Shown here: piece by piece, positions 1 to 64,000 of the stretch
Layout: each line of letters begins with the position of its first letter
How positions within the stretch are numbered: the first letter of the stretch is position 1
Assembly: GCF_002283365.1 (NCBI RefSeq)
Contig: NZ_MQWD01000001.1
Span: 3,669,951-3,733,950, forward strand
Length of the DNA: 64,000 nt
Direction of reading: 5' to 3'
Origin: Rubrivirga marina
Lineage (GTDB): Bacteria > Bacteroidota > Rhodothermia > Rhodothermales > Rubricoccaceae
The notes under the pieces: model-generated
Told to the model about the DNA's origin: nothing
Databases searched by the model: none
Seen by the model: only the letters and a program-made list of their open reading frames with translations
Position numbers and translations under genes: made by a program

Positions 1-1542
1 GCACGCGTCGCAGCAGTCCTCCGGCGACACGAGCGTCTCGGCGTCGTCGCCGAAGTGGTCGAGGATCGTCCGCCGCCGGCACTCCGAGGTCTGCGCGTAG
101 CGGACGATCCCCATGAGGCTCTGGAGCTGGTCGTCGCGGTGCTTGTCGACCGACTGAAGCGCGCGCTTGACGTCGCGGTCGTTCCAGGTCTTGGGCTCCC
201 AGCGAGCCGGGCCGGCGCGGTGGTCGCGTTCCTCGAGCGCGCCGGCGTGCGTGAGGCGGCGGAGCACGTTGGGGAGCTTCGAGGCGTGGACCCCGGTCGC
301 CTCGGCGGTCTCGAGGAGGAAGTCGGCGTCCGAGACGCCCGGCTGGTTCCAGTCGAACGCGTCGCCGAGCGCGGCGGCCTGCTCGTCGAGGCTCGCCGAC
401 TGCCGCTTGATGTGGTTCCAGACGCGGCGGAGGTCGTCGGGGCTCGGCGCGCCCTGCTCGATGAACCACTCCTTGAGTTGGCGGTCCTGCGGCGCGTACA
501 GGAGGAGAGCCACGGCGGGGCGCCCGTCGCGGCCCGCGCGTCCGGCTTCCTGGTAGTAGCTCTCCAGTGTCGAGGGGATCGACCAGTGGGCCACGAACCG
601 GACGTCGCCGCGGTCGACGCCCATCCCGAACGCGTTCGTGGCGACGACCGTCTGGAGCCTCCCGCTCACGAACTGCTCCTGGACGTGGGCCCGCTCGGCG
701 TCGGGCAGGCCGGCGTGGTAGGCCTCGCACGGCCGGCCGGCCTCCTCCCGGACGAACCGGGCGAGCGCCTCGCAGTCCTTCCGCGTGGCGACGTAGATCA
801 GCCCGGCGTGGCCCTCGTGGTCGTGGAGGAACCGGCGGAGGACCTGCCGCTTCTGATCGGCCGTCGCCGTGGCCTTGACCTCAAACCGGAGGTTGGGCCG
901 GTTGAAGCCCGTCACGAGGCGGGCCGGGTCGCGGAGGTCGAGCTGCGCGGCGATGTCGCCCTGGACGCGCGGCGTTGCCGTCGCCGTGAGCGCCACGCAG
1001 GGCGGGTCGCCCATCCCCTTCCGCGCCGACGCGATGGCGAGGTAATCGGGCCGGAAGTCGTGGCCCCACTGGCTCACGCAGTGGGCCTCGTCGACGGCGA
1101 GGAGGGCGACGTTCGTCTCCTTGAGCGTCCGCTGGAAGCTCTTGAGGCGGATCCGCTCGGGCGCGGCGTAGACGAGGCGGAGCCGGCCGGCCCTCAGATC
1201 CGCCAGCACCTCGCGCCGCTCGGTCTGGGTCTGCGACGAGTTGACGTAGGCCGCCGCGATGCCGCGGGCCCGGAGCGCGTCGACCTGGTCCTTCATCAGC
1301 GCGATGAGCGGCGAGACCACGACGGTCACGCCCTCGGGCTTGAGGAGCGCCGCGAGCTGGTAGACGAGGCTCTTGCCGGCCCCCGTCGGCATCACCACGA
1401 GCGCGTCGCGGCCCTCGATCACGGGACGGATGGCGTCCTCCTGGCCGGGCCGCAGGCCCTCGAACCCGAAGTGCTCGCGGAGCGCGGCGCGGAGGGCGTC
1501 GGAGGCGACGGTCGGGGCGGTCACGGTCGGGGCGGGAGGCAC
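1..1542 (-). CDS. recQ: RecQ-family ATP-dependent DNA helicase (3' end outside window)
   Basis: This is a superfamily 2 3'-5' DNA helicase used in recombination and fork repair. The minus-strand translation shows Walker A MPTGAGKS, the DEAH-type box LLAVDEAHCVSQWGHDFRP, motif III ALTATATP, and the conserved motif VI segment ESYYQEAGRAGRDG, followed by the start of the RecQ zinc-binding region with Cys residues (SECRRR, then EDCCDACA) where the window ends. The winged-helix and HRDC parts lie beyond position 1. The start is uncertain: in-frame GTG codons occur at 1548, 1542 and 1524, and no Shine-Dalgarno sequence helps choose. The family assignment is secure. Confidence 0.93.
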   Translation of the reverse strand, partial: MPPAPTVTAPTVASDALRAALREHFGFEGLRPGQEDAIRPVIEGRDALVVMPTGAGKSLVYQLAALLKPEGVTVVVSPLIALMKDQVDALRARGIAAAYVNSSQTQTERREVLADLRAGRLRLVYAAPERIRLKSFQRTLKETNVALLAVDEAHCVSQWGHDFRPDYLAIASARKGMGDPPCVALTATATPRVQGDIAAQLDLRDPARLVTGFNRPNLRFEVKATATADQKRQVLRRFLHDHEGHAGLIYVATRKDCEALARFVREEAGRPCEAYHAGLPDAERAHVQEQFVSGRLQTVVATNAFGMGVDRGDVRFVAHWSIPSTLESYYQEAGRAGRDGRPAVALLLYAPQDRQLKEWFIEQGAPSPDDLRRVWNHIKRQSASLDEQAAALGDAFDWNQPGVSDADFLLETAEATGVHASKLPNVLRRLTHAGALEERDHRAGPARWEPKTWNDRDVKRALQSVDKHRDDQLQSLMGIVRYAQTSECRRRTILDHFGDDAETLVSPEDCCDAC

Positions 1543-1607
1543 GGGCACAGGGTACGAACGGGCCCGGAACCGGATCGGCCGAGCCCCGACCAAGAAGCGC
1601 GCGGCCC

Positions 1608-1626
1608 CTGACAGATCGCCTGTCAG
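1608..1626. repeat. Short hairpin CTGACAG-atcgc-CTGTCAG
   Basis: A perfect 7-bp inverted repeat with a 5-nt loop lies about 65 nt upstream of recQ, between recQ and the next lipoprotein. A very similar hairpin sits at 10244-10264. No T-tract follows, so it is better read as a small repeat than as a classical terminator. Confidence 0.45.
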
Positions 1627-1671
1627 CCCGCCGCCTTCACCGAATCGTCCCGCCGGGCCCGCCTCGGCGCG

Positions 1672-2247
1672 CTAGTCGAGAAAGCGGACCGTCACGCGCA
1701 CGTCGAAGTCGGCGATCGCGTCGCCGTCGAGGTCGAACCCGTCGAGGCGGACCACGTCGGCCTGGTCGTCGACGATGGCCGGGGCGATGTCGCGGAGCGT
1801 GAACACCTCCGACTCGGCCATCGGGTCGTCGCCGGTGGTCGGGTCGTAGTCGAAGAGCGCGACGTAGAGCGGGTCGTCGAGGTCCCGGACGATGTAGCCG
1901 GGGTCGACCTCCCAGATCAGCGGGAAGTCGGCGACCTCGACGTTCTCGTACCACGCGCTGCTGGACGACGGCGCGGACACGATGTCCCCGTCGTCGCGCG
2001 GGTTGAGCCGGTCGTCGCCGGGGCGGCTCACGTAGTCGACGAAGTCGTCGAACAGGCGGAAGTAGATCTCGGGCCCGTCGCTGAGCGGGTTGTCGCCGTC
2101 CCATCCCTGCCCGGCGACGTCCGACAGCGGCGCGTCGTCGACCACGATGCGGAGGATCTCGGCCGAGCGCGGCGGGCCGTCTTCGACGGTATCGCAGCCG
2201 GGGGCGATGAGGAGGAGTCCAAGAACGGCGAGCGGAGCGAAGCGCAT
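1672..2247 (-). CDS. Putative lipoprotein, unknown function
   Basis: The 191-residue product begins with a basic-hydrophobic signal peptide and a lipobox (LLIAPGC, Cys at about residue 18), so it should be lipid-anchored in the cell envelope. The mature part is acidic, rich in Asp, and contains segments such as DLDGDAIADFDVRV that recall beta-sandwich or calcium-binding repeats, but I recognise no family. It is divergent from hisB and sits 3' of nothing obvious; its own 3' end is 124 nt from the recQ start. The start is the only Met that gives a signal peptide. Confidence 0.7.
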   Translation of the reverse strand: MRFAPLAVLGLLLIAPGCDTVEDGPPRSAEILRIVVDDAPLSDVAGQGWDGDNPLSDGPEIYFRLFDDFVDYVSRPGDDRLNPRDDGDIVSAPSSSSAWYENVEVADFPLIWEVDPGYIVRDLDDPLYVALFDYDPTTGDDPMAESEVFTLRDIAPAIVDDQADVVRLDGFDLDGDAIADFDVRVTVRFLD

Positions 2248-2363
2248 CGGGGCGGGAGCTCGAAGAGAGGAGGCGGGACGATACGGCCGCGGCGCTCGTC
2301 GGATCCGTCACATCGCCCGCCTCGGAGCCGAGGTGGAGGGAGCCGGCGGGGCCGGATCGGGCC

Positions 2364-2371
2364 TAGCTTCC
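2364..2371 (+). promoter_or_regulatory. Probable -7 promoter box (TAGCTTCC) of hisB
   Basis: The box resembles the Bacteroidota primary sigma factor -7 element TAnnTTTG and ends only 3 nt before the hisB ATG. If used, the transcript would be leaderless or nearly so. The same box recurs before many starts in this window. Confidence 0.45.
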
Positions 2372-2374
2372 GGG

Positions 2375-2977
2375 ATGGCCCCGCTCCCCCCCCGCTCCGC
2401 CCGCGTCGAGCGCCAGACGGCCGAGACGACCGTCCACCTCACGCTCGACCTCGACGCCGCCGACCCGACCTACCGGAACGCCACCGGCGTCGGGTTCCTC
2501 GACCACATGCTCGACCTGTTCGCCCGCCACGGCCGGTTCGGGCTGACCGTCGAGGCCGAGGGCGACCTCCACGTCGACGACCACCACACGGTCGAGGACG
2601 TCGGCATCTGCCTCGGCCGCGCGCTCTGGGAGGCGCTCGGGGACAAGGCCTACGTCACGCGCTACGGCGAGGCGACGGTCCCCATGGACGAGGCCCTCGC
2701 CCGCGCCGTCGTCGACCTCTCCGGCCGGTCGTACCTGGTCTTCGAGGCCCATTTCGACCGCGAGCGCGTCGGCGACCTCTCGACGGAGCTCGTGGAACAC
2801 TTCTGGTGGAGCGTCGCCGAGCACGCCCGGCTCACGCTTCACCTCGACGTCCTCCGCGGCCGGAACGACCACCACCGGATCGAGGCGCTGTTCAAGGCCG
2901 CCGCCCGCGCGCTCCGCCAGGCGGTCGCCCGCGACGCCGAGGGCGACCGCCTGCCAAGCACGAAGGAGGCGCTGTAG
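2375..2977 (+). CDS. hisB: Imidazoleglycerol-phosphate dehydratase
   Basis: It catalyses the sixth step of histidine biosynthesis, dehydrating imidazole glycerol phosphate to imidazole acetol phosphate in the cytoplasm. The 200-residue protein is the monofunctional form, without the HAD phosphatase domain of enterobacterial HisB. Family motifs are present: GVGFLDHMLDLFARHGRFGL, the metal-binding DDHHTVEDVGI, MDEALARAVVDLSGR and the C-terminal ARLTLHLDVLRGRNDHHRIEAL. The ATG at 2375 sits just after a promoter box; longer upstream extension in the same frame has no family similarity. It is an isolated his gene, convergent with mazG 9 nt downstream. Confidence 0.96.
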   Translation: MAPLPPRSARVERQTAETTVHLTLDLDAADPTYRNATGVGFLDHMLDLFARHGRFGLTVEAEGDLHVDDHHTVEDVGICLGRALWEALGDKAYVTRYGEATVPMDEALARAVVDLSGRSYLVFEAHFDRERVGDLSTELVEHFWWSVAEHARLTLHLDVLRGRNDHHRIEALFKAAARALRQAVARDAEGDRLPSTKEAL

Positions 2978-2986
2978 CGGCAGCCG

Positions 2987-3835
2987 TCAGCGCGGCTCCT
3001 CCGCCTTCGCGGCGTCCCACGCCGCGTCCATCTCCTCCAACCCCGCCTCGGCGAGCCGGTCGCCGAGGTCGGCCTCGACGGCGCGGAACCGCCGCGAGAA
3101 CTTGGCCACGGTCCGGCGGAGCGCAGTCTCGGGGACGACGCCCCGCAGCCGTGCGTAGTTGACGACGGCGAAAAGGAGGTCGCCGACCTCGTCCTCGAGC
3201 GCGTCGAGGTCGGCGGCCTCGCGGACCTCCTCGGCCTCCTCACGGACCTTGGCCCACGCGTCCTCGGCCGTCGGGAAGTCGAATCCGACGGCGGCGGCCT
3301 TCTCCTGGACCCGCTCGGCGCGGAGGAGCGCGGGGAGCGCGTCGGGCACCCCATCGAGCGCCGACGGCCCGGCCTCCTCCGTCCCCGCTTCGGCCCGCTC
3401 GGCGCGCTTGATGGCCTCCCAGTTGCGGAGGACGTCGCCGGTCCCGCCGACGACCTCGTCGCCGAACACGTGCGGGTGGCGGCGGACGAGCTTCGTCATC
3501 TCGGCCCGCATGACGTCGGCGAGGTCGAACGTCCCGTCGGTCTCGGCGATGTGGGCGTGGAAGAGGACGTGGAGGAACAGGTCGCCGAGCTCTTTCTTCG
3601 TCTCGTCCGGGTCGCCCGCGTCGATGGCGTCGACGAGCTCGTAGGCCTCCTCGATGGTGAGGTGCTTCGTCGAGTCGTGGGTCTGCTGGACGTCCCACGG
3701 GCACTCGCGGCGGAGCCGGCGGACGATCGCCACGAAGTCTTCGAACAGGCGCGCGTGGGCGGCGGCTCGGTCGTCGTCGCTCAGCCCGAGGTCGGCGACG
3801 TCGTAAGGGAACGGGGTGTGACGCAGGGTTGGCAC
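2987..3835 (-). CDS. mazG: Nucleoside triphosphate pyrophosphohydrolase MazG
   Basis: This is a house-cleaning NTP pyrophosphatase that converts (d)NTPs to monophosphates and pyrophosphate. The 282-residue product has the two tandem MazG helical domains. The first carries [21 protein letters not shown] and [15 protein letters not shown]; the second carries EEAEEVREA and [17 protein letters not shown]. The acidic Glu/Asp residues of these motifs bind Mg2+. The start is a GTG at 3835. Nothing links it to a MazEF toxin-antitoxin system. It is convergent with hisB. Confidence 0.93.
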
Positions 3836-4010
3836 GGTCTCCGGATATTTTTGGTCTCGCAGGTTACGCCGAGGCTCACGCGTCGGTCTATCCTGCCCGA
3901 TCCGTCCCCGGACGGATTCCCCGAACGGCCCGCTGGCGCCTCTGCCAGACGGGCGGATTCATGTACCAGAGAGCGTCTCCAACCCCACGCTCTCGCACCC
4001 CCCAGCCATC

Positions 4011-4520
4011 ATGGCACGCGGAGTCAACAAAGTCATCCTCATCGGCAACCTCGGCCAGGACCCCGAGCTCCGGTACACCGGCAGCGGCACCGCCGTCTGC
4101 AACATGCGCCTCGCCACGACCGAGACGTACAAGGACCGGGACGGCAACCAGGTCGAGACCACCGAGTGGCACAACGTGGTCGCGTGGAGCCGCCTCGCGG
4201 AGATCTGCGGCGAGTACCTCAAGAAGGGCTCGCAGGTCTACTTCGAGGGCCAGCTCCAGACCCGCCAGTGGGAGGACCGCGACGGCAACACGCGCTACAC
4301 GACCGAGGTCAAGGTCCGCGAGATGACCATGCTCGGCGGCCGCGACTCCGGCGGCTCGTCGGGCGGCGGCGACTACGACTTCGACCAGTCGAGCCCGCAG
4401 CAGCGGTCGTCGTCCAACGGAGGCGGTGGCGGCGGTCAGCGTCAGCAGCCGGCCCGCCAGTCGGCCCCGGCCCAGAACGACGACTACTCGTTCGAGCCGG
4501 ACGACGACCTCCCGTTCTGA
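4011..4520 (+). CDS. ssb: Single-stranded DNA-binding protein
   Basis: This essential ssDNA-coating protein organises replication, repair and recombination complexes. The 169-residue product has an N-terminal OB fold ([20 protein letters not shown], then [20 protein letters not shown]), a low-complexity Gly/Ser/Gln/Arg linker from about residue 110, and the acidic C-terminal tip DDDLPF that recruits partner proteins. It appears to be a single-gene unit, closed by a palindrome and a strong hairpin downstream. The family is certain. Confidence 0.97.
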
Positions 4521-4525
4521 TCGTC

Positions 4526-4551
4526 GGCCCGCCTCGGCGCCGAGGCGGGCC
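4526..4551. repeat. Perfect 26-bp palindrome of the CCTCGGCGCCGAGG family
   Basis: The palindrome begins 5 nt after the ssb stop codon and is perfectly self-complementary (arms GGCCCGCCTCGGC). It belongs to a family of palindromes found at several 3' ends in this window. It can form a very stable hairpin but is not followed by a T-tract. Confidence 0.7.
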
Positions 4552-4574
4552 GGGTTCCGACAGGACGCCCCGTA

Positions 4575-4604
4575 CCGGGCGGCCGCCTTCGGGTGGCCGC
4601 CCGG
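4575..4604 (+). terminator. Hairpin terminator after ssb
   Basis: The arms CCGGGCGGCC and GGCCGCCCGG pair perfectly over 10 bp with a 10-nt loop, and are followed by a pyrimidine/T-rich stretch (TTCTCGTTTCCC). This looks like the intrinsic terminator of ssb. Confidence 0.7.
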
Positions 4605-4674
4605 TTCTCGTTTCCCACACCGCGCCCGCGCAGAAGGTCCACGAACGAGGCTAGGCGCCGAAACGTCCGGCCTT

Positions 4675-4682
4675 TATCTTCG
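4675..4682 (+). promoter_or_regulatory. Probable -7 promoter box (TATCTTCG)
   Basis: It lies about 60 nt upstream of the TTG start of the CNNM/CorC-type gene and is preceded by AT-containing sequence that stands out in this GC-rich DNA. Confidence 0.4.
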
Positions 4683-4744
4683 TTGACCGGCCTCCCGCCG
4701 GGTTCGCAGGGCTCCGGCCCGTTGTTTCGCCTGGTCCACCCGCC

Positions 4745-6091
4745 TTGGACCCCGCCTCTAGTCTGGCCCTCGCGGCCCTCCCTCTCGCCGACGTCCTCCC
4801 TAGCCCTACGGGCTTGGCGATTCAGATCGGCGCGTTCGTGCTCCTGCTGGCCCTGTCGGCCCTGTTCTCGGGGTCCGAGGTGGCCCTGTTCTCCGTGTCG
4901 GCCGGCGACCGCGAGGACCTGGGGGACGACCCCGGCACCGACGCGGCCCGCGTTCGGAAACTGCTCGACCGGCCGCGGCGGCTCCTCGCGGCGATCCTCC
5001 TGCTCAACACGATCGTCAACGTCGGCGCGGCGATCCTGTCGACGCAGCTCATGCTCGCGGCGAGCGTGGCGTTCGCGTGGGAGCCGTGGGTGGCCCTCAC
5101 CGCCAACGTCGTCGGGCTGACGTTCATCCTCCTCGTAACGAGCGAGATCGCGCCGAAGCTGATCGCCAGCCGGCAGCCGGTTCGGTTCGCGCGGACGGTG
5201 TCGGGCCCGCTCACGCCGTTCATCCGTTTCGTCACGCCGCTGGCGGACCTCCTGGCCGCGCTCGCCTCGGCGGTCCAGTCGCGGTTCCGGCACGAGGCCG
5301 AGCCCCTGTCCTCCGACGACATCAAATCGATGGCCGACGTCGGCGAGGCCGAGGGCTCGATCGGCGAGGAGGAGCGGGCGCTGATTCACTCGATCGTCGA
5401 GTTCGGCGAGACGACGGTCCGCGAGGTGATGGTCAGCCGCGTCGACATGCAGGCTCTGGGCGCCGACGCGAGCCTCGACGAGGCGCTCGGGCTCATCCGC
5501 GAGAGCGGCCACTCGCGGTTCCCCCTCTTCCGCGAGCACCTCGACAACGTGCTCGGCGTGGTCTACGCCAAGGACCTCCTCCCGTCGCTCGACGGGGAGG
5601 GCACGACGCCCGACTGGGAGGCGATCGCCCGCCGCCCGCTCTTCGTGCCCCCGACCAAGACGCTCGACGACATGCTCGCCGACTTCCAGGGCTCGAGCAC
5701 GCACATGGCGATCGTCGTCGACGAGTACGGCGGGACGGCCGGCCTCGTGACGCTCGAGGACCTGCTGGAGGAGGTCGTCGGTGAGATCCGCGACGAGCTC
5801 GACGTCGACGACGACCGGCTGGTGCACGCCGTCGAGCCCGGCGTCTTCCGCGCCGAGGCCCGGATCGACCTCGACGACCTCGCCGAGGCGGTCGGGGTCG
5901 AGCTCGACACGGACGACTTCGACTTCGAGACGCTCGGCGGGCTCATCCTCCACCTCGCCGGCGACATCCCGTCGCCGGGCGACGAGGTGCGCCATGAGGG
6001 TCTGGTCCTCCGCGTCGAGTCGGTCGAGGACAACCGGATCCTCGACGTCCGGGTGGAGACCGTGCCGGAGCCCGAGACGCCGGAGGCGTAG
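4745..6091 (+). CDS. CNNM/CorC (HlyC) family membrane protein with CBS pair
   Basis: This inner-membrane protein belongs to the CNNM/CorC family linked to Mg2+ or Co2+ transport; in Bacteroidota related proteins are annotated GldE. The 448 residues contain a DUF21 transmembrane domain (about residues 20-180, with the motif LFSGSEVALFSVS), a CBS pair (about 205-330; VREVMVSRVDMQAL, HMAIVVDEYGGTAGLVTLEDLLEEVVGEI) and a C-terminal CorC_HlyC domain ending at ILDVRVE. The start is an unusual TTG at 4745; no ATG gives the full first hydrophobic segment. The ion transported cannot be told from sequence. Confidence 0.88.
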   Translation: MDPASSLALAALPLADVLPSPTGLAIQIGAFVLLLALSALFSGSEVALFSVSAGDREDLGDDPGTDAARVRKLLDRPRRLLAAILLLNTIVNVGAAILSTQLMLAASVAFAWEPWVALTANVVGLTFILLVTSEIAPKLIASRQPVRFARTVSGPLTPFIRFVTPLADLLAALASAVQSRFRHEAEPLSSDDIKSMADVGEAEGSIGEEERALIHSIVEFGETTVREVMVSRVDMQALGADASLDEALGLIRESGHSRFPLFREHLDNVLGVVYAKDLLPSLDGEGTTPDWEAIARRPLFVPPTKTLDDMLADFQGSSTHMAIVVDEYGGTAGLVTLEDLLEEVVGEIRDELDVDDDRLVHAVEPGVFRAEARIDLDDLAEAVGVELDTDDFDFETLGGLILHLAGDIPSPGDEVRHEGLVLRVESVEDNRILDVRVETVPEPETPEA

Positions 6092-6150
6092 GGAGGGCCG
6101 GGCGCCACGCCGGAGCCCAGGCGGCCCCGGTCGAATCGGGCGAGCGGCCG

Positions 6151-6158
6151 TAGCTTCG
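6151..6158 (+). promoter_or_regulatory. Probable -7 promoter box (TAGCTTCG)
   Basis: It lies 24 nt upstream of the GTG start of the sodium-dependent transporter and matches the TAGCTTC box seen before several other genes here. Confidence 0.45.
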
Positions 6159-6182
6159 CGCCTTCACACCGTCTCCCCCCAC

Positions 6183-7754
6183 GTGGCTGACAACGACTCG
6201 TCCACCGCCGAGCGCGGGGCCTGGAACTCGAAACTCGGGTTCATCCTGGCCGCCAGCGGCTCGGCCATCGGGCTCGGCAACATCGTCTTCTTCGCGTCGA
6301 ACGCCTACCAGTTCGGCGGCGGCGCGTTCTACCTGCCGTACTTCATCGCCCTCTTCGTGCTCGGCATCCCGGTGATGATCGCCGAGTTCTCGATGGGCAC
6401 CATGACGGGGCGGAGCTTCCCCATGGCGCTCTCGCGGCTCGTTGGGAAGAAGGGCGAGTTCGTCGGGTGGTGGTCGCTGGGCAGCGCCCTGTTCATCACG
6501 ATGTACTACGTCGCGATCCTGGGGTGGGCGTTCTGCATGATGGTCGGGGCCATCTTCGGGCTGATGGAGCCCGGCGCGACGGCCCCCTTCGACCCGTTCC
6601 TCGAGCCGTCCGCGGCGCCCAACGCCCAGGTCTACTTCTTCGGCCTGCTCGCCTCGTGGTGGCCGATGCTCGCCGTCCTCGCGGTGTGGGGCCTCACCCT
6701 CGTCGCCCTCTGGAAGGGGACGGAGACCATCGAGAAAACGGTCCGGGTGGCGGTCCCGTTGATGTGGGTGTTCATGATCATCCTCATCGTCCGCGGCGTG
6801 ACGCTCCCGGGCGGCACCGACGGCGTGATGTACCTGTTCACGCCCGACCTGGCCGGCATCGCCCAGCCCGACGTGTGGAAGGGCGCCTTCAGCCAGATGT
6901 TCTTCTCGCTGTCGCTCGGCCTCGGCACGATGACGGCCTACGCGAGCTACCTCCCGAAGGACTCGGACCAGGTCAACAACTCGTTCATGGTGAGCCTGCT
7001 GAACTGTGGGTTCGAGTACATCGCCGGCATCGCCATCTTCTCGATGCTGTTCGCGTTCGCGCTGAACCCGGTCGGCGGGACGCTCTCGCTGTCGTTCTTC
7101 GCCATCCCGCAGGGGATCGCGGCGTTCCCGTTCGCGACGAAGGTGTTCGGGTTCGCCTTCTTCTTCCTCATGGTGATGGCCGGCGTGACGAGCGCGATCT
7201 CGCTCGTGGAGGGCATGGCAAGCGCGGTCATCGACAAGACCGGCACGAGCCGCGCGTCGGCGCTCGCGATGGTCGCCGTGCCCGGTGTCATCGGCTCGGT
7301 CATCACGACGCTCCCGTTCATCGTGGACCCCGGCCTCGGCGGCAACGGGACGGTCGGGCTCAACTTCCTCGACATCCTCGACCACTGGGCCTTCGGCTAC
7401 AGCCTCCTCGCGGTGGGCCTCATCGAGTGCGTCCTGCTCGGCTGGGTGTTCGGGGCGGACCGGCTGCGGGCGTTCGTGAACCAGCACTCGAAGCTGAAGC
7501 TCGGGGCCTGGTTCGACGTGCTGATCAAGTACTTCATCCCGGCCGTCCTCCTGACGGTGATCGTCTGGAACCTCTACCTCGACCTGTTCGGCGATGGGGG
7601 CCTGTACGGCTCGTCATACCCACTCGGGCCCGTGTCGTGGTTCCCCGTCGTCATCCCCATCGTCTGGATCCTCGGCACGCTGGGCCTCGCGGCCTACCTC
7701 ACGAGCCGTCCCTCGGCCGAGGAGCCCGCCGAGCCCGTCTTCCCCGCCGTCTAG
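6183..7754 (+). CDS. Sodium-dependent transporter, SNF (NSS) family
   Basis: This is a Na+-coupled symporter of the neurotransmitter:sodium symporter family, usually for amino acids. The 523-residue product has about 11-12 transmembrane segments. The first one carries the Na+/substrate-site sequence AASGSAIGLGNIVFF. The second region carries FGGGAFYLPYFIALFVLGIP and the third MIAEFSMG. Later FSQMFFSLSLGLGTMTAYASY matches the TM6 region. The GTG at 6183 was chosen because the family starts a few residues before WxSKLGFILA. Two small genes follow with 2 nt spacing and then overlap, suggesting one transcript. The substrate is unknown. Confidence 0.92.
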   Translation: MADNDSSTAERGAWNSKLGFILAASGSAIGLGNIVFFASNAYQFGGGAFYLPYFIALFVLGIPVMIAEFSMGTMTGRSFPMALSRLVGKKGEFVGWWSLGSALFITMYYVAILGWAFCMMVGAIFGLMEPGATAPFDPFLEPSAAPNAQVYFFGLLASWWPMLAVLAVWGLTLVALWKGTETIEKTVRVAVPLMWVFMIILIVRGVTLPGGTDGVMYLFTPDLAGIAQPDVWKGAFSQMFFSLSLGLGTMTAYASYLPKDSDQVNNSFMVSLLNCGFEYIAGIAIFSMLFAFALNPVGGTLSLSFFAIPQGIAAFPFATKVFGFAFFFLMVMAGVTSAISLVEGMASAVIDKTGTSRASALAMVAVPGVIGSVITTLPFIVDPGLGGNGTVGLNFLDILDHWAFGYSLLAVGLIECVLLGWVFGADRLRAFVNQHSKLKLGAWFDVLIKYFIPAVLLTVIVWNLYLDLFGDGGLYGSSYPLGPVSWFPVVIPIVWILGTLGLAAYLTSRPSAEEPAEPVFPAV

Positions 7755-7756
7755 CC

Positions 7757-8170
7757 ATGCGCCTCCTCCCCCTCCTCCTGCTGCTGGCGGCGGCGCCCCT
7801 CGCCGCCCAGAGCGTCCTGAGCGTCACGCCCGAGCAGCCGACGCGCGGCGAGCCCGTCACGGTCACGTTCAGCGAGCCCGTCGACTCGGTCACGGTGACG
7901 TACCGGCCGGGCGCCATCACGGCCCACGCCGAGACGTTCACGCCCGGGACGGCCGCGTTCGAGTTCACGCCGACGCGGGCCGGCGTCGTGTCGGTGGCCT
8001 CGGGCGATGCCGCGCAGAGCCTCTCGGTCCGCTTCGTCGGCACGCCCGTCAGCGGCCTCGTGGTCATGATCCTGGCCGGGCTGATCCTGTTCGGCGGCGC
8101 GGCGCTCTCGCTCCGGGCGCTCCTGGCCGACGGCCACGAGATCGACCCGACGATGCGGCCGGACACGTGA
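7757..8170 (+). CDS. Small exported membrane-anchored protein, unknown function
   Basis: The 137-residue product has a signal peptide (MRLLPLLLLLAAAPLAAQS), a beta-rich extracytoplasmic domain of about 75 residues (SVTPEQPTRGEPVTVTFSEP) that resembles an Ig-like or bacterial-repeat fold, then one transmembrane helix (VSGLVVMILAGLILFGGAAL) and a short tail. It starts 2 nt after the transporter stop, so it is probably co-translated and may be an accessory of that transporter. That role is inference; I recognise no named family. Confidence 0.7.
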   Translation: MRLLPLLLLLAAAPLAAQSVLSVTPEQPTRGEPVTVTFSEPVDSVTVTYRPGAITAHAETFTPGTAAFEFTPTRAGVVSVASGDAAQSLSVRFVGTPVSGLVVMILAGLILFGGAALSLRALLADGHEIDPTMRPDT

Positions 8171-8583
8171 GCCGGGCGGCTCTCGCGGCCCTCCTCGCCG
8201 TCGCGACGGCCTCGGCCCAGCCGGTCGCGCCGCGCTACGAGTCCGTCCGCCTCGGTGATGCCCTGGACCCAGCCGAGTCGGTCCGCGCCTCCACCGAGGC
8301 GGAGTGGCCCGGACCGCCCCCGGACGACTGGCTGGGGCGTGACAAGGCGCTCCACGCCGGCGGCTCGTTCCTCATGACGCTCGCCGGGCAGTACGTCCTC
8401 ACCGACAAGGGGGCGCTCTCGAACGGCGAGGCGTTGCCGGTGGCCGCGGGCGCCACGCTCGCCCTCGGCCTCGCGAAGGAGGTCCTCGATTCGCAGCGTC
8501 CCCGGGACCCGCACTTCTGCTGGCGGGACCTCGCCGCCGACGCGACGGGCGTGGGGCTAGCGGCCCTCGTGGTCGGGCTGTAG
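8167..8583 (+). CDS. YfiM-like (DUF2279) envelope protein
   Basis: The 138-residue product starts at a GTG that overlaps the previous stop by 4 bp. It has a short signal peptide followed by DKALHAGGSFLMTLAGQYVL and GLAKEVLDSQRPRDPHFCWR plus DLAADATGVGLAAL, which match the K..H..S and GxxKE..D......DLxADxxG pattern of YfiM/DUF2279 lipoprotein-like proteins. No lipobox Cys is seen. The function of the family is not established. Co-transcription with the SNF transporter is likely from the spacing. Confidence 0.7.
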   Translation: MSRAALAALLAVATASAQPVAPRYESVRLGDALDPAESVRASTEAEWPGPPPDDWLGRDKALHAGGSFLMTLAGQYVLTDKGALSNGEALPVAAGATLALGLAKEVLDSQRPRDPHFCWRDLAADATGVGLAALVVGL

Positions 8584-8634
8584 GTCGTCGCGCGAAGATT
8601 GCGATTCGGGCACCCCGGGGCGGGCCGCCGCCGT

Positions 8635-8642
8635 TAATCTTC
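8635..8642 (+). promoter_or_regulatory. Probable -7 promoter box (TAATCTTC) of purF
   Basis: It lies 23 nt upstream of the purF GTG start and belongs to the same box family as those before hisB and the SNF transporter gene. Confidence 0.45.
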
Positions 8643-8665
8643 CTCCCCGGCCTCCCCCCGCCCCC

Positions 8666-10180
8666 GTGGACAAACCGCGCGACCACTGCGGCCTCTTCGG
8701 CGTGTACAACCACCCCGACGCGGCCCGGCTGACCTACTTCGGCCTCCACGCCCTCCAGCACCGCGGCCAGGAGTCGGCCGGCATCGTCACGAGCGTCTAC
8801 GACGAGGCGAAGGGCCGGAAGGTCATGCCCGTCCTGAAAGACTTCGGGCTCGTGCTCGACGTGTTCGACAACAAGGACGAGTTCGACGACACGCTCGTCG
8901 GCGACGCGGCCATCGGGCACACGCGGTACTCGACGTCGGGGAGCGCGACGAACCCGGCTAACATCCAGCCGTTCGTCGTCCACGACCGGGAGGGCCACTT
9001 CGCCCTCGCCCACAACGGCAACCTCTCGAACGCGCGCGCCATCCGCGATCAGCTCGTCGAGAAGGGGACGCTCTTCAACTCGTCGTCCGACACGGAGCTG
9101 ATCCTCCACCTCGCGGCGCAGAGCCGGGAGGCCGGGCCGGTCGCCCGGATGGTCGACGCGCTCCACCAGTGCCAGGGCGCGTTCTCGCTCGTCATCCTGA
9201 CCGACGACGCGCTCATCGCGGCCCGCGACCCCAACGGGTTCCGCCCGCTCGCCCTCGGGAAGCTCCCCCCCGCCGACGGCCGTGAACACCCGGCCTGGGT
9301 GGTGGCCTCCGAGACGTGCGCGTTCGACATCGTCGGGGCCGAGTACGTCCGCGACATCGAGCCCGGCGAGATCCTGGTCATCGACCGCGAGGGCATCCAG
9401 CGCGTGGGGACCGGCGGCGACTTCAACGGCGTGTGCATGCCGCGCAAGGACGGCGTGAGCCAGTGCGTCTTCGAGTACGTCTACTTCTCGCGGCCCGACT
9501 CGAAGATCTTCGGCGCGACCGTCGACAAGGTCCGTCGGAAGATGGGCAAGCGGCTCGCGCACGACGCGCCGGTCCCGCACATCGAGAAGGGGGACGGGAA
9601 GCGGCCCATCGTCATGTCCGTCCCGGACTCGTCGAACACGGCCGCCATCGGCTACGTGTCGGAGTCGAACAAGATGGGTCACCGGTGCAAGCTCGACATC
9701 GGCCTCATCCGCAACCACTACGTCGGGCGGACCTTCATCTCGCCGGGCCAGTCGACGCGGGAGCAGCGCGTCCGGACAAAGTTCAACCCGATCCGGGGCG
9801 TCCTCGAAGGGCGCGTCGTGGTGATGGTGGACGACTCGATCGTGCGCGGGACGACGGCGCGCCAACTCGTCAAGATGGTCCGCGAGGCCGGCGCGGCCGA
9901 GGTCCACTTCCGGTCGGCCAGCCCGCCGGTGCGGTGGCCGTGCTTCTACGGGATGGACTTCCCCTCCCGCGAGGAGCTCGCCGCCAACAAGCACGGGGCC
10001 GTCGACGCCATCGCCGAGTGGCTCGGCGTCGACTCGCTGGGCTACCTCTCGGTCGAGGGCATGCTGGACGCGGTCGAGGAGGCCCACGAGAGCCGCGATC
10101 GGTACTGCCACGCGTGCTTCTCGGGGACGTACCCGGTGCCGGTCGAGACGGGCGTGGTCAAGGAGGAGAACGACTGGTAG
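8666..10180 (+). CDS. purF: Amidophosphoribosyltransferase
   Basis: It catalyses the first committed step of purine synthesis, forming phosphoribosylamine from PRPP and glutamine. The 504 residues start with a short propeptide and the catalytic Cys8 in DHCGLFGVY (N-terminal nucleophile glutaminase), with LQHRGQESAGI next. The C-terminal phosphoribosyltransferase half has the PRPP loop VVMVDDSIVRGTT. Cys residues at SQCVFEY, RWPCFYG and the C-terminal YCHAC pair match the four [4Fe-4S] ligands of the Bacillus-type enzyme, so an oxygen-sensitive cluster is expected. The start is a GTG. It looks monocistronic. Confidence 0.96.
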   Translation: MDKPRDHCGLFGVYNHPDAARLTYFGLHALQHRGQESAGIVTSVYDEAKGRKVMPVLKDFGLVLDVFDNKDEFDDTLVGDAAIGHTRYSTSGSATNPANIQPFVVHDREGHFALAHNGNLSNARAIRDQLVEKGTLFNSSSDTELILHLAAQSREAGPVARMVDALHQCQGAFSLVILTDDALIAARDPNGFRPLALGKLPPADGREHPAWVVASETCAFDIVGAEYVRDIEPGEILVIDREGIQRVGTGGDFNGVCMPRKDGVSQCVFEYVYFSRPDSKIFGATVDKVRRKMGKRLAHDAPVPHIEKGDGKRPIVMSVPDSSNTAAIGYVSESNKMGHRCKLDIGLIRNHYVGRTFISPGQSTREQRVRTKFNPIRGVLEGRVVVMVDDSIVRGTTARQLVKMVREAGAAEVHFRSASPPVRWPCFYGMDFPSREELAANKHGAVDAIAEWLGVDSLGYLSVEGMLDAVEEAHESRDRYCHACFSGTYPVPVETGVVKEENDW

Positions 10181-10186
10181 CTCCGC

Positions 10187-10202
10187 CCGCCTCGGCGGTT
10201 TT
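10187..10202 (+). terminator. Short hairpin plus T-run after purF
   Basis: CCGC-CTCG-GCGG followed by TTTT begins 6 nt after the purF stop. It is small but has the right order of elements for an intrinsic terminator. A degenerate copy of the dispersed TCCTGAGCGGAGC element starts right after it. Confidence 0.45.
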
Positions 10203-10264
10203 CCTGAGCGGAGCTGAAGGGCCGGAGCGGAGGGGGTCGGAGCCTGTCAGGGATCGCCTGACGG
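10203..10264 (+). repeat. Degenerate dispersed repeat and hairpin
   Basis: TCCTGAGCGGAGCTGAAGG matches the first part of the element seen intact at 18224 and 56286. It is followed by GTCAGG-gatcg-CCTGAC (10246-10262), similar to the hairpin at 1608-1626. Confidence 0.45.
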
Positions 10265-10268
10265 CGGG

Positions 10269-10277
10269 TAGCTTTCG
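10269..10277 (+). promoter_or_regulatory. Probable -7 promoter box (TAGCTTTCG)
   Basis: It lies 19 nt upstream of the DUF5916 gene ATG, directly after the hairpin at 10246-10262. Confidence 0.45.
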
Positions 10278-10296
10278 ATCCCCACCTGGCCACCGC

Positions 10297-12513
10297 ATGC
10301 TCCGCTCGCTCCTCCTCGCTGCCCTCGCCCTGGGGGCGCCCGCCGTCGCGCAGACGTCGGCCCCGGCCGACGACCTCCCGACCCCGGCGCCGACCGAGCG
10401 CGAGATCTGGGCCACGTTCACCGACGAGGCCCCGCGGATCGACGGTCACCTCGACGAGCTCCTGTGGCGACGGGTCGAGCCCGTGCGCCTGTTCACGCAG
10501 GTCTGGCCAGACACCGGCGCGCCTGCGACCGAAGAGACCGAGGCCTACGTCGCATACGACCACGACAACCTCTACGTGGCGTTCCGGATGCTCGACAGCG
10601 AGCCCCACCTCATCCGCGCCAAGAACCTCGAGCGCGGCGGGCGCAACGACCGCGACGACCACGCCTACATCGGCCTCGACACCTACCGCGACGGCCGCAA
10701 CGCGTACCTCTTCGAGATGAACGCGCTCGGCACCCAGGACGACGCGACGATCACCGACGAGGGCCTCACGATCGACAGCTTCTCGTGGGACGCCGTGTTC
10801 CGCTCCGAGACGGTCATCGACGAGACCGGCTGGACGATGGAGGTCGCCATCCCCTTCCGCCAGCTCCGCTTCCCCGAGGGCGACGACCTCGCGTTCGGCC
10901 TCATGCTCTCGCGGACGATCAACCGGAAGAACGAGCGCGTCCTGTGGCCCGAGATCGGACTCGACCGGGGCAGCAGCTTCGCCGCGCTCGCCACGGTCTC
11001 GCAGTACGGCGTCCTCCGCGGGCTGAAGGGGATCCGCCGCGGCCGGAACCTCGAGATCAAGCCCTACGGCATCACCGGCGCTCAGCAGACCCGCCCCGAC
11101 CTCGGCCTCCCGGACACCGAGGCCGAGGTCACCGCCGACGCCGGCGTAGACATCAAGTACGGCATCTCGTCCAACCTGACGATGGATCTCACGGTCAACA
11201 CCGACTTCGCGCAGGTCGAGGCCGACAACGTCCAGATCAACCTCAGCCGGTTCGGGCTGTTCTTCCCGGAGAAGCGGGAGTTCTTCCTCGAGCGCTCGGG
11301 CCTGTTCGAGCACGGCAACGCGCGCTCGACGCAGACCTTCTTCTCGCGCCGGATCGGGCTGACGGAAGACATCCTCGCCGGCGCCCGCGTGACGGGGCAG
11401 GTTGGGCCGTTCTCGGGCGGGGTCCTCAACATCGAGACGGGGCCCGGGATGGGCGACCTCTTCGGCACGCAGTCGACCAACAACACGGTCGCGCGGCTCC
11501 GGACGGACGTGCTCCCGCGCGCGACGGTCGGCGGGATCGTGACGAACCTCCAGACCAGCGACCGCTTCAACCGCGCCGCCGGCGTCGACGGGCAGGTCCG
11601 GTTCGGAGCGAACAGCCTCGTCGACGCGTGGGCGACGCAGGTGTGGGACTCCGACCCGGACCTGAACAGCGCGGCCGGCCACGCGCTCGTCCAGCTGGCG
11701 ACCGACGAGGTCGGGGCGAACGTGGCGTTCACGAGCGTGGGCTCGACGTACGCCCCCGCGCTCGGGTTCGTCCGCCGGCAGGACATGCGGCGCGTCGCCG
11801 GCGGCGCGTTCTACCGCCCGCTCGTGTCGATCCCCGGCCTCCCGATCGTCCGCCGGCTGGCGATCCAAACGGAGGGCGCGTACATCACGGGGCAGGACGG
11901 CGAGGTCCAGACGACCGAGCTCGGCGCCGAGGTCCGCGCCGACCTGTACCGCCGCGACGTGGTCGGGCTGAGCGTCAACCGCCAGTTCGAGCGGCTGGAG
12001 GTCCCATTCGCCATCCGCGAGGACGAGATCGTCGCGCCGGGCGACTACGCGTTCGTGCAGGCCGGGCTCCAGGGCGAGACCGACTCCAGCCGCCCCCTCT
12101 TCGCATCGGGCGGCGTCGCGACCGGCGGGTTCTTTGGCGGCACGCGGACTGACCTCGGTGTCAACGCGGGCTGGCGGCAGTCCCAGCACCTCGTGCTCGA
12201 GGGCGGCCTGAATCACTCGGTCATCGACCTCGGCAACGGGTCCTTCTCGGCGACGGTCGCCTCGCTCTCCGCGCTGACAGCCTTCAGCCGGACGCTCTTC
12301 GGGCGGACGCTCGTCCAGTACGACAACTTCTCGCAGGAGCTCCAGGCCAACGTCCGCCTCGACTGGATCCACACGCCCGGGAGCGACCTGTTCGTCGTGT
12401 TCAACACGGCCTACGGCCTCGAAGACGACGCCGACCCGTTCGACCCGCGCCGGACGCTGTCCTTCCGCGACCGCGTCGCCATCGTCAAGCTGACGTACCT
12501 CGTGCTGATCTGA
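10297..12513 (+). CDS. DUF5916 outer-membrane protein with CBM9-like domain
   Basis: The 738-residue product has a signal peptide (MLRSLLLAALALGAPAVAQ), then a CBM9-like beta-sandwich of about 170 residues (APRIDGHLDELLWRRVEPV, AYVAYDHDNLYVAFRM, WTMEVAIPFRQLRF) and a long C-terminal beta-strand region with the DUF5916 hallmark VNTDFAQVEADNVQINLSRF plus PEKREFFLERSGLF. The repeated amphipathic strands and the end YLVLI suggest an outer-membrane barrel. Such proteins are abundant in Bacteroidota and their role is unknown, possibly glycan binding or uptake. It stands alone between a promoter box and a palindrome. Confidence 0.85.
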   Translation: MLRSLLLAALALGAPAVAQTSAPADDLPTPAPTEREIWATFTDEAPRIDGHLDELLWRRVEPVRLFTQVWPDTGAPATEETEAYVAYDHDNLYVAFRMLDSEPHLIRAKNLERGGRNDRDDHAYIGLDTYRDGRNAYLFEMNALGTQDDATITDEGLTIDSFSWDAVFRSETVIDETGWTMEVAIPFRQLRFPEGDDLAFGLMLSRTINRKNERVLWPEIGLDRGSSFAALATVSQYGVLRGLKGIRRGRNLEIKPYGITGAQQTRPDLGLPDTEAEVTADAGVDIKYGISSNLTMDLTVNTDFAQVEADNVQINLSRFGLFFPEKREFFLERSGLFEHGNARSTQTFFSRRIGLTEDILAGARVTGQVGPFSGGVLNIETGPGMGDLFGTQSTNNTVARLRTDVLPRATVGGIVTNLQTSDRFNRAAGVDGQVRFGANSLVDAWATQVWDSDPDLNSAAGHALVQLATDEVGANVAFTSVGSTYAPALGFVRRQDMRRVAGGAFYRPLVSIPGLPIVRRLAIQTEGAYITGQDGEVQTTELGAEVRADLYRRDVVGLSVNRQFERLEVPFAIREDEIVAPGDYAFVQAGLQGETDSSRPLFASGGVATGGFFGGTRTDLGVNAGWRQSQHLVLEGGLNHSVIDLGNGSFSATVASLSALTAFSRTLFGRTLVQYDNFSQELQANVRLDWIHTPGSDLFVVFNTAYGLEDDADPFDPRRTLSFRDRVAIVKLTYLVLI

Positions 12514-12834
12514 CCCTGGCCGCCTCGGCGCCGAGGCGGAGGGGGCCTAGCCCGCTAACGGGGCGTCGGCGGCGACGATTCGTGCATGTGCCGGACGCGT
12601 GACAGGACGCACCAGGGAAACCCGTATCGAGAGTCGGAGGGAGTGACGACGGCCCGCGTCACGTCCCGCACTCCAGACCCGACGTCGAAACCTACGCTGC
12701 CGGGAGGGCCACTGTGGTGCGTCGCCGTGTCACCCGGGCGCGTCCTCCCTCCGTGATTGTCGCCGCAGCGGGCCAGAGGTCGCCGCGGCGGGCGGACGAA
12801 CGGTCCGCGCCCCTATCCCCACCTTCCTGGCATC
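12514..12834. other. Intergenic stretch without a gene
   Basis: This 321-nt gap holds the palindrome at 12520-12539, a weak -7-like box TACGCTGC near 12690, and a small hairpin GCGGAC-gaacg-GTCCGC just before the next gene. No convincing open reading frame with family similarity is visible on either strand. Confidence 0.5.
12520..12539. repeat. 20-bp palindrome CCGCCTCGGCGCCGAGGCGG
   Basis: A perfect palindrome 6 nt after the DUF5916 gene stop; another member of the dispersed family also found after ssb and at other 3' ends. Confidence 0.7.
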
Positions 12835-14544
12835 ATGACTCTTCATGGACAGACCACGGGCGCCTACGGCAGCCCGTTCCGCACCCAGACGCTCGCCGGC
12901 GCAACGCTGGTCTTCTACCCCCACGAGAAAGGCTCGTCCGACACGTCCCGCTGGGGCTGGACGTCTCTCGACGCCCTCCCCGATGGCGAACTCGGCCGAA
13001 CGACCGTCGCCGACGACGGGTCCTACGAGGTGGACCTCGACCTCGACGGGCGCATCGTCGTGGTCGCGGCCGAAGTGAAGCGGCTGACCTACGCCCCGGA
13101 CACCGACCGGACGGCCGTCGGACTCCTCGGGACGGGCGTGATCACCGGGTCCGAGGACGGCTCCCGGCTCGCCATCGCCCTCCCGCCTCGGGCGTACTGC
13201 GACCTCCTCCGCGCGCTCGACCTGTGGCTCGTCGCCGGCCATGTCATCGACTGCTCAAACGCCCAGACGCCGGCCGCCGGCGCCGACGTGACCGTCTTCG
13301 ACCGCGACCTCACGCAGGACGACACGCTCGGGACGGACACGACCGACGGGAGCGGCAGCTTCGAGGTCTTCTTCCCACGGGCCACGTTCCGCCAGATCCC
13401 AGCGCTTCCGCCGCCGTTCGACTCGATCCTCCCGCACGAGCTCATCGGTGGGCCCGACGTGTACTTCCGTGTCGAGCTCGGCGGCTCCGTCCTTCTGGAG
13501 GAGGACCCCGCGATGGGCCGGACGTCGGGTCGAGAGAACCGCCCGAACTGCACCTACGTCGAGCTCTGCGTCGAACCGCCCGACCTCCCGACCGACGCGT
13601 TCACGGTCTGGACGAGCATCGGCACCGTCCTCGTCCCCGACTCGGCCGGGCTCAACGACTTCGACGCCGACGGATTCGTCGACAGCGGCAAGCTCGCCTT
13701 CACCGGCCTCCTCGACTTCCACGGCGACGTGGCCCAGACGACGAGCGGCAACCCCACGCGCTATCGGTTCCAGGCGGCCGAGTGGGCCGACCTGGGGACG
13801 GCTCCGGCGTACCCTGCCGACTACGCACCGCTCACGTCGGCCGAGATCACGAGCAAGCCCTACGGCGCCCTCTTCGTCTCCACCGGCCCCGGCCCGTTCG
13901 ACTTCACGACGACGCCCCTCGCGCCCAACCCGGACGCGAACGGGTGGATCGACGTCAGCCAGGACCCCAACTTTTTCCGGCCGAGCACCTACCCGATGGT
14001 CCAGGTCGACACGCGGGTGCTCGTCCCGGCCATCGACACGTCGGGGGGCGAGACCGTCGGCGCGGGGGGCCCGGTGCCGGCACCCCAACAAGACCGGCCT
14101 CGGAAATGGTCGTTCGTCCTCGAGATGATCGACGGCGGGAGTGTGGTGAACCAGGCACCGGTCACGGTCCACCTCAACAACTCGGCGGCCTACGCACGGC
14201 TCAACCTCCAGGAGCTCCTGAGCAACGACTGCACGCCGATCACGAGGGCGGGCACGGACGTCACGGTCCACCCGATGTTCAGCATCGGGCACCCGTACCT
14301 CCGGACGTACCGGATCTGGATGCAGCGCCAGGGCGGCGCCATCGAGGACATCACACAGGACGACCACACCGCCCACACCCCCGTTTGGACCGACCCCGAT
14401 GGCGAGAGCGGCACGCTGACGCACACCTACGGCGACGCGGCCCAGTGCTCGTACCGCGTGTGGCTCTCCTTCGGCCGACGCCTCACGAACGGCTACGGCG
14501 GCCCGGGCGACGGATCGCTCCTGCGAACGTTCTGCACGCCGTAG
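12835..14544 (+). CDS. Large protein of unknown function with beta-sandwich-like segments
   Basis: The 569-residue product has no signal peptide or membrane segment. Its first quarter resembles transthyretin/carboxypeptidase-regulatory-like modules (GATLVFYPHEKG, VADDGSYEVDLDLDGRIVVV, and again PAAGADVTVFDRDLTQ with DGSGSFEVFFPRATF). The middle contains DFDADGFVDSGKLAFTGLLDFHGD, like a calcium-binding loop, and Cys residues are spaced through it (NCTYVELCVEPP, SNDCTPI, AQCSYRVW, RTFCTP). I do not recognise a family. The ATG at 12835 follows a C-rich leader typical of genes here. It is followed by a palindrome and another uncharacterised gene on the same strand. Confidence 0.6.
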   Translation: MTLHGQTTGAYGSPFRTQTLAGATLVFYPHEKGSSDTSRWGWTSLDALPDGELGRTTVADDGSYEVDLDLDGRIVVVAAEVKRLTYAPDTDRTAVGLLGTGVITGSEDGSRLAIALPPRAYCDLLRALDLWLVAGHVIDCSNAQTPAAGADVTVFDRDLTQDDTLGTDTTDGSGSFEVFFPRATFRQIPALPPPFDSILPHELIGGPDVYFRVELGGSVLLEEDPAMGRTSGRENRPNCTYVELCVEPPDLPTDAFTVWTSIGTVLVPDSAGLNDFDADGFVDSGKLAFTGLLDFHGDVAQTTSGNPTRYRFQAAEWADLGTAPAYPADYAPLTSAEITSKPYGALFVSTGPGPFDFTTTPLAPNPDANGWIDVSQDPNFFRPSTYPMVQVDTRVLVPAIDTSGGETVGAGGPVPAPQQDRPRKWSFVLEMIDGGSVVNQAPVTVHLNNSAAYARLNLQELLSNDCTPITRAGTDVTVHPMFSIGHPYLRTYRIWMQRQGGAIEDITQDDHTAHTPVWTDPDGESGTLTHTYGDAAQCSYRVWLSFGRRLTNGYGGPGDGSLLRTFCTP

Positions 14545-14553
14545 CCGACGGCC

Positions 14554-14581
14554 CCCTCCGCCTCGGCGCCGAGGCGGAGGG
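14554..14581. repeat. Perfect 28-bp palindrome of the CCTCGGCGCCGAGG family
   Basis: Arms CCCTCCGCCTCGGC and its complement meet without a loop, 9 nt after the preceding stop codon. It is the longest member of the family in this window. Confidence 0.7.
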
Positions 14582-14602
14582 AGTGGGACGGCGCGTGCAC
14601 CG

Positions 14603-14610
14603 TACGTTGC
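14603..14610 (+). promoter_or_regulatory. Possible -7 promoter box (TACGTTGC)
   Basis: This TAnnTTG-like box lies 20 nt upstream of the next ATG, so the following gene may have its own promoter despite sharing strand with its neighbour. Confidence 0.3.
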
Positions 14611-14630
14611 CGCCCCGTCCTCATCCTCCC

Positions 14631-15140
14631 ATGCCGGCACTCACGCTCACGCCCTCCGTGTACCACGGCACCCGTCGGCAGGGGGACTTCTCCTGGATGC
14701 TCGGCCAGGACGCGTGGTCCCGCTCGCTCTTCGTCTACAACGACAACGAGTCGCAGTCGGGGGTCTATCTGGACCAGGTCGACGCGGGCACCGTCGACCC
14801 CGCGTCGAGTGCGTGCCAGGCGGGGGCCGGCAACGGCGCCATCCGGCCGTACCAGTGTCTCACGCCACCCAGGGCGGCCGGCGTCCCGACGGGCCCTGGA
14901 TGGGCCGACCTCGACGACGGGAAGGCGGCGATCGACCGCGCGCTGGCCCACGTCCGCACGCTCTTGGAGACCGGCGACTACGACGAGGTGATCTACAGCG
15001 CCAAGAGTGCGTCGGAGCCGGGCGTCCTCGGATCGGGGACGTTCTCGCCTCCCAAGGACGTGCTGACGTACATCCCGAACGAGTTGAAGCGGATCGTGGA
15101 CGAGGTAAACGCCATCCGAGACCGCTCCTCTCTCGGCTAG
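14631..15140 (+). CDS. Uncharacterised protein, possibly macrodomain-like (DUF7831 type)
   Basis: The 169-residue soluble product reads TPSVYHGTRRQGDF, then SLFVYNDNESQSG, QAGAGNGAIRPY, AAGVPTGPGWADLDDGKAAI and a C-terminal helix TYIPNELKRIVDEV. The order FV(F/Y)xDN, a GxAxxAxR segment, GxPTxxGW and a final LGSGTF-helix recalls small macrodomain-like proteins known mainly from phages and plasmids. That link is from memory of the pattern and is not certain. Its stop codon overlaps the stop of the convergent HAD gene in a shared CTAG. No catalytic role can be assigned. Confidence 0.55.
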   Translation: MPALTLTPSVYHGTRRQGDFSWMLGQDAWSRSLFVYNDNESQSGVYLDQVDAGTVDPASSACQAGAGNGAIRPYQCLTPPRAAGVPTGPGWADLDDGKAAIDRALAHVRTLLETGDYDEVIYSAKSASEPGVLGSGTFSPPKDVLTYIPNELKRIVDEVNAIRDRSSLG

Positions 15141-15958
15141 GCCTCTGGGGTCTCCCCCGCCTCGGAGTGGCTGCGGACGGCGGCGTCCTCGTCCGCCTCG
15201 GCGGCCGGCTCGGCGCTCCCCTCGATCTCGTCCTCCGACGGTGCCAGCACGCCGAGGAGGTCCGACGTCGTGGCGAGGATGAGGGCGGCGCCTTCGCGCC
15301 GGAGTTCCTCCTCCGTCCCGAACCCGCAGAGCACGCCGACGGCCTGGGCGCCCCCGGCCCGAGCCGTCCGCATGTCGACGGTCGTGTCGCCGATGACGAG
15401 ACACCGCTCGGGCGCGACGCCCATGGCCTCGGCGCAATAGAGAAGCGGGTCGGGGTACGGCTTCATGCGCGGCGTCGTCTGCGCCCCGGCCACTGCGGAG
15501 AAGTGCTCCAGGACGCCGTGGTGTTCCAGGAACGCCCGAATCCGAGACTCGCCACCGGTCGACATCGCGCTGATCGGGTACCGCTCGGCGAGGGCGTGGA
15601 GCATCTCCTCGACGTCCGGGACCATGTCGTGCGGGACCTCGTCGGCGGCCCCCGCGGGCCGTTCGGCGCGGCGCTGGCGCTGCTCGCGGGCGCGCTCGAC
15701 GAGGTCTTTGGTCCTCCCCTTGACGCGGGAGAACTCGTCGTCGAGGCCGAGCTTGTCGAGCATCCCGTACGCCGCGTTTACCGGCGTTTCGGCGCCCATC
15801 ACGAGCTGCCGGGCGAGCTTTGTCGCCCGCCGTCCGCTCACGAACGGGACGGCGTCGAGGACGCTCGCGATCTGGTCCACGAGGTGGTCATCGGTGTCGG
15901 CCAGCGTTCCGTCGATGTCGAAGACGAGGGCATCGATGCGGTCGAAGTCGAGAGACAT
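15137..15958 (-). CDS. HAD-superfamily phosphatase (phosphoglycolate-phosphatase-like)
   Basis: This cytoplasmic phosphohydrolase has all four HAD motifs: the nucleophile motif FDIDGTLADT, motif II SAMSTGG, motif III Lys in RMKPYPDPLLYCAEAMG and motif IV VIGDTTVDMRTARAGG. A helical cap lies between about residues 25 and 110. The 273-residue product is longer than usual because of an acidic, Glu/Ala-rich C-terminal tail of about 35 residues with no known role. The ATG at 15958 was chosen because it begins just before the first motif. The substrate is unknown. Confidence 0.88.
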   Translation of the reverse strand: MSLDFDRIDALVFDIDGTLADTDDHLVDQIASVLDAVPFVSGRRATKLARQLVMGAETPVNAAYGMLDKLGLDDEFSRVKGRTKDLVERAREQRQRRAERPAGAADEVPHDMVPDVEEMLHALAERYPISAMSTGGESRIRAFLEHHGVLEHFSAVAGAQTTPRMKPYPDPLLYCAEAMGVAPERCLVIGDTTVDMRTARAGGAQAVGVLCGFGTEEELRREGAALILATTSDLLGVLAPSEDEIEGSAEPAAEADEDAAVRSHSEAGETPEA

Positions 15959-16029
15959 GGAAGGTGAGAGATGGAAGCTGGCAGACGACGCCCTGCGCCT
16001 CTTTCCCGTTTCCCGATGCCCTAGTTCCC

Positions 16030-17778
16030 TCAATACCCCCTCGCGTCGTCGTCGTCGCGGCGGGGGTCGGCGCCGCCTTCGAGGGCGCGCGTGCCGTCGG
16101 GTCCGTAGCGGACGACGACGATGTTGGCGGCGCCGAAACGCGTGAGCTGGTCGAGACTCCAGCCGCGCTGGCGGAGGCCGTCGAGCGTGGCGTCGGGGAA
16201 GCCGCTCTCGTGCTCGAGTTCGTCCGGGAGCCACTGGTGATGGAAGCGGGGGCGCGAGACGGCCTGCTGCGCGTCGAGGCCGAAGTCGATCACGTTCGTC
16301 ACCACCTCGAACACGGTTGAGATGATGCGCGCGCCGCCGGGCGAACCGGCCACCATGAACAGCCGGCCCTCCGGGTCCTCCAGAATCACCGGCGTCATCG
16401 ACGAGACCATTCGCTTCCCGGGGGCGACGGCGTTCCGCTCGCCCTGGACGAGGCCCCACCCGTTCGGCCGGCCCGGCGCGCTCGTAAAGTCGTCCATCTC
16501 GTCGTTGAGGAAGAACCCCGCGCCGCCGACGACGACCTTCGATCCGAAGTAGTCGTTCAGCGTCACCGTGAGCGCGACGGCGTTACCCTCGGCGTCGACG
16601 ACGGACAGGTGGGTCGTCTCGGTCCCCTCTCGTGGGACCGGCGGCGGCGTACCGTGGGTCACGTCGAGGCTTCGCGAGGCCCGGCCCGGGTCGAAGGTCG
16701 CCATCCGCGAGGCCACGTAGCGTGGTTGGATGAGCGCCTCGGCCGGGACGTCGACGAAGTCGGGGTCGCCGAGCCAGTGGGCGCGGTCGGCGAACGCGCG
16801 GCGGAGGGCCTCGCCCGCGAGGTGGACCACCTCGGGCGACTGGAAGCCGAGGCGGCCGAGGTCGACGGGCTCGACCGCGCGGAGGGCCTGCGCGAGCGCG
16901 ATCCCGCCCGAGGCCGGCGGCCCCATCGCCAGGACCCGGTGCCCGCGGTACGACGACTCGAGGGCGGGCCGCTCGACCGCGCGGTACGACGCGAGGTCGT
17001 CGTGCGTGATGAGGCCGTCGCCGCGCTCCATCTCGGCCACGATGAGGTCGGCCGTCTGACCGCGGTAGAACCCGTCGCGGCCGTCGTCCCGGATCCGGCG
17101 GAGGGTGGCCGCGAGATCCGCCTGGACGAACCGCTCGCCGGGCGAGAAGAGCTCGCCGCCGGGCTTGGTGAAATACCGCGCCGTCGATTCGAACGCCGCG
17201 AAGTCGTCGCAGTAGCGATTGAAGAGGATGGCGTTGCGGCCGGAGAGGTACTGGCCCTCCGCGAGGCTGATGGCCGGCGCCATCACGTCCGCGAGCGGGA
17301 GCTTGCCCTCGGCAGCGTGGGCCGCCAGCAGCCCCGCGACCGTCCCTGGCACGCCGACGGCGCGGTGCCCGCGCTGCGACGAGTTGCCCTCGACGTACAT
17401 CTCACGCCACGCCCGCTGCGGGGCCGTCTCGCGGAAGTCCCACGACGTCGCGCTCCCGTCGGCCCGGCGGATCACCATGAACCCGCCGCCGCCGAGGTTG
17501 CCCGCGTCGGGGCTCACGACGGACAGGGCGAACCCGATGGCGACGGCCGCGTCGACGGCGTTCCCTCCCTGGCGGAGCACGCGGAGGCCGGCCCGGCTGG
17601 CCTCGGGGTGCCCCGTCGAAACCATCGCCGAGGCGGACCGGGCGGGCTCCACCGAGTCCGCGACGGCCACCGGCGGCGCGACAGACGGGCCCTCCGCGGC
17701 GGGTGACGGAGCGGTCGGGCAGACGGCTCCGAGGAGCGCGGCGAGGACGGGAAGGACGACGGCGCGGGCGAGGGACAT
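16030..17778 (-). CDS. ggt: Gamma-glutamyltransferase (glutathione hydrolase)
   Basis: This exported N-terminal-nucleophile hydrolase cleaves gamma-glutamyl bonds, for example in glutathione. The 582-residue precursor has a signal peptide (MSLARAVVLPVLAALLGAV) followed by AMVSTGHPEASRAGLRVLRQGG and DAAVAIGFAL. The autoprocessing nucleophile Thr lies in TTHLSVVDAEGNAVALT, and the substrate-binding GSPGGARI follows. Length and motifs match the family. An upstream Met would add a 36-residue extension without similarity, so 17778 is preferred. Confidence 0.94.
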   Translation of the reverse strand: MSLARAVVLPVLAALLGAVCPTAPSPAAEGPSVAPPVAVADSVEPARSASAMVSTGHPEASRAGLRVLRQGGNAVDAAVAIGFALSVVSPDAGNLGGGGFMVIRRADGSATSWDFRETAPQRAWREMYVEGNSSQRGHRAVGVPGTVAGLLAAHAAEGKLPLADVMAPAISLAEGQYLSGRNAILFNRYCDDFAAFESTARYFTKPGGELFSPGERFVQADLAATLRRIRDDGRDGFYRGQTADLIVAEMERGDGLITHDDLASYRAVERPALESSYRGHRVLAMGPPASGGIALAQALRAVEPVDLGRLGFQSPEVVHLAGEALRRAFADRAHWLGDPDFVDVPAEALIQPRYVASRMATFDPGRASRSLDVTHGTPPPVPREGTETTHLSVVDAEGNAVALTVTLNDYFGSKVVVGGAGFFLNDEMDDFTSAPGRPNGWGLVQGERNAVAPGKRMVSSMTPVILEDPEGRLFMVAGSPGGARIISTVFEVVTNVIDFGLDAQQAVSRPRFHHQWLPDELEHESGFPDATLDGLRQRGWSLDQLTRFGAANIVVVRYGPDGTRALEGGADPRRDDDDARGY

Positions 17779-17925
17779 TCGCGGAGCGAGTCGAAGACCG
17801 GGTTCGGGTGGACAACCCCTCAGATGGCGTGAAGTTGTCACTCCCCTAGACATTTCGGGCACAACAGGTTGCACTCCGCGCTTCATGCTCGCTACATTCG
17901 AGGGAGGTCAAGTTCCCGCTGTGGA

Positions 17926-17933
17926 TAACTTTC
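17926..17933 (+). promoter_or_regulatory. Probable -7 promoter box (TAACTTTC)
   Basis: A TAnnTTTG-like box in the relatively AT-rich context GGATAACTTTCTAGAG, about 55 nt upstream of a 25-residue reading frame. It is the only strong-looking promoter in the ggt/SSS gap. Confidence 0.45.
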
Positions 17934-17988
17934 TAGAGTGGGGACCTGCCCGGGACGCCCTCTCCCATCCACCACCACCCCCGAACGG

Positions 17989-18066
17989 ATGAACCGCCTC
18001 ATCCCCACCATGACCGCAGCGGCCGCCCTTGTCGGCCTCGGTGTGCTTCTGGTCTTTCAGTTCTAG
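17989..18066 (+). CDS. 25-residue hydrophobic peptide
   Basis: This frame encodes a 25-residue peptide starting MNRLIPTMTAAAALVGLG and ending LLVFQF. It has one likely transmembrane segment and a positively charged N-terminus. It is too short for most gene finders, but it has a promoter box about 55 nt upstream, a C-rich leader like those of real genes here, and a strong hairpin starting 20 nt after the stop. A second 25-residue peptide with the same layout is at 29669. Function unknown; it could be a small membrane-protein regulator or merely an exported fragment. Confidence 0.45.
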   Translation: MNRLIPTMTAAAALVGLGVLLVFQF

Positions 18067-18086
18067 TCGGCTCTGCCGTCTGGCTT

Positions 18087-18122
18087 GCGAGCGCCGCCCG
18101 GGACCTCCCCGGCGGCGCTCGC
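18087..18122 (+). terminator. Strong 12-bp hairpin after the 25-residue frame
   Basis: GCGAGCGCCGCC pairs perfectly with GGCGGCGCTCGC across a 12-nt loop, followed a few bases later by TTT. It is well placed to terminate the small transcript at 17989-18066. Confidence 0.6.
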
Positions 18123-18476
18123 TCGCGTTTGGGGGCAAGGGGGCAAGATGCAAGGTTGGTGGTGGTGAGGAAGTCCAGAGCTGGAAGTGCGACGTTTGGT
18201 GCCGCCGTCAGCACCCTCACGCTGTCATCCCGAGCAGCGCGAAGGATCGCGGTGGACGCGGCCGGACCGCCCAAGTCAACCGAGGCGACAGTGGGCACGA
18301 GACCTTTCCCCCCGCCGCTGCGCGGCTTCATTCGAGAGGACACTGGTGGAGGCAGCGCCGAGCCCGCAGCGGCCCCGCCCGTAGCGGTGCCGAGGTGGAG
18401 GGGCTCGATCGGATGGGAGCTCCGTCATGGCGGACGCCGGGCCGGAACCCGCCTGCCTGCACCCCTCCCCCCGCGC
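18123..18476. other. Intergenic stretch with one dispersed repeat
   Basis: Apart from the repeat at 18224-18306 I see no gene, RNA gene or clear regulatory structure here. The open frames crossing it have atypical, low-complexity translations. Confidence 0.5.
18224..18306 (+). repeat. Dispersed repeat starting TGTCATCCCGAGC
   Basis: About 83 nt that begins TGTCATCCCGAGCAGCGCG, continues AAGGATCGCGG and ends GGGCACGAGACC. The copy on the minus strand at 56286-56205 begins GGTCATCCTGAGCGGAGCG and ends GGACACGAGATCC over nearly the same length. The termini are the conserved parts. Confidence 0.55.
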
Positions 18477-18484
18477 TAGCTTCT
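18477..18484 (+). promoter_or_regulatory. Probable -7 promoter box (TAGCTTCT)
   Basis: It lies 19 nt before the ATG of the SSS symporter gene and shares the TAGCTTC core with other boxes in the window. Confidence 0.45.
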
Positions 18485-18503
18485 GGCGTCCCCCCTCTCC
18501 GCC

Positions 18504-20300
18504 ATGAGCCCGCTCGACTGGGTCATCGTCGTCCTCGTCCTGGGCCTCACGCTGGGGCTCGCCGCCCGGTTCGCCCGGCGCGCCTCGCGCTCGACCGACG
18601 AGTTCTTCGCCTCCGGCCGGTCGATGCCGTGGTGGCTGGCCGGCACGAGCATGGTCGCGACGACGTTCGCCGCCGACACGCCGCTCGCCGTCGCCGAGCT
18701 TGTGGCCCAGTCCGGCGTGGCCGGCAACTGGCTGTGGTGGTACGCGGCCCTCGGCGGGATGCTGACCGTGTTCTTCTTCGCCCGGCTGTGGCAGCGGAGC
18801 GGCGTCCTCACCGACGTCGAGTTCGTCGAGCTCCGGTACGCCGGTCCGCCGGCCGCGTGGCTCCGCGGGGTGAAGGCCGTCTACTTCGGGCTGTTCGCGA
18901 ACGCCATCGTCATCGGGTGGGTCGTGCTCGCCATGTCGACCGTCTTCCGGGTCCTCTTCCCCGGCATGACCGTGTTCGGCCAGAGCGAGATTGCCGGCCT
19001 CGACGCGCCGACGGTGGCGGTCGGCGGGCTGATGCTGCTCGTCGGCGTGTACTCGCTGCTGTCGGGGCTGTGGGGGATCGCCGTGACCGACGCGTTCCAG
19101 TTCACGCTCGCCATGGTCGGGTCGATCGCGCTCGCGTGGTACGCCCTCGACCTCCCCGAGGTGGGCGGGGTCGCCGGGCTCCGGGCCGCGCTCCCGGCCG
19201 ACGCGTTCCGCTTCACGCCCCGCCTCGGCAACCCGGTCGAGGGGGCTGCGACGCTCGCCCTCAGCGGCGTCGCGTTCGCGGCCTACATGGGCGTCCAGTG
19301 GTGGGCCAGTTGGTACCCCGGCGCCGAGCCCGGCGGCGGCGGCTACGTCGCCCAGCGGATGCTGGCCGCCCGGAGCGAGACCGACTCCGTCCTCGCCGTC
19401 CTCTGGTTCGCCATCGCCCACTACTGCCTCCGGCCGTGGCCGTGGATCCTCGTCGGGCTGGTCGCGCTCGTGCTCTACCCCGGCCTCGAGAACCCCGGCG
19501 AGGGCTACGTCATGGTCATGCGTGATGCGCTCCCGTCGGGCCTGCTCGGTCTGCTCTTCGCCGCGTTCCTAGCCGCGTTCATGTCGACGATCTCGACGCA
19601 GCTCAACTGGGGCACGAGCTACCTCGTGAACGATCTGTACCGGCGGTTCATGGCGCGGGGGAAGAGCGAGCGCCACTACGTCGCGGTCTCCCGCGTCCTC
19701 ACCTTCCTCCTCGCGATCGGCGGGTTCGGGATCGCGACGCAGCTCGACTCGGTGTCCGGCGCGTGGGGACTCCTGCTGAGCGCCTCGGCCGGGATCGGGC
19801 TCGTGCTCATCCTCCGCTGGTACTGGTGGCGCGTCAACGCGTGGAGCGAGCTGACGGCGACGGTCGTCCCGCTGCTCCTCGTGGCGCTCCAGCTCGTCGG
19901 GCTCGACGTCCCGTTCCTGACCGACCCGTTCCCGACGAACCTGTTCGGGATCGCGGCGATCACGACGGTCGCGTGGCTGATCGTCACGTTCTTCACGCGG
20001 CCGACGCCCGAGCCGACGCTCGACGCGTTCTACCAGCGCGTCCGGCCCGGCGGACCCGGCTGGCGACCCGTCGCTGCGCGGAACCCCGGGGTCGAGGTCG
20101 ACACGGGACTGGGCCAGCTCGCGCTCCAGTGGCTGCTGGGGAGCGCCGCCGTCTACGCCGCCCTGTTCGGCGTCGGGTGGATCGTCCTCGGCGAGACGCT
20201 CCAGGGAGTCGTCACGCTCGGCGCCGCGATCGCCGCGATCGCGTTCCTCGTCCGATCGCTGCGGGCGGCCGGCACGCCCGCGCTCGTCAGCGCAGGATGA
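18504..20300 (+). CDS. Sodium:solute symporter (SSS family)
   Basis: This is a Na+-driven uptake carrier in the inner membrane. The 598-residue product has about 13-15 transmembrane helices. Family features include DEFFASGRSMPWWLAGTSMVATTFAADTPL near the N-terminus, GIAVTDAFQFTLAM, and the SSS signature region LLFAAFLAAFMSTISTQLNWGTSYLVNDLYRRF. An extra C-terminal pair of helices and a cytosolic loop (PTPEPTLDAFYQRVRPGGPGW) are typical of large Bacteroidota members. The last 14 bp overlap the convergent protease gene. The substrate (sugar, amino acid or organic acid) cannot be decided. Confidence 0.92.
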   Translation: MSPLDWVIVVLVLGLTLGLAARFARRASRSTDEFFASGRSMPWWLAGTSMVATTFAADTPLAVAELVAQSGVAGNWLWWYAALGGMLTVFFFARLWQRSGVLTDVEFVELRYAGPPAAWLRGVKAVYFGLFANAIVIGWVVLAMSTVFRVLFPGMTVFGQSEIAGLDAPTVAVGGLMLLVGVYSLLSGLWGIAVTDAFQFTLAMVGSIALAWYALDLPEVGGVAGLRAALPADAFRFTPRLGNPVEGAATLALSGVAFAAYMGVQWWASWYPGAEPGGGGYVAQRMLAARSETDSVLAVLWFAIAHYCLRPWPWILVGLVALVLYPGLENPGEGYVMVMRDALPSGLLGLLFAAFLAAFMSTISTQLNWGTSYLVNDLYRRFMARGKSERHYVAVSRVLTFLLAIGGFGIATQLDSVSGAWGLLLSASAGIGLVLILRWYWWRVNAWSELTATVVPLLLVALQLVGLDVPFLTDPFPTNLFGIAAITTVAWLIVTFFTRPTPEPTLDAFYQRVRPGGPGWRPVAARNPGVEVDTGLGQLALQWLLGSAAVYAALFGVGWIVLGETLQGVVTLGAAIAAIAFLVRSLRAAGTPALVSAG

Positions 20301-22053
20301 CGACGCGGCCGACGACCGCCTCCGCCTCGGTGCGCGCGCGGACGACGTAGAGGCCGGGCGCGGCCGTCGACGCGTCCCAGCGGAGGTCGGGGTAGCCGAC
20401 GGCCAGCGGCGCCCGGTCGGCCAGGACCGCGACGACGCGGCCCCGTACGTCGAGGACCTCGACCGTCACCTCGAGGTCGTCGGGGAGTTGGAGCGGGACG
20501 GTGACGAGCCCACGGCTCGGATTCGGGTAGATCGGCCCGATCGCGAGAGCCTCCGGTCGAAGGAGCACGTCGAACGTGAGCGCCAGCGAGACCTCAGGCC
20601 GGAACGGGTCGTTCGTCTCGATGACGATGGGCTGCTGGTAGGTCGTCGGCGTGAGGGCACCGGGCTCGAAGGAGAGCACGATCTCGGCCGTCGTGCCGGC
20701 CAGGATCGCCCCCGACGACGGCTCCGCCGAGGCGACCCAGCTCGGCAACCCGGTCAGCTCGAACAGGAGCGTGCCGCCGCCCTCGTTCGAGAGCGTTACG
20801 GTCCGCTCGACCGCATCTGCCCCCTCGATCACCCGCGCCACGAGCGCCGGCGCCCCGAGGCGGGCCGTCGGGGGGACGACGGCCTCGCCCTCGAGGGCGA
20901 ACAGCTCCGGCGTCACGTCCTGCTCGGTCTCGACCTGGATGGCGACCGCGCCCGGCCGCGACGGGAGGATCTCGAGGTCCAGGAGGACGGCCTCGCCCGG
21001 CGCCACCGTCCGCGGCCCGCCGACGACGACGACGTCCGCCCCGCTCGCCGTCGCGCCCGTGACCGTGATCGGCGCCCTGCTCGCGTTCGTGACGCGGAGC
21101 GGGGCCGTCGTGGTCACGCCGACGAACAGGCCGTCGAGGATCCGCCGCGGGACGGTCGCGAGGGCGTAGCCGCCGGCGACGAGCGTCGGGCGGTAGGTCG
21201 CCACCATCGCGTCGGCGCGGGTGCGCTGACCGCCGGTGAACTCGGTCATGCAGGCGTCGTCCGAGTAGTCCATGTAGTTGTGGATCGGATCGAGGCCGGG
21301 GTCGGTGGGGCACGAGTCGGGCGGCGGCGACGGGCAGCCGGACGTCCCGCGGAGCTGCTGCGGCGTGTCCTCGACGCCGTCGTTCGAGGCCGTGCACCCG
21401 CCCGAGAACGTGTGGTAGAGCCCGAGCCAGTGGCCGACCTCGTGGGTCCCCGTGTGGCCCAGGTTGTAGGGCGCCGCGTCTCCGCCCGGCAGCGACTGGT
21501 CGAGCAAGACCACGCCCTGGTAGGGCTCGGCCTCGTCGTAGAGCTCCGGCAGCGTGGCCCACCCGAGGTAGTCGAGCCCGAGCGACGCCGTGTAGAGGTT
21601 GAGCACGCGCGCCGGGTCCAGCCCGAGCGCGTCCTTCATCCGGATCTCCGCGAACGAGCCGAGCACGAGGTCCTCGTACCACTCGGCGTTGTCGACCCGA
21701 TTCACGAGCGCGAGGGCGAAGCGGACGCCGAACCCGGCGAACGCCGAGTTCAGCGTGTCGATCTGCGCCTCGACCCACGCATCGGGGACGTTCCCCTCCT
21801 CCACCGTGAGCCCCGACCGGAGCACGTGGACGGCGACCGGCACCGTCACCGACTCCAACGCCCGCCGCTCGAACGCGCCCTCGGCCCGGTACGCGCTGAC
21901 GACCCGTTGCGTCGCGAGGGCCTGCGAGATCGTCGGCTCGGGCGTGGCGCACTGCCGCGGACCCATCGTGAGCGTCTGCGCCGCGGCGCCGAGGCTCACG
22001 GCGAGGAGGAGAACGAAGGCGAGCGCGAGGCGCACGGGCGACGTGGGAGGCAC
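20287..22053 (-). CDS. Secreted M43-family zinc metalloprotease with T9SS sorting domain
   Basis: The 588-residue precursor has a signal peptide (RLALAFVLLLAVSLGAAAQ), a pappalysin-type (M43) catalytic domain with the zinc motif HEVGHWLGLYHTF and Met-turn YMDYSDDACMTEF, then Ig/ASPM-like beta domains (about residues 300-490), and a C-terminal type IX secretion tail (IGPIYPNPSRGLVTVPL, VLDVRGRVV, GLYVVRA). It should be secreted and surface-linked by T9SS. The annotated GTG at 22053 is only 3 nt from a promoter box; a second in-frame GTG at 22035 gives a more typical signal peptide and may be the real start. Confidence 0.9.
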   Translation of the reverse strand: MPPTSPVRLALAFVLLLAVSLGAAAQTLTMGPRQCATPEPTISQALATQRVVSAYRAEGAFERRALESVTVPVAVHVLRSGLTVEEGNVPDAWVEAQIDTLNSAFAGFGVRFALALVNRVDNAEWYEDLVLGSFAEIRMKDALGLDPARVLNLYTASLGLDYLGWATLPELYDEAEPYQGVVLLDQSLPGGDAAPYNLGHTGTHEVGHWLGLYHTFSGGCTASNDGVEDTPQQLRGTSGCPSPPPDSCPTDPGLDPIHNYMDYSDDACMTEFTGGQRTRADAMVATYRPTLVAGGYALATVPRRILDGLFVGVTTTAPLRVTNASRAPITVTGATASGADVVVVGGPRTVAPGEAVLLDLEILPSRPGAVAIQVETEQDVTPELFALEGEAVVPPTARLGAPALVARVIEGADAVERTVTLSNEGGGTLLFELTGLPSWVASAEPSSGAILAGTTAEIVLSFEPGALTPTTYQQPIVIETNDPFRPEVSLALTFDVLLRPEALAIGPIYPNPSRGLVTVPLQLPDDLEVTVEVLDVRGRVVAVLADRAPLAVGYPDLRWDASTAAPGLYVVRARTEAEAVVGRVVILR

Positions 22054-22056
22054 AGA

Positions 22057-22064
22057 TCAAGCTA
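22057..22064 (-). promoter_or_regulatory. Probable -7 promoter box (TAGCTTGA)
   Basis: Immediately upstream of the metalloprotease gene on the minus strand. Its closeness to the first GTG supports translation from the GTG at 22035 or a leaderless message. Confidence 0.4.
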
Positions 22065-22164
22065 CGCCCCACCCTCGTCGGTTCGTGCCCGCGCAGACTC
22101 GGCGAAGCCGGAACCCAGGGCCCGCCCGGCCCATCCCTCCCACTCACACTCCCGAGAAGATCCC

Positions 22165-22593
22165 ATGCCCGCCCAGCCCGGAGACCAGGTCTCCGTCCAC
22201 TACGCCGGCCGCCTCGACGACGGCACCCCGTTCGACTCGTCGGAGGGCCGCGAGCCGCTCCAGTTCACGCTCGGCTCCGGCCAAGTCGTCGCCGGCTTCG
22301 ACGAGGCCGTGACCGGCATGGAGGTCGGCGAGGACAAGACGGTCCGGCTCGATCCCGAAGCCGCCTACGGCGAGCGCCGCGACGACCTCGTCCTCGAGGT
22401 CCCCAAATCGGCGTTCCCGGACGACGCCACGCCGTCGGTGGGCCAGGGCGTCCGCCTCGGGCTCCAGGGTGGCGGGGCCGTCGAGGCCCGCGTGGTCGAG
22501 GTCGAGGACCAGTCGGTCACGCTCGACGCCAACCACCCGCTCGCCGGCCAGGCCCTCACGTTCGACCTGACGCTGGTCGACGTCGCCGACTAA
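22165..22593 (+). CDS. FKBP-type peptidyl-prolyl isomerase, SlyD-like
   Basis: This is a cytoplasmic prolyl isomerase and chaperone of the SlyD group. The 142-residue product has the FKBP core (VSVHYAGRLDDGTPFDSSEG, LGSGQVVAGFDEAVTGMEVGE, then LVDVAD at the end) with an inserted-in-flap domain between about residues 65 and 125, as in SlyD. It lacks the His/Cys-rich metal-binding tail of E. coli SlyD. The start is supported by the fit with the family N-terminus. It stands alone between oppositely oriented genes. Confidence 0.92.
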   Translation: MPAQPGDQVSVHYAGRLDDGTPFDSSEGREPLQFTLGSGQVVAGFDEAVTGMEVGEDKTVRLDPEAAYGERRDDLVLEVPKSAFPDDATPSVGQGVRLGLQGGGAVEARVVEVEDQSVTLDANHPLAGQALTFDLTLVDVAD

Positions 22594-22682
22594 CCTCGGG
22601 CTTCCCCCCTGCTCCGCCGCGCCTGGGCCTCGTCGCCCGGCGCGGCGGCGACCTGTCGGCCCGCCTCGGCGTCCCTCCGGAC

Positions 22683-22931
22683 CTACCCGTGCGGCGGGAG
22701 CGCCGGACGGACGGCGCGACGCCCTGGAGTCGGCGTCGGCCCATCAGCCTCGGGCTCGCGCCGACGGCGGAAGCCCCAGAGGCTCACGACGGCCGGGACG
22801 GTCAGCGCGAGCCACGAGAGCGCGTCGCCCCACCCGTCGGCCACGAGCGCGGCGACGAGTCCGACGAGGCTCAGCACGCCGAGCACGACGGGGCCCCCCC
22901 AGATCTGCGAAGGCGAGAGAACGCGGCTCAT
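22683..22931 (-). CDS. Small two-helix membrane protein, third gene of iron-uptake operon
   Basis: The 82-residue product starts at ATG 22931, overlapping the stop of the PepSY gene in an ATGA. It has two hydrophobic helices (GGPVVLGVLSLVGLVAALVADG and SWLALTVPAVVSLWGF) and a basic, Pro-rich tail. Similar tiny genes often follow siderophore receptor and PepSY genes, but their role is unknown. Translational coupling with the PepSY gene is strongly suggested by the overlap. Confidence 0.72.
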   Translation of the reverse strand: MSRVLSPSQIWGGPVVLGVLSLVGLVAALVADGWGDALSWLALTVPAVVSLWGFRRRREPEADGPTPTPGRRAVRPALPPHG

Positions 22932-24133
22932 GACCGGGCGGGCTGGACGACCGAGGCGGACGACGTGACGGTCTGGGGCACGTCGCCGGCCGCCCCGTCG
23001 CCCCGCGCGTTCCGGAGCCAGTCGTCGAACGTGACGTTTCGCTTTTTCAGCCAGAGGTAGACGCCGCTGCCCAGCACGACGATCGCGAGGACGTCGAAGA
23101 GCGCCCACAGGACTTTGAGCGGCAGCCCGCCATAGTTGCCGAAGTGGAGCGGCTGCGAGACGAACAGGACCTGGGCGTACCACGGCATCGACGACACCTC
23201 CAGCACCTCGCCCGTCGCGGCGTCGACGAGGACAGCCGTGAACAGCCGCGCCGTCCGCGCCTCCTCGCCGACCATGAACGCCGTGAAGTGGTGCGGGCTG
23301 GCGAACTCGTTCCCCGGGAAGGCGAGGAAGCTCAGGATCTTGCCCGGCGTCTCGGCCGACGCGTTCTCGAGGACCGTGTCGACCGAGACGAGGTCGGTCA
23401 CCGGCGGCTCGTCGGGCGCCGCGTGCTTGGAGGTCATCTCCGCCAGTTCCGTCGCCTGCCACGTCTGGAAGATGGGGATCGCGAGCGCGTTGATCGTCCC
23501 CGTGAACCCGACCACGAGGAGCCACACGAGCGTGGCGACGCCGAGCAGGTTGTGGAGGTCGAGCCACCGCAGCCGCGGCGTCTTCTCGCGGACCGTCCCG
23601 AACCGGAGCTTCCGCATCACGCGGCCATAGAGCACGACGCCCGAGATCAGCGACAGCACGAGGAAGATCCCCATCGAGCCGAGGAACAGCGTCCCCTTGA
23701 GCCCGGCGTAGAGGTCGACGTGGAGCCGCTCCATGACCGTCATGAAGCCGCCCTTCTCGAGGGGGTACACGTTGAGGTGCTCGCCCGTCCGCGCGTCGTA
23801 CGTGTCGAACACGTTGATCGTCGAGCCCTCGGGCGACTCGCCCATCCGGATGAACACGACGTTCGGGTCGTCGGGGTCGCCCACGACGAACTGCATGTGC
23901 TCGTCCGGGTAGCGCGCCTGGGCGTCGGCGATCATGCCGTCGATCGAGGCCCGCTCGGCCGGGACCTGGGCCAGCTCCGGCGGGTCGACGCTGTTGCCGA
24001 GCGCGTGGTCGATCTCGTGCGCGAAGATGAGCGGGAGCCCCGTCACGCACAGGAGGAGCAGGAAGAGCGTGCTCACGAGGCTCGTCCACTTGTGGACGAG
24101 GAACCAAGCGCGGAGGGCGTTGGGGCTCAGCAT
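22928..24133 (-). CDS. PepSY-associated TM protein (iron-regulated, PiuB-like)
   Basis: The 401-residue inner-membrane protein has the PepSY_TM layout: first helix RAWFLVHKWTSLVSTLFLLLLCVTGLPLIF, periplasmic PepSY segments, paired helices near 140-215 (LDLHNLLGVATLVWLLVVGFTGTINALA) and a final helix near 345-370 (LKVLWALFDVLAIVVLGSGVYLWLKKR). Relatives are encoded beside siderophore receptors and some reduce or help import ferric chelates. Conserved His residues in H(K/N) positions of helices 1 and 4 (VHKW, DLHNLLG) could bind haem. It lies 63 nt downstream of the receptor gene in the same orientation. Confidence 0.87.
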   Translation of the reverse strand: MLSPNALRAWFLVHKWTSLVSTLFLLLLCVTGLPLIFAHEIDHALGNSVDPPELAQVPAERASIDGMIADAQARYPDEHMQFVVGDPDDPNVVFIRMGESPEGSTINVFDTYDARTGEHLNVYPLEKGGFMTVMERLHVDLYAGLKGTLFLGSMGIFLVLSLISGVVLYGRVMRKLRFGTVREKTPRLRWLDLHNLLGVATLVWLLVVGFTGTINALAIPIFQTWQATELAEMTSKHAAPDEPPVTDLVSVDTVLENASAETPGKILSFLAFPGNEFASPHHFTAFMVGEEARTARLFTAVLVDAATGEVLEVSSMPWYAQVLFVSQPLHFGNYGGLPLKVLWALFDVLAIVVLGSGVYLWLKKRNVTFDDWLRNARGDGAAGDVPQTVTSSASVVQPARS

Positions 24134-24196
24134 GGTCGAAGTCTGGATACGGGCGTGGGGGCGCCCCCGCGAGTCGCCCCCCTACGAGGGCGCCCG

Positions 24197-26536
24197 CTAG
24201 AAGCGGACCGAGAGGCCGGCGCTCACCTGGCGGCCCGCGCCGAACGTCACGAGCGTCGAGTTCCGCGCGAACGCCGAGGCCACGTAGGCGTCGTCGAACA
24301 CGTTCTGGACGTTGACCGCGAGGCGGACGGGCGCGAACTCGTAGTACACCGCGGCGTCGGCGAGGGTCGTGGCGGGCGCCTCGATCGTGTTGGCCGCGTC
24401 GCCGTAGCTGGACCCGACGTGCCGGACGCCGGCACCGAAGCCGAGGCCGGCGAGGGGGCCGCGCGGGAGCGCGTAGTCAGCCCAGAGCGAGGCGGTGAGT
24501 GAGGGGATCTGCGTCGGCCGCATCCCGAGCTCCGCGGCGTTGCTCGTCTCCGTGATCTCGACGTCGAGAAGCGTGAGCCCCGCCGTCACGTCGAAGCCAT
24601 TCACGAGGCTCGCCACGCCCTCGACCTCGACGCCCTGCGAGCGGACCTCGCCGGTCTGGACCTGGAGGAACGTGGTCGGGTCGTACTGGAGGAAGTCCTC
24701 GCGCGTGAGGTCGAACAGGGCGACGGTAAAGAACCCGTTCCACGTCGGCGGCTGGACCTTGACGCCGGCCTCGAGCTGGCGGCCGCGCTCGGGCGAGAAC
24801 GGCTGGCCCTCGGCGTCGAGGCCGATCTGCGGGAGGAAGGACTCGGCGTAGCTCGCGTACGGCGCGACGCCGTAGGGCAGCTTCACGATGAGCCCCGCGC
24901 GGCCGGTGAACGCCGCGTCGTCCTGCTCCGTCACGGCGCCGTCGGCGAGGAGGTTCGTCGTCTCCGTCCGCGCCCAGTCGTAGCGGCCGTTGAGCGACAG
25001 GATGAGCCGCTCGGCCACGTCGAACTGGCCCTGGAGGTAGACGCCCGTCTGCGCCTGCTGCGTCTCGGAGTCGGCGAAGACCGGCGCGTCGTCCACCGTC
25101 TGGTCGTAGTCGGGCGCGAACAGGTCGAGCGACGGCGCCCCGCCGAACGTCTGCTGAAGCCCGACGTCGAGGAGCTGGACGTCGAGGCCGGCGAGGACCG
25201 TGGCGTCGACCGCCCCCACCTCAGTCTGGGCGCGGACCGAGTTGTCGAGCGCGAGCCCGTCGAGCGAGCCGAACGTCCCGAACAGCGACCGCGTGAGGGT
25301 CCGGCCGTCGTCCATGAGGCCCGTCGAGTAGACCGTCACGTCGTCGAGCTCGGACGAGTAGGCGCGCGTGTTCTGGCGGAGCGTCCAGGTCTCGCCGACG
25401 CGGTGCTCGAAGAGCGAGCTGGCCGACCACTCGTTCCGGTCGTACCGGTCGACGCCCGGCGCGCCGGTGTAGAACTCCGTCGGGACCTCCCCGAGCGCGT
25501 TGTCCTCGAGCGTGCCCTCGATGGGGAGGGCCTGCGAGGCGCCCGTGTCGTCGAACTGGGCGTGGCCCAGGACCGTCCAGTTCGTCGCCGAGGTGGGCCG
25601 CCACGACAGGGCGGGCGCCACGAACAGCCGGTCGTTGTCGACGAACTCGACCTGCGTGCCGCTCTGGCGGGCGAGGCCGGTGAGGCGGTACGTGAACCGG
25701 CCGGCGGCGTCGATGGGACCGGACACGTCGGCCTGGGCCTGGAGCCGGCCGAAGGAGCCGGCCTCGACGGTCGCCTCGCGCTGGTCGACGAGCGTCGGCC
25801 GCTTCGACGAGAAGGCGACCACGCCGCCCGGGCTCCCGGCGCCGTACAGCACCGAGGCCGGCCCGCGGAGCACCTCGATCCGCTCCATCCCGTACGGCTC
25901 GACGTTGTAGCCGACGGCGTAGTTCACGTTGCGGAGCTGGAGGCCGTCGCGGTAGAGGCCCGTCTGGGTCGCGTCGAACCCGCGGATCTTGAGCCACGTG
26001 AACCGGGGCTCGAAGCCCCACGCCTCGCCCTGGATGCCGGGCGTGTAGCGGAGCGCCTCGGCGAGCGTCGTCGCGTCCTGGACCTCGAGCTGGTCCTGCG
26101 TGATCACCGAGACCGACTGCGGCGTCTCGAGCGGCGCCGCCCCGATCTTGCTCGCCGACGACAGCGCGGTCGGCACGAACCCGCCGCGACGGCTCACGAC
26201 CGTGATGGCGCCGAGGCTCTCGGTCTGCTCCGAGAGCGCCACGTCGAGCACCACGCGCTCGCCCTCGAGCACCTCGACGGTCCGCGAGACGGGCTCATAG
26301 CCGACGAGGCTCACGCGGACCGTGTGCGTGTCGACGGGGACTTCCAGGATGGTGAACGCCCCGGCCGGACCGGACGACGTGCCGGTCGTGGTGCCGGCGA
26401 GGACGATGGTCGCGCCCGGCAACGGCTGCTGCGTGTCGGCGTCGAGGACGCGGCCGGCGAGGGTGCCGGTCTGGGCGAACGCGGCGAGGGGAGCGGCGGC
26501 GAGCGCCAACAGGACGAGGAGACGGGGTCGGAGCAT
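24197..26536 (-). CDS. TonB-dependent siderophore receptor
   Basis: This outer-membrane receptor imports ferric siderophores with energy from TonB. The 779-residue precursor has a signal peptide (MLRPRLLVLLALAAAPLAAFAQ), a carboxypeptidase-regulatory-like domain (GTLAGRVLDADTQQPLPGATIVL), the plug (ETPQSVSVITQDQLEVQDATTLAEALRYTPGI, IEVLRGPASVLYGAGSPGGVV) and a 22-strand barrel ending VSAGLSVRF. The plug pattern fits the ferrichrome/ferrioxamine (TIGR01783) class. ATG 26536 was chosen because it gives the signal peptide; upstream in-frame extension would run through the operator. Regulation by an inverted repeat over the promoter is very likely. Confidence 0.93.
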   Translation of the reverse strand: MLRPRLLVLLALAAAPLAAFAQTGTLAGRVLDADTQQPLPGATIVLAGTTTGTSSGPAGAFTILEVPVDTHTVRVSLVGYEPVSRTVEVLEGERVVLDVALSEQTESLGAITVVSRRGGFVPTALSSASKIGAAPLETPQSVSVITQDQLEVQDATTLAEALRYTPGIQGEAWGFEPRFTWLKIRGFDATQTGLYRDGLQLRNVNYAVGYNVEPYGMERIEVLRGPASVLYGAGSPGGVVAFSSKRPTLVDQREATVEAGSFGRLQAQADVSGPIDAAGRFTYRLTGLARQSGTQVEFVDNDRLFVAPALSWRPTSATNWTVLGHAQFDDTGASQALPIEGTLEDNALGEVPTEFYTGAPGVDRYDRNEWSASSLFEHRVGETWTLRQNTRAYSSELDDVTVYSTGLMDDGRTLTRSLFGTFGSLDGLALDNSVRAQTEVGAVDATVLAGLDVQLLDVGLQQTFGGAPSLDLFAPDYDQTVDDAPVFADSETQQAQTGVYLQGQFDVAERLILSLNGRYDWARTETTNLLADGAVTEQDDAAFTGRAGLIVKLPYGVAPYASYAESFLPQIGLDAEGQPFSPERGRQLEAGVKVQPPTWNGFFTVALFDLTREDFLQYDPTTFLQVQTGEVRSQGVEVEGVASLVNGFDVTAGLTLLDVEITETSNAAELGMRPTQIPSLTASLWADYALPRGPLAGLGFGAGVRHVGSSYGDAANTIEAPATTLADAAVYYEFAPVRLAVNVQNVFDDAYVASAFARNSTLVTFGAGRQVSAGLSVRF

Positions 26537-26559
26537 GAGGAGGGCCGGTGCCGCCGGCG

Positions 26560-26599
26560 TTATCTGGACGGGATCCAAACCTAGATCCGGTCCAGATAA
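26560..26599 (-). promoter_or_regulatory. Operator: 16-bp inverted repeat flanking the receptor promoter
   Basis: On the minus strand the arms TTATCTGGACCGGATC and GATCCCGTCCAGATAA are complementary at 15 of 16 positions, separated by just the 8 bases TAGGTTTG, a perfect TAnnTTTG -7 box. Each arm is itself an approximate palindrome (ATCTGGACCGGAT). The site lies 24 nt upstream of the receptor ATG. This is the expected shape of an iron-responsive repressor operator (DtxR/IdeR- or Fur-type); the regulator is not identified. Confidence 0.75.
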
Positions 26600-26763
26600 G
26601 CTAGCGACCGCATCTCGCCGCTCCGCCGAATCTTGGCATTGGGCCCGTGGGGCTCGGCCTCCAGACAGACGGGGCCGGGCGCCCGTAGGGAGACACCTGG
26701 GCTCGCGGGCGTCCCGGATCCACACGTTCCGCTCGCCGTGAACGGCCGCCATCCCCCCTCCCC

Positions 26764-27264
26764 GTGCTGCGTTCCCTTCTCCTCGGCCTGGCCGGACTGA
26801 TGCCACTCGCCGGCTGCGAGGTCCCCGTCAGCGGCGAGCCGTCCCGCATCGAAGCTCCCGCCGACTCGTCCGGCATCGCGTTCTCGCTGGAGGGACCAGG
26901 CGGTGCGGCCATCGTCGTGCCCGTCTCGATCAACGGCGGCCCCGAGCGGCCGTTCGTGCTCGACACCGGCGCGACGCTCACCTGCCTCGACGCCGCGGTC
27001 GCCGACTCCCTCGACCTTCCGAGCCGCCCGGGCGTCCGCGGGACCGGCGCGGGCATCGGCGGTGTGGGGAGCGTCGGCATCGTCCAGGCCGACTCGTTCC
27101 GCGTGGGCGACGTGACGGCCTACGACCTCACGATCTGCACGCTCGACCTCTCGGCCATCGAGGGCGTCGGGCTGGAGGCGGACGGGCTGGTGGGGCTCAA
27201 CTTCCTGACGTCGTTCCGCGTCGGGCTCGACTTCGAGACGCAGACGCTCACGCTCGCCCCCTGA
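26764..27264 (+). CDS. Retropepsin-like aspartyl protease, lipoprotein
   Basis: The 166-residue product starts at GTG 26764 with a lipoprotein signal (LGLAGLMPLAGC, Cys about residue 18). The rest matches the clan AA single-domain aspartyl protease pattern: PVSINGGPERPFVLDTGATLTCLD contains the catalytic DTGA, followed by a flap-like GTGAGIGGVGSVG and the closing GLVGLNFL with hydrophobic-Gly before the end. It would act as a dimer on the outer face of a membrane. It is divergent from the TonB operon and convergent with the exporter gene 15 nt downstream. The substrate is unknown. Confidence 0.82.
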   Translation: MLRSLLLGLAGLMPLAGCEVPVSGEPSRIEAPADSSGIAFSLEGPGGAAIVVPVSINGGPERPFVLDTGATLTCLDAAVADSLDLPSRPGVRGTGAGIGGVGSVGIVQADSFRVGDVTAYDLTICTLDLSAIEGVGLEADGLVGLNFLTSFRVGLDFETQTLTLAP

Positions 27265-27279
27265 GCCGTCCGGCCTCGG

Positions 27280-27606
27280 TCAGTGGCCGGACGGGCTGAG
27301 CAGCCGGAGCCCCGCGACCCCGGCGAGGATGAGCCCGAGGCAGACGAGGCGCCCTGCCGTCCGCGGCTCGCCCAGGACGAGGATCCCGTAGACGACGGCC
27401 CCGAGGGCGCCGACGCCGGTCCACACGGCGTAGGCCGTGCCGACGGGCAGGACGCGCGTGGCGAGGGAGAGCCCATAGACGCTGACGACCATCGCGGCGA
27501 CCACGCCCACGCTCGGTCCGAGGCGGGTGAACCCGTCGGTCCGGGGCAGTCCCACGGCCCAGACGGTCTCGAACAGTGCGCTCACGAGGAGCACGGCCCA
27601 CGCCAT
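27280..27606 (-). CDS. SMR-family exporter, SugE/Gdx type
   Basis: The 108-residue inner-membrane protein has four helices and the SMR pattern [20 protein letters not shown], with the essential Glu in helix 1, then [31 protein letters not shown]. The WAVGLxxTxGFTR and [12 protein letters not shown] motifs fit the SugE/Gdx branch, whose known substrate is guanidinium. No guanidine riboswitch is recognisable upstream. A GTG at 27633 overlapping the dihydroorotase stop is an alternative start, giving translational coupling; the ATG at 27606 fits the family best. Confidence 0.87.
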
Positions 27607-27629
27607 CGACGCGCTGCCGGGAAACGCGC

Positions 27630-28928
27630 TCACGCCTCGGCCTCCACGAACTGGCCGTTGTTCACGACGGCCCAGGCCCGACCGACCATCGGGGCGCCGA
27701 TGAACGGCGTGTTGTGGGACTTCGACCGGACGTGCCGTCGCTCGAAGGTCCACTCCGTCGTCGCGTCGAAGAGGGTCAGATTGGCTTCGGCGCCCTCGTC
27801 GAGCGTCGGGACGTCGAGGCCGAGGATCTCGCGCGGCGCGACCGCGAGCTTGCGGACGGCGTCCTCGACCGACAGCACGCCCGGCGCGATGAGATCGCGG
27901 CCCGTGAGCCCCCAGCACGTCTCCAGGCCGAGGATCCCGAACGGCGCCTCGATGAACTCGACCTCCTTCTCGAACCCGGCGTGCGGCGCGTGGTCGGTCG
28001 CGATGGCGTCGATGGTCCCGTCGGCCAGCCCGTCCTTGATGGCCTGCACATCGGCGGCGGTGCGGAGCGGCGGGTGCATCTTCGTGTGCGTGTCGTAGGC
28101 CGAGGCCTCGACCGCCGCGTCGGTGAGGGCCCAGTGGTGCGGGCACGCCTCGGCGGTGATCTGGACGCCGCGGGCCTTCGCGCGGCGGACGATGTCGACG
28201 GCGGTGGCCGTCGAGATGTGGCAGACGTGGAACCGGGCGCCGGTGAACTCCGCCAGGAGCGCGTCCCGGGCGATCATGGCCTCCTCGGCGAGCCCGGGGA
28301 TGCCGGGCAACCCGAGCCGCGTGGCGACGGCGCCCTCATTCATGTGGCCGTGCGGGTTGAGGGTCAGGTCCTCCTCGTGGCCGAGGATCGGCTTGCCGAG
28401 CGTTCGCGCGTATTCCAGGGCGCGGCGCATGAGGCCGCCGTGCTGGACCGGCGAGCCGTCGTCGGAAAAGCCGACGGCGCCGCCGGCCGCCATGTCGGCC
28501 ATCTCGGCGAGTTCCTCGCCCTTCCGGCCCTTCGAGACGGTCCCGATCGGGTGCACGTCGACGACGAGCCCCTCGGCCCGCTTCGTGACGAACTCGACCA
28601 CGTCGCGCGTGGCGATCGGCGGCTCGGTGTTGGGCATGCAGGCGACGGCCGTAAACCCGCCGAAGGCCGCCGCACGCGCGCCCGTCTCGATCGTCTCCTT
28701 GTGCTCCTGGCCGGGCTCGCGGAAGTGGACGTGCATGTCCATCCAGCCCTGCGAGATCGTCTTGCCCGACGCGTCGTAGACGAGGACGCCGTCGGCCTCG
28801 GCGGCCTCGCGGAGAGACTCGCCGAGGCGGGCGATCCGGCCGTCGCGGATCAGGACGTCGGCGCGGCGGGAGGTGCCGGTGCGGGCGTCGAGGACGGTGC
28901 CGTCGGCGAGGAGAAGGTCGAGGGGCAT
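27630..28928 (-). CDS. pyrC: Dihydroorotase
   Basis: It is a zinc amidohydrolase that cyclises carbamoyl-aspartate to dihydroorotate in pyrimidine synthesis. The 432-residue product is a type I (PyrC/AllB-like) enzyme with the metal motif [16 protein letters not shown], substrate motif [12 protein letters not shown], His ligands in LGHEED and HVCHIST, and the catalytic Asp in IATDHAPH. The start follows a promoter box by 20 nt. The SMR exporter gene follows, probably in the same transcript. An allantoinase role is less likely but the two families are close. Confidence 0.92.
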
Positions 28929-28948
28929 CGGGCGCGTAGGAGGACGCC

Positions 28949-28956
28949 GGAAGCTA
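28949..28956 (-). promoter_or_regulatory. Probable -7 promoter box (TAGCTTCC) of pyrC
   Basis: Minus-strand box 20 nt before the pyrC ATG, identical to the box before hisB. Confidence 0.45.
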
Positions 28957-29009
28957 CCCCGCCCTCCCCTCCTCGCGGGACTGCCGTGCGCGGCCAGCGT
29001 AACCAGACC

Positions 29010-29543
29010 ATGCTCGTTTTCTCCCGACTCGTGACCCTCGGCGCCCTCACCCTCACCTTCGCCGGCTGCCTCCCCGCCCTCCCGACTGTCGAGCCCGATC
29101 CCGAACCGGCCTTCGACCCCATCGCGTTTTTCGAGGGCCGCACCGAGGGGCTGGGCGTCCTCTCCATCCGGGCCCGGACGCCGGTGGTGGTCCGCGTCGA
29201 GAGCGTCGGGACGCCGATCGACGACGGGCTCGAGCTCCGCCAGACCATTCGCCTCGGCGACGACCCGGCAACGACACGGACCTGGGTCCTCAAACGGACT
29301 GGGCCGAAGACGTTCACCGGCTCCCTCACGGATGCGGAGGGGCCGGTCGAGGCCACGGCCAAGGGGAACACGCTTCGCATCCGCTATCGGATGGGACGCG
29401 TGACGACGGTCGCCCAGGACCTCACACTCCAGCCCGGCGGAGGCCTCGCGCTCAACCTCATGACGGTCCGAGTGCTTGGGGTCCCGGTGGCCCGACTGAC
29501 GGAGCAGATCCGCCGCGTCGCGTCCGACGCATCGGACCCCTAG
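29010..29543 (+). CDS. DUF3833-family lipoprotein
   Basis: The 177-residue product has a lipoprotein signal (LGALTLTFAGC, Cys about residue 20). The mature part begins FDPIAFFEGRTEGLGVLSIRAR and continues LRQTIRLGDDPATTRTWVLKRTG and FTGSLTDAEGPVEATAKGNTLRIRY. This matches the DUF3833 pattern (FF.G...G.G...., RTW.L...G...Y.G......A.G...GN.L.W.Y). Such proteins are envelope lipoproteins of unknown role, perhaps with a lipocalin-like barrel. Divergent from pyrC; no partner is apparent. Confidence 0.78.
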   Translation: MLVFSRLVTLGALTLTFAGCLPALPTVEPDPEPAFDPIAFFEGRTEGLGVLSIRARTPVVVRVESVGTPIDDGLELRQTIRLGDDPATTRTWVLKRTGPKTFTGSLTDAEGPVEATAKGNTLRIRYRMGRVTTVAQDLTLQPGGGLALNLMTVRVLGVPVARLTEQIRRVASDASDP

Positions 29544-29668
29544 CGAGGTGGCGCGGGGGATCGTGGGGGACTTCCCGAAGCCGACGTCGAGGCACCGACC
29601 CGCGAGACCTCTGGAGGCGCTGCGGCGTTGCACGAGTGTCTTCCCCAATCCCACCACTCAATCCCACC

Positions 29669-29746
29669 ATGTCACACTTCCGACCGCTCCGTTTCGCGCT
29701 CCTCGTCGCGATCGCCGCCCTCGTCGCCGGGGCGTTGCCCGTGTAG
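29669..29746 (+). CDS. Second 25-residue hydrophobic peptide
   Basis: This frame encodes 25 residues, starting MSHFRPLRFALLVAIAAL and ending VAGALPV, with a basic N-terminus and one hydrophobic segment. Length, charge layout and the C-rich leader (CAATCCCACC directly before the ATG) match the small frame at 17989. A bulged hairpin at 29755-29781 follows. It could be a genuine membrane micropeptide or an exported leader; no function is known. Confidence 0.4.
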   Translation: MSHFRPLRFALLVAIAALVAGALPV

Positions 29747-29754
29747 GTGACGCG

Positions 29755-29781
29755 GGGGCGGTGCCGGATCACCGCTGCCCC
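29755..29781 (+). terminator. Hairpin after the second small frame
   Basis: GCGGTG-CCGGAT-CACCGC forms a 6-bp stem extended by G/C pairs across a small bulge. There is no good T-run, so termination is only possible. Confidence 0.35.
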
Positions 29782-29854
29782 GAACTCCCGACGAAGGCCG
29801 AACCCTGGCGGTCGTCGCCGGTGCCAACTCTCCTTTCTCTCCACGCCCCCTCGT

Positions 29855-30418
29855 ATGCCCACCCCTCTCACCGACACCGCCATCGCGATCCTCGCCACCG
29901 ACGGGTTCGAACAGGTTGAGCTGACGAAGCCGAAGGCCGCGCTTGAGGAGGCCGGCGCGACGGTCCACGTCGTCTCGCCCGAGTCCGGCTCCATCAAGGG
30001 CTGGGACCAGGACCACTGGGGCGACTCGGTCGACGTCGACAAGACGCTCTCCGAGGCCGACGCCTCCGCCTACGACGCGCTCGTGCTCCCCGGCGGCCAG
30101 ATCAACCCCGACAAGCTCCGAATCGACGGCGACGCGCTCGCCTTCGTCAAGGCGTTTGCCGCGGCCGGCAAGCCCATCGCGGCCATCTGCCACGCGCCCT
30201 GGCTCCTCGTCGAGGCCGGCCTCATCGAGGGCCGTAAGGCGACGTCGTACACGTCCATCCGCACCGACCTCAAGAACGCCGGGGCCGACGTGCAGAACCA
30301 GTCCGTCGTGAAGGACGAGGACGGCCCGTTTGTCCTCATCACGAGCCGCAACCCGGACGACATCCCGGCCTTCAATCAGGCCATCATCGAGACCGTCGGC
30401 GCTGCGATGCCCGCGTAG
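29855..30418 (+). CDS. DJ-1/PfpI-family protein (type 1 glutamine amidotransferase-like)
   Basis: The 187-residue cytoplasmic protein has the PfpI layout: ILATDGFEQVELTKPKAAL with the conserved Glu, the strand VVSPESGSIKGWD, LVLPGGQINPDKLR and the nucleophile elbow AAICHAPWLLVEAGLI with Cys and His. Length and order match stress proteins YhbO/PfpI, described as deglycases or chaperones and sometimes as proteases. The exact activity is disputed in the family. It ends at a palindrome and stands alone. Confidence 0.92.
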   Translation: MPTPLTDTAIAILATDGFEQVELTKPKAALEEAGATVHVVSPESGSIKGWDQDHWGDSVDVDKTLSEADASAYDALVLPGGQINPDKLRIDGDALAFVKAFAAAGKPIAAICHAPWLLVEAGLIEGRKATSYTSIRTDLKNAGADVQNQSVVKDEDGPFVLITSRNPDDIPAFNQAIIETVGAAMPA

Positions 30419-30431
30419 GTCACGGCCCCTC

Positions 30432-30451
30432 CCGCCTCGGCACCGAGGCGG
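30432..30451. repeat. Palindrome CCGCCTCGGCACCGAGGCGG
   Basis: A near-perfect member of the dispersed palindrome family, 13 nt after the PfpI gene stop; only the centre differs from the consensus. Confidence 0.65.
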
Positions 30452-30523
30452 ACCGAGTCGCGCCCCGTTGGCTTCGGCCGGCGGGGCGCATTTCGTGAGG
30501 CCGCCACTTGAGATTACCATTCT

Positions 30524-30556
30524 GTAAGACTCCGGAAAGGCGCGGGCAAGGCCCGC
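30524..30556 (+). promoter_or_regulatory. Three tandem 11-bp response-regulator boxes upstream of the porin
   Basis: GTAAGACTCCG, GAAAGGCGCGG and GCAAGGCCCGC follow each other without gaps, then 4 nt later TAGG. OmpR/PhoB-family regulators bind direct repeats with an 11-bp period. A matching array lies at 33865-33897, on the other side of the regulator and kinase genes. Confidence 0.6.
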
Positions 30557-30590
30557 CCCGTAGGTCGAGGTCTTACTCCACGTCCTCCCC

Positions 30591-31733
30591 GTGCGCACTC
30601 CCCTCTTCGGCCTTCTCCTCGTCATCGGCCCCGTCGCGGCCCAGGACGCCGCGCCCGACTGGACCTCCTCCGATGGAACGGTGACGGTCTCCGTTGGCGG
30701 CAAGCTCCACGCGGATGCGAGGGTCGTGGATGGGGACGCGGCGAGCCCGTTCCTCGTCCGCAGGGCACGGGCGGGGGTCGAGGTCGAGGTCGCGGAGCGG
30801 TTTCGAGCGACGTTCGAGCCCGGGTTCGGAGAGGGCGACGCCGAGCTCCTCGCCGGGTGGGTCGAGGCCGACCTCGCGGGCGGGCTCCGGCTCCGCGCCG
30901 GCAAGTTCAAGTCGCCGTTCGGACTCGAGTCGCTCCGATCGTCGACCGACCTCCGCTTCGCAGAGCGGGCGCTCGCGACGGCGCTGTCGCCGCGCCGCGA
31001 CGTGGGCGTGATGGCACACGTGGAGGCCCCGCGGCTCGAAGCCGCCCTCGGCCTGTTCAACGGCGTGCCGGACGGAGCGAGCGAGGACCGCGAGCCGAGC
31101 GACGCCAAGGACGTGGTCGCGCGGGTGCTGGCGTCGCCGGTTGAGGGCGTGTCTGTCGGCCTGGCGCTCGCCACCGGCGCCGAGCGGGGGACGTCGGAGG
31201 TCCCTGCGCTGGCGGACTACGAGACGAGCGCCGACCACGCGTTTCTCGCGTTCCGTCCCGGCGTCGTCGCCGACGGCGCCCGTCAGCGGGTCGGGCCGCA
31301 GGCGACGCTCGCTCGCGGCCGTCTCCAAGCCGACGCCGAGTGGACGTGGGCGCGCCACCGCGTCCGCGGGCCGGACGGACCCGCCGATCTGGAGCACGAG
31401 GCGTGGCAGGTCGCGGCGTCAGTCGTCCTTTCGGGCACGCCGCGGGGCCGCAAGCGACCGCTCCCGAGCCGGCCCGCGCCGGACGGCGGGATCGGCGCCG
31501 TCGAAGTCTCGGCCCGCGTCCACGGCTTCGCCGCCGATCCCGCGACCGCGCCGCTGGCGACGGCCGGGAGCGCACGGCGGGCCCTCGCGTGGGCCCTCGC
31601 CGCGCACTGGACGCCCATCGTCCCCGTCCGCCTCGGCGCGACCGTGGAGCGGACGACGTTCGACGGGTTTGAGGGGGAGGCCGACCCGCGGGCCGAGACG
31701 GCCCTCTTCGTCCGCGCCGCGTTCGAATTGTAG
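30591..31733 (+). CDS. Phosphate-selective-type porin (OprO/OprP family)
   Basis: The 380-residue product starts at GTG 30591 with a signal peptide (RTPLFGLLLVIGPVAAQ). The mature part is a series of amphipathic strands with the OprP-like elements LVRRARAGVEVEVAERFRATFEPGFG, WVEADLAGGLRLRAGKFKSPFG and DVGVMAHVEAP, and ends with the barrel-closing VRAAFEL. It should be an outer-membrane channel for small anions. The upstream 11-bp boxes and the two-component genes 50 nt downstream suggest it is controlled by, and perhaps co-transcribed with, that system. Confidence 0.85.
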   Translation: MRTPLFGLLLVIGPVAAQDAAPDWTSSDGTVTVSVGGKLHADARVVDGDAASPFLVRRARAGVEVEVAERFRATFEPGFGEGDAELLAGWVEADLAGGLRLRAGKFKSPFGLESLRSSTDLRFAERALATALSPRRDVGVMAHVEAPRLEAALGLFNGVPDGASEDREPSDAKDVVARVLASPVEGVSVGLALATGAERGTSEVPALADYETSADHAFLAFRPGVVADGARQRVGPQATLARGRLQADAEWTWARHRVRGPDGPADLEHEAWQVAASVVLSGTPRGRKRPLPSRPAPDGGIGAVEVSARVHGFAADPATAPLATAGSARRALAWALAAHWTPIVPVRLGATVERTTFDGFEGEADPRAETALFVRAAFEL

Positions 31734-31782
31734 CGAATCCGCACTGCGTCGCACCGGTTGACGCCTCCCCTCTCCCGCCGTC

Positions 31783-32457
31783 ATGCGCCTGCTCGTCGTC
31801 GAGGACGACCCCCACATCGCCGAGTTCGTCCAGACTGGGCTTCGCGAGGCCGGCTACGCCGTCGACCGGGCCGTCGACGGCCACGAAGCGTTCGCGCTGG
31901 CGACGAACGAGCCCTACGACGCGGCCGTGGTCGACCTCATGCTGCCACGACTCGACGGGCTCGGCCTGATCGAGCAGCTCCGCCAGCGCGGCGTGGCGAC
32001 GCCCGTCCTGATCCTCAGCGCCAAGCGGTCCGTCGACGACCGCGTGCGCGGCCTGGAGGCCGGGGGCGACGACTACCTCACCAAGCCGTTCGCCTTCGCG
32101 GAACTGCTGGCTCGCGTGCAGGCGCTCATCCGGCGGAGCACGGGCGCCGCCGAGGCCACCCGCCTCACGGCCGGCCCGGTCGCCATCGACCTCATCGGGC
32201 GGACCGTCACGCGTGCGGGCGACGAGATCGACCTCCAGCCCCGCGAGTTCTCCCTCCTCGAGTACCTCGTTCGCCACGCCGGTCGCGTCGTGTCGAAAAC
32301 GGCCATCCACCAGCACGTCTGGGACTTCGACTTCACGCCGCAGACGAACGTAGTCGAGGTCCTCGTCCACCGGCTCCGGCAGAAGGTCGAACGCGACGAC
32401 GCCCCCCCGCTGATCCACACCGTCCGCGGCGCGGGCTATGTCTTCCGCACGCCCTGA
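31783..32457 (+). CDS. OmpR-family response regulator
   Basis: The 224-residue transcription factor has a receiver domain (RLLVVEDDPHIAEFV with acidic pocket, phosphoacceptor Asp in AAVVDLMLPRLDGLGLI, Lys in DYLTKPFAFAELLARV) and a winged-helix DNA-binding domain (about residues 130-224; QPREFSLLEYLVRHAGRVVSK, NVVEVLVHRLRQKV, IHTVRGAGYVF). It overlaps the histidine kinase gene by 20 bp, so they form one unit. The sequence is closest to CusR/PcoR-type regulators. Confidence 0.95.
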   Translation: MRLLVVEDDPHIAEFVQTGLREAGYAVDRAVDGHEAFALATNEPYDAAVVDLMLPRLDGLGLIEQLRQRGVATPVLILSAKRSVDDRVRGLEAGGDDYLTKPFAFAELLARVQALIRRSTGAAEATRLTAGPVAIDLIGRTVTRAGDEIDLQPREFSLLEYLVRHAGRVVSKTAIHQHVWDFDFTPQTNVVEVLVHRLRQKVERDDAPPLIHTVRGAGYVFRTP

Positions 32458-33868
32458 CCGGGCCGAGGGCTGGCGGGCCACGCGTCCCGGAGTCCGGCTC
32501 GCGCTGGGCTACGCCGTCGTGTTCGCGCTGAGCGCGACAGCTCTCTTCGCCCTGACCTACGCCGCGCTCGGGTTCTTCCTCCACCGCCAGGACAGCGCCT
32601 TCCTGCGGTCCCAGCTCGACGCCGCGGAGGCCACGTACGCGCGCGATGGGTTGGCCGGCGTCCGCCGCCTCGCCGCCCGCCTCCAGGGCGACGACCGCGG
32701 CGAGGAGGTGTTGATCCGGATCGCCGACGCCGACAACGCGACCCGCCTGCTCGCCCTCCCGGACGCCTGGCTCCCCGGCGACTTCGCCCGCCTCGGCACC
32801 GAGGCGCCCCGGGTCGGCGGGCCCGTGGAGTTGTGGAACGAGCGGGAGGGCCAGTCGCTCGACTACTACACGCGGCGGCTCCCGGGCGGCGACGTGCTCC
32901 AGGTCGGGCTCAACTCCGACGAGCGGGACGACGTGCTGGAGGCGTTCCCGCGCGTCGTCGGCGTCGTGGCCGTCCCGCTCCTCCTGCTGGCCGTCTTTGG
33001 CGGGTGGCTGATGGCCGTCCGCGCGCTGCGGCCGGTCCGCCAGCTGATCGGCACGCTGGAGGCCATCGCCGACACCGGCGACGTCCGCGAGCGGGCGCCG
33101 GCGCCGGAGGCCCGCGGGGAATTCGCCGACCTGTTCGCGCTGTTCAACCGGATGCTCGACCGGATCGAGGGGCTCGTCGGCCGCCTCCGCGGGACGCTCG
33201 ACGACGTGGCCCACGACCTCCGGACGCCGCTGACGGCGCTCCGCGGGACGGCCGAGCTCGCGCTCCAGCAGGAGCGAGACGCCGAGGGCTATCGCCGCGC
33301 GCTCGGCCGGATCGTCGAGTCGGCCGAGGCGGCCGAGGCCACGCTCGCGACCGTCATGGAGGTGGCCGAGGCCGAGGCCGGCGCGCTCCGCCTCGACCGC
33401 ACCCCCGTCGACCTCGACGCCGTCGTGGCCGACGTCGCGGACCTCTTCGGGCTCGTGGCCGAGGAGAAGGGCGTGGCGCTCACCGTCGGCCCCGGCCGCG
33501 CGGGGACCGTCGACGGCGACCGCCAGCGGCTGCGGCGCGCGCTCGCCAACCTCGTCGACAACGCGGTCAAGTACACGCCGCCGGGAGAGCGGGTGGACAT
33601 CGAGGCCGGCGGGGCCCCCGGCGCGGCGTTGGTGACCGTCCGCGACACGGGCGTCGGGATCGCCCCGGACGAGCTCCCGCTCGTTTGGGACCGGCTCTAC
33701 CGGAGCGAGCGGACGCGCCACGAGCGCGGACTCGGACTCGGGCTCAGCCTCGCCCGTGCCATCGCCGAGGCGCACGGGGGACGACTCGACGCCGAGAGCA
33801 CGCTTGGCGGGGGATCGGCCTTCACGCTGCGCCTCCCGGTCGGCGCGGCCTCCCTGTCTAAAGTGTAA
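32438..33868 (+). CDS. Sensor histidine kinase
   Basis: The 476-residue membrane kinase has a helix near residues 18-42, a periplasmic domain of about 120 residues, a second helix (VVGVVAVPLLLLAVFGGWLMAV), a HAMP domain, the phosphoacceptor H-box DDVAHDLRTPLTALRG and an ATPase domain with N-box ALANLVDNAVKYTP, G1 VRDTGVGIAPDEL and G2 RGLGLGLSLARAI. It should phosphorylate the regulator encoded just upstream. The signal is unknown. Its last codons and stop lie inside the downstream 11-bp box array. Confidence 0.94.
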   Translation: MSSARPDRAEGWRATRPGVRLALGYAVVFALSATALFALTYAALGFFLHRQDSAFLRSQLDAAEATYARDGLAGVRRLAARLQGDDRGEEVLIRIADADNATRLLALPDAWLPGDFARLGTEAPRVGGPVELWNEREGQSLDYYTRRLPGGDVLQVGLNSDERDDVLEAFPRVVGVVAVPLLLLAVFGGWLMAVRALRPVRQLIGTLEAIADTGDVRERAPAPEARGEFADLFALFNRMLDRIEGLVGRLRGTLDDVAHDLRTPLTALRGTAELALQQERDAEGYRRALGRIVESAEAAEATLATVMEVAEAEAGALRLDRTPVDLDAVVADVADLFGLVAEEKGVALTVGPGRAGTVDGDRQRLRRALANLVDNAVKYTPPGERVDIEAGGAPGAALVTVRDTGVGIAPDELPLVWDRLYRSERTRHERGLGLGLSLARAIAEAHGGRLDAESTLGGGSAFTLRLPVGAASLSKV

Positions 33869-33897
33869 GGCGAGCGCAAGGGGCCGGTAAGGGGCGG
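33865..33897 (+). promoter_or_regulatory. Three tandem 11-bp response-regulator boxes upstream of the PepSY gene
   Basis: GTAAGGCGAGC, GCAAGGGGCCG and GTAAGGGGCGG run without gaps, starting at the end of the kinase gene and ending 5 nt before TAGG. The layout copies that at 30524-30556, where the spacing to TAGG is 4 nt. Confidence 0.65.
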
Positions 33898-33930
33898 GCT
33901 GGTAGGACCGATCCACCCCCCTTCAGTCCC

Positions 33931-34341
33931 ATGAAGACGCTCCTCTTCCTCTCGCTCGCCGGCATCGCCATCGTGGCCGTCGCGACGCCGGCCTTCCTCT
34001 CGTCCCCAGACACCGGGGAGGCCCACGTCGCGCCGGACACCCAGCCCGTGACGACCGTCGCCGGCCCGGCCTTCCTGACGGACCCCGATGACTGCCGGGT
34101 CGAGGGTACGATCCCGATCGTGGAGGACGCGGCCGTGACTCCCAGCCTAGCCCGAATCACCCCCGGCGAGGCCGAGGCCGCCGCCCTCGCGGCCGTCCCT
34201 GGCGGATCCGTTACCGGAACAGAGCTGGACGAGGAGGACGGCTTTCTCGTCTACGAGATCGACCTCCTCCAGAACGGCGCCGAGGTGGACGTAACCGTCG
34301 ACGTGGGCAGCGGCGAGGTCGTCTGCACCGACCGCGACTGA
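33931..34341 (+). CDS. PepSY-domain exported protein
   Basis: The 136-residue product has an N-terminal signal/anchor (KTLLFLSLAGIAIVAVATPA), a short linker with a single Cys, and a PepSY domain at about residues 70-136 (ITPGEAEAAALAAVPGGSV, FLVYEIDLLQNGAEVDVTVDVGSGEVV). Small periplasmic PepSY proteins often sit beside OmpR-type two-component systems and may sense or buffer metals or inhibit proteases. The boxes directly upstream suggest control by the neighbouring regulator. The exact role is unknown. Confidence 0.85.
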   Translation: MKTLLFLSLAGIAIVAVATPAFLSSPDTGEAHVAPDTQPVTTVAGPAFLTDPDDCRVEGTIPIVEDAAVTPSLARITPGEAEAAALAAVPGGSVTGTELDEEDGFLVYEIDLLQNGAEVDVTVDVGSGEVVCTDRD

Positions 34342-34379
34342 GCCCGATGCCCGCCCACCCCGTCGACCGCAGACCGACC

Positions 34380-35249
34380 ATGTCGCCCCTCCCGTCCCTC
34401 GTCGCCGCGCTCGCACTCACGCTCGCCGCGTGCGACCCCGCCCCCGCCGCGCAGGCCCCCGCGGCGCCAGCCCGTCCCGTCTCCTCGGCACCCGCTGCGG
34501 AACCGACGACCGGTCCCTATCGGTTCGATCAACCCGTGGCCACCTTCCGTCTTCCCCCCGACCTCCGCGAGATCTCCGGCCTCACCGTCCTGGACGACGC
34601 CCACCTCGGCGCCGTCCAGGACGAGGACGGCGACCTCTACGTCATCGAGCAGTCGACCGGGCGCGTGACGACGGTCGTCCCGTTCGGCCCGCCCGGCGAT
34701 TACGAGGGCGTGGAGCGCGTCGGCGACCAGCTGTTCGTCCTGCGTGCCGACGGCGCCCTTCTCGAACTCGAAGGCTGGGGCGGCGGCGAGGCTCGGACCA
34801 CGACCGTGGAGACCGGCCTCGGCGCCGGCGACTGCGACGCTGAGGGGCTGGGCAGCGACGGCGTCCGGCTCCTCATCGCGTGCAAAGAGGAGGGCGATGG
34901 CCCGTATGACGACCGAAACGTGGTCTACGCCTACCACCTGGAGGCAAGCGCGCTCGCCTCGGAGCCGGTCCTCGTGATCGACCCAGACGCCATCCCGGGC
35001 GACCGGAAGCTGCGCCCCTCGGCGCTCGCGGTCCACCCGCTCGACGGCCGCGTCGTGCTGCTGTCGTCGCGCCGCGAGTCGCTCGTCGCGCTCGACGCCG
35101 ACGGATCGGCCGCCGGGGTCTGGGACCTCCGCCCGGCGGCCTTCGAACAGCCCGAGGGCCTCGCGTTCCTCGCCAACGGCGACGCGTTCGTGGCGAGCGA
35201 GGGAGACGACGGCCCGGCCGTCCTGCTCCGCTTCGCCTACGCGCCATGA
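34380..35249 (+). CDS. SdiA-regulated-type lipoprotein (beta-propeller-like)
   Basis: The 289-residue product has a lipoprotein signal (VAALALTLAAC, Cys about residue 18), an Ala/Pro-rich linker, then a domain of the SdiA-regulated/YjiK type: LPPDLREISGLTVLDDAHLGAVQDEDGDLYVI, GDYEGVERVGDQLFVLRADGALLEL, DCDAEGLGSDG and PSALAVHPLDGRVVLLSSR. These repeated strands fit a six-bladed propeller. An upstream Met at 34347 is an alternative start but makes the signal peptide poor. The next gene overlaps by 4 bp. Function is unknown. Confidence 0.82.
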   Translation: MSPLPSLVAALALTLAACDPAPAAQAPAAPARPVSSAPAAEPTTGPYRFDQPVATFRLPPDLREISGLTVLDDAHLGAVQDEDGDLYVIEQSTGRVTTVVPFGPPGDYEGVERVGDQLFVLRADGALLELEGWGGGEARTTTVETGLGAGDCDAEGLGSDGVRLLIACKEEGDGPYDDRNVVYAYHLEASALASEPVLVIDPDAIPGDRKLRPSALAVHPLDGRVVLLSSRRESLVALDADGSAAGVWDLRPAAFEQPEGLAFLANGDAFVASEGDDGPAVLLRFAYAP

Positions 35250-35644
35250 GCCGCCAGTGCGCCGCGGTCCCCTTCCGGCTCGGCCCCGATGGGCCCGAGG
35301 TCCTGCTCGTCACGAGCCGGACGCGCGGCCGGTGGATCGTCCCGAAGGGGAACGTCGAGTCGGCCGGAGCCCGCGAGACGGCGGCGCTGGAGGCGTTCGA
35401 AGAGGCCGGCGTGACCGGGTGCGTCGGGCCGCGCCCGTTCGGATGCTACCACCACGACGGGGACGGCCTCGTCGACGTGTTCCTGCTGGCGGTCGAGGTC
35501 GAGCACGCGGTGTGGCCCGAGCGCGGGATCCGCGAACGGCGGTGGGTGCGGGCCTGCGAGGCCGCGGCCACGGCCGAGGTCACGGGGCTCCGCCCGATCC
35601 TCGACGCCGCCGCGGCCCGGATCGGCCCGAAGACGCGGGACTAG
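35246..35644 (+). CDS. Nudix hydrolase
   Basis: The 132-residue cytoplasmic enzyme has a Nudix motif in WIVPKGNVESAGARETAALE followed by AFEEAGVTGCVG. The usual Arg of the REUxEE core is replaced by Leu (LEAFEE), while both Glu residues that bind Mg2+ remain. The PKGNVE lead-in fits diadenosine or diphosphoinositol polyphosphate hydrolases, but the substrate cannot be fixed. It overlaps the previous gene by 4 bp (ATGA) and shares a CTAG with the stop of the convergent lipoprotein gene. Confidence 0.87.
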   Translation: MSRQCAAVPFRLGPDGPEVLLVTSRTRGRWIVPKGNVESAGARETAALEAFEEAGVTGCVGPRPFGCYHHDGDGLVDVFLLAVEVEHAVWPERGIRERRWVRACEAAATAEVTGLRPILDAAAARIGPKTRD

Positions 35645-36231
35645 CTCCCGACGGGGAACTCGATCGAGATCGTCCCCGGGTAGCGGAGCGGTCCGAACTG
35701 CGTGCTGATCGAGGGCTGCGCCTCGAGGCGGATCGTCTGTCGCTGGCTGTTCGCCCCGGCCAGGTTGCCGACGAGCTGCGCGAGGTCGCCCACGTTGCGA
35801 CCGAAGAACTGGACGAGGTCGAGCTCCATCGAGATCGGGAGGTCGACGGTCTGGCCCGGCGGAATCTGGCGGTCGTCGTTGTAGACGCCGGAGATGGTCT
35901 CGTTGCCGTCGAGGAACAGCGTCCAGTCGAGCGAGACGAGCTGCGCGGCGACGGCGTTGTCCGACGGGTTCTCGGCGCCGACGTGGAGGACGAAGCTGAG
36001 GGGCACCTCGCCCCGGGTCGCCGCCGCGCCGAGGCGGGCGAGGTCGGTCGGGCCGAGCGAGCCGCCGCCGCGGAGCCGGTCGAGGTCGACGCCCGCCACG
36101 AGGCCGTTCGACAGGCGGTCGAGCTCGAAGTCGACGTTCTGGAGCGCGGCGAGCTGCTGGATCGTGGTGCAGCCGGGGATCGTCAGGAGGACGCCGAGGA
36201 CGACGACGGAGAGGGACGCGAGACGGGGCAT
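35641..36231 (-). CDS. LEA type 2 / water-stress-domain lipoprotein
   Basis: The 196-residue product has a lipoprotein signal (VLGVLLTIPGC, Cys about residue 21) and then a single LEA14-like beta-sandwich: FELDRLSNGLVAGVDLDRLR, PLSFVLHVGAENPSDNAVAAQLVSLDWTLFLDG and IPPGQTVDLPISMELDL. Proteins of this type occur in the envelope of many bacteria and are linked loosely to stress tolerance. Its role is not known. It is divergent from the TrmH gene and convergent with the Nudix gene. Confidence 0.8.
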   Translation of the reverse strand: MPRLASLSVVVLGVLLTIPGCTTIQQLAALQNVDFELDRLSNGLVAGVDLDRLRGGGSLGPTDLARLGAAATRGEVPLSFVLHVGAENPSDNAVAAQLVSLDWTLFLDGNETISGVYNDDRQIPPGQTVDLPISMELDLVQFFGRNVGDLAQLVGNLAGANSQRQTIRLEAQPSISTQFGPLRYPGTISIEFPVGS

Positions 36232-36318
36232 GGTGGGATGGGTGGCGAGATTGCGTGTACGCGTGAGCCCGGGACGGGTCCCACGCTCGTCAGCCGCCTC
36301 GCCCCCCGCCCACGTCAC

Positions 36319-36804
36319 GTGCCGCCCCATCCGATCGTCGTCGTCGCTCACGACCTCCGCTCCGCCTACAACGTCGGCTCCATCTTCCGCACGGCCGACT
36401 CGGCCGGACTGGCGGGCGTCGTCCTCACGGGGTTCACGGCGACGCCGGACCATCGCGGCGTGGCGAAGACCGCCCTCGGCGCTGAGGACGCCGTCTCGTG
36501 GCGGCACGTCGAGGACGTCCACGACGCCATCGCGGAGCTCCGCGCGGAGGGCTACACGATCGCGGCCCTCGAGCGCCTCCCCGAGGCGGTCGGCCTCGGC
36601 GACGTGCCCGCCGAGGCGTTCCCGCTCGCGCTCGTGCTCGGCAACGAGGTCCACGGCGTCCCGCCCGACGTACTGGACGCGGCCGACCTCGTCGTCGGGC
36701 TCCCGCAGTACGGCGTCAAGGCGTCGCTGAACGTGTCGGTCGCGTTTGGCGTCGCGGCCTACGGGCTCGTGGCGCGGGCGCGGGCCCTCCGAGGATCCGG
36801 CTGA
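36319..36804 (+). CDS. TrmH/SpoU-family RNA methyltransferase
   Basis: This SPOUT-fold, SAM-dependent RNA 2'-O-methyltransferase of 161 residues starts at GTG 36319. The three family motifs are present: SAYNVGSIFRTADSAG (catalytic Arg), FPLALVLGNEVHGVP and QYGVKASLNVSVAFGVAAYG. It lacks the extra N-terminal substrate-binding domain of RlmB, so it is of the short TrmH/TrmL-like kind acting on tRNA or rRNA. The target is unknown. Confidence 0.88.
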   Translation: MPPHPIVVVAHDLRSAYNVGSIFRTADSAGLAGVVLTGFTATPDHRGVAKTALGAEDAVSWRHVEDVHDAIAELRAEGYTIAALERLPEAVGLGDVPAEAFPLALVLGNEVHGVPPDVLDAADLVVGLPQYGVKASLNVSVAFGVAAYGLVARARALRGSG

Positions 36805-36849
36805 GGCGCCGCCGCGTTGTCCGGGCCCTGGCCCCTCTCCCCTCTCGCC

Positions 36850-37644
36850 ATGCTCATCCGCCCCGGCCGCTCGTCTGGAAACCTCATCGACCGCCGCGGT
36901 GGCGGGGGCGGCGGGAAGATCGGGCTCGGCCTCGGCGGGCTGGTGCTCCTCCTCATCGGCGCGTTCTTCGGGCTCGACCTCCGGCCGCTCCTCGGCGGCG
37001 GCGGGGCCGCGCCTCCGCCCGCGAACGAGCAGGCCGTCGAGCCCGACGACGAGGCCGGCCAGTTCGTCGACGCCGTCCTCGTGGAGACGGAGAACGTGTG
37101 GGGCGAGCTCTACCGCGAGTCCGGCGAGACGTACCGCGAGCCGAACGTCGTCCTGTACTCGGGACTCACGCAGACCGGCTGCGGGACGGGGCAGGCGCAG
37201 ATGGGGCCGTTCTACTGCCCCAACGACCAGTCGGTCTACCTCGACCTCTCGTTCTTCAACCAGCTCCAGCGGATGGGCGCGCAGGGCGAGTTCGCGGTCG
37301 CCTACGTGATCGCCCACGAGGTGGCCCACCACGTCCAGAACCTCGAGGGGCTCCTCTCGCGGAGCCGCTCGAACGCCATGTCGGTCCAGACCGAGCTCCA
37401 GGCCGACTGCCTCGCGGGCATCTGGGCCCACCACGCCCGCGGCGAGGAGGGCCGCCTCGTGCTCAACGACGCCGACATCGAGTCCGGGATCTCCGCCGCC
37501 GCCGCCGTCGGCGACGACGCGATCCAGCAACGGTCCGGGCAGGCCGTCCGGCCCGAGTCGTTCACGCACGGCTCGAGCCGCCAGCGCGTCGACGCGTTCT
37601 TGAGCGGCTACCAGTCGGGCGACTACCGGGTCTGCTTCTCGTAG
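36850..37644 (+). CDS. Neutral zinc metallopeptidase, YpfJ family
   Basis: The 264-residue product has an N-terminal Gly-rich cytoplasmic segment (NLIDRRGGGGGGKIG), a membrane anchor (LGLGGLVLLLIGAFFGL) and an extracytoplasmic peptidase domain with the zinc motif AYVIAHEVAHHVQN and the third ligand in ELQADCLAGIWAHHA. DQSVYLDLSFFNQLQ is also typical. The YpfJ family is widespread and its substrates are not known. The ATG at 36850 gives the usual RxGR..N..DRRG start. Confidence 0.92.
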   Translation: MLIRPGRSSGNLIDRRGGGGGGKIGLGLGGLVLLLIGAFFGLDLRPLLGGGGAAPPPANEQAVEPDDEAGQFVDAVLVETENVWGELYRESGETYREPNVVLYSGLTQTGCGTGQAQMGPFYCPNDQSVYLDLSFFNQLQRMGAQGEFAVAYVIAHEVAHHVQNLEGLLSRSRSNAMSVQTELQADCLAGIWAHHARGEEGRLVLNDADIESGISAAAAVGDDAIQQRSGQAVRPESFTHGSSRQRVDAFLSGYQSGDYRVCFS

Positions 37645-37659
37645 CGCCGCCGGCGCCCG

Positions 37660-38052
37660 TCACCCCATCTGGTCGCGCCACTGCGCGGTGTCGGTGTATT
37701 GCTGGAACGCGGAGACCTTCCCGTCGCGGAGGGTCCACGCGTGCGCGAACGGGGCATCGAGGGTCGCCCCGGAGGTCGTGCGCGTCCCGGAGTAGGTGCC
37801 GAGCGCGACGACGTGGTCGCCGTCGGCCACGAGCGTATGCGGGGCCGCCTGGAAGCCCTCGTAGTTCGACAGGATCCGGCCGAAGACGCCTTCGCCCACG
37901 GCCGCGGGGCTCGCGTAGGGGTTCCGGTCGGCCAGCGGGTTCCCTGGCGCCTCGTTCCACTCCACGTCGTCGTGTAGCGCCCCGAGCACGGTGGGGGCGT
38001 CGCCCTGGGCGAACGCGTCGTAGAGGCCCTGGATGATCTCGCGGTTGGTCAT
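37660..38052 (-). CDS. SnoaL-like (NTF2-fold) protein
   Basis: The 130-residue cytoplasmic protein has the SnoaL-like pattern: NREIIQGLYDAFAQGDAPTVLGALHDDVEWNE, a middle GVFGRILSNYEGFQ, then VVALGTYSGTRTTSG and FAHAWTLRDGKVSAFQQYTDT. It forms a cone-shaped alpha+beta barrel and may be a small hydrolase, isomerase or just a ligand binder. It sits 49 nt downstream of the phosphopantetheinyl transferase gene in the same direction, so they are probably co-transcribed. Confidence 0.87.
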   Translation of the reverse strand: MTNREIIQGLYDAFAQGDAPTVLGALHDDVEWNEAPGNPLADRNPYASPAAVGEGVFGRILSNYEGFQAAPHTLVADGDHVVALGTYSGTRTTSGATLDAPFAHAWTLRDGKVSAFQQYTDTAQWRDQMG

Positions 38053-38101
38053 GGTGAGGGGGGAGGGAGAACCCGCTACGTACGGTGTGGCAGGTCCCCG
38101 A

Positions 38102-38761
38102 TCAAGGGCTGGCCCACGCGATGGCGAGCCAGAGGTCGCCGTCGCGTCCGAATGCAACGGTCCACGCCCCGGACCCGTCCGCCTCGGCGCGCGCGTGGCC
38201 GGAGTCGGGCAGAGCGCCGTCGGCGTCGAGCGCGAGGCGGACCGACCGGCCGCCGGCACGGAAGCCGGTCCGCTGGCCCTTGAGGACGGCCTCCTTCAAC
38301 GTCCACAAGAGCGTCTGGACATCGTCGGTCGGTCCGCCGAGCCGTTCGAGAAGCGCGTGCTCGTCGGCGTTGAGGATCCTCCGCCAGAGGTCGGGCCGGC
38401 GCCGCGCGACCCGTTCGAGGTCCACGCCCACGGGGCAGCCGGCGACGGCCGCCAGCGCGGCGACGTGGTCGGCCCGGGCCGTGTGGGCGATGGAGACGTG
38501 GAGGCCGGGGAGCTCCGGCGCCCCGTCGGCGCCGACGCCGAGCGGCACCGCCTCGGGCGGGACGCCGAGGCGGAGGGAGGCGAGCGTCCGGGCCGCCGTC
38601 CGGCCGAGCACGAACTGGCGACGGCGGTCGGGGTGCCCGAAGGTCTGGAGGCGCGACCGCTCCGCATCCGACAGGGCGGGAGGGGTGCCAGCGGCAGCCC
38701 GGAGGAGTCGGGCGTCCAGGCCCGCCGGGAGCCGCCACGTGCCCGGGTCGAGGTCTGTCAT
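38102..38761 (-). CDS. 4'-phosphopantetheinyl transferase (Sfp type)
   Basis: The enzyme moves the phosphopantetheine arm of CoA to a carrier-protein serine. The 219-residue, pseudo-dimeric product has RRRQFVLGRTAARTLAS, LHVSIAHTARADHVAALA, the Mg2+ motif VGVDLERVARRRPDLW and LLWTLKEAVLKGQRTG. These match the W/F..KEA....G motif of the Sfp/Gsp group. The carrier protein is not in this window. It is divergent from the acyl-CoA dehydrogenase gene. Confidence 0.9.
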   Translation of the reverse strand: MTDLDPGTWRLPAGLDARLLRAAAGTPPALSDAERSRLQTFGHPDRRRQFVLGRTAARTLASLRLGVPPEAVPLGVGADGAPELPGLHVSIAHTARADHVAALAAVAGCPVGVDLERVARRRPDLWRRILNADEHALLERLGGPTDDVQTLLWTLKEAVLKGQRTGFRAGGRSVRLALDADGALPDSGHARAEADGSGAWTVAFGRDGDLWLAIAWASP

Positions 38762-38836
38762 AGGGAGCAAGCGGCGGCGGAGCGGAAGGTCTGTGACAGA
38801 CGGACACGGACAACGGGGACCCCCCGGTGCAGGTCG

Positions 38837-38845
38837 TAAGTTTAG
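38837..38845 (+). promoter_or_regulatory. Probable -7 promoter box (TAAGTTTAG)
   Basis: A good TAnnTTTG-like match 34 nt upstream of the acyl-CoA dehydrogenase ATG, inside the divergent gap. Confidence 0.5.
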
Positions 38846-38879
38846 AGACTTCCAGTTCCGGCCTTCGATCCCCGGTCTT

Positions 38880-40439
38880 ATGAGTGCCCTCCCCCTGCCC
38901 ACCCTCGCCATGCCGCCGGCGGACACCGTCCAGCGCGCCCGGGAGTCGTTTTCCGACTTTATCGAGGCCTATCGCGACAAGCTCTCGCACCTCTTCGGCA
39001 CCCGCCACGACCTCGACTCGGGCGGGACGGAGCGCGGCGTCGCGCCGTTCGTCATCCAGCGGTTCCGCGACGTCGACCCCCTGTCGGTGTACGTCCCCGA
39101 GCAGTATGGGGGCCGCGGCGGCACAATCGGGCATAGCCTGACCGTCCTGGAGGAGACGAGCTACCACTCCCTCCCACTGAGCCTCATCGTCGGGATCAAC
39201 GGCGGTCTGTTCCTCCAGCCCGTGGCGAAGTACGCGACGGAGGAGGCCAAGCAGCACGTCCTCCCGTCGTACGTCCGCGACCGGAAGTTCGCCGGGCTCA
39301 TGATCACCGAGCCCGACTACGGCTCGGAGGCGCTCTCCATGGAGACCGGCTGGCGGGAGACCGACCGCGGCACGATCCGGATCGAGGGGACGAAGCACTG
39401 GGCCGGCCTGACCGGCTGGGCCGACTACTGGCTCCTCACGGCCCGCCCCCGGACCTCGTCCGGCGGCCTCCGCCGCGACGTCGACTTCTTCATCGCCGAC
39501 GCCAACCAGCCCGGCCAGCACGTCGAGGTCGAGGAGCTCTACCCGAACCTCGGGCTCAAGATGATCCCCTACGGCCGGAACCGCGTCGACGTCGAGGTCC
39601 CGCAGGCGGCCCGCCTCGAGCCCCACTCGACGGGTGTCAAGATGATGCTCGACACGCTCCACCGGAGCCGGCTCCAGATCCCGGGCATGGGCATGGGCTA
39701 CCTCCGGCGGATCTTCGACGACGCGCTCGACCACGCCCGCGAGCGGTTCGTCGGCGGCAAGCCCCTCCTCGACTACGACCAGGTCCGGGCCCGCCTCGCG
39801 CGGCTCCAGTCGTTCGTGACCGGGACGGCCGCGATGTGCATGGAGACGGCCGGGACCGCCGGCGTCGACCGCGACCTGTTCGGCGACGGGCTCAAGGCGA
39901 ACGCGTTCAAGACGGTCGTGACGGACTGGATGCAGGAGGCGGCGCAGTCGTTCCTCCAACTCATGGGGGCCCAGGGCTACCGCGAGGACCACCGCGCCGG
40001 CCGCGCCCTCGTCGACAGCCGCCCGTACCAGATCTTCGAGGGCTCGAACGACATCCTCTACCAGCAGGTGACCGAGGCGGTCGTGAAGGCCATGCGCCGG
40101 CTCAAGGAGGCCGACCTCGGGGCGTACCTCCGCGAGGAGCCGCTCACGGCCCGCGCCGCGGCCACCTTCGGCGACTCGCTCTCGTTCGACGTCGACTGGT
40201 CGATGCCGCAGCGGAAGCTCGTCGACCTCGGCCGCGCCATCTCGCGGATCGTGACGATGGAGATGACGATCGAGCTCGGCGAGCGCGGGTTCTCGTCGGA
40301 GCTCGTGTCGAACATGCTGGAGGAGACGCGCGCCGAGGTCCGGTCGATCCTCGAGACCTACCGCGGCCGCGGCCTCACGGGCGTCGTGGAGGGGGCCGGC
40401 GCGCCCGAGTGGCTGGCCCGCGTCCGCCCCGCGGGATGA
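38880..40439 (+). CDS. Acyl-CoA dehydrogenase family protein
   Basis: This FAD-dependent enzyme of 519 residues should oxidise an acyl thioester. It has the N-terminal helical domain, the middle beta domain (GLMITEPDYGSEALSMET, GTKHWAGLTGWADYWLL) and the C-terminal helical bundle (GMGMGYLRRIFDDALDHARERFVGG, QLMGAQGYREDHRAGRALVDSRPYQIFEGSNDILY), where EGSNDI holds the family adenine-binding region. The usual catalytic Glu position is occupied by the Glu of IFEGSND. It has an extra C-terminal helical tail of about 110 residues. The next gene overlaps by 4 bp. Substrate unknown. Confidence 0.87.
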   Translation: MSALPLPTLAMPPADTVQRARESFSDFIEAYRDKLSHLFGTRHDLDSGGTERGVAPFVIQRFRDVDPLSVYVPEQYGGRGGTIGHSLTVLEETSYHSLPLSLIVGINGGLFLQPVAKYATEEAKQHVLPSYVRDRKFAGLMITEPDYGSEALSMETGWRETDRGTIRIEGTKHWAGLTGWADYWLLTARPRTSSGGLRRDVDFFIADANQPGQHVEVEELYPNLGLKMIPYGRNRVDVEVPQAARLEPHSTGVKMMLDTLHRSRLQIPGMGMGYLRRIFDDALDHARERFVGGKPLLDYDQVRARLARLQSFVTGTAAMCMETAGTAGVDRDLFGDGLKANAFKTVVTDWMQEAAQSFLQLMGAQGYREDHRAGRALVDSRPYQIFEGSNDILYQQVTEAVVKAMRRLKEADLGAYLREEPLTARAAATFGDSLSFDVDWSMPQRKLVDLGRAISRIVTMEMTIELGERGFSSELVSNMLEETRAEVRSILETYRGRGLTGVVEGAGAPEWLARVRPAG

Positions 40440-40945
40440 CCCACCGGCCCGAGCCGGGCGAGTTCGCCCCGTACTTCGGCCGCTACGTCGACCTCGCTCC
40501 CGAGGCCGACCTCGGCTACGCGCTCCGCCCGTCTCGGTTGGCCGCGTTCCTCCGCGACCTCGACCCGTCGCTCGGCGCCCGCCGGTACGCGCCCGACAAG
40601 TGGACGCTCGCGGGCGTCAGCCAGCACGTTATCGACACCGAGCGGATCTTCGCGGCCCGCGCCCTCCGCATCGCCCGCGGCGACTCGACGCCGTTGCCCG
40701 GCTTCGACGAAGTCGCCCTAGGCGCCGCGATGCCCCAGGACCGCCCGCTCGCCGCGCTGGCCGACGAGCTCGACGGCGTCCGCGCCTCGACCGTCAACCT
40801 GTTCGCGTCGCTCTCCGAGGCCGACCTCCTCCGCCTCGGGACCGTCAGCGGGCACGCCCTCAGCGCCCGCGCCGCCGGGTGGATCCTCGCCGGCCACGAG
40901 CGGCACCACGTCCGGGTCATCCGCGAGCGCTACCTGGGGACCTGA
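40436..40945 (+). CDS. DinB-family protein
   Basis: The 169-residue four-helix-bundle protein shows the DinB_2 pattern: DKWTLAGVSQHVIDTERIFAARALRIARGD, with a His metal ligand in SQHV and the C-terminal pair in GHERHHVRVIRERY. DinB-like proteins bind a divalent metal and some are thiol transferases (bacillithiol, mycothiol), but the individual function is not predictable. The start overlaps the dehydrogenase stop (ATGA), so they are translationally coupled. A degenerate palindrome follows. Confidence 0.88.
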   Translation: MTHRPEPGEFAPYFGRYVDLAPEADLGYALRPSRLAAFLRDLDPSLGARRYAPDKWTLAGVSQHVIDTERIFAARALRIARGDSTPLPGFDEVALGAAMPQDRPLAALADELDGVRASTVNLFASLSEADLLRLGTVSGHALSARAAGWILAGHERHHVRVIRERYLGT

Positions 40946-40951
40946 CCGAGA

Positions 40952-40976
40952 CCGCCTCGGCGGCACGCCGGGGCGG
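40952..40976. repeat. Degenerate palindrome after the DinB gene
   Basis: CCGCCTCGGCG and CGCCGGGGCGG pair with one mismatch across GCA. It is a diverged member of the dispersed palindrome family, 6 nt after the stop. Confidence 0.5.
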
Positions 40977-41041
40977 ACCGCGGGAGGCACCTGAAGCGAG
41001 CGACGCGGGGACCCTCGCGCGGTGGTAGCGGTTGGCCCGGC

Positions 41042-42463
41042 ATGCGCTACACGTCCTACCTCGACGTCCCCGTCCCGGCCGCCGAGCTGTTCCGCTGGCA
41101 CGCGCGGCCCGGCGCCTTCGAGCGGCTCGCGCCGCCGTGGCAACCGGTGTCGCTCCGGGAACACGAGGGCATCCGCGATGGGGACCGCGCCGTGATCCGC
41201 CTCGGCACGACGCTCGTTGGGCTCGACTGGGTCGCCGAGCACCAGGGGTACTCCGAGGGGTGCCTCGACGGACACGGCGCGTGCCAGTTCGAGGACGTCC
41301 AGGTCGAGGGCCCGTTCGCGGCGTGGCACCACACGCACCGGATGCTGCCGTCCGAATCCGGCTCGGTGCTGGAGGACGACGTCGAGTACGAGCTCCCGCT
41401 CGGCGGGCTGGCCGAGGTCGCGGCCCCGTTCGGCGAGCGCCAGATCGAGCGGATGTTCGCCTACCGCCACCGCGTGACGCACGAGGACCTCCGCCGCCAC
41501 GCCGAGGCGGACGCCCCACCGATGACGGTCGCCGTCACGGGCGCCTCCGGGCTCCTCGGATCCGCGCTCACGGCGTTCCTGCAGGGCGGCGGGCACACCG
41601 TCGTCCGGCTCGTCCGTCGCCGCGAGGACGCCGGGAGCCGGGGGCCGCAGGACGAGGCGGTCTACTGGAACGTCGAGGCGGGCGAGGTCGACCTCGACGC
41701 CCTCCGCCGCGCCGCGCCCGACGCCGTGGTCCACCTCGCGGGCGAGCCGATCACGGCGCTCAACGGGACGACCGGGGCACGCCGCCGCATCTGGGAGAGC
41801 CGGACGAAGGGGACGCAACTGCTCAGCCGCGCGCTCGCGGCGCTCGACCCCACGCCTCGCGTCCTCGTCTCGGCCTCCGCCAGCGGGTACTACGGCAGCC
41901 GCGGCGACACCGTCCTCCCAGAGTCCGCCGCGCCCGGCGAGGGGTTCTTGCCCGAGGTGTGCCGGGCGTGGGAGGCCTCGACGGCCGAGGCAGAGGCCGC
42001 TGGCATCCGGACTGTCCACGCCCGCATCGGGCTCGTGACGACGCCGAAGGGCGGGCTCCTCCAGCCGCTCGCGCCCGTCACTGCCCTCGGCCTCGGCGGC
42101 TGGCCCGGCGACGGCGACGCGTGGTGGCCCTGGATCGCCCTCGACGACGTGGTCTACGCCCTCCACCACGCACTCCTGGACGACGACCTGACCGGACCGA
42201 TGAACCTCGCCGCGCCCGAGCCGGTCCGCACCCGCGACTTTATCCAGACGCTCGCGTCGGTCCAGAACCGGCCGGCCGTCGTCCGCGTCCCGGAAGAGTG
42301 GGTCCGGGCGCTCGGCGGCGAGCTCGCCCGGCGCGTCGCGCTCCAGAGCATCCGGATGGTGCCCCGCAAGCTTCTCGACCGCGGCTTCCGCTTCGCCACC
42401 CCCGACCTCGACGTCGCCCTGGGCCACCTCCTCGGCCGTCTCGACACCCACACGCTCCCATGA
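41042..42463 (+). CDS. TIGR01777-family SDR epimerase with N-terminal SRPBCC domain
   Basis: The 473-residue product fuses a START/SRPBCC ligand-binding domain (about residues 1-155; YTSYLDVPVPAAELFRWHARPGAFERLAPPW) to an extended-SDR nucleotide-binding domain (TVAVTGASGLLGSALTAFL, VHLAGEPI, SASASGYYGSRGD, and a C-terminal DUF1731 region ELARRVALQSIRMVPRKLLDRGFRF). Such fusions are common in this family, also called YfcH. The substrate is unknown. It heads a run of four tightly overlapping genes ending at 44824. Confidence 0.9.
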   Translation: MRYTSYLDVPVPAAELFRWHARPGAFERLAPPWQPVSLREHEGIRDGDRAVIRLGTTLVGLDWVAEHQGYSEGCLDGHGACQFEDVQVEGPFAAWHHTHRMLPSESGSVLEDDVEYELPLGGLAEVAAPFGERQIERMFAYRHRVTHEDLRRHAEADAPPMTVAVTGASGLLGSALTAFLQGGGHTVVRLVRRREDAGSRGPQDEAVYWNVEAGEVDLDALRRAAPDAVVHLAGEPITALNGTTGARRRIWESRTKGTQLLSRALAALDPTPRVLVSASASGYYGSRGDTVLPESAAPGEGFLPEVCRAWEASTAEAEAAGIRTVHARIGLVTTPKGGLLQPLAPVTALGLGGWPGDGDAWWPWIALDDVVYALHHALLDDDLTGPMNLAAPEPVRTRDFIQTLASVQNRPAVVRVPEEWVRALGGELARRVALQSIRMVPRKLLDRGFRFATPDLDVALGHLLGRLDTHTLP

Positions 42464-43143
42464 TCCGCTCCCTCCTCCTTGCCGCGCTCGTCGCCGCCCC
42501 CGCCCTCGCTCAAGAGGAACCGCTCCGCGCTCGCCAGGACGGAACCATCGGCGATCCAACGCCGATGGTGACCGTCTACGCCGCAGATGAGGGCCTGTTC
42601 GAGACCGACCGCCAGTTCCGGGACGACCTCCGCGCGATCACGAACGTCGTCGCCACTGCGGCGCTTGTCCACGACGCGACCGGCGCGTACCCGACGACGA
42701 CGTTCGGCCTCCTCGGCAGCCGTCCGGCCGACCGCACGCGCCTCCGCGGGATGCCGCTCTCAGACTTCACCGTCAGCCGCGATGGCGACGGCGTCGTCGT
42801 CCGGTACGTCCCGCTCCCCGTCGACCCGTACGTCCGTGAGGACCGCGTCGTCCGCGTGACGGTGACGCAGGACGCCGACGGCCTCTACAAAGGCGACTAC
42901 GAGATCCTCCGCCAGGCCGACCCCGACGAGGGCGGCGAGCGGCTGCCGTACGACGTTGCCGGCCGCTACCGCGTCACGCGTGGCTATGGGACGGCCTGCG
43001 TCGACGTCGCGACGGTCCAGCAGCAGTTGGCGGCGGGGTCCTACGCGCCGGAGCCCGGCACGCTCGGTCCCGAACCGCTGACCACCCGCGTCCACCCCGT
43101 CGGGGACGACGAGCCGGTCTACTACGAGAACCCAGCCCGATGA
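42460..43143 (+). CDS. Exported protein of unknown function
   Basis: The 227-residue product has a signal peptide (MIRSLLLAALVAAPALAQ) and a mature part without recognisable domains. It includes DDLRAITNVVATAALVHDATGAYPTTTFGLLGS, which resembles the helix and turn after the pilin-like processing region of some secreted proteins, and a beta-rich middle (GVVVRYVPLPVDPYV). A single Cys lies near the end (GTACVDV). The gene overlaps both neighbours by 4 bp, so it belongs to the 41042-44824 transcript. Confidence 0.65.
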   Translation: MIRSLLLAALVAAPALAQEEPLRARQDGTIGDPTPMVTVYAADEGLFETDRQFRDDLRAITNVVATAALVHDATGAYPTTTFGLLGSRPADRTRLRGMPLSDFTVSRDGDGVVVRYVPLPVDPYVREDRVVRVTVTQDADGLYKGDYEILRQADPDEGGERLPYDVAGRYRVTRGYGTACVDVATVQQQLAAGSYAPEPGTLGPEPLTTRVHPVGDDEPVYYENPAR

Positions 43144-44390
43144 GCGCTGAGGTCGTCGTCGTCGGGGCCGGGCTGGCCGGGCTGAACTGCGCGCGGACGC
43201 TCACCGCGTGGGGCGTCGAGGTCGTCGTGCTGGAGGCGTCGGATGCCGTGGGTGGGCGCATCCAGACGCACCGAGAGGACGGCTTTCTCATCGACCGCGG
43301 GTTCCAGGTCTACCTCACGGCCTACCCCGAGGGCCGGGCCGTGTTCGACCACGACGCGCTCCGCCTCGGCGCGTTCGACCCGGGCGCGTGGGTCTGGGTG
43401 GGCGGCGCGTTCCAGCACATCGGCGACCCGTTCCGCCAGCCGACGCAGGCGCTCCCGACGCTCGCCGCCGACGTGGGCACGCTGGCCGACAAGCTCCGCG
43501 TGCTCCGTCTCCGCCAGTCCGTCCTGTCCGGCTCGGCCGAGGACCTCTGGCGCCGACCCGAGCGGACGACCGAGGCGGCCCTCCGAGAGCGGTACGGGTT
43601 CTCGGAACGGATGGTCGACCGCTTTTTCCGCCCGTTCCTGGGCGGCGTGCTGCTGGACCCCGAGCTGACGGCGTCGAGCCGCGCGTTCGAGGTCTACTTC
43701 CGGCGGTTCTCGGAGGGCGCCGCCGCGCTCCCGGCCGGTGGGATGCAGGCGCTCCCCGAGCAGCTAGCCGCGGCCCTCCCCGACGGCACCGTCCGCCTCG
43801 GGGCCCGCGTGGACGGAGTCGCCCCGTACGAGGTGAGGACCGCAGAAGGCGAAGAGATCCGGGCGAAGGCTGTCCTCGTGGCGACTGACGCGCTCAGCGC
43901 GGGCGGACTCCTCGACCTCACACCACCCCGTACGAAAGGGACCGTCCAGATCGCCTGGGCCGCCGACGCGCCCCCCATCGACGCGCCGGTGCTGATGCTC
44001 GACGGCGAGGGCGGCGGACCGCTCAACAACGTCCAGGTCGTCAGCAGCGTCCAGCCGGCGTACGCCCCTCCGGGGCAGGCGCTGATCACGGGCAGCGTCC
44101 TCGGCGAGCCCAAGGCGGACGACGTCTCGCTGGACGTCGCCGCCCGTGCCCAGCTCCACCGCTGGTTTGGCCCTCAGGTCGGCGGCTGGCGGACGCTCCG
44201 CATCGACCGCGTACCGGACGCGCTCCCCGACCTCCCGTCGCTCGAACCGCCCGAGCGGCCCGCCCGTCTCCGCGACGGCCTCTACGTCACGGGCGACTGG
44301 CGGAGGAACGGGTCGATCAACGGTGCGCTCGCCGCGGGCCGCCACGCCGCCGAGGCCGTTCTCCGGGACTTCGGCCACGACGCGCCCTGA
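43140..44390 (+). CDS. FAD-dependent oxidoreductase, amine-oxidase/protoporphyrinogen-oxidase-like
   Basis: The 416-residue flavoprotein has an N-terminal dinucleotide fold (VVVVGAGLAGLNCARTLTAWGVEVVVLEASDAVGGRI), a substrate domain (SERMVDRFFRPFLGGVLLD, VYFRRFSEGAAALPAGGMQALPEQLA) and a C-terminal FAD contact (GLYVTGDWRRNGSINGALAAGRHAAEAV). This is the phytoene-desaturase/protoporphyrinogen-oxidase type of fold. The substrate is not known; carotenoid or sterol-like compounds are possible. It overlaps its neighbours on both sides. Confidence 0.87.
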   Translation: MSAEVVVVGAGLAGLNCARTLTAWGVEVVVLEASDAVGGRIQTHREDGFLIDRGFQVYLTAYPEGRAVFDHDALRLGAFDPGAWVWVGGAFQHIGDPFRQPTQALPTLAADVGTLADKLRVLRLRQSVLSGSAEDLWRRPERTTEAALRERYGFSERMVDRFFRPFLGGVLLDPELTASSRAFEVYFRRFSEGAAALPAGGMQALPEQLAAALPDGTVRLGARVDGVAPYEVRTAEGEEIRAKAVLVATDALSAGGLLDLTPPRTKGTVQIAWAADAPPIDAPVLMLDGEGGGPLNNVQVVSSVQPAYAPPGQALITGSVLGEPKADDVSLDVAARAQLHRWFGPQVGGWRTLRIDRVPDALPDLPSLEPPERPARLRDGLYVTGDWRRNGSINGALAAGRHAAEAVLRDFGHDAP

Positions 44391-44824
44391 TGCCGGCGGT
44401 CTTCCTCGTCCACCTCGGGGCGACGCTCCTCATGGTGGGCGTCATCTGGATGGTCCAGGTCGTCCACTACCCGCTCTTCGCGGGCGTCGGCGCTGAGGGG
44501 TGGGCGGCGTACGAGGCGGCGCACCAGTCGCGGATCACGCTCGTCGTCGGGCCCCTGATGGTGGCGGAGTTGGTGACGGCCGTGTGGCTCGTGCTCGACC
44601 GGCCGGCCGCGTTGCCGGCCTGGGCCGTCGTGCTCGGCGCCGCCCTCGTCGGCGTGATCTGGGCCTCGACGGCGTTCTTGCAGGTCCCGCTCCACAGCGC
44701 CCTCGGCGGCGCGTTCGACGCCGACGTGCACGCCCGGCTCGTCGCCACGAACTGGATCCGGACCGCGACGTGGACCGCGCGCGGCGGCCTCGTCCTGTGG
44801 ATGACGTCCCGGCTCGCGGCCTGA
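44390..44824 (+). CDS. Four-helix membrane protein, unknown function
   Basis: The 144-residue product has four predicted transmembrane helices: VHLGATLLMVGVIWMVQVV, GPLMVAELVTAVWLVLD, WAVVLGAALVGVIWASTAFL and the C-terminal TWTARGGLVLWMTSRLAA. It has the HYPLF and AYEAAHQSRIT segments that recur in small DUF-type membrane proteins of Bacteroidota, but no function is known. The ATG shares its first base with the last base of the previous stop. It may assist the FAD oxidoreductase encoded just upstream (inference). Confidence 0.72.
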   Translation: MPAVFLVHLGATLLMVGVIWMVQVVHYPLFAGVGAEGWAAYEAAHQSRITLVVGPLMVAELVTAVWLVLDRPAALPAWAVVLGAALVGVIWASTAFLQVPLHSALGGAFDADVHARLVATNWIRTATWTARGGLVLWMTSRLAA

Positions 44825-44830
44825 GTCCCT

Positions 44831-44850
44831 CCGCCTCGACGCCGAGGCGG
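44831..44850. repeat. Palindrome CCGCCTCGACGCCGAGGCGG
   Basis: One-mismatch member of the dispersed palindrome family, 6 nt after the membrane protein stop. Confidence 0.6.
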
Positions 44851-44864
44851 GCCGAAACGGAGAA

Positions 44865-44892
44865 CGCCCCGCCGGACAGGGCCAGCGGGGCG
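44865..44892. terminator. Hairpin between convergent genes
   Basis: CGCCCCGC and GCGGGGCG form an 8-bp stem with a 12-nt loop. On the minus strand it is followed by TTCTCCGTTT, so it most likely ends the LysM/BON transcript. Confidence 0.6.
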
Positions 44893-44917
44893 CGCGATCG
44901 GGAGACCGGGACCGGCG

Positions 44918-45385
44918 CTAGGCGGCCGGAATCCGGATCTGCTGGCCCGGGTAGATCTTGTCTGGGTCGCCGATGACCTCGCGGTTGGCCTCGAAGATCT
45001 TGTTGTAGGCGTTGGCGTCACCGTAGTGCTCCTTCGCGATCTTCGACAGCGTGTCGCCACTCTGGATGGTGTAGTAGCGGCTGGCCGCCGGGGCCGAGGC
45101 GGTCGCGGCGCCGGCCGTCTGGGCGCTCGAGACCCGCATGCCATCGTCGCTGACGCTCGTGACGCCCTTGACGTTGCCGGCGATGAGCGCCGCCTTCTCC
45201 TTGGCCGCGACGCTCTTGGCCGTGCCCTGGAGGGTCACCTTGCCGTTGTCGAAGCGGACGCCGAGGCCCGAGACGTTGTCACCGAGCGCCCGCTCGATCT
45301 CTTTCTTGATCTCTTCGGCCTCATTGCCGGACTTGCCGCCGAAGAGGTCTTTGCCGGCGTCTTTCAGAAAATCGAGGAGTCCCAT
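44918..45385 (-). CDS. BON-LysM protein, Kbp/YgaU-like
   Basis: The 155-residue cytoplasmic protein has an N-terminal helix (MGLLDFLKDAGKDLFGG), a BON domain (about residues 25-85; EIKKEIERALGDNVSGLGVRFDNGKVTLQG and NVKGVTSVSDDG) and a C-terminal LysM domain (YYTIQSGDTLSKIAKEHYGDANAYNKIFEANREV). E. coli Kbp has the same BON-LysM order and binds K+ in the cytoplasm. The length and start MGLLDFLKDAG match. A longer upstream start is possible but not in the family. Confidence 0.92.
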   Translation of the reverse strand: MGLLDFLKDAGKDLFGGKSGNEAEEIKKEIERALGDNVSGLGVRFDNGKVTLQGTAKSVAAKEKAALIAGNVKGVTSVSDDGMRVSSAQTAGAATASAPAASRYYTIQSGDTLSKIAKEHYGDANAYNKIFEANREVIGDPDKIYPGQQIRIPAA

Positions 45386-45615
45386 GATGAGGGGAAGGGT
45401 TGGTGAGGGGAAGCGCAGGGTGCGCGGGGTGCCACGATCCACCGGAGCCCCCAGTTCCGCGACGGACGGATGGTCTCCGAACGGTCACCGTCTCTGCCTG
45501 GCAACACGCGGACGCGGCGGCACTCAGACGAGACAATCGTTCGCACCAAATCGTGAGGGCCGATGGCACGGCAGGGACATTCAGGAAGGGGTGCGCTCAG
45601 CCCTCCACGTCCCCG

Positions 45616-46350
45616 ATGCGCACCCTCCTCTCCCTCGCGGGCCCGCTCCTGATGCTCGGTCTCCTCCTCGGCGGCTGCGACTCCGTCGGCCTCGACGACG
45701 CCGGCCCCTGTCCCTCCTGCGCGACCGACTCGGAGCCGTCGGGGGACCCCACCGGTCCGGACGGTGGGAACGACGGCACCGGCGATGACGGCGCGGACGG
45801 CGACTCAAACGATGGGAGCACCGGCGGTTCCGATGACGACTCGGGCGGAGAGGCCGACGACGGGAGCGGCCCCGGTGGCTCGACCGACGACTTCATCCCG
45901 GTCGACCCACGCCAGACCTACACGCTCACCTGGAAAGACGACGCGATCGACGCGCCCGCGGTCCGCCTCGCCGACTACGGTGTGGCCCCGGGCGACGTCG
46001 TCTGCGGCCAGGCCGTCGGCGACTTCTATACGGAGCCGGGGGTTCTCGCCAGTTCGCGCGGCTATCCGCAGATGACTGCCATCTTCAGCTCCGACGCGTC
46101 GCTCCTGCCGTCGGACCAGCGCGTCCGCGTGAAGGGCGCGGTCGACACGGCCGACGACGTGCCGACGCTCGCGACGGCCATCGACGGGCTCGACACGGAC
46201 GTGGCCGAGGACTTCGACGCGACGAGCGGCTGCGTAACCGTCCCCGACGGTGCCCGCTACGTCTTCCTCGCCCCGTACGATGCCTACTACGGCGACAACA
46301 CCGACGCTCACCCCAGCGGACAGCCGTTCGGCCTCCTCCTGAAAAAGTAG
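45616..46350 (+). CDS. Lipoprotein with acidic linker, unknown function
   Basis: The 244-residue product has a lipoprotein signal (LLMLGLLLGGC, Cys about residue 21), a Cys pair (CPSC), a very acidic Gly/Asp/Ser linker of about 60 residues, and a C-terminal domain of about 140 residues beginning DPRQTYTLTWKDDAIDAPAVRLADYGV. The linker should hold the domain away from the membrane surface. I recognise no family for the domain. The gene stands alone upstream of aroB. Confidence 0.7.
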   Translation: MRTLLSLAGPLLMLGLLLGGCDSVGLDDAGPCPSCATDSEPSGDPTGPDGGNDGTGDDGADGDSNDGSTGGSDDDSGGEADDGSGPGGSTDDFIPVDPRQTYTLTWKDDAIDAPAVRLADYGVAPGDVVCGQAVGDFYTEPGVLASSRGYPQMTAIFSSDASLLPSDQRVRVKGAVDTADDVPTLATAIDGLDTDVAEDFDATSGCVTVPDGARYVFLAPYDAYYGDNTDAHPSGQPFGLLLKK

Positions 46351-46465
46351 GGACGGCACACGCCCGGCGATGCGGGGGCGACGGGCGACCGTCGTCCCCG
46401 CTCGTCGTTTCGGGACGCGCAGCGACGGCCGTGCCGATCTTCGGGGCATCGCCTCCCCCCTGCCT

Positions 46466-47566
46466 GTGTCGCCGCCCGCTGTCCACGTCGCCCTCTCCGA
46501 GGGCCGGAGCTACGCCGTCCACTTCGAGCCGCTCGCGACGGCCCCGATGCACCTCCGCGAGGCCGGCCTGAGCGGCCCCCTCGCGCTCGTCGTCACCGAC
46601 GAGACCGTCGGCCCGCTCCACCTCGGCGCGCTCGCCGACGCCCTCCGCGCCGACGGCTGGACGGTCGAGGCCACGGCCGTGCCAGCCGGCGAAGGCTCAA
46701 AGTCGCTCGACCAACTGTCGGCGCTCCACGACTGGGCGCTCGGGTTGGGGATCGACCGCCAGACGCCGCTGCTCGCGCTCGGCGGCGGCGTCGTGGGCGA
46801 CCTCGCCGGGTTCGCCGCCGCGACGCTCCTCCGCGGGATCCCGCTTGTCCACCTCCCCACGACGACGATCTCGCAGGTGGACAGCGCCATCGGCGGGAAG
46901 ACGGGGATCAACCACGCGACGGGCAAGAACCTCGTCGGCGCGTTCCACCAGCCGCGGCTCGTCCTCGCGGATCCGGCCACGCTCGACACGCTCGACGAAC
47001 GGGCCTTCCGGAGCGGGCTCGCGGAGGCCGTCAAGCACGCGCTGATCTCCGACCCCGCCCTGGCCGACCGCCTCGACCGCGAGTGGGACACGCTCGTCGC
47101 CCGCCAGCCCGACGTGCTCGCCCCGCTCCTCCGCGACGCCGCCGCCGTCAAGGCCCGCGTGATCGAGGCCGACGAGCGAGAGGCCGGCGAACGCGCGTTC
47201 CTCAACTTCGGGCACACGTTCGGGCACGCGCTCGAGAAGGAGGCCGGCTACGGGACGCTCACGCACGGCGAGGCCGTCGCGCTCGGGATGCGCGCCGCGT
47301 TGCATCTGTCCGAGTCCCTCCGCCTCGGGCAGGTCGCCGAGGCCCTCGGCCCGTTCGCCGAGGCCGACCGGCTCGTCGCCCGCCTCGACCCGCCGGCTCC
47401 GACGTTGGCGATCGACGCACTGATGGCCGCGACCGAGGCCGACAAGAAGCGGACGGCGGCGGGCGTGCGGTACGTCGTCCTCGACGCCGTCGGCCGGCCG
47501 CGGCTGGCCGCCGACGTGGACGACGCGCTGCTCCGGGCCGCGTGGCGGTACGCGCTCAGCGCGTGA
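46466..47566 (+). CDS. aroB: 3-dehydroquinate synthase
   Basis: It converts DAHP to 3-dehydroquinate, the second step of the shikimate pathway, using NAD+ and a divalent metal. The 366-residue product has LGGGVVGDLAGFAAATLLRG, the substrate motif PTTTISQVDSAIGGKTGINH, GKNLVGAFHQP and metal ligands in FLNFGHTFGHALE and LTHGEAVALGM. The GTG at 46466 gives the family length; the frame stays open upstream to an ATG at 46370 but that part has no similarity. It is monocistronic upstream of a tRNA. Confidence 0.95.
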   Translation: MSPPAVHVALSEGRSYAVHFEPLATAPMHLREAGLSGPLALVVTDETVGPLHLGALADALRADGWTVEATAVPAGEGSKSLDQLSALHDWALGLGIDRQTPLLALGGGVVGDLAGFAAATLLRGIPLVHLPTTTISQVDSAIGGKTGINHATGKNLVGAFHQPRLVLADPATLDTLDERAFRSGLAEAVKHALISDPALADRLDREWDTLVARQPDVLAPLLRDAAAVKARVIEADEREAGERAFLNFGHTFGHALEKEAGYGTLTHGEAVALGMRAALHLSESLRLGQVAEALGPFAEADRLVARLDPPAPTLAIDALMAATEADKKRTAAGVRYVVLDAVGRPRLAADVDDALLRAAWRYALSA

Positions 47567-47594
47567 GGGCCGCCGACGTTCCCAAAACCTTGGA

Positions 47595-47626
47595 TTGTCG
47601 CGTCGCGGGCGCCCGGCGTATCCTGC
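47595..47626 (+). promoter_or_regulatory. Probable promoter of the CAU tRNA gene
   Basis: TTG at 47595-47597 and TATCCTGC at 47619-47626 are separated by 21 nt, as in the Bacteroidota -33/-7 arrangement, and place transcription start a few bases before the tRNA. The same TATCCTGC box occurs upstream of ssb near 3889. Confidence 0.45.
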
Positions 47627-47634
47627 GGGTCCTC

Positions 47635-47708
47635 GGCGTGGTAGCTCAGCTGGTTAGAGCGCACGACTCATAATCGTGAGGTCGAGAGTTCAAGTCTCTC
47701 CCACGCCA
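47635..47708 (+). tRNA. tRNA with CAU anticodon (Met, possibly Ile2)
   Basis: The 74-nt gene folds as a standard cloverleaf: acceptor GGCGTGG/CCACGCC, D-arm GCTC/GAGC, anticodon stem CACGA/TCGTG around loop CTCATAA, T-arm GAGAG/CTCTC with TTCAAGT and discriminator A. The CCA end is not fully encoded. The CAU anticodon could be elongator Met or the lysidine-modified Ile2; initiator is excluded because the acceptor starts with a paired G and the anticodon stem lacks three G-C pairs. Confidence 0.93.
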
Positions 47709-47783
47709 CCGATGCCCCCCGGCCCCCGCGCCCGGCCCGCCGCCGGGCGCGCGTCGTTTGGGCCCGCCCTGCCGGCCAGCCCC

Positions 47784-49001
47784 ATGCGGATCTACCTCCA
47801 CGACTACGGCGGCCACGCCTTCTTGGTCGGCCTCGCGCGGCATCTCGCGCGGCGCGGGCACGCGGTCCGCTACTCGTTCTCGGCGACGAACGAGGCCCCG
47901 CAGGGCGACCTCGCGCCCCGCGGCGACGACCCCGAGACGTTCTCACTCGACCCCGTCGTCACGGACCCGGTCGACAAGCGGGCACGATCGCTGGCGGGGC
48001 TCGTGAAGCGGCGCCAGGCGGAGGCCCGGTTCGGCCGCGCTGCCGCCGCGCACGTCCGCGCGTGGGACGCCGACGTGGTCGTCGCGGCCAACTGCGGGCT
48101 CGACACCCTCGCCGCGCTCCAGGGGGCCGCCCGGGCCGAGGGCGTCGCGTTCGTGAACTGGCTCCAGGACGTCTGGTCGGTCGGCACGCGGGCCGTGCTC
48201 CACAAGCGGTTCGGCGTCGTGGGCGACCTCGCCGGCCGGTGGATGGAGCGGCGAGAGGGCCGGCTGCTCCGGGAGGCCGACGCCGTCGTCGGCATCACCG
48301 ACGGGTTCCGGCCCCTCCTTGACCTCTGGCGGGTGCCGGCGGAGCGCGTGACGATCCTCGAGAACTGGGCGCCGCTCGCCGACCTCCCCCAGCGCCCGCG
48401 CGACAACGCGTGGGCCGAGGCGCACGGCCTCGTCGGCCACTCCGTCGTGCTGTACTCCGGGACGCTCGGGATGAAGCACGACCCGGCCGGCCTCGCCCGC
48501 CTCGGGGAGCGGCTCGCCGAGGCGGACCCGGAAGCCCGGCTCGTCGTCGTGTCGTCGGGCGAGGGCGCCGACTGGCTGGCGGCGCGCACGGCCGAGCGCG
48601 GGCTCACGAACCTCGTCGTCCTCCCCTTCCAGCCCTTCGAAGCGTTCCCCGACGTGCTCGGGGCGGCCGACGTGTTCGTGGCCGTGCTGGAGCCCGAGGC
48701 GAGCGCCGTGTCGGTCCCGTCGAAGGTGCTCGCCTACCTCTGCGCCGGCCGCCCGGCCGTGCTGTCGGTCCCGCCCGACAACCTCGCCGCGCAGATCGTG
48801 ATGCGGGAGGAGGCCGGCGTGGTCGTCCCCCCCGGCGATGCCGACGCGCTCGCCGACGCCGTCCTCGCCCTCCTGGACGAGGACACCCGAAGTGGGCGGA
48901 TGGGCGCCGCGGGCCGGGCCTACGCCGAGCGCGCGTTCGACCTCGACGCCATCGCCGACCGGTTCGAGGCCGTCCTGACGGGCGCGCTCGCAGGCCGGTA
49001 G
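47784..49001 (+). CDS. GT4-like glycosyltransferase
   Basis: The 405-residue product has two Rossmann-like domains. The N-terminal one starts MRIYLHDYGGHAFLVGLARHLARRGH and holds the acceptor side. The C-terminal one carries VVLYSGTLGMKHDPAGLARLGERL and the donor-binding ADVFVAVLEPEASAVSVPSKVLAYLCAGRPAVLSV, where the Glu-x7-Glu-like region is VLEPEASAVSVPSK. The fold belongs to the GT-B superfamily, family GT4 or similar (WcaI-like). The sugar and acceptor are unknown. The start is just after the tRNA gene, with the potassium-channel gene 10 nt downstream. Confidence 0.87.
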   Translation: MRIYLHDYGGHAFLVGLARHLARRGHAVRYSFSATNEAPQGDLAPRGDDPETFSLDPVVTDPVDKRARSLAGLVKRRQAEARFGRAAAAHVRAWDADVVVAANCGLDTLAALQGAARAEGVAFVNWLQDVWSVGTRAVLHKRFGVVGDLAGRWMERREGRLLREADAVVGITDGFRPLLDLWRVPAERVTILENWAPLADLPQRPRDNAWAEAHGLVGHSVVLYSGTLGMKHDPAGLARLGERLAEADPEARLVVVSSGEGADWLAARTAERGLTNLVVLPFQPFEAFPDVLGAADVFVAVLEPEASAVSVPSKVLAYLCAGRPAVLSVPPDNLAAQIVMREEAGVVVPPGDADALADAVLALLDEDTRSGRMGAAGRAYAERAFDLDAIADRFEAVLTGALAGR

Positions 49002-49011
49002 ATTGCCGGCG

Positions 49012-49959
49012 ATGCCCGCCGCCCTCGACCCCGACCGCCCGACTCCCGAGGGCTTTCGCCCCGCCGGCCGAGGCCTCCGGCGCCGCCTGTTCGAGATCGT
49101 CTTCCACGCCGACGACCCGGCGGGCAAGGCGTTCGACGTCGTCCTGATCGCGGCCATCGTCGCGAGCGTGCTCGTGGTCATGCTCGAGAGCGTGACGGCG
49201 ATCCAGGGGCGCTACGCCCGCGCGCTCCTCGTCGCGGAGTGGTTCTTCACCGTCCTGTTCACGATCGAGTACGTGATCCGGCTGAGCGTGCTCGAGAACC
49301 CGACCCGTTACGCCCGGAGCTTCTTCGGCGTCGTCGACCTCCTGGCGATCCTCCCGACGTACATCAGCCTGTTCGTGCCCGGGGCGCAGGTGCTCCTCAC
49401 GGTCCGGATCCTCCGCGCGCTCCGGGTCTTCCGGGTGCTCAAGCTGGCGAACTACCTCGATGAGGCCAACACGCTGAGCCGGGCCCTGGCGGCCAGCCGG
49501 CGGAAGATCTTCGTCTTCATCTTCGTCGTGCTGACGGTCGTGACCGTCACCGGCTCGCTGATGTACCTCATCGAGGGCGGGGAGAACGGGTTCACCTCGA
49601 TCCCGAAGAGCGTCTACTGGGCCGTCGTGACCGTCTCGACGATCGGCTTCGGCGACATCACGCCGCAGACGCCGCTGGGCCAGTTCCTGTCGGCCGTCCT
49701 CGCCGTCGTCGGCTACGGCATCATCGCCGTCCCGACGGGGATCGTGACCGTCGAGCTCGGGCGGGAGCAGGCGGAGCAGCGGGCCCGGGATCTCACAGCG
49801 AGGGCGATGGCGGAGGTCCAGCTCGCGCGGTGCCCGAAGTGCGGCCTCGGGGAGCACGACGACGACGCCCGCTTCTGCAAGTGGTGCGGCGAGGAGATCG
49901 TCGTGGAAGCCCGCCCTCTCGGCCCCGCTGCAGCAGCCCCGTCCACGGCGCCGGCATGA
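49012..49959 (+). CDS. Voltage-gated-type K+ channel with C-terminal zinc ribbon
   Basis: The 315-residue membrane protein has six transmembrane segments: S1 near residues 43-60, S4 with regularly spaced Arg (LTVRILRALRVFRVLKLANY), and the S5-pore-S6 region with selectivity filter TVSTIGFGDITP. After S6 and a short coil there is a zinc ribbon (CPKCGLGEHDDDARFCKWCG) at about residues 277-296. The channel part is the KvAP/ion_trans type. The zinc ribbon on the cytoplasmic side is unusual and may be a metal- or redox-sensing gate. The ATG at 49012 is preferred over the TTG at 49003. Confidence 0.88.
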   Translation: MPAALDPDRPTPEGFRPAGRGLRRRLFEIVFHADDPAGKAFDVVLIAAIVASVLVVMLESVTAIQGRYARALLVAEWFFTVLFTIEYVIRLSVLENPTRYARSFFGVVDLLAILPTYISLFVPGAQVLLTVRILRALRVFRVLKLANYLDEANTLSRALAASRRKIFVFIFVVLTVVTVTGSLMYLIEGGENGFTSIPKSVYWAVVTVSTIGFGDITPQTPLGQFLSAVLAVVGYGIIAVPTGIVTVELGREQAEQRARDLTARAMAEVQLARCPKCGLGEHDDDARFCKWCGEEIVVEARPLGPAAAAPSTAPA

Positions 49960-49965
49960 CCCGGC

Positions 49966-49985
49966 CCGCCTCGGTGCCGAGGCGG
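49966..49985. repeat. Palindrome CCGCCTCGGTGCCGAGGCGG
   Basis: A member of the dispersed family between two convergent genes, one nt from the stop codon of the DUF3140 gene on the other strand. It can serve both as a 3' end hairpin. Confidence 0.6.
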
Positions 49986-49987
49986 AG

Positions 49988-50332
49988 CTAGCAGTCCTGC
50001 TCCTTGCAGGGGTCGTGGCCCCAGTTCATCAGCGAGTAGCGCCAGTTGCTCTCCTTCACGTCGGACTCGGGGCCCTGCGCCGTGTGGCGCTTGATATAGC
50101 CGACCACCTTCTGCATGTGGTCGAGGTCGCTCTCCGTCAGGTCGTCCTTCGTCGTCCGTTTGATCTCCACGATCCTCCGGCCCGAGCGGTGGCCCGTCGA
50201 CTCCCCCGAGCCCGAGTCGCCGACGCGCTTCGAGTCCTCGGTCTCGAGCCACTCTTCCAGCTCCTTCGGCTCCATGTTGACGTGCGCGCGGAACGCGTCG
50301 TAGGTCTCCTGTCGGTCGTCGGTCCAGTCCAT
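49988..50332 (-). CDS. DUF3140-family protein
   Basis: The 114-residue cytoplasmic protein shows the DUF3140 pattern: AFRAHVNMEPKELEEWLETEDSKRVG, TGHRSGRRIVEIKRTTKDDLTESDLDHMQKVVGYIKRH and the signature WRYSLMNWGHDP. These proteins are of unknown function; some are small DNA-associated-looking basic proteins. The ATG at 50332 fits the family start; a TTG at 50347 would add five residues. It is 27 nt downstream of the next gene on the same strand and so may be the last gene of the lipid-like operon. Confidence 0.85.
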   Translation of the reverse strand: MDWTDDRQETYDAFRAHVNMEPKELEEWLETEDSKRVGDSGSGESTGHRSGRRIVEIKRTTKDDLTESDLDHMQKVVGYIKRHTAQGPESDVKESNWRYSLMNWGHDPCKEQDC

Positions 50333-50359
50333 CGGGTGCGAGGGCAAGGTGCCCGCCCG

Positions 50360-50788
50360 CTACCGAACGCCTGGGGCCGCGTTCCGAGCGGGCGACGCGT
50401 TCGGGGCCTCCCCGAGTGCGCGCCGCGCCGTCACCTCGTCCCGCCACGCCCGCGTGAGGAACGTGTAGTCGAGGGCCTCCGCGGCGTCGCCGAGGTCGCC
50501 GACGGCCTGGAAGCCGAGGTCGACGGGCGACACGAACCGGCCGGGCGCACTCGAAAAATCGAGGACGCGGGCGCGGCCGAGCCCCTGGCGGTACTCGCCC
50601 CAGAGCTGCCCAAGCACGCAGGCCTCGCCGTCCGACAGGTGGAGCGAGCCGGGATCCACGCGGTCGGCCCAACCAGGGTCGCGGTCGTCGAGGAGCGCGG
50701 CGCCGCGAGCGGCACGGGCGCGGGCTGCGTCGAGGGTGAGGGCGGCGAGGCGACGCGCGCGGCGGCGCTGGCGGAGGCGTCCGAGCAT
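50360..50788 (-). CDS. Small protein of unknown function
   Basis: The 142-residue product starts with a very basic helix (LGRLRQRRRARRLAALT), then ARGAALLDDRDPGWADRVDPGSLHLSDGEACVLGQLWGEYRQGL. The segment GWADRVDPxxLxLSxxxxCVLGQLxGxY recurs in small uncharacterised proteins of actinobacteria and some phages. The second half is GFQAVGD and LDYTFLTRAWRDEVTARR. It lies 29 nt after the AMP-ligase gene. No function can be given. Confidence 0.7.
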   Translation of the reverse strand: MLGRLRQRRRARRLAALTLDAARARAARGAALLDDRDPGWADRVDPGSLHLSDGEACVLGQLWGEYRQGLGRARVLDFSSAPGRFVSPVDLGFQAVGDLGDAAEALDYTFLTRAWRDEVTARRALGEAPNASPARNAAPGVR

Positions 50789-50817
50789 GACGACGGCAGG
50801 GGTGCGGTGGCGGGAGT

Positions 50818-52389
50818 CTACGCCGGAGCGCGCGCGATCGTGCCCTCGAGGCGCTTACAGAGCGCCCCTAGATCCACCTTCGCGTTGTGCCGGCGGTCGA
50901 CCGGCAGCGCGTCGACCGAAACGACGGCGTCGATCGCGGCCCACGGGACGGCCTCCGCCAGCCCGTCGGGCACGGCGCCCTCGACCGCCACGACGCGCTG
51001 GCCGTCGATCTCCACGAACGCGGCCCGGGCGTCCAGCCGCGTGCGGAGCGCGGCCTCGACTTGGAGCGGGTACACGACGCTCCCCTCGCGGCGAGACACG
51101 GCGGCGCACCTCCCGAGGAGCCACAGCCGGCCGTCGGCGTCGAGCCGGCCGGCATCGCCCGTCCGATGCCAGCGGCGGCCCGCCACGTCGACCTTCGTCT
51201 CGGCGTCGCCCTCGCCATCGAGGTAGCCCGGCACCACGTGGTCGCCCGCGACCACGATCTCGCCGACGGCGCCCGGCCCGAGGGACCTCGCCTCCCACTC
51301 CGCCTCGGTGAACGGCCCGAGCGGCTCGCCCCACCGGTCCGGCACGATCCGGAGGTCGACGGCCGCCACGGGTGGGCCGGCCGGGAGCCCCTCCCCCGCC
51401 GCCACGCGCCGGAGGTCGGCCTCGGACGGCGCGGCGACGTGCGCGATGGGCTCGGCCTCGGTCGACCCGTACACGCCGACGGCCTCCCCCACGAGCGCAC
51501 CGAGGCGGGCGAGGAGGTCGGGGAAGACGGGCGCCCCGCCGGTGTCGACGCGGCGGAGCTGACGGAGCGCATCGGCCTCGGGGTGAGCGAGGAGCCGCTC
51601 GAAAAAGGCCGGGCTGGCGACGCACCGCGTGACGCCCTCGGCACGCATCTGACGGAGCACGCGGCTCGCGTCGACGGCACCGGGCCGGCGGAGGTCGGCG
51701 TCGGCCAAGACGGTTGTGACGCCGGAGGCGAGCGTGGCGAGGACGACGACCGGCAGCGTGGCCAGGTCGACGTCGTCGGGCTGGAGGTCGAGGGCGTCGG
51801 TGAGCGCGGCGTGCTGGGCGCCGAGGAGGCCGTGCGTGCGGACCGCCGCCTTGGGACGGCCCGTCGTGCCGGACGTGAACGTGAGGAGGGCCGGCGCGTC
51901 GCGGCCGACGTCGGCGACGGGCACGGGCGGTCCGCCCTCCCACCGCTCCGCCAACGGCGCCCATCCGCCGACGACGAACCGCGTCGGGATCCGCCGGACG
52001 CTCGCGGCCAGGAGCCGCAGCAGGTGGGCTTTCGGCGTGCCGACGAATGCCTGCGGTCTCACCCGCCCGACCGCCTCCGCCAAACGCTCGCGCCCGGCCC
52101 CAGGGTCGACGATCACCGCGACGGCGCCCACGCGGAAGACCGCCGCGAGCACCGCATAGAGCGCCGACGACACCGGCACGAGCACGAGTACGCGGTCGCC
52201 CCGTCCGACCCCCGCGGCCGTGAGGCGGCCGGCCCCGGCGGCGGCCTGGCGGTCGAGATCGGCGAACGTGGTGACGCGGCGGTGCCGGCCCCGGCCTTCG
52301 ACGATCGCGGGGGCCTCGGGCCGAGCCTCAGCCTGCGACTGGAACCTCTCGACGACGTTGGTTCCGCCGTCGCGGGCCGCGGTCGTCAC
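50818..52389 (-). CDS. Acyl-AMP ligase of the ANL superfamily (OleC/FadD-like)
   Basis: The 523-residue enzyme should activate a fatty or other carboxylic acid with ATP. It has the AMP-binding P-loop LLTFTSGTTGRPKAAVRTHG, A5-type GGAPVFPDLLARLGALVG and YGSTEAEPI, A7-type HRTGDAGRLDADGRLWLLGR, and the C-terminal Lys motif RHNAKVDLGAL. The stretch VRTHGLLGAQHAAL followed by DDVDLATLPVVVL resembles OleC-type beta-lactone synthetases, but a plain acyl-CoA or acyl-AMP ligase is possible. It starts at GTG 52389, overlapping the GNAT stop by 4 bp. Confidence 0.83.
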   Translation of the reverse strand: MTTAARDGGTNVVERFQSQAEARPEAPAIVEGRGRHRRVTTFADLDRQAAAGAGRLTAAGVGRGDRVLVLVPVSSALYAVLAAVFRVGAVAVIVDPGAGRERLAEAVGRVRPQAFVGTPKAHLLRLLAASVRRIPTRFVVGGWAPLAERWEGGPPVPVADVGRDAPALLTFTSGTTGRPKAAVRTHGLLGAQHAALTDALDLQPDDVDLATLPVVVLATLASGVTTVLADADLRRPGAVDASRVLRQMRAEGVTRCVASPAFFERLLAHPEADALRQLRRVDTGGAPVFPDLLARLGALVGEAVGVYGSTEAEPIAHVAAPSEADLRRVAAGEGLPAGPPVAAVDLRIVPDRWGEPLGPFTEAEWEARSLGPGAVGEIVVAGDHVVPGYLDGEGDAETKVDVAGRRWHRTGDAGRLDADGRLWLLGRCAAVSRREGSVVYPLQVEAALRTRLDARAAFVEIDGQRVVAVEGAVPDGLAEAVPWAAIDAVVSVDALPVDRRHNAKVDLGALCKRLEGTIARAPA

Positions 52390-53375
52390 AGCTCCCGCCC
52401 AAGCAGGGCGTAGCGCCGGATCGGCCGCCCGAGACGTCGGCTGATCCGGACCGAGTCGTTCGCCGTGTGCATCAGCGCGTGGATCGCCGACCGGAACCCT
52501 TTCGCGCGGGCGGCCTCTTGCACGGCCCGGACGAGCGTCCCACCGAGCCCCCGTCCCCGGGCCTCGGGCGCCACTGCGAGCGTCTTGACGATGATCGTCT
52601 CGACGGCCTCGCCACGGGCGGCCTGCGCGCCATCCGGGAACGCCAGCACGACGCCGACGGGCCAGCCCTCCGCCTCCGCGATGAGGACGAGGTCCGGGTC
52701 GACGCGCGCCACGAGCGGCCGGTAGAGCGCGAGGAAGCGGGCGACGTCGAGCGGCGCGTAGTACGGGTTCTCGGCGAACGCCTCGAGGAGCAGCGGGTGG
52801 AGCGCGCGGAGCTCGGCCTCGGCCTCCTCCGCGCGAAACGGCCGGAGCGTCACGCCTCCCTCCACCAGCGTGTCCACCTCGGCGCCGAGGCGGGCCGACT
52901 CGTCAGGCAGCGCGTCGACACGCGACGAGAGGTAGCGGGCGACGGGCGCGAAGCCGACGGCCCCGAACGCGGCGGCGACGACAGGCGGCGGCCACGGCTC
53001 GAGCGCGAACGGCGGCGACGGCTCTCCCCCGCCGGGCGCCGCGTCCGTCACGACGCGGTACCCGAACCACGTCGACCCGTCGATCGGCCCGACCACGTGG
53101 CCGACGCCCTCCGCTCGAAGCCGGTCGAGCGCCGCCTCCAGGAGCACGACCCCGTCCGCCTCGGTCGCCCAGTCGACGTGTCCAACCCGGCCGATCCGGA
53201 CGTTCTCGCCGTCGATGTGGAGGGGCTCGGTCCACCACAGCGCGCACGACGCGACGACCGTCTCGTCGCTCACGAGGCCGAGCACGTCGTCGGGCCGCGT
53301 CAGCGCGTACGCGGAGGGGTCCGGCGTTCCATCGAGGCCGGCGAGGTCGAGCCGTGCGTAGACGCCGGCGGTCAT
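52386..53375 (-). CDS. GNAT-family acyltransferase with extra N-terminal domain
   Basis: The 329-residue product has a C-terminal GNAT domain with the acyl-CoA-binding loop TLAVAPEARGRGLGGTLVRAVQEAA and HALMHTANDSVRISRRLG. The first about 165 residues form a second domain (VVASCALWWTEPLHIDGENVRIGRVG, VVLLEAALDRLRAEGVGHVVGPIDGSTWFGYR) that resembles a degenerate GNAT fold. It should transfer an acyl group to an amine or other acceptor. The gene overlaps both neighbours by 4 bp. The acceptor may be an intermediate of this operon, which is inference. Confidence 0.83.
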   Translation of the reverse strand: MTAGVYARLDLAGLDGTPDPSAYALTRPDDVLGLVSDETVVASCALWWTEPLHIDGENVRIGRVGHVDWATEADGVVLLEAALDRLRAEGVGHVVGPIDGSTWFGYRVVTDAAPGGGEPSPPFALEPWPPPVVAAAFGAVGFAPVARYLSSRVDALPDESARLGAEVDTLVEGGVTLRPFRAEEAEAELRALHPLLLEAFAENPYYAPLDVARFLALYRPLVARVDPDLVLIAEAEGWPVGVVLAFPDGAQAARGEAVETIIVKTLAVAPEARGRGLGGTLVRAVQEAARAKGFRSAIHALMHTANDSVRISRRLGRPIRRYALLGREL

Positions 53376-54805
53376 GGCACGAGAAACGAGAGCAGGCCGA
53401 GCGCGCTCAGCGGGCCCACGATGCTCGCGCGGTAGACCCGGCCCTCGAACTCCGTCGAGTCGCGGTCGATCGGCCCCCTCCAGCGGACGAGGATGAGCGA
53501 GGCGGCGGCCGTCACGACGAGCGCGAGCGCGACGTAGGCGCCGGTCAGGAGGAGCGGACGGAGTGGGGCCATCGGCCCGCCCGGGGCGGTGCCCGCGAAG
53601 TGATCCGCCCCGACGCGAAGCCACAGGACGAGGAGAACGGGCCCGACCGCGACGAGCGTCGCCCGCCACGCGGCCCGCCACGCGAGCTGGCCCGCGGTCC
53701 AGTTCGGCCGGGCCACCGCCATCCGCTCGACGCCGAGGAACGCGAAGGTCGCGCCCCACGCGAGAGCGTACGGAAACAGGAGGTCGAGATCGAGCGCGCT
53801 CGCCGCGATGAGCCAGAGGACGCCGACCGACGACACGCTGAACACGTTGTGCGCCGTGTGCGGCCGGCGCTTCGGGTCGTGCGGGAGCCCGTCGGCCTCC
53901 CGGGCGGCGGGCCAGACGCGTGCGTAGAGGAGGTAGACGAGCGCGGGCGGGATGAGCCACGCCGTCCCGCCGAGCGCCCACACGAGGTAGCCGATGAGCG
54001 CCGCCCCGAACACGCCCGCCCCGCCGACCGTCGTCTCCCGCCTCAGCACGGCCGCCACGCTGACGAGCAGGAGCAGCACCACGAAGTGGCCCGCCAGCAG
54101 CGTCGCCGGGAACGTCAGGAGTCGGACGAGCACGGCGTACGTCCCGAGCGGGACGAACAGGTTGTCGAGCCCGCCCCACGACACGGCCTCGACGATCGTC
54201 GCCAGGATGGCCACGATGGCCGAGATCCACAGAGCCTCGGCCCGGCCGACCGGTGTGAACAGGAGCAACGGCACGTGGACGCAGAGGAAGGCCACGAACG
54301 CGAACGCGACCGACCCCTCGAGGCTCTTCTTCCCGTCGACCGTTGCGTACGGCGAGAGCCCGTGCCGCGCGCCCGTCAGCGCCGCCGCCGGGTCCGCCAG
54401 CCCGAGCATGAGGATCGCGATGGCGTAGAGGACCGGCGAGTCGGCCGTCAGGAGGTACAGCGCGCACACGGCGATCGGGTAGCACACGTCGCCGACCGAC
54501 TGGCGGCCGACCTCGTGGATCACCCCGCCGACGCCATCCCGCAGCGCCGGGACGAACCGGACGGCGAGCATCGCCCCGACGGCGAGCGCCGCCAGGAGGA
54601 TCACGGGCCACGCGGCGTCGAACAGCCACGGGAGCGCGAGCATGACGGCGCTCATCGCCACGTGGAGCCCCTTCCGCGCGCCCTCAGCCGACAGCTTCCG
54701 CCGGAGCTGGGCCTGCCGGAGCGAGACGAGCGCGAGCCCCAGCGCGCCCATCACCGCCAGGATCGCCGCCCACGCGGGCAGCACGGCTGGGGTCAGGTCG
54801 CTCAC
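53372..54805 (-). CDS. Polytopic dolichol/phytol-kinase-like protein, possible fusion with DUF92-type kinase
   Basis: The 477-residue membrane protein has about 12-14 helices. The first half (to about residue 230) fits the SEC59/VTE5/DGK1 CTP-dependent lipid kinase group: KLSAEGARKGLHVAMSAVMLA, SVGDVCYPIAVCALYLL, GLADPAAALTGARHGLS, KKSLEGSVAFAFVAFL and the closing DNLFVPLGTYAVL. The second half begins ETTVGGAGVFGAALIGYLVWALGGTAW and RRPHTAHNVFSVSSV, which recalls DUF92/VTE6 prenyl-phosphate kinases. That assignment is tentative. The GTG start at 54805 overlaps the DUF3419 gene stop by 4 bp. Confidence 0.68.
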   Translation of the reverse strand: MSDLTPAVLPAWAAILAVMGALGLALVSLRQAQLRRKLSAEGARKGLHVAMSAVMLALPWLFDAAWPVILLAALAVGAMLAVRFVPALRDGVGGVIHEVGRQSVGDVCYPIAVCALYLLTADSPVLYAIAILMLGLADPAAALTGARHGLSPYATVDGKKSLEGSVAFAFVAFLCVHVPLLLFTPVGRAEALWISAIVAILATIVEAVSWGGLDNLFVPLGTYAVLVRLLTFPATLLAGHFVVLLLLVSVAAVLRRETTVGGAGVFGAALIGYLVWALGGTAWLIPPALVYLLYARVWPAAREADGLPHDPKRRPHTAHNVFSVSSVGVLWLIAASALDLDLLFPYALAWGATFAFLGVERMAVARPNWTAGQLAWRAAWRATLVAVGPVLLVLWLRVGADHFAGTAPGGPMAPLRPLLLTGAYVALALVVTAAASLILVRWRGPIDRDSTEFEGRVYRASIVGPLSALGLLSFLVP

Positions 54806-55866
54806 CGGACCTCGTGGACGTGGAACGCCGTGTAGAACGGGGCCTTGTCGACGGCGTGGAGCCGGTCCGCGAGCGCGTTGAGGCGGACGAGGCGGCCGTC
54901 GAGGGGGGGTCCCGGCCGGCGGTCGGCGAGGACGCTCCAGTGGGCGAGCCGCGCGCCGGGCGTGCCCGCCTCGGCGACCCGGGCAAAGAGGGCGTCGGCG
55001 TCCGCAGGCGGGAGGTACTCGAACACGTCCGACAGGTTGAACTGGGAGAACGGCGCGTCGCCGAGCACGGCCTCGAGGGGGCCGACGTGCCACGAGAGCC
55101 GGTCGAGCCGGTCGCGGATGGCCTCGAAGTGCTCGGCGCGAAGGTAGCGTGGGAGCGCGTCCCCGTGCGTCCCCGTCAGGACCCACTGGAGGTAAGGGTT
55201 CTGGGCCGGATCCGTCGCCGTCACGGCTTCGCGGACGCGTCCGAGCAGCCGGTCGGCCGCGCTCCCCTCGACCTGCGAGAACGCCGTCGGGTAGCGCGCC
55301 TTGCCGAGCACGGCCCGCGACGTGGCGACGCGGAAGAGGAGCCGCCAACGCCACGTGTCCCAATGCGCCTCGTACCACTGCCGACGGTCGGCGACGGTCG
55401 GGGCCCCGCTGAGCAGATGGCGGACGCGGAGGCGCGGGTGGGCCAGCGGGAGGATCCGGCGGCGGAACAGGCGGAAGTAGCGTTCGAACGTCCCGCCCGT
55501 GCCGATCCCAGCAGCGACCACCCCGACGTGCGCATCCCAGAACCGGCGGGCGTGGTCGTCGAGGGCCGGGCGGCATCGAGCATACAGGGGCCCCCGACGG
55601 TCGCTCGCACGGGAGCCGACCAGTTCCAGCACCTCGCCGTGCTCCAGTGAGCGGAACGCGGCGACGCGAAGGGCGAGGCAGGCGGTCTGCGCCGGGTTGA
55701 GATCGACGGCGACGACGGCGGCCGGGTCGTCCGCCAGCAGCGCGAGCGCGTTGTCGCCGGCCGAACAGATCGACAGGACGCGGTCGCCGGGGCCGACGTC
55801 GAGCGCCTCGGCGAGCACGTCGGCGTCCTCCCACACCTGCGCGTAGCGGATGGTCGGATCGGTCAT
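54802..55866 (-). CDS. DUF3419 (BtaA-like) SAM-dependent 3-amino-3-carboxypropyl transferase
   Basis: The 354-residue product has the DUF3419 pattern: QVWEDADVLAEALDVGPGDRVLSICSAGDNALALLADDPAAVVAVDLNPAQ, with the SAM-binding SICSAGDN and VDLNPAQ, then LRVAAFRSLEHGEVLELVGSR, and the C-terminal NLSDVFEYLPPADADALFARV. BtaA uses SAM to transfer an aminocarboxypropyl group to diacylglycerol for betaine lipids. No BtaB-like N-methyltransferase is seen here, so the acceptor and final product are probably different. It overlaps both neighbours by 4 bp. Confidence 0.85.
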   Translation of the reverse strand: MTDPTIRYAQVWEDADVLAEALDVGPGDRVLSICSAGDNALALLADDPAAVVAVDLNPAQTACLALRVAAFRSLEHGEVLELVGSRASDRRGPLYARCRPALDDHARRFWDAHVGVVAAGIGTGGTFERYFRLFRRRILPLAHPRLRVRHLLSGAPTVADRRQWYEAHWDTWRWRLLFRVATSRAVLGKARYPTAFSQVEGSAADRLLGRVREAVTATDPAQNPYLQWVLTGTHGDALPRYLRAEHFEAIRDRLDRLSWHVGPLEAVLGDAPFSQFNLSDVFEYLPPADADALFARVAEAGTPGARLAHWSVLADRRPGPPLDGRLVRLNALADRLHAVDKAPFYTAFHVHEVR

Positions 55867-56537
55867 GGCTCGGGGATCGGGGGGACGTCGTTGACGAAGA
55901 GCCCGACGCCTCGGTCGTGGACCGGCGCCGCCAACCGGTCGAGCCCCCGCGCGAACGGGACGAGGGCGAGGTGGCCCAGAACGAGTCGGCGACTCAGTGC
56001 GAGCGTCGCCCCGTCCGTCCGCCGGGCGTAGTCGGCCGCCCGCGCCGCCGACAGCCGAGCCGATTCGAGGAGGTGGATCGTGAGCGCCCGCCGACGGCCC
56101 ACCGCGCGCTCGCGCCTCCGCTCCTCTGCGATCCGTGCGCTCAATCGGTCACTGACCGACGCCAGGGCCTCACCACGCGTGATCGCGAGGAGGATCGCGC
56201 CGATGGATCTCGTGTCCCCCACACCGGCACGTGGAGAGGCGATCTGAGAGGGCCCCGTGTGATCCTCCGCTCCGCTCAGGATGACCGGAGGAATGGGGCG
56301 GTGAGCGGGAGGGGCGACGGCCATGTCCACCAGCTCGGCCCGGAGGACCGGGACCGGGTGGCGCGCGGCGTCTCGGTCGAGGAGCCACGCGGCCGGCAGG
56401 AGCGCCCGCTCGGCCGCGACGAGGGCCCGCGAGAGGAGGTCGGCCCGGAGTCCACCGCGGCGGCGGTAGCCGGCGCGGCGTGCGCGGTTGAGTCGGATCG
56501 CGTCGCGCAGGTGCTCGGTGAGGCCGGCGTCACTCAT
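55863..56537 (-). CDS. Unknown helical protein containing a dispersed repeat
   Basis: The 224-residue product is basic and predicted mostly helical (DAIRLNRARRAGYRRRGGLRADLLSRALVAAERALLPAAWLLD, RAVGRRRALTIHLLESARLSAARAADYARRTDG). The middle (PVILSGAEDHTGPSQIASP) is encoded by the dispersed TGTCATCC-type repeat at 56205-56286 and is typical of spurious translations of that element. The original gene may have been altered by the insertion. It overlaps the PEP-dikinase gene by 8 bp and the DUF3419 gene by 4 bp. No family is recognised. Confidence 0.6.
   Translation of the reverse strand: MSDAGLTEHLRDAIRLNRARRAGYRRRGGLRADLLSRALVAAERALLPAAWLLDRDAARHPVPVLRAELVDMAVAPPAHRPIPPVILSGAEDHTGPSQIASPRAGVGDTRSIGAILLAITRGEALASVSDRLSARIAEERRRERAVGRRRALTIHLLESARLSAARAADYARRTDGATLALSRRLVLGHLALVPFARGLDRLAAPVHDRGVGLFVNDVPPIPEP
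56205..56286 (-). repeat. Dispersed repeat inside a coding sequence
   Basis: Read on the minus strand this begins GGTCATCCTGAGCGGAGCG, continues GAGGATCACACGG and ends GGACACGAGATCC, like the intergenic copy at 18224-18306. It lies within the unknown gene of the lipid-like operon without breaking the reading frame. Confidence 0.55.
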
Positions 56538-59055
56538 CGATCCGCTCGACTCGGCCCGTGGCGCCGTCGAGGCGGACGCGGTCACCGTCGCGGAGCCACT
56601 CCGTCACGCCCGGCACTGCGACGGCCGCCGGAATGCCGAGCTCTCGGGCGACGATCGCCGAGTGCGACAGGAGGCTCCCCCGCTCGACCACGAGCCCCGC
56701 GCACGCCGGAAAGAGCAGGACCCAGCCCGGGTCCGTCCGCTCAGCGACGAGGATCGTCCCCGGCGCCAGCTCCACCCCGCGCGGATCCCGGACCACCCGG
56801 ACTCGGCCCTCGACCACGCCCGCGCAGCACCCGAGGCCGGTGCGGACGGCGCCCGACTCGGGCTCGGCAGGAGCTGGCCTGTCGGGCACCAGTTCCGACG
56901 TCGCGACCGGGCCGCGCGTCGTGAACCGGTCCGGCGGCGCCGACCCGTCGCGGTAGCCCTCGAACTCGACGCGGCGGACGGCCGCGAGGCCGCCGACGTC
57001 GAGCGACGCCGCCGTCCCGCGGGCGAGGCCGAGGAGCTCCTCGATCTCCAGCCAGAACACGTCGCGCGCACCGTCGAGATGGCCGGCCTCGGTGAGGCGC
57101 TGGCCCATGGCGAGGACGAGCCGCCGGGCGCGGCCGAACACGCGGGTCCGCTCGAAGCGGAGGTTTTCTCGGTCGCGGACCCGGTCGCGGGCGTTCCGAA
57201 GGAGCACGCCGAACAGGAGACGGCGGAGCGGGTGGCCGCGGAGGGCGTCGGAGGCGCGGGCCTCCGCCTCGGCCCGCTGGCGGACCGCGTCGGAGCCGGG
57301 CTCCCGGGCGTCGCCATCGGCGATCCGCACGGCGCGAGCGCCGACCGAGCGGTACAGCGGCGTCGGGTCGTCGGCGAGCGTCGGGCTCTCCAGCTTGAGC
57401 TCTTCGAGGCAGCGGTCGCCAAAACGCGCGACGTAGGCCGCCACGTCGGCAGCCATCGTGGGGCGGTCGGCGAGGCCGGACTCGACCGCTGCACGATCGG
57501 CGGCGAGCAGCATCTCGACCCAGGCCGGGTCGGCCGCCGCCTCACGCGCCATCGCCTCGACGCACCGGGCGGGCTCGGCCGAGATCACGTCGCCGTCCCC
57601 TGCGAGCAGCCCGCCCAGCGCTCCCGGACCGATCCACCGTTCGGCGGCCCGCTGCGCCAGCCCGAACCAGATCATGGCGAAGAAGTCGTTCACGAGCGGT
57701 GCGTCCCACCGCCGCAGGAGGGTCCGGTCGAGGGTCGCGTACGCCTCGGCGAGCGCGTCGAGGCCCATGCCGTCCGTCGTCGCGCCGTGCCGGCGGAGCG
57801 CGTCGTCGACGCGCCAGAGAAAGTCGCGGCGCATCCGGGGGAGGCGGACGTGCGCGGCGACGAGGCCGAGGACGGTTCTCGCCAGCGCGAACGCGTCGGC
57901 GATCCGCCCGGCCGACGGGGGCTCGGGTCGGAGGCCGTCCGGGATCCCGTCGCGAACGCCCATCATCCCTTCCATCAGCCCCGCGTTGAGCCGGTATCCG
58001 GGCAGCAGCGCGAGCACGCGGTACCACGAGCCGAGGTTGTAGTAGACCCGGCCTCGGATCAGCCCGATCATCTGCTCGAATGTCTCCGCCTCCGCCTCCA
58101 CGCGCGACTCAGGGACCTTCAGGATCCGGCAGAACTCGCGGTACACGGCCGCGTAGGCGCGGCGCGCGAACGAGTACGTCAGCGGCGTCGTGACGCCGGC
58201 GTAGCTCTCGACGATGTTCGCGTTGTCCCACAACCGGATCCGCCCATCAGATTGCGCGGGGAGAGCGGTGACCGGGCGGGCCTGGAGGAGCCACAGCTCA
58301 CCGTCGGCGATCGCCCACTCGACGTCCTGCGGGCCGCCCATCGCGTCGGCCGCGCTCCGGGCGAGGGCCGCGATGCGGCGGGCATCGATGTCCGAGAGGA
58401 CCGGACCGGACTCGTCGACCGACACCTCCGCGACGCCCTCCCCCGCCCTGGCGTCGAACCGGTCGGCCACCTTCTGGACGCCGGGCGTCCGGGCGCGGAC
58501 CTCGCCGTCGGCTCCGAGGCGGAGGGTCTCGGCCTCGGCGCGGCCGTCAACCAGGGCGGAGCCGAGGCCCCACGCGGCCGAGATCACGACGACGTCGGCG
58601 TCGCCCGTCACGGGGTCGGCGCTGAACGCCACGCCGGAGACGTCGGCGTCGACGATCTGTTGGATGAGGACGGCCGGCGGTCGGGTCGACCCGTCGAGCC
58701 CCCGCGCCGCGCGGTAGGCCCGGACGCGCTCGCCGTCGCCCGACCGGCGGACGTCGCGGACGCGCTCGGCCACGCGCTCCGGCGGGACGAACAGGAACGA
58801 GTCGAGCGCCCCCGCGAAGGCGTGCGCCGCCCCGTCTTCGTCGGCGGCTGACGAGCGGACCGCCACAAACGGCGGATGGGCCAGCCGCCCCAACGACTCG
58901 GCGACGGCCGCGTCCACGTCGTCGGCGTCGGGCGGGACGACGGCCAGCGGCGGGACGGGGAAGCCGAGGTCGAGGAGGCGGGCCAGGGCCATGCCCTTCC
59001 CCCCCCACGTGGCGCGGTCAGGGGCGGCGTCCGTCTGGAGATCGGGGGCGCTCAT
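56530..59055 (-). CDS. ATP-grasp/phosphohistidine dikinase, rifampin-phosphotransferase-like
   Basis: The 841-residue cytoplasmic product has an N-terminal PPDK/PEP-synthase ATP-grasp domain (about residues 1-310; TWGGKGMALARLLDLGFPVPP, VAVRSSAADEDGAAHAFAGALDSFL, VSGVAFSADPVTGD, DVEWAIADGELWLLQARPV), a helical middle domain (LWDNANIVESYAGVTTPLTYSFARRAY) and a C-terminal phosphohistidine domain with the mobile His in ERGSLLSHSAIVARELGIPAAVAV. The PEP/pyruvate TIM barrel is absent. This is the architecture of rifampin phosphotransferase and related small-molecule dikinases, so a phosphate is probably placed on an unknown acceptor. Confidence 0.85.
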   Translation of the reverse strand: MSAPDLQTDAAPDRATWGGKGMALARLLDLGFPVPPLAVVPPDADDVDAAVAESLGRLAHPPFVAVRSSAADEDGAAHAFAGALDSFLFVPPERVAERVRDVRRSGDGERVRAYRAARGLDGSTRPPAVLIQQIVDADVSGVAFSADPVTGDADVVVISAAWGLGSALVDGRAEAETLRLGADGEVRARTPGVQKVADRFDARAGEGVAEVSVDESGPVLSDIDARRIAALARSAADAMGGPQDVEWAIADGELWLLQARPVTALPAQSDGRIRLWDNANIVESYAGVTTPLTYSFARRAYAAVYREFCRILKVPESRVEAEAETFEQMIGLIRGRVYYNLGSWYRVLALLPGYRLNAGLMEGMMGVRDGIPDGLRPEPPSAGRIADAFALARTVLGLVAAHVRLPRMRRDFLWRVDDALRRHGATTDGMGLDALAEAYATLDRTLLRRWDAPLVNDFFAMIWFGLAQRAAERWIGPGALGGLLAGDGDVISAEPARCVEAMAREAAADPAWVEMLLAADRAAVESGLADRPTMAADVAAYVARFGDRCLEELKLESPTLADDPTPLYRSVGARAVRIADGDAREPGSDAVRQRAEAEARASDALRGHPLRRLLFGVLLRNARDRVRDRENLRFERTRVFGRARRLVLAMGQRLTEAGHLDGARDVFWLEIEELLGLARGTAASLDVGGLAAVRRVEFEGYRDGSAPPDRFTTRGPVATSELVPDRPAPAEPESGAVRTGLGCCAGVVEGRVRVVRDPRGVELAPGTILVAERTDPGWVLLFPACAGLVVERGSLLSHSAIVARELGIPAAVAVPGVTEWLRDGDRVRLDGATGRVERIDE

Positions 59056-59969
59056 GCGATCCACAACGCGACGGGGCCGATGAGGGTGTACAGGCCGAGC
59101 GTCCAGATGCCCGCGGCCGTTTCGAGCACGCGACCGCGACCGGGCCGGTCCGCCCACAACGCCCCGACGCCGACGGCGACGACGAGCGCCGCGGCCCCGC
59201 CCAGCCCGACGCCGAGGCCGCCCGCCTCGGGGATGGAGTCGAGGACCATCAGCCCGCACACCAGCGAGCCGGCGACGGCCGCGGCCCACGCCAGCAGCGC
59301 CCGCTTCCGCCCCCACGCCGCGCTGTACGTCTCGACGCCCCGCCGCTCGTCGGCCGACGCCCACACCTTCCGCCCGACCTCGATCACGGTCCCCCCGAAC
59401 AGGCTCACCCCGATGAGCCAGCCGACGCCGGCCGGGAACGCCGCGTCGTTGCCGAACACGTCGCACGACACGGAAAAAAAGTCGACGAGCGGGACGATCG
59501 GTGCGTGGGTCGCGAGCGTCGCGAGGGGCCGCTCGCGGAGCCAGTCGCGGGCGCCGAACTCAACGGTCATGAGCGCGCCGAAGCCCCAGACGCCGGCCAG
59601 CACGCCCAGCAGACGCACGTCGAGCCACGCCGCGAGGGCGACCTGCACGGCGGCGACCGCCAGGGCCGCACCGACCAGTTCGCGGAGCGTGACGAGACCG
59701 CGCGGAACGGGGCGCTCGGGCCGGTAGAGTCTGTCCTCCTCGGCGTCCTTCCACTCGTCGGCCACGCGGAGCTGAAAGAAGACGCCGAGCGCGACGACGG
59801 AGGCCACGACCACGGCCGGCCAGCCGGGGCCGTCGGCACCGCGCAGGGCGGCGGAGGCGCAGGCCACGCCGCCGGCGAACGCCACCACGACCGGCCCGTG
59901 GGCCAGCGGTGGGAAGCGCTCCTGGAGGTACGTCCACGCGCAGCGGACGGGCGGGACGGCGGGGGTCAT
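59052..59969 (-). CDS. UbiA-family prenyltransferase-like membrane protein
   Basis: The 305-residue inner-membrane product has about eight helices. The first Asp-rich motif is present as LRVADEWKDAEEDRLYRPERPVPRG. The second, normally DxxxDxxxD, is changed to EVGRKVWASADERRGVETYSAAWGRKRAL, with only one Asp/Glu pair at the expected place. Transfer of a prenyl chain to an aromatic or alcohol is therefore likely but the acceptor-side chemistry may differ. It is the first gene of the overlapping operon; its stop overlaps the dikinase start in an ATGA. Confidence 0.82.
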   Translation of the reverse strand: MTPAVPPVRCAWTYLQERFPPLAHGPVVVAFAGGVACASAALRGADGPGWPAVVVASVVALGVFFQLRVADEWKDAEEDRLYRPERPVPRGLVTLRELVGAALAVAAVQVALAAWLDVRLLGVLAGVWGFGALMTVEFGARDWLRERPLATLATHAPIVPLVDFFSVSCDVFGNDAAFPAGVGWLIGVSLFGGTVIEVGRKVWASADERRGVETYSAAWGRKRALLAWAAAVAGSLVCGLMVLDSIPEAGGLGVGLGGAAALVVAVGVGALWADRPGRGRVLETAAGIWTLGLYTLIGPVALWIA

Positions 59970-60065
59970 GGCGGAGACGAGTGTACGCGGCAGGCGCCGC
60001 CGGCACATGGGGCAATCGAACCAGGCGACCCGGGCCGCGTACCCCAGAGGCCCCTCTCCCCTCGC

Positions 60066-60872
60066 ATGTCTGACGCCTTCTCGATCACCGCCGGGCCGGG
60101 CCCGCTCGTCGCCGCCGCCGTCCACGACGGCCACGGCATCCATCCCGAGACGCTCCCGCACATCGCGCTCCCCGAGGCGGAACGGCTCCGCGAGGAGGAC
60201 CCGTTCACGGGCCGCCTCACCGACGTCGCCCCGACGCGCGTCGTCGGGCGGCGATCGCGGTTCGAGGTCGACCTCAACCGGCCCCGCGAGGGTGCGCTCT
60301 ACCGAACGCCCGACGACGCGTGGGGCCTCGACGTGTGGCACGACGGCGTGCCCGACCCCGTCGCCGAGCGGTCGTTGGCGCTCTACGACGACTTCTATCG
60401 GGCTGTCGAAAAGCTTCTCGCCATGAAGATCGAGGAGTACGGCTCGGTCGTCGTCTACGACCTCCACTCGTACAACCACCGCCGCGAGGGACCCGACGGC
60501 CCGCGAGCGGATCCCGAAGGCAACCCCGAGGTCAACGTCGGGACCGGCTCGCTCGACCGCCTCCGCTGGGGCCCGCTGGTCGACCGGTTCATGGCCGACC
60601 TCCGCGACGGCGCCGCCGAGGCGGGCCTCGCCGACCTCGACGTGCGCGAGAACGTCAAATTCCAGGGCGGCCACTTTTCGCGGTGGGTCCACGACACGTT
60701 CGGCAACGCGGCGTGCGTGCTGGCGGTCGAGTTCAAGAAGACGTTCATGGACGAGTGGTCCGGGCAGGTCGACGAGCCCCACCTCGGGCGGCTCCGGGAG
60801 GCCCTCGCCCACACGGTCCCCGGTGCCCTGGAGGAACGGAAGGCCGCCACGCCGGAGCCCGCAGCGCGGTGA
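60066..60872 (+). CDS. N-formylglutamate amidohydrolase-family protein
   Basis: The 268-residue product belongs to the FGase superfamily of zinc hydrolases: AAAVHDGHGIHPETLP, SRFEVDLNRPREGALYRTP, VVVYDLHSYNHRREGPDGP and the C-terminal NVKFQGGHFSRWVHDTFG, with His/Glu/Asp residues for zinc. Classical enzymes act in histidine degradation, but no hut gene is nearby. Linked to a DUF1704 peptidase and an ATP-grasp gene, it more likely removes or trims an amide on another compound. Divergent from the UbiA gene. Confidence 0.88.
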   Translation: MSDAFSITAGPGPLVAAAVHDGHGIHPETLPHIALPEAERLREEDPFTGRLTDVAPTRVVGRRSRFEVDLNRPREGALYRTPDDAWGLDVWHDGVPDPVAERSLALYDDFYRAVEKLLAMKIEEYGSVVVYDLHSYNHRREGPDGPRADPEGNPEVNVGTGSLDRLRWGPLVDRFMADLRDGAAEAGLADLDVRENVKFQGGHFSRWVHDTFGNAACVLAVEFKKTFMDEWSGQVDEPHLGRLREALAHTVPGALEERKAATPEPAAR

Positions 60873-62731
60873 GCCCCGAGGCCCTCGGCCGCGCCATCCG
60901 CGACGGGCTCCAGTCCGGCGAGCCCGTCCGGCTCGACCTCGACGACGGGACCGTGTTCGTGGACCACGCCGTGCCGCTCCTCGCCGTCCACCGTTGTCCG
61001 GGCGAGGCGACCGGCGACCCCGCGCTCGACGCCCGCGCCGCCTGCGCCGAGGCCCACCAGCTCGTCACGACGCAGCCGGCGTACGTCATCACATCGGACC
61101 CCGACGCCGAGGCGGCCCGCGCCGCCATCCGCGCCGTCGCGGAGGCCCTGACGGACGCCGTGGGACGGCTCCTCGTGGTCGAGATCTGGTCCCCGCTCGA
61201 CGCGCCCGAGGCCGGCGCCGTCGACCCGTTCGACCGCGCGCCGGGCTTCACGATCTACACCGACGAGCGCGCCCCGAGCTCCGAGACCATCGACGCCCTC
61301 TGCGACGCGCTCTCCGGGATCGAGGAGGCTGGCCAGGGCGCCGATGTGTCACACGTCTCGACGTCCGAGGTCGCGCCCCCGGGCCTCCCCCCCCTCGGCC
61401 TCGACGGGCTCGTGGGGCTGGCCGTCGACGCCGTGTTCCACAACGCGCGCGACGGCGAGTTCTACCCGCGCGTGCTGGCGCGCCTCCGCGAGGCCGTGGC
61501 GCCAGCGCTCCGCGAGGCGGCCGTCGTCGCGGGCCGGGCCGCGCCGGCGACGCTCGCCCGCCAGTCCCTCGAACCCGCCGCCGAGGCCGTCGACCGCGGC
61601 CTCTCGGCCGTCGCCGAGTCGTTCGGGTTCCTCCTCCAGATCACGCCCGTCAACGCCGACGCGGCCTGGGACGAGTTCCACGGCGGCGGGTGCGAGCGGT
61701 CGCCCGAGCTCCTGTACCGCCCGCTCACGTTCGACCCCGACGCCGCGCGCCGCCAGCTGTTCGACTTGCCGCTGGAGGACGTCGAGGACCCGGTCGTCGC
61801 CGGCATTCTCCGCGAGTGCCGTGACGAGATCGAAGGGCAGATCCGGATGATCCTCGACGTGGGCACCCCGCAGTTTCTGCCCAACAGCCTGCGCCTGTAC
61901 GGCGCGCCCGACCGCGACCTGGTCGACCTCGCCCACGACCTCATCGAGGCGCTCGATGCCCTGCCCGCTGCGACGCGGGGCGAGGAGGTCGTCGGAGCGA
62001 CGGCGTTCGCAGCCCGCGCGCGGGCCCAACTCGAGGCCTACCACGCGATCTCGGAGCACATGCCCCAGGCGGTCTCCATCCGGGAGGACATCACGGGCAG
62101 CCTCATGGTCTCACGCGGATGCCTCCTCATCGGCACCCACGCACAGGTGCCGGCGGCTCGCGTCGAGGCGCTGCTCGCGCACGAGGTCGGCACGCACGTG
62201 CTGACGTACGCGAACGGGGCCGCGCATCCCCTCGAGCAGCTCCGCCACGGGCTGGCCGGCTACGAGGATCTGCAGGAAGGACTCGCCGTGTTCGCCGAGT
62301 GGCTCGTCGGCGGCCTCACGCCGGGCCGGTTCCGGACGCTCGCCGCGCGGGTGATCGGTGCCCGCGCCCTCGTCGACGGCGCCGACTTCGTCGAGACGTT
62401 CCGGCTGCTCCGCGAGGCGGCCGGCCTCAGCGACCGCGGCGCGTTCGGCGTCACGGTCCGCCTCTACCGGGGCGGCGGGCTGACGAAGGACATGGTGTAC
62501 CTCCGTGGCCTCCGGGACCTGTTGCGGCACCTCGGCGACGGTGGGCCGTTCTGGTCCCTCTTCATCGGCAAGATCGCGCTCCGGCACCTCGACGCCGTCG
62601 CCGACCTCCGCGCCCGCGGCGTCCTCTCCGCCCCTCCCCTCCGCCCCCTCCACGCCGACGCCCCGGCCACGACGGCGTGCCTCGACCGCGCCCGCGCCGG
62701 CCTCTCGGTCCTCGACCTGCTGGACGGATAA
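60869..62731 (+). CDS. DUF1704 metallopeptidase (QEGLA-motif protein)
   Basis: The 620-residue product starts at GTG 60869, overlapping the previous stop by 4 bp. Zinc-peptidase features lie in the C-terminal half: ALLAHEVGTHVLTYANG with HExxxH, GYEDLQEGLAVFAEWLVGG with the name-giving QEGLA motif, and TKDMVYLRGLRDLLRHL. This family is annotated as flavohemoglobin-expression-modulating, and its eukaryotic relatives (KIAA0895, MATCAP) are tyrosine carboxypeptidases. The N-terminal half has no catalytic motif that I can see. A carboxypeptidase role is plausible. Confidence 0.85.
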   Translation: MSPEALGRAIRDGLQSGEPVRLDLDDGTVFVDHAVPLLAVHRCPGEATGDPALDARAACAEAHQLVTTQPAYVITSDPDAEAARAAIRAVAEALTDAVGRLLVVEIWSPLDAPEAGAVDPFDRAPGFTIYTDERAPSSETIDALCDALSGIEEAGQGADVSHVSTSEVAPPGLPPLGLDGLVGLAVDAVFHNARDGEFYPRVLARLREAVAPALREAAVVAGRAAPATLARQSLEPAAEAVDRGLSAVAESFGFLLQITPVNADAAWDEFHGGGCERSPELLYRPLTFDPDAARRQLFDLPLEDVEDPVVAGILRECRDEIEGQIRMILDVGTPQFLPNSLRLYGAPDRDLVDLAHDLIEALDALPAATRGEEVVGATAFAARARAQLEAYHAISEHMPQAVSIREDITGSLMVSRGCLLIGTHAQVPAARVEALLAHEVGTHVLTYANGAAHPLEQLRHGLAGYEDLQEGLAVFAEWLVGGLTPGRFRTLAARVIGARALVDGADFVETFRLLREAAGLSDRGAFGVTVRLYRGGGLTKDMVYLRGLRDLLRHLGDGGPFWSLFIGKIALRHLDAVADLRARGVLSAPPLRPLHADAPATTACLDRARAGLSVLDLLDG

Positions 62732-62738
62732 GGGATTC

Positions 62739-62772
62739 GGGACAGGGCATGCGGCTCCTCCGCTCCTGTCCC
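62739..62772 (+). promoter_or_regulatory. Inverted repeat in the leader of the ATP-grasp gene
   Basis: GGGACAGG and CCTGTCCC can pair over 8 bp with an 18-nt loop, 30 nt upstream of the next ATG. It could attenuate or separate expression of the third gene, since no T-tract follows. Confidence 0.35.
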
Positions 62773-62802
62773 TCTCTCGTCCCGCTCCCCGATCTCTCCC
62801 CC

Positions 62803-63843
62803 ATGCGAATCGCCTTCCTCATCAACTCCTTCGAGACCGAGAAGGACGTCTACACCACCACGCGGCTCGCGCTGGCGGCCCACAAGGCCGGCCACGACGT
62901 GCTGTACCTCTCGGTCGAGGACTTCGTCTGCGAGCCCGACGAGACGCTCCGGGTCCGCGTCCGCCGGCCAGGCGGGACGTACAAGACGATCCGCACCCTC
63001 TGGAAGGGGGTCCACGAGGACGGCGAGGAGGAGCGGATCCCGATCGAGGAGATCGACGCGCTCCTGCTCCGCAACGACCCCGCCGACGACGCCGGCGAGC
63101 GGCCGTGGGCCCAGTCGGCCGGGATCGTGTTCGGGCAGATGGCGGCCCGGCGCGGCGTGATCGTGCTGAACGACCCCGAGGGGCTGGCAAAGGCCGTCAA
63201 CAAGGTGTACTTCCAGCGCTTCCCGCCGTCGGTCCGCCCCAAGACCCTCGTCACGCGGCACGCCGACGACGTCCGCCGGTTCATCGACGACCACGGCGGC
63301 GACGCGATCGTCAAGCCGTTCCAGGGCTCGGGCGGCGAGGGCGTCTTCGTCGTCCGCCAGGGCGACCACGCCAACCTCAACCAGATCATCGACGCCGTGT
63401 GCCAGAACGGCTACATGGTGGTCCAGGAGTTCCTCGAGGCCGCCGCGGGCGCCGACACCCGGATGTTCCTCCTCAACGGCGAGCCGCTCCAGCGCGACGG
63501 CGTCTACGCCGCGCTCCGGCGGGTCGGGGCCGAGGGCGACATCCGGAGCAACATCTCCGCGGGCGGGAGCACCGAGCAGGCGGCCGTCGGCGAGCGCGAA
63601 CTCGAGATCGCCGAGCTCGTCCGCCCCCAGCTCGTGCAGGACGGGATGTTCATGGTGGGGCTCGACATCGCGGGCGGCGTCCTCCTCGAGGTCAACGTGT
63701 TCAGCCCGGGTGGCCTCGGCGGCATCGAGGAGACGACCGGCGTCGACTTCGCCCCGGACGTGATCGAGGCGGTCGCCCGGAAGGTCGCAGCGCGCAAGCA
63801 ATACCGGCAGCACTTCTCGAACCGGACGCTGGCGACGCTCTAG
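62803..63843 (+). CDS. ATP-grasp ligase, glutathione-synthetase-like
   Basis: The 346-residue cytoplasmic enzyme begins RIAFLINSFETEKDVYTTTRLALAAHKAGHDVLYLS like prokaryotic glutathione synthetases (GshB) and carries the ATP-grasp core: NDPEGLAKAVNKVYFQRFP, AIVKPFQGSGGEGVFVV, GADTRMFLLNGEPL, and VGLDIAGGVLLEVNVFSPGG with Mg2+ ligands. Such enzymes ligate a carboxylate to an amine. True GshB would need a gamma-glutamylcysteine synthetase elsewhere. In this setting it may build a peptide that the two upstream hydrolases act on. Confidence 0.87.
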   Translation: MRIAFLINSFETEKDVYTTTRLALAAHKAGHDVLYLSVEDFVCEPDETLRVRVRRPGGTYKTIRTLWKGVHEDGEEERIPIEEIDALLLRNDPADDAGERPWAQSAGIVFGQMAARRGVIVLNDPEGLAKAVNKVYFQRFPPSVRPKTLVTRHADDVRRFIDDHGGDAIVKPFQGSGGEGVFVVRQGDHANLNQIIDAVCQNGYMVVQEFLEAAAGADTRMFLLNGEPLQRDGVYAALRRVGAEGDIRSNISAGGSTEQAAVGERELEIAELVRPQLVQDGMFMVGLDIAGGVLLEVNVFSPGGLGGIEETTGVDFAPDVIEAVARKVAARKQYRQHFSNRTLATL

Positions 63844-63870
63844 CGCGTTCCCCCAGGCGAGACCAAAAGG

Positions 63871-63912
63871 GACCGGCCCGCCCCCGCGACACGGATTGGG
63901 GACGGGCCGGTC
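63871..63912 (+). terminator. Terminator after the ATP-grasp gene
   Basis: Arms GACCGGCCCGCCCCC and GGGGACGGGCCGGTC pair over 15 positions with one mismatch around a 12-nt loop, starting 27 nt after the stop and followed by ACTGTTTGG. Confidence 0.65.
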
Positions 63913-64000
63913 ACTGTTTGGAGCCCGCATGCGCGGGAGACTCCCAGCCACGGCGGTTGCCGCACTCCCAGGGTATGGCATCCGACGGACCTCCCCATGG
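63913..64000. other. Unassigned structured stretch at the right edge
   Basis: After the terminator lies CCCGC-ATGC-GCGGG (63932-63945 region) followed by ACTCCCAGCC and other GC-rich short repeats to the edge of the window. I cannot tell whether it is a second hairpin terminator for a convergent gene, the leader of the next gene, or part of an RNA gene. Confidence 0.3.

Follow-up and report, generated by a model that had tools for sequence, protein, structure and literature searches.

Within the 64,000 nucleotides of Rubrivirga marina DNA analysed here (the window), two adjacent genes belong to no familiar family, and the locus raises the question of what they encode and whether they act as a pair. 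A sequence-only reading had described open reading frames of 569 and 169 residues (ORF1 and ORF2, Table 1), had compared the second with phage macrodomain-like proteins, and had proposed that the two form an accessory or defence-related pair.

Table 1. Features of the ORF1-ORF2 locus, in window coordinates.
Feature	Position	Strand	Remark
ORF1	12835..14544	+	569 aa; beta-sandwich protein, no export signal seen; family about 620 aa
Transthyretin/carboxypeptidase-regulatory-like module of ORF1 (residues 133-178)	13231..13368	+	PF13620, below cut-off
Perfect GC-rich palindrome between ORF1 and ORF2	14557..14578	.	Terminator-like, without T run
ORF2	14631..15140	+	169 aa; macrodomain-like protein, unnamed family
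GDFSWM (ORF2 residues 18-23)	14682..14699	+	5 of 6 positions invariant, 12 distinct members including ORF2
FVYNDN (ORF2 residues 34-39)	14730..14747	+	End of predicted strand
Loop-1-like glycine-rich stretch C62-Y74	14814..14852	+	Family consensus CxxGGGNAxIRPY
PPRAAGVPTG (ORF2 residues 79-88)	14865..14894	+	Alignment
Loop-2-like LGSGTF (ORF2 residues 133-138)	15027..15044	+	Family consensus LGTGIF

Two genuine genes

Both ORF1 and ORF2 are genuine genes. The GC content at codon positions 1, 2 and 3 was 0.66, 0.52 and 0.92 in ORF1 and 0.64, 0.51 and 0.92 in ORF2, a bias that resembles that of local real genes such as purF (0.67, 0.43 and 0.98), and protein-level relatives were found for each. 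Together with the ORF calls, these results bear out the two frames as originally described.

The genes lie 86 bp apart, and the palindrome between them is of a type repeated across the window (33 matches at three or fewer mismatches, with 1.95 expected). A terminator search found no classical terminator. A possible promoter of its own had been suggested for ORF2 and was not upheld, as no sigma-70-like site was found between 12400 and 15500 with a consensus that may not suit this phylum. The upstream word TACGYTGCCG matches the window exactly at just two places, one upstream of ORF1 and one upstream of ORF2; it was rejected as a common signal because its distances are very different and the count of near-matches is within chance.

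ORF1 is a beta-sandwich protein of a separate family and an apparently unrelated neighbour of ORF2. Its proposed carboxypeptidase-regulatory-like modules proved weak in ORF1 itself, where PF13620 remained below the cut-off in a profile search (E 0.0016, 19.2 bits against 32.3), and clearer in its relatives, as TTR-52 scored above cut-off in two of the four scanned (L094 and L101). ORF1 and its relatives appear to share one module with the transthyretin-like and carboxypeptidase regulatory-like proteins of PF01060 and PF13620 but differ from them in family length and in the lack of a visible hydrophobic export signal. In a crude hydropathy test, the maximum over 15 residues within the first 45 was 0.54 in ORF1, none of 11 relatives exceeded 1.39, and no hydrophobic N-terminal export signal was seen in any of these proteins, as had been noted for ORF1 from its sequence. 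No relatives of ORF1 were found in viral contigs and no solved structure matched it (best E 0.8).

Genomic context and the question of a pair

Adjacency on the same strand is compatible with a functional pair, and neither gene reads as part of the metabolism of its neighbours, which appear metabolic in a simple gene call that itself missed ORF2. However, ORF1 and ORF2 do not co-occur. Of 296 genomes from the phylum, 20 carried ORF1-type genes, and among these 20 only the window genome also gave an ORF2 match in a single-sequence search; G219, the phylum's second genome with ORF2, gave no ORF1 match. Furthermore, PADLOC returned no match in ORF1, in ORF2 or in a scan of 10 genes lying between 2987 and 24133, and no recurrent neighbour of the ORF2 family was found in the short flanks compared. 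The lack of co-occurrence, the intervening palindrome, the metabolic neighbours and the absence of a recurrent neighbour in those flanks leave a defence pair unsupported. The pair reading, although it rightly set both genes apart from the surrounding metabolism, is already largely refuted, and we consider it very improbable. As for a DarT-type toxin next to ORF2, as in DarTG-type toxin-antitoxin systems, the PADLOC scan of 10 nearby genes gave no match and the flanks of relatives no recurrent neighbour.

A rare family of small bacterial proteins

ORF2 had no acceptable match in Pfam, PHROG, NCBIfam or PADLOC. Twelve relatives, 31-52% identical, were gathered: a DNA-pattern scan of public genomes yielded ten, a further genome one and a virus contig one. 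Those from the pattern scan belong to Acidobacteria, Actinobacteria, Rhodobacteraceae, Rhodothermia and other groups, and G219 was, besides the window genome, the other carrier in the phylum. The family is rare and patchily distributed among bacteria. The 11 members of alignment A2 (ORF2 and ten others) are 152-169 aa long and therefore single-domain by length.

Several candidates were discarded. L003 (E 6.4e-4) was a chance match among homoserine-kinase-like and threonine-synthase-like frames and is excluded from all counts, and a Halalkalicoccus plasmid piece reached E 0.6. Pattern scans with ORF2 alone gave 83 stretches in genome_contigs and 6 in viral_contigs, and a scan with alignment A1 gave 55 in viral_contigs; no relative was among them. 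None of 44 viral pattern loci (L005-L048) was convincing by tblastn at E up to 10, and the best of them, L030 (E 0.005, 31.9% over 91 residues), was dropped; a stricter pattern gave no viral matches. PHROG matches to the family were too weak (phrog_26956, E 0.13; phrog_7087, E 0.0081 and confined to one member), and further, weaker ones were discounted.

Relatives in phages and other viruses

When the predicted structures of ORF2 and of a second family sequence, L049, were compared with viral models, crAss-like phage domains or DUF7831 proteins came first in both, with a probability of 0.99-1.00 yet E values of 1e-3 to 1e-2. Comparison by hhalign of 12 family sequences with 15 crAss-type DUF7831 domains gave P 3.6e-5 and a score of 36.3, where 100 column shuffles reached no more than 22.1. 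With Seuss gp109 and L143 added, P was 2e-7 and the probability 93.7 in a comparison that was not shuffled. The local alignment spans the C-terminal half only. Gp109 of Caulobacter phage Seuss, a DUF7831 protein, resembles the ORF2 family in its FxDN, GGxA, GIxT and GTG motifs, and the order FNDN, GGxA, GIxT, GTG is common to both. No match to PF25176, the Pfam entry for DUF7831, was found at E 1 in the 12 members scanned (11 of A2 and the virus contig L059, with L143 left out). The significant profile-profile match, alongside the best viral structural matches, shows that the ORF2 family and DUF7831 share detectable ancestry as distant relatives, in keeping with the likeness to phage proteins first noticed.

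DUF7831 is carried by the crAss-like phages cr130_1 and cr131_1, by Seuss (gp109) and by Rhizobium phage RHph_N34; among the chromosomes of the phylum it appeared in one of 198 genomes, below cut-off. In the two crAss-like records examined, the domain lies within proteins of 1401 and 5801 residues, whereas each bacterial member is a gene of its own whose product has the motifs GDFxWM and AxGIPTG. Literature searches found nothing on DUF7831 and nothing linking a macrodomain with a crAss-like phage; what else they brought up was general work on phages or ADP-ribosylation.

In L059, OGFr_N (E 4.4e-20) and, after it, an ORF2-family domain (tblastn E 3e-15) lie in a single protein. This fusion is the point of contact with OGFr_N proteins (PF04664), but neither ORF2 nor the other ten A2 members matched OGFr_N. 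A literature search found nothing joining the opioid growth factor receptor and NCLDV.

These viral connections allow ORF2 to be viewed as a remnant of a phage or of some other mobile element, and the lack of a match in three same-genus genomes and five genomes from other genera of the taxonomic family (some incomplete) would agree with such an origin. However, no phage or mobility genes were seen in a reading, rather than a profile search, of the surrounding genes; the composition is host-like (GC 0.692, window 0.726), the frame is intact, and searches of 50,697 phage and 72,556 plasmid records found no relative at E <= 0.01. We regard a mobile origin as unlikely.

Comparison with macrodomains

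Confident AlphaFold models were obtained for ORF2 (pLDDT 94.1, pTM 0.90) and, with a different lead sequence, for L049 (pLDDT 93.3, pTM 0.89). For the ORF2 model, the best-ranked solved structures were six entries of alphavirus nsP3 macrodomains (Z 5.8-5.4, 115-118 residues, 3.2-3.6 Å); Poa1p followed at Z 4.1, the value of the first unrelated row. For the L049 model, the top solved structure was the DarG macrodomain (Z 6.1, 111 residues, 3.4 Å), with PARP14 macro 1 at Z 5.0, MACROD2 at Z 4.8 and KaiC, which is unrelated, at Z 5.1. The predicted fold resembles macrodomains (alphavirus nsP3, DarG, MACROD2 and PARP14) across almost the entire domain, at Z 4.5-6.1, as the sequence-only reading anticipated; the Z values are modest, since the search tool trusts matches at Z 8 and those at Z 5-6 fall below, and a fold missing from the match lists is not thereby excluded.

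A resemblance at this level could reflect nothing more than a common three-layer alpha/beta architecture, with the family and DUF7831 forming a separate nucleotide- or sugar-binding fold for another ligand. KaiC, RadA, FtsY and CobU rows follow close below the macrodomains, and a plain Foldseek search against the PDB gave no significant match. The Macro sequence signal is at best marginal: PF01661 had no match at E 1 in ORF2 or the other ten A2 members, and hhalign of the family against Pfam Macro gave a probability of 0.1-1.1% and a best P of 0.047, with a score equalled in one of 100 shuffles. On the other hand, distinct macrodomain subfamilies top each of the two models, the conserved motifs seem to follow the order expected for a macrodomain ligand site, and no P-loop motif was noticed by eye in the alignment. 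We find a separate fold rather doubtful.

Conserved motifs and the putative ligand site

Among 12 distinct members including ORF2, 26 ORF2 positions are invariant. The family motifs GDFxWM, FxFNDN, GGGNAxIRP, AxGIPTG and LGxGIF appear to run in the order of macrodomain ligand-site motifs, by a mapping that uses motif order only, without superposition. GDFSWM would be positioned like the macrodomain GDI motif, and FVYNDN like NAAN. FVYNDN corresponds to FGDN of Seuss gp109, and N37, D38 and N39 are invariant among the members compared. ORF2 departs from the family consensus in loop 1 (GAGNG against GGGNA) and loop 2 (GSGTF against GTGIF). Its strictly conserved polar residues are D19, N37, D38, N39, N68, R72, T87, D102 and S123, and strict conservation of polar residues is more typical of enzymes.

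This conservation speaks against a different possibility, tentative in our view, that ORF2 is a non-catalytic macrodomain-like reader, which would bind an ADP-ribose-type ligand or a modified protein and have no hydrolase activity. Compared to macrodomains, the family has no Pfam or convincing profile match and carries a different loop 1, and the literal NAAN is missing, FNDN standing at what would be the equivalent place. In PMC11490716, NAAN is named as an active-site feature and the catalytic versions of loop 1 are GGGxDx3H, HGGG and GxGxC; the loop 1 of the ORF2 family is none of those given there. The loss of catalytic features in GDAP2-like macrodomains, described in the same paper, provides a precedent for such a reader.

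Proposed function and implications

With somewhat better than even confidence, we propose that ORF2 is a stand-alone cytosolic macrodomain-like protein related to DUF7831, most likely a small binder of ADP-ribose-type nucleotides. The predicted macrodomain-like alpha/beta/alpha fold would place the GDF, NDN, GGGN and LGTGIF motifs around a cleft formed by strand ends and loops, where the conserved D19, N39 and loop-1 residues would bind, and possibly hydrolyse, an ADP-ribosyl bond or some derivative of ADP-ribose. As a rare, unnamed family with a macrodomain look and phage kin, it makes ORF2 a good candidate for a new ADP-ribose-handling protein.

A broader and more speculative reading, to which we give little more than a minor share of belief, is that the family is an unnamed branch of the macrodomain superfamily present in scattered bacteria, in crAss-like and other phages (DUF7831) and probably in eukaryotic viruses (the OGFr_N fusion). 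Its members might erase or read an ADP-ribose-derived mark or signal through a new active site (GDFxWM / FNDN / GGGNAxIRP), possibly protecting, as stand-alone proteins, against toxins that ADP-ribosylate or immune signals derived from NAD. How macrodomains and NADARs undo ADP-ribosylation is under active study in the fields of toxin immunity and phage conflict (PMC11833690, PMC7824862). If our proposal is right, an undescribed bacterial branch, tied to the phage DUF7831, would join the macrodomain-like proteins, and these small, confidently modelled bacterial proteins would offer a means of testing the function of both the ORF2 family and DUF7831.

Genomic setting

Both reading frames named in the sequence-only reading, ORF1 (569 residues) and ORF2 (169 residues), were found on the plus strand, and their codon-position GC pattern is like that of the real genes of the window, which lies in a genome of 4.98 Mb. 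The 86-bp gap between them contains a perfect palindrome of a type recurring in the window, where GC-rich palindromes near CCGCCTCGGCGCCGAGGCGG had 33 matches with three or fewer mismatches against 1.95 expected. The recurrent palindrome may be a terminator lacking the T run, or else a small interspersed repeat.

Features of the window and of related records (flanking genes named from translations read by eye, without profile match)
Feature	Position	Strand	Remark
purF	8666-10180		5' of ORF1 and ORF2
Exported-looking protein	ends at 12513		5' of ORF1 and ORF2
ORF1	12835-14544	+	569 residues
ORF2	14631-15140	+	169 residues
HAD-type phosphatase		opposite	downstream of ORF2
Gamma-glutamyltransferase-like gene		opposite	downstream of ORF2
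Sodium/solute-symporter-like gene			beyond the two preceding genes
Palindrome	12519-12540		shortly 3' of stop codon (12513)
Palindrome	14557-14578		shortly 3' of stop codon (14544)
Palindrome, further examples	2316-2337, 4528-4549, 30431-30452, 32787-32808, 44830-44851, 49965-49986, 52873-52894
Viral-contig locus L059	1441-2373		310 residues
Phage cr130_1 protein, locus L117	13777-31182	minus	5801 residues
L144, genome G464, contig 76	about 33055-33159		short second match

ORF1 family and the proposed pairing

Of 296 genomes sampled from the phylum, 20 (from 10 of 140 genera) hold a member of the ORF1 family, whose proteins have about 620 residues; one Salinibacter ruber plasmid has it too. 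Most of the 16 relatives read begin with a non-hydrophobic N-terminus of the FKGxLxGxxCxxC type; ORF1 itself lacks both cysteines. A transthyretin/carboxypeptidase-regulatory-like module was present in all four relatives scanned, above the cut-off in two. For ORF1 we infer no more than a cytosolic beta-sandwich protein, possibly scaffold-like. No neighbour recurred among 16 ORF1 loci, save two clusters each common to two genera.

The suggestion that ORF1 and ORF2 form a defence pair found no support. Among the 20 ORF1-holding genomes, only that of the window had an ORF2 match, as counted by single-sequence search for ORF2 and from the genome handles set in that search, and G219, the other ORF2 holder in the phylum sample, had no ORF1 match. 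PADLOC gave no match in ORF1 or ORF2, nor in the 10 genes of the 2987-24133 stretch to which it was applied, and the palindrome lies in the gap.

Distribution of the ORF2 family

At E 1, ORF2 had no match in Pfam, NCBIfam or PADLOC and one in PHROG (E 0.13), and it had no sequence match among solved structures (best E 0.54 with the single protein and 0.32 with a profile). Two of 395 genomes sampled from the phylum have ORF2, namely G219 and that of the window, and one further match was due to chance; the same two were the holders among 114 genomes at order level, and three same-genus and five other same-family genomes had no match. Neither ORF2 holder has a match to the Pfam Macro family (PF01661), which is matched in 9 of 18 other related genomes, numbers too small to carry meaning.

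Database scans of genome and viral contigs with ORF2 alone yielded no relatives. A degenerate DNA pattern derived from the first two ORF2-type sequences gave 10 loci in the genome contigs, all coding for relatives with 36-52% identity to ORF2; one of them, L054, is the same record as G219, with an identical protein. By record title, the hosts are Aridibacter, another Acidobacteria bacterium, two Actinobacteria, Mycobacterium, Nanopelagicales, Rhodobacteraceae, Paracoccaceae, Rhodothermia and an uncultured bacterium. Phylum samples of three such hosts held the gene in 1 of 398, 1 of 276 and 2 of 277 genomes, the centre genome counted each time, and the sole new holder supplied locus L143. The family is thus rare and patchy. 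Phage and plasmid records contained no relative, one plasmid piece reaching E 0.6. L144, some 5 kb away from the intact gene at locus L049, matches the C-terminal part of the family and is perhaps a duplicate remnant.

The frames of nine pattern loci, of L143 and L059 and of a 14-kb part of the window, 12 loci in total, were compared all against all, with L052 omitted as near-identical to L050. Nothing was common except the ORF2-type gene and its shadow frames, within the near neighbours covered by the 3.4 to 8 kb of the non-window loci. The ORF2-type gene appears to stand alone.

In the viral contigs, one of 161 pattern stretches, L059, codes for an ORF2 relative (tblastn E 3e-15), a single protein in which OGFr_N (E 4.4e-20) precedes the ORF2-type domain. 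This architecture suggests a virus of eukaryotes, and the protein hints at exchange between bacteria and such viruses.

Predicted fold and links to phage proteins

AlphaFold models led by two different sequences, ORF2 and L049, were confident (pLDDT 94.1 and 93.3). Foldseek alone found no significant match in the PDB; its highest-ranked chains were then aligned with VIA-align. Alphavirus nsP3 macrodomains ranked first for ORF2 (3gqo_C, Z 5.8, 3.4 A, 117 residues), and the DarG macrodomain for L049 (5m3i_A, Z 6.1, 3.4 A, 111 residues). The macrodomain hint of the sequence-only reading was a good one. A coincidental likeness is a possible alternative. VIA-align cautions that a Z below 8 may reflect just a common arrangement. 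With ORF2, yeast Poa1p (Z 4.1) equalled the first unrelated row, and with L049 an unrelated KaiC chain (Z 5.1) stood ahead of PARP14 (5.0) and MACROD2 (4.8). The macrodomain resemblance recurred in both models and with several subfamilies, and for this reason we take it seriously. From sequence profiles, the signal is at most a hint: comparison of the family by hhalign with 12 macrodomain sequences from related genomes gave probabilities of 0.1-1.1% (best P 0.047), and the best score was equalled in 1 of 100 shuffles.

Among viral models, ORF2 best matched a protein of crAss-like phage cr130_1 (E 1.8e-3, prob 1.00), then a cr131_1 protein named DUF7831 (E 9.5e-3, prob 0.99), whose domain matches PF25176 (E 7e-10). 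The L049 model matched DUF7831 proteins of Caulobacter phage Seuss (E 1.1e-3) and Rhizobium phage RHph_N34 (E 7.1e-3). By hhalign, 12 family sequences against 15 distinct crAss-type domains scored 36.3 (P 3.6e-5, probability 71.5) versus at most 22.1 in 100 column shuffles; the shuffles apply to this smaller set, and addition of L143 and Seuss gp109 gave P 2e-7 and a probability of 93.7. The local alignment spans the C-terminal half only. Direct search with the family HMM gave cr131_1 only 2.4 bits and missed Seuss gp109 at E 1. Seuss gp109 alone, picked after the structure search had named it, exceeded 200 shuffles narrowly (hhalign score 24.2 versus at most 23.2). It pairs FGDNE with FNDNE, GGQA with GGNA, PNAIGIAT with PRAAGIPT and GTG with GTG, FGDN/GGQA being the phage pattern.

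In cr130_1, the protein that carries the DUF7831 domain close to its end is annotated DprA-like and has in-frame stop codons, perhaps translated as Gln in such phages; in cr131_1 the domain is part of a 1401-residue protein.

Proposed function of ORF2

Across 12 distinct members, ORF2 counted, 26 positions of ORF2 are invariant. Gly, Asn, Asp, Pro and Thr account for many of these, and the conserved order is GDFxWM, FxFNDN, GGGNAxIRP, AxGIPTG, S123 and LGxGIF. Macrodomain sites are described as having a NAAN motif, a catalytic loop 1 rich in glycine, a loop 2 that binds diphosphate and an arene in the active site (PMC11490716). In the ORF2 family, FNDN would fall at NAAN, GGGN at loop 1 and LGTGIF at loop 2. 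GDF would occupy the place of the GDI motif, which binds adenine in macrodomains. From this placement follows our proposal that ORF2 may bind an ADP-ribose-type ligand and might also be a hydrolase, its active site differing from those described; a non-catalytic reader is a possible alternative. The ORF2 family is uncharacterised and merits a biochemical test.

Follow-up and report, generated by a model that had tools for sequence, protein, structure and literature searches.

A six-gene operon found across about eleven phyla probably makes a new kind of lipid with a SAM-derived head group

An operon of Rubrivirga marina, located in a 64,000-nucleotide stretch of contig NZ_MQWD01000001.1 (the window), is real and goes beyond chance. 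Its conserved unit is six genes, encoding a UbiA-like membrane enzyme, an RPH-like dikinase, a DUF3419 protein, a CdsA/VTE5-type membrane kinase (KIN), a tandem GNAT and an acyl-AMP ligase, together with an HMG-CoA reductase (HMGR) homologue that is absent from the window. This gene set probably makes a new kind of lipid carrying a SAM-derived head group. On balance, we read the six genes, with HMGR as a frequent seventh, as a mobile biosynthetic operon for an amphipathic lipid not yet described; its mobility is part of that joint reading.

All nine reading frames predicted for the locus are present in the window sequence (Table 1). Seven minus-strand genes overlap in succession by 4 or 8 bp, as predicted, the gaps being, 5' to 3' on that strand, -4, -8, -4, -4, -4, -4, +29 and +12 nt. 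Two trailing genes had been placed after gaps of 27 to 29 nt; the first gap is indeed 29 nt, while the second is 12 nt, or 27 nt if the DUF3140 gene begins at Met codon 6. The proposed nine-gene unit is not supported, since orf3, the 142-aa ORF and the DUF3140 gene are restricted to Rubrivirga and have no counterpart in clusters outside it. Homologues of orf3 were found by tblastn in Rubrivirga only, it has no match in Pfam or NCBIfam, and comparison with Rubrivirga locus L011 revealed a dispersed-repeat-like insertion. The DUF3140 gene likewise adjoins the cluster only in Rubrivirga.

Table 1. Genes of the Rubrivirga marina locus, with positions in the window
Gene product	Position	Strand	Remarks
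UbiA-superfamily membrane enzyme, 305 aa	59052..59969	-	core gene; PF01040 8e-11
RPH-like ATP dikinase, 841 aa	56530..59055	-	core gene; PF01326 + PF00391
orf3, 224 aa	55863..56537	-	Rubrivirga only; without Pfam/NCBIfam match
DUF3419 protein, 354 aa	54802..55866	-	core gene; PF11899 3e-64
CdsA/VTE5-type membrane kinase (KIN), 477 aa	53372..54805	-	core gene; invariant CTP-type motifs
GNAT acyltransferase, 329 aa	52386..53375	-	core gene; PF00583 2e-11
Acyl-AMP ligase, 523 aa	50818..52389	-	core gene; PF00501 2e-55
142-aa ORF	50360..50788	-	outside conserved cluster; homologue in Rubrivirga L011 only
DUF3140 protein	49988..50347	-	outside conserved cluster; PF11338 7e-37

In 65 of the 84 related loci, which cover about eleven phyla, the six genes are grouped on the same strand, and most of the remaining loci are interrupted by contig ends. 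The order HMGR-UbiA-PPDK-DUF3419-KIN-GNAT-AMPL occurs in 30 loci, with the HMGR homologue directly before UbiA, and Clostridia loci have a different block order. Intergenic gaps are near zero in most loci. The neighbourhood search thus found the genes kept together in relatives and in other phyla. That they are merely neighbours from separate pathways, travelling together without a common product, would fit the three unconserved genes of the window; it is scarcely credible given that six genes keep an almost constant order and close spacing over about eleven phyla. Occurrence of the cluster is patchy, and a Roseinatronobacter plasmid carries one copy. Searching the literature for this combination of genes, for DUF3419, and for BtaA alongside UbiA or HMGR yielded nothing relevant, in line with the earlier statement that no described pathway with this set is known, although this is weak evidence as most subscription journals were outside the scope of the search.

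The families assigned to the UbiA, dikinase, DUF3419, GNAT and acyl-AMP ligase proteins all hold (Table 1). For the UbiA protein of the window the PF01040 score is 42 bits against a cut-off of 34, and a profile search gave archaeal DGGGP synthase (6m31, E 2e-6), a UbiA-family enzyme of ether-lipid synthesis, as the closest solved structure. The first Asp motif is common to both and is kept here as DExKDxxxD, with D71, D75 and D79 invariant. In contrast, the second Asp motif of the cluster enzyme is degenerate, KDxxDxxGD being replaced by RKxxxxxDE (RK...E). Family and first motif are consistent with the prenyl transfer originally predicted, but loss of the canonical second motif makes plain prenyl transfer doubtful.

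The "lipid kinase" of the original prediction gave no Pfam match itself, but a CdsA/VTE5-type CTP motif is present in its family. Across 58 sequences, DxxAxxxG...KSxEGS and RKxxH are invariant or almost so, and the invariant motifs of KIN are ExxRKxxH, RxSxG, DxxAxxxG, KSxEG and GxDN. The N-domain motif aligns with those of CdsA and VTE6/DUF92 (only seven sequences in the DUF92 set), and the AF2 model (pLDDT 89.8) has CdsA (4q2g) as its top fold match, with a Z of 8.7 that is modest for a helical membrane protein. From its motifs, the N-domain appears to be catalytic and is a predicted CTP-type alcohol kinase. The C-domain was considered as VTE6/DUF92 and rejected, as there was no profile match. 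A PF01148 search in cyanobacteria gave only one strong match per genome, of CdsA type.

A CTP-type membrane kinase beside a UbiA-superfamily enzyme is also the arrangement of the phytol kinases VTE5/VTE6 and UbiA in tocopherol synthesis and chlorophyll salvage, but the cluster has no aromatic acceptor pathway. The cluster might similarly salvage a prenyl group, with the kinase, like VTE5/VTE6, forming a prenyl monophosphate or diphosphate, UbiA prenylating an acceptor, and further decoration by DUF3419, GNAT and ligase. The motif common to the KIN N-domain, CdsA and VTE6/DUF92 and the first Asp motif of UbiA are compatible with this. However, the second UbiA motif is altered, the C-domain of KIN is not DUF92, and the fatty-acyl reductases, YegS-type kinase and acyl-ACP synthetases of variant clusters (below) indicate fatty chains. 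We regard prenyl salvage as unlikely.

DUF3419 is the probable source of the head group. The window protein matches PF11899 with 218 bits (cut-off 28.2), and its AF2 model (pLDDT 95) has the Rossmann fold of SAM methyltransferases; no solved structure was matched by sequence search. By analogy with the distant BtaA clade, we infer a SAM-dependent 3-amino-3-carboxypropyl transferase. The window protein deviates at several near-invariant positions (F181A, F182T, G190A, D192Y, Y309H and N311S).

The BtaA-like transferase of the original prediction is upheld as to family, and a lipid setting is common to both, but identity with BtaA is disfavoured. Were DUF3419 a BtaA, the products would be diacylglyceryl-homoserine lipids of the betaine-lipid pathway, and the shared Pfam family and core residues could be cited for this. 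In trees, however, BtaA-type rows fall on their own side, apart from the cluster clade (100/100), and the cluster proteins have the motif NLSDxFEY where BtaA has LLDxQDWM. A BtaB-type methyltransferase was not found beside or fused to DUF3419 in core clusters, whereas one adjoins the BtaA-type genes of related genomes (controls L180, L183 and L190). Both types of DUF3419 are present in genomes G067 and G075, and the cluster keeps further enzymes that are superfluous to betaine-lipid synthesis. Betaine-lipid synthesis is therefore highly improbable.

The dikinase has an ATP-grasp domain (PF01326), a substrate domain and a C-terminal phospho-His domain (PF00391), with no PEP barrel. Its best PDB match is 5fbs, a rifampin phosphotransferase, whose family (RPH) has catalytic residues His825 and R666-E667 (PMC4844700). 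The catalytic His of the window protein is in GSLLSHS (H798, aligned with His825); its R629-E630 pair is invariant and lies at a fixed offset of 37 from R666-E667, slightly beyond the aligned stretch. Domain layout, catalytic His and R-E pair are common to RPH and the RedH/PigC dikinases. Unlike these, the cluster dikinase falls below their curated cut-offs (254 bits against 999 for the NCBIfam RPH equivalog) and sits in a biosynthetic operon, and some Clostridia cluster dikinases are fused to an acyl-ACP synthetase.

The gene set of the window had looked like a complete pathway. This is not supported, as an HMGR homologue is a cluster member in 36 of the 80 loci on genome contigs and is missing here. 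In the Rubrivirga marina genome HMGR is located elsewhere, in a long form that is also found in relatives without the cluster, so an acyl-reduction step may not hold in this organism. Cluster HMGRs of other genomes keep the catalytic Glu, Lys, Asp and His of class I HMG-CoA reductase but fall below the TIGR00533 cut-off. HMG-CoA synthase was not found in 19 of 21 host genomes, and IspH was found in 23 of 24; as the hosts use the MEP pathway, the homologue is not mevalonate-pathway machinery. HMGR was not found in the clusters or genomes of Calidithermus or of the Clostridia tested.

The GNAT has a second conserved half, N-terminal, with the motif GPxxGxTWxxYR. The acyl-AMP ligase, with its catalytic Lys504 conserved, has PRK09274 (352 bits) and the beta-lactone synthetase OleC (207 bits) as nearest NCBIfam models of adenylate-forming enzymes. 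Both scores are well under the cut-offs (900 bits, curated, for OleC), and OleA, OleB and OleD are not among the conserved cluster genes. A soluble specialized metabolite, for example a signal or siderophore derived from mevalonate or a beta-lactone, could be built if HMGR made mevalonate from leucine-derived HMG-CoA and an OleC-like ligase closed a lactone or loaded an acid. Intact HMGR residues, the nearest ligase models, patchy occurrence and the plasmid copy all fit such a metabolite, but the core has two integral membrane enzymes, the ligase is below the OleC cut-off, HMGR is absent from the Clostridia tested, and variant clusters have lipid-type replacements and MMPL pumps. This reading seems quite unlikely.

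Variant clusters, although few genomes and partly metagenome assemblies, suggest the chemistry of the pathway. A fatty-acyl reductase (PF07993) takes the place of HMGR in L175 and L187; L106, which lacks KIN, has HMGR fused to an EcKL/APH kinase; and a YegS/DAGK kinase replaces KIN in L175 and L176. Beside DUF3419 there is a phosphatidylserine-decarboxylase family gene in L175 and L187, and in L176 a PLP decarboxylase, with PEMT fused to DUF3419. MMPL is found in L023, L079 and L106, with a weak match in L187. In nine Clostridia loci the dikinase is fused to, or followed by, an acyl-ACP synthetase with a carrier domain. The prediction of a modified lipid or prenylated small molecule is thus favoured in its lipid part, prenylation by plain transfer being doubtful.

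For the favoured lipid pathway, the sequences show which genes are present, how they are ordered and replaced, and their motifs and folds; its reactions, order of steps and product are what these would imply. A carboxylic acid would be activated by the acyl-AMP ligase and the thioester reduced to an alcohol by the HMGR homologue (a fatty-acyl reductase in variants). The lipid alcohol may then be phosphorylated by the CdsA/VTE5-type kinase (EcKL/APH or YegS-type in variants), with the RPH-like dikinase putting phosphate on the same or another hydroxyl via phospho-histidine. The UbiA-type membrane enzyme would join the activated lipid to an acceptor. DUF3419 would move the 3-amino-3-carboxypropyl group of SAM onto the lipid, as BtaA does with diacylglycerol, and GNAT would acylate the new amine; in variants, decarboxylases may strip the carboxylate. 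In some hosts the product may be exported by MMPL-type pumps.

More specifically, and with a little less than even confidence, the product may be a new class of lipid, of alkyl- or prenyl-ether type, that bacteria place in the membrane or export. It would have a SAM-derived 3-amino-3-carboxypropyl head, which most hosts would N-acylate and others decarboxylate to 3-aminopropyl, with HMG-CoA reductase re-used as an acyl reductase, and would have spread horizontally through about eleven phyla.

Cultured hosts include Calidithermus chliarophilus DSM 9957, Rhodovulum robiginosum DSM 12329 and Roseinatronobacter sp. S2, so the pathway is open to direct testing. Cyanobacteria, proteobacteria and many further phyla have the seven-enzyme set, and gut Clostridia have six of its enzymes. 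If the lipid reading is true, proteins annotated as "DUF3419", "PEP synthase" or "hypothetical protein" would belong to a new lipid pathway. A DUF3419 clade, an altered UbiA subfamily and an RPH-like dikinase would each gain a function, as would the HMG-CoA reductases of bacteria that have no mevalonate pathway.

A cluster of six genes encoding a UbiA-like protein, a rifampin phosphotransferase (RPH)-like dikinase (PPDK), a DUF3419 protein, a VTE5/CdsA-like kinase (KIN), a GNAT and an acyl-AMP ligase (AMPL) was kept together in relatives. A scan of a genome collection with the window DUF3419 protein as query gave at least 80 loci. Of 84 loci, 65 carry all six genes on the same strand. Most loci short of the full set were truncated by contig ends; L022, L045, L050, L079 and L106 are clear exceptions. 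The order HMGR-UbiA-PPDK-DUF3419-KIN-GNAT-AMPL, with a homologue of HMG-CoA reductase (HMGR) as seventh gene, occurred in 30 of the 84 loci and the same order without HMGR in seven. In 24, the order was DUF3419-KIN-GNAT-AMPL-UbiA-PPDK, which is that of gut Clostridia, and in three GNAT-AMPL came first. Gaps between most neighbouring pairs were near zero.

All nine minus-strand reading frames of the original prediction were found in the window, with successive gaps of -4, -8, -4, -4, -4, -4, +29 and +12 nt. Pfam bore out UbiA, PPDK_N/PEP-mobile dikinase, DUF3419, GNAT, AMP-binding and DUF3140, and gave no family for the claimed kinase, orf3 or the 142-aa ORF. The nine genes do not form a general unit, since orf3, the 142-aa ORF and the DUF3140 gene adjoin the cluster in Rubrivirga only. 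The window's host is itself Rubrivirga-like and belongs to Rhodothermota, with 83-84% identity to L011. A TCATCCTGAGCGGAGCGGAGGATC-like sequence, a putative dispersed repeat, lies in frame inside orf3, where the window protein exceeds its L011 counterpart in length.

According to record titles, hosts belong to Rhodothermota, Verrucomicrobiota, Kiritimatiellota, Pseudomonadota, Cyanobacteriota, Acidobacteriota, Planctomycetota, Elusimicrobiota, Deinococcota, Bacillota and Campylobacterota. Many of the records are metagenome assemblies; others are Calidithermus chliarophilus DSM 9957, Rhodovulum robiginosum DSM 12329 and a complete Roseinatronobacter plasmid with all seven genes (HMGR truncated by the record start). 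Distribution is patchy. Of 296 genomes sampled from the window's phylum, 11 have cluster-type DUF3419 (E 1e-60); two of these (G236 and G292) show only part of the gene set or DUF3419 alone. Among 398 Pseudomonadota genomes, cluster-type DUF3419 was found only in the search centre itself, the remaining matches scoring BtaA-like. Within one genus of Rhodothermales, some members have the cluster and others lack it. In a congeneric genome (L107), an intact kinase gene adjoining a DUF3419 remnant, with no UbiA or dikinase beside it, points to partial cluster loss within the genus.

Coordinates of the predicted operon and of individual features
Locus	Feature	Position	Strand
Window	predicted nine-gene operon	49988-59969	-
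Window	orf3	55863-56537	-
Window	repeat-like sequence in orf3	56230-56290	
L107 (G003:C17)	kinase gene and DUF3419 remnant (~48 residues)	143-1728	
L091	HMGR homologue with N-terminal extension of ~115 aa	G000:C1:1729732-1730844	
L106	single gene, HMG-CoA reductase + EcKL/APH-type kinase domain	11110-13533	
L176	fusion, DUF3419 + PEMT/ICMT-type membrane methyltransferase domain	8073-9935	-
L174	Polyketide_cyc2/lipid-transport-type protein (family scan)	13620-14195	
L173	similar protein, family named from L174	5638-6210	

The modelled DUF3419 protein has, with high confidence, a SAM-methyltransferase-type Rossmann fold with a helical insertion. In trees it stands apart from BtaA, the betaine-lipid enzyme, and its kin; in the loci inspected, a methyltransferase gene comes after most genes of the BtaA type. 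Two genomes carry both types. The window protein deviates at several near-invariant sites, in common with its Rubrivirga neighbour, and may therefore act on a different acceptor. L182 and L188 represent a third DUF3419 group, which is very divergent and has no recognisable methyltransferase gene adjoining; in L188 the next gene looks GNAT-like by eye.

The dikinase shares the architecture of RPH. Its family has an invariant R-E pair, matched by offset rather than printed alignment to the residues on which the second phosphotransfer of RPH depends (PMC4844700). KIN shares a CTP motif with CdsA and DUF92, and CdsA is the best match to its predicted structure. The ligase retains its catalytic lysine. 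The UbiA protein aligns over its length with DGGGP synthase, but the second Asp motif is replaced by RK...E, which may mean that its donor is not an allylic diphosphate.

The HMGR homologue lay inside the cluster in 36 of 80 loci among the matches listed, usually directly upstream of UbiA, with catalytic Glu, Lys, Asp and His intact. HMG-CoA synthase was missing from 19 of 21 hosts searched; IspH was found in 23 of 24. In genus g18, of the window's order, both cluster genomes have HMGR and the two sampled cluster-less genomes have none. Every sampled genome of the window's own family has a longer HMGR, cluster present or not. No HMGR was found in Calidithermus or the Clostridia tested. HMGR homologues occurred in 27 of 60 sampled relatives; the window genome has no HMG-CoA synthase.

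A lipid pathway is proposed mainly because replacements in variant clusters each keep a role. L187, inside the core clade, has fatty-acyl reductase, dikinase, DUF3419, short kinase, UbiA, GNAT-type and phosphatidylserine-decarboxylase family genes and a weak MMPL match; short kinases of some variants lack the KIN C-terminal domain. L175 combines fatty-acyl reductase, YegS/DAGK kinase, UbiA, dikinase, GNAT-type, phosphatidylserine-decarboxylase family and DUF3419 genes, and L176 YegS/DAGK kinase, the DUF3419 fusion, GNAT and an adjoining PLP decarboxylase. L106 has ligase, DUF3419, MMPL, the HMGR-kinase fusion and UbiA, with a dikinase on the opposite strand. In L023 and L079 MMPL lies within the cluster or at its end, and in nine Clostridia loci an acyl-ACP synthetase with a carrier domain follows the dikinase or is fused to it. 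In L173 and L174, from the window's phylum, an additional gene separates GNAT from the ligase. Judged by family names in few genomes, the roles kept appear to be acyl-thioester reductase, lipid-alcohol kinase, amino-acid head-group modification and lipid export.

Every reaction proposed is taken from enzyme families, and the step order is a guess. The ligase would convert a carboxylic acid to a thioester, HMGR or acyl reductase the thioester to an alcohol, and kinase and dikinase the alcohol to a phosphate. The UbiA-type enzyme would perform a coupling step and DUF3419 would add an aminocarboxypropyl head group, whose amine GNAT would acylate (with decarboxylation instead in variants); MMPL would export the product. 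Literature searches found no paper describing this gene set or its product; the enzyme families themselves are already known.
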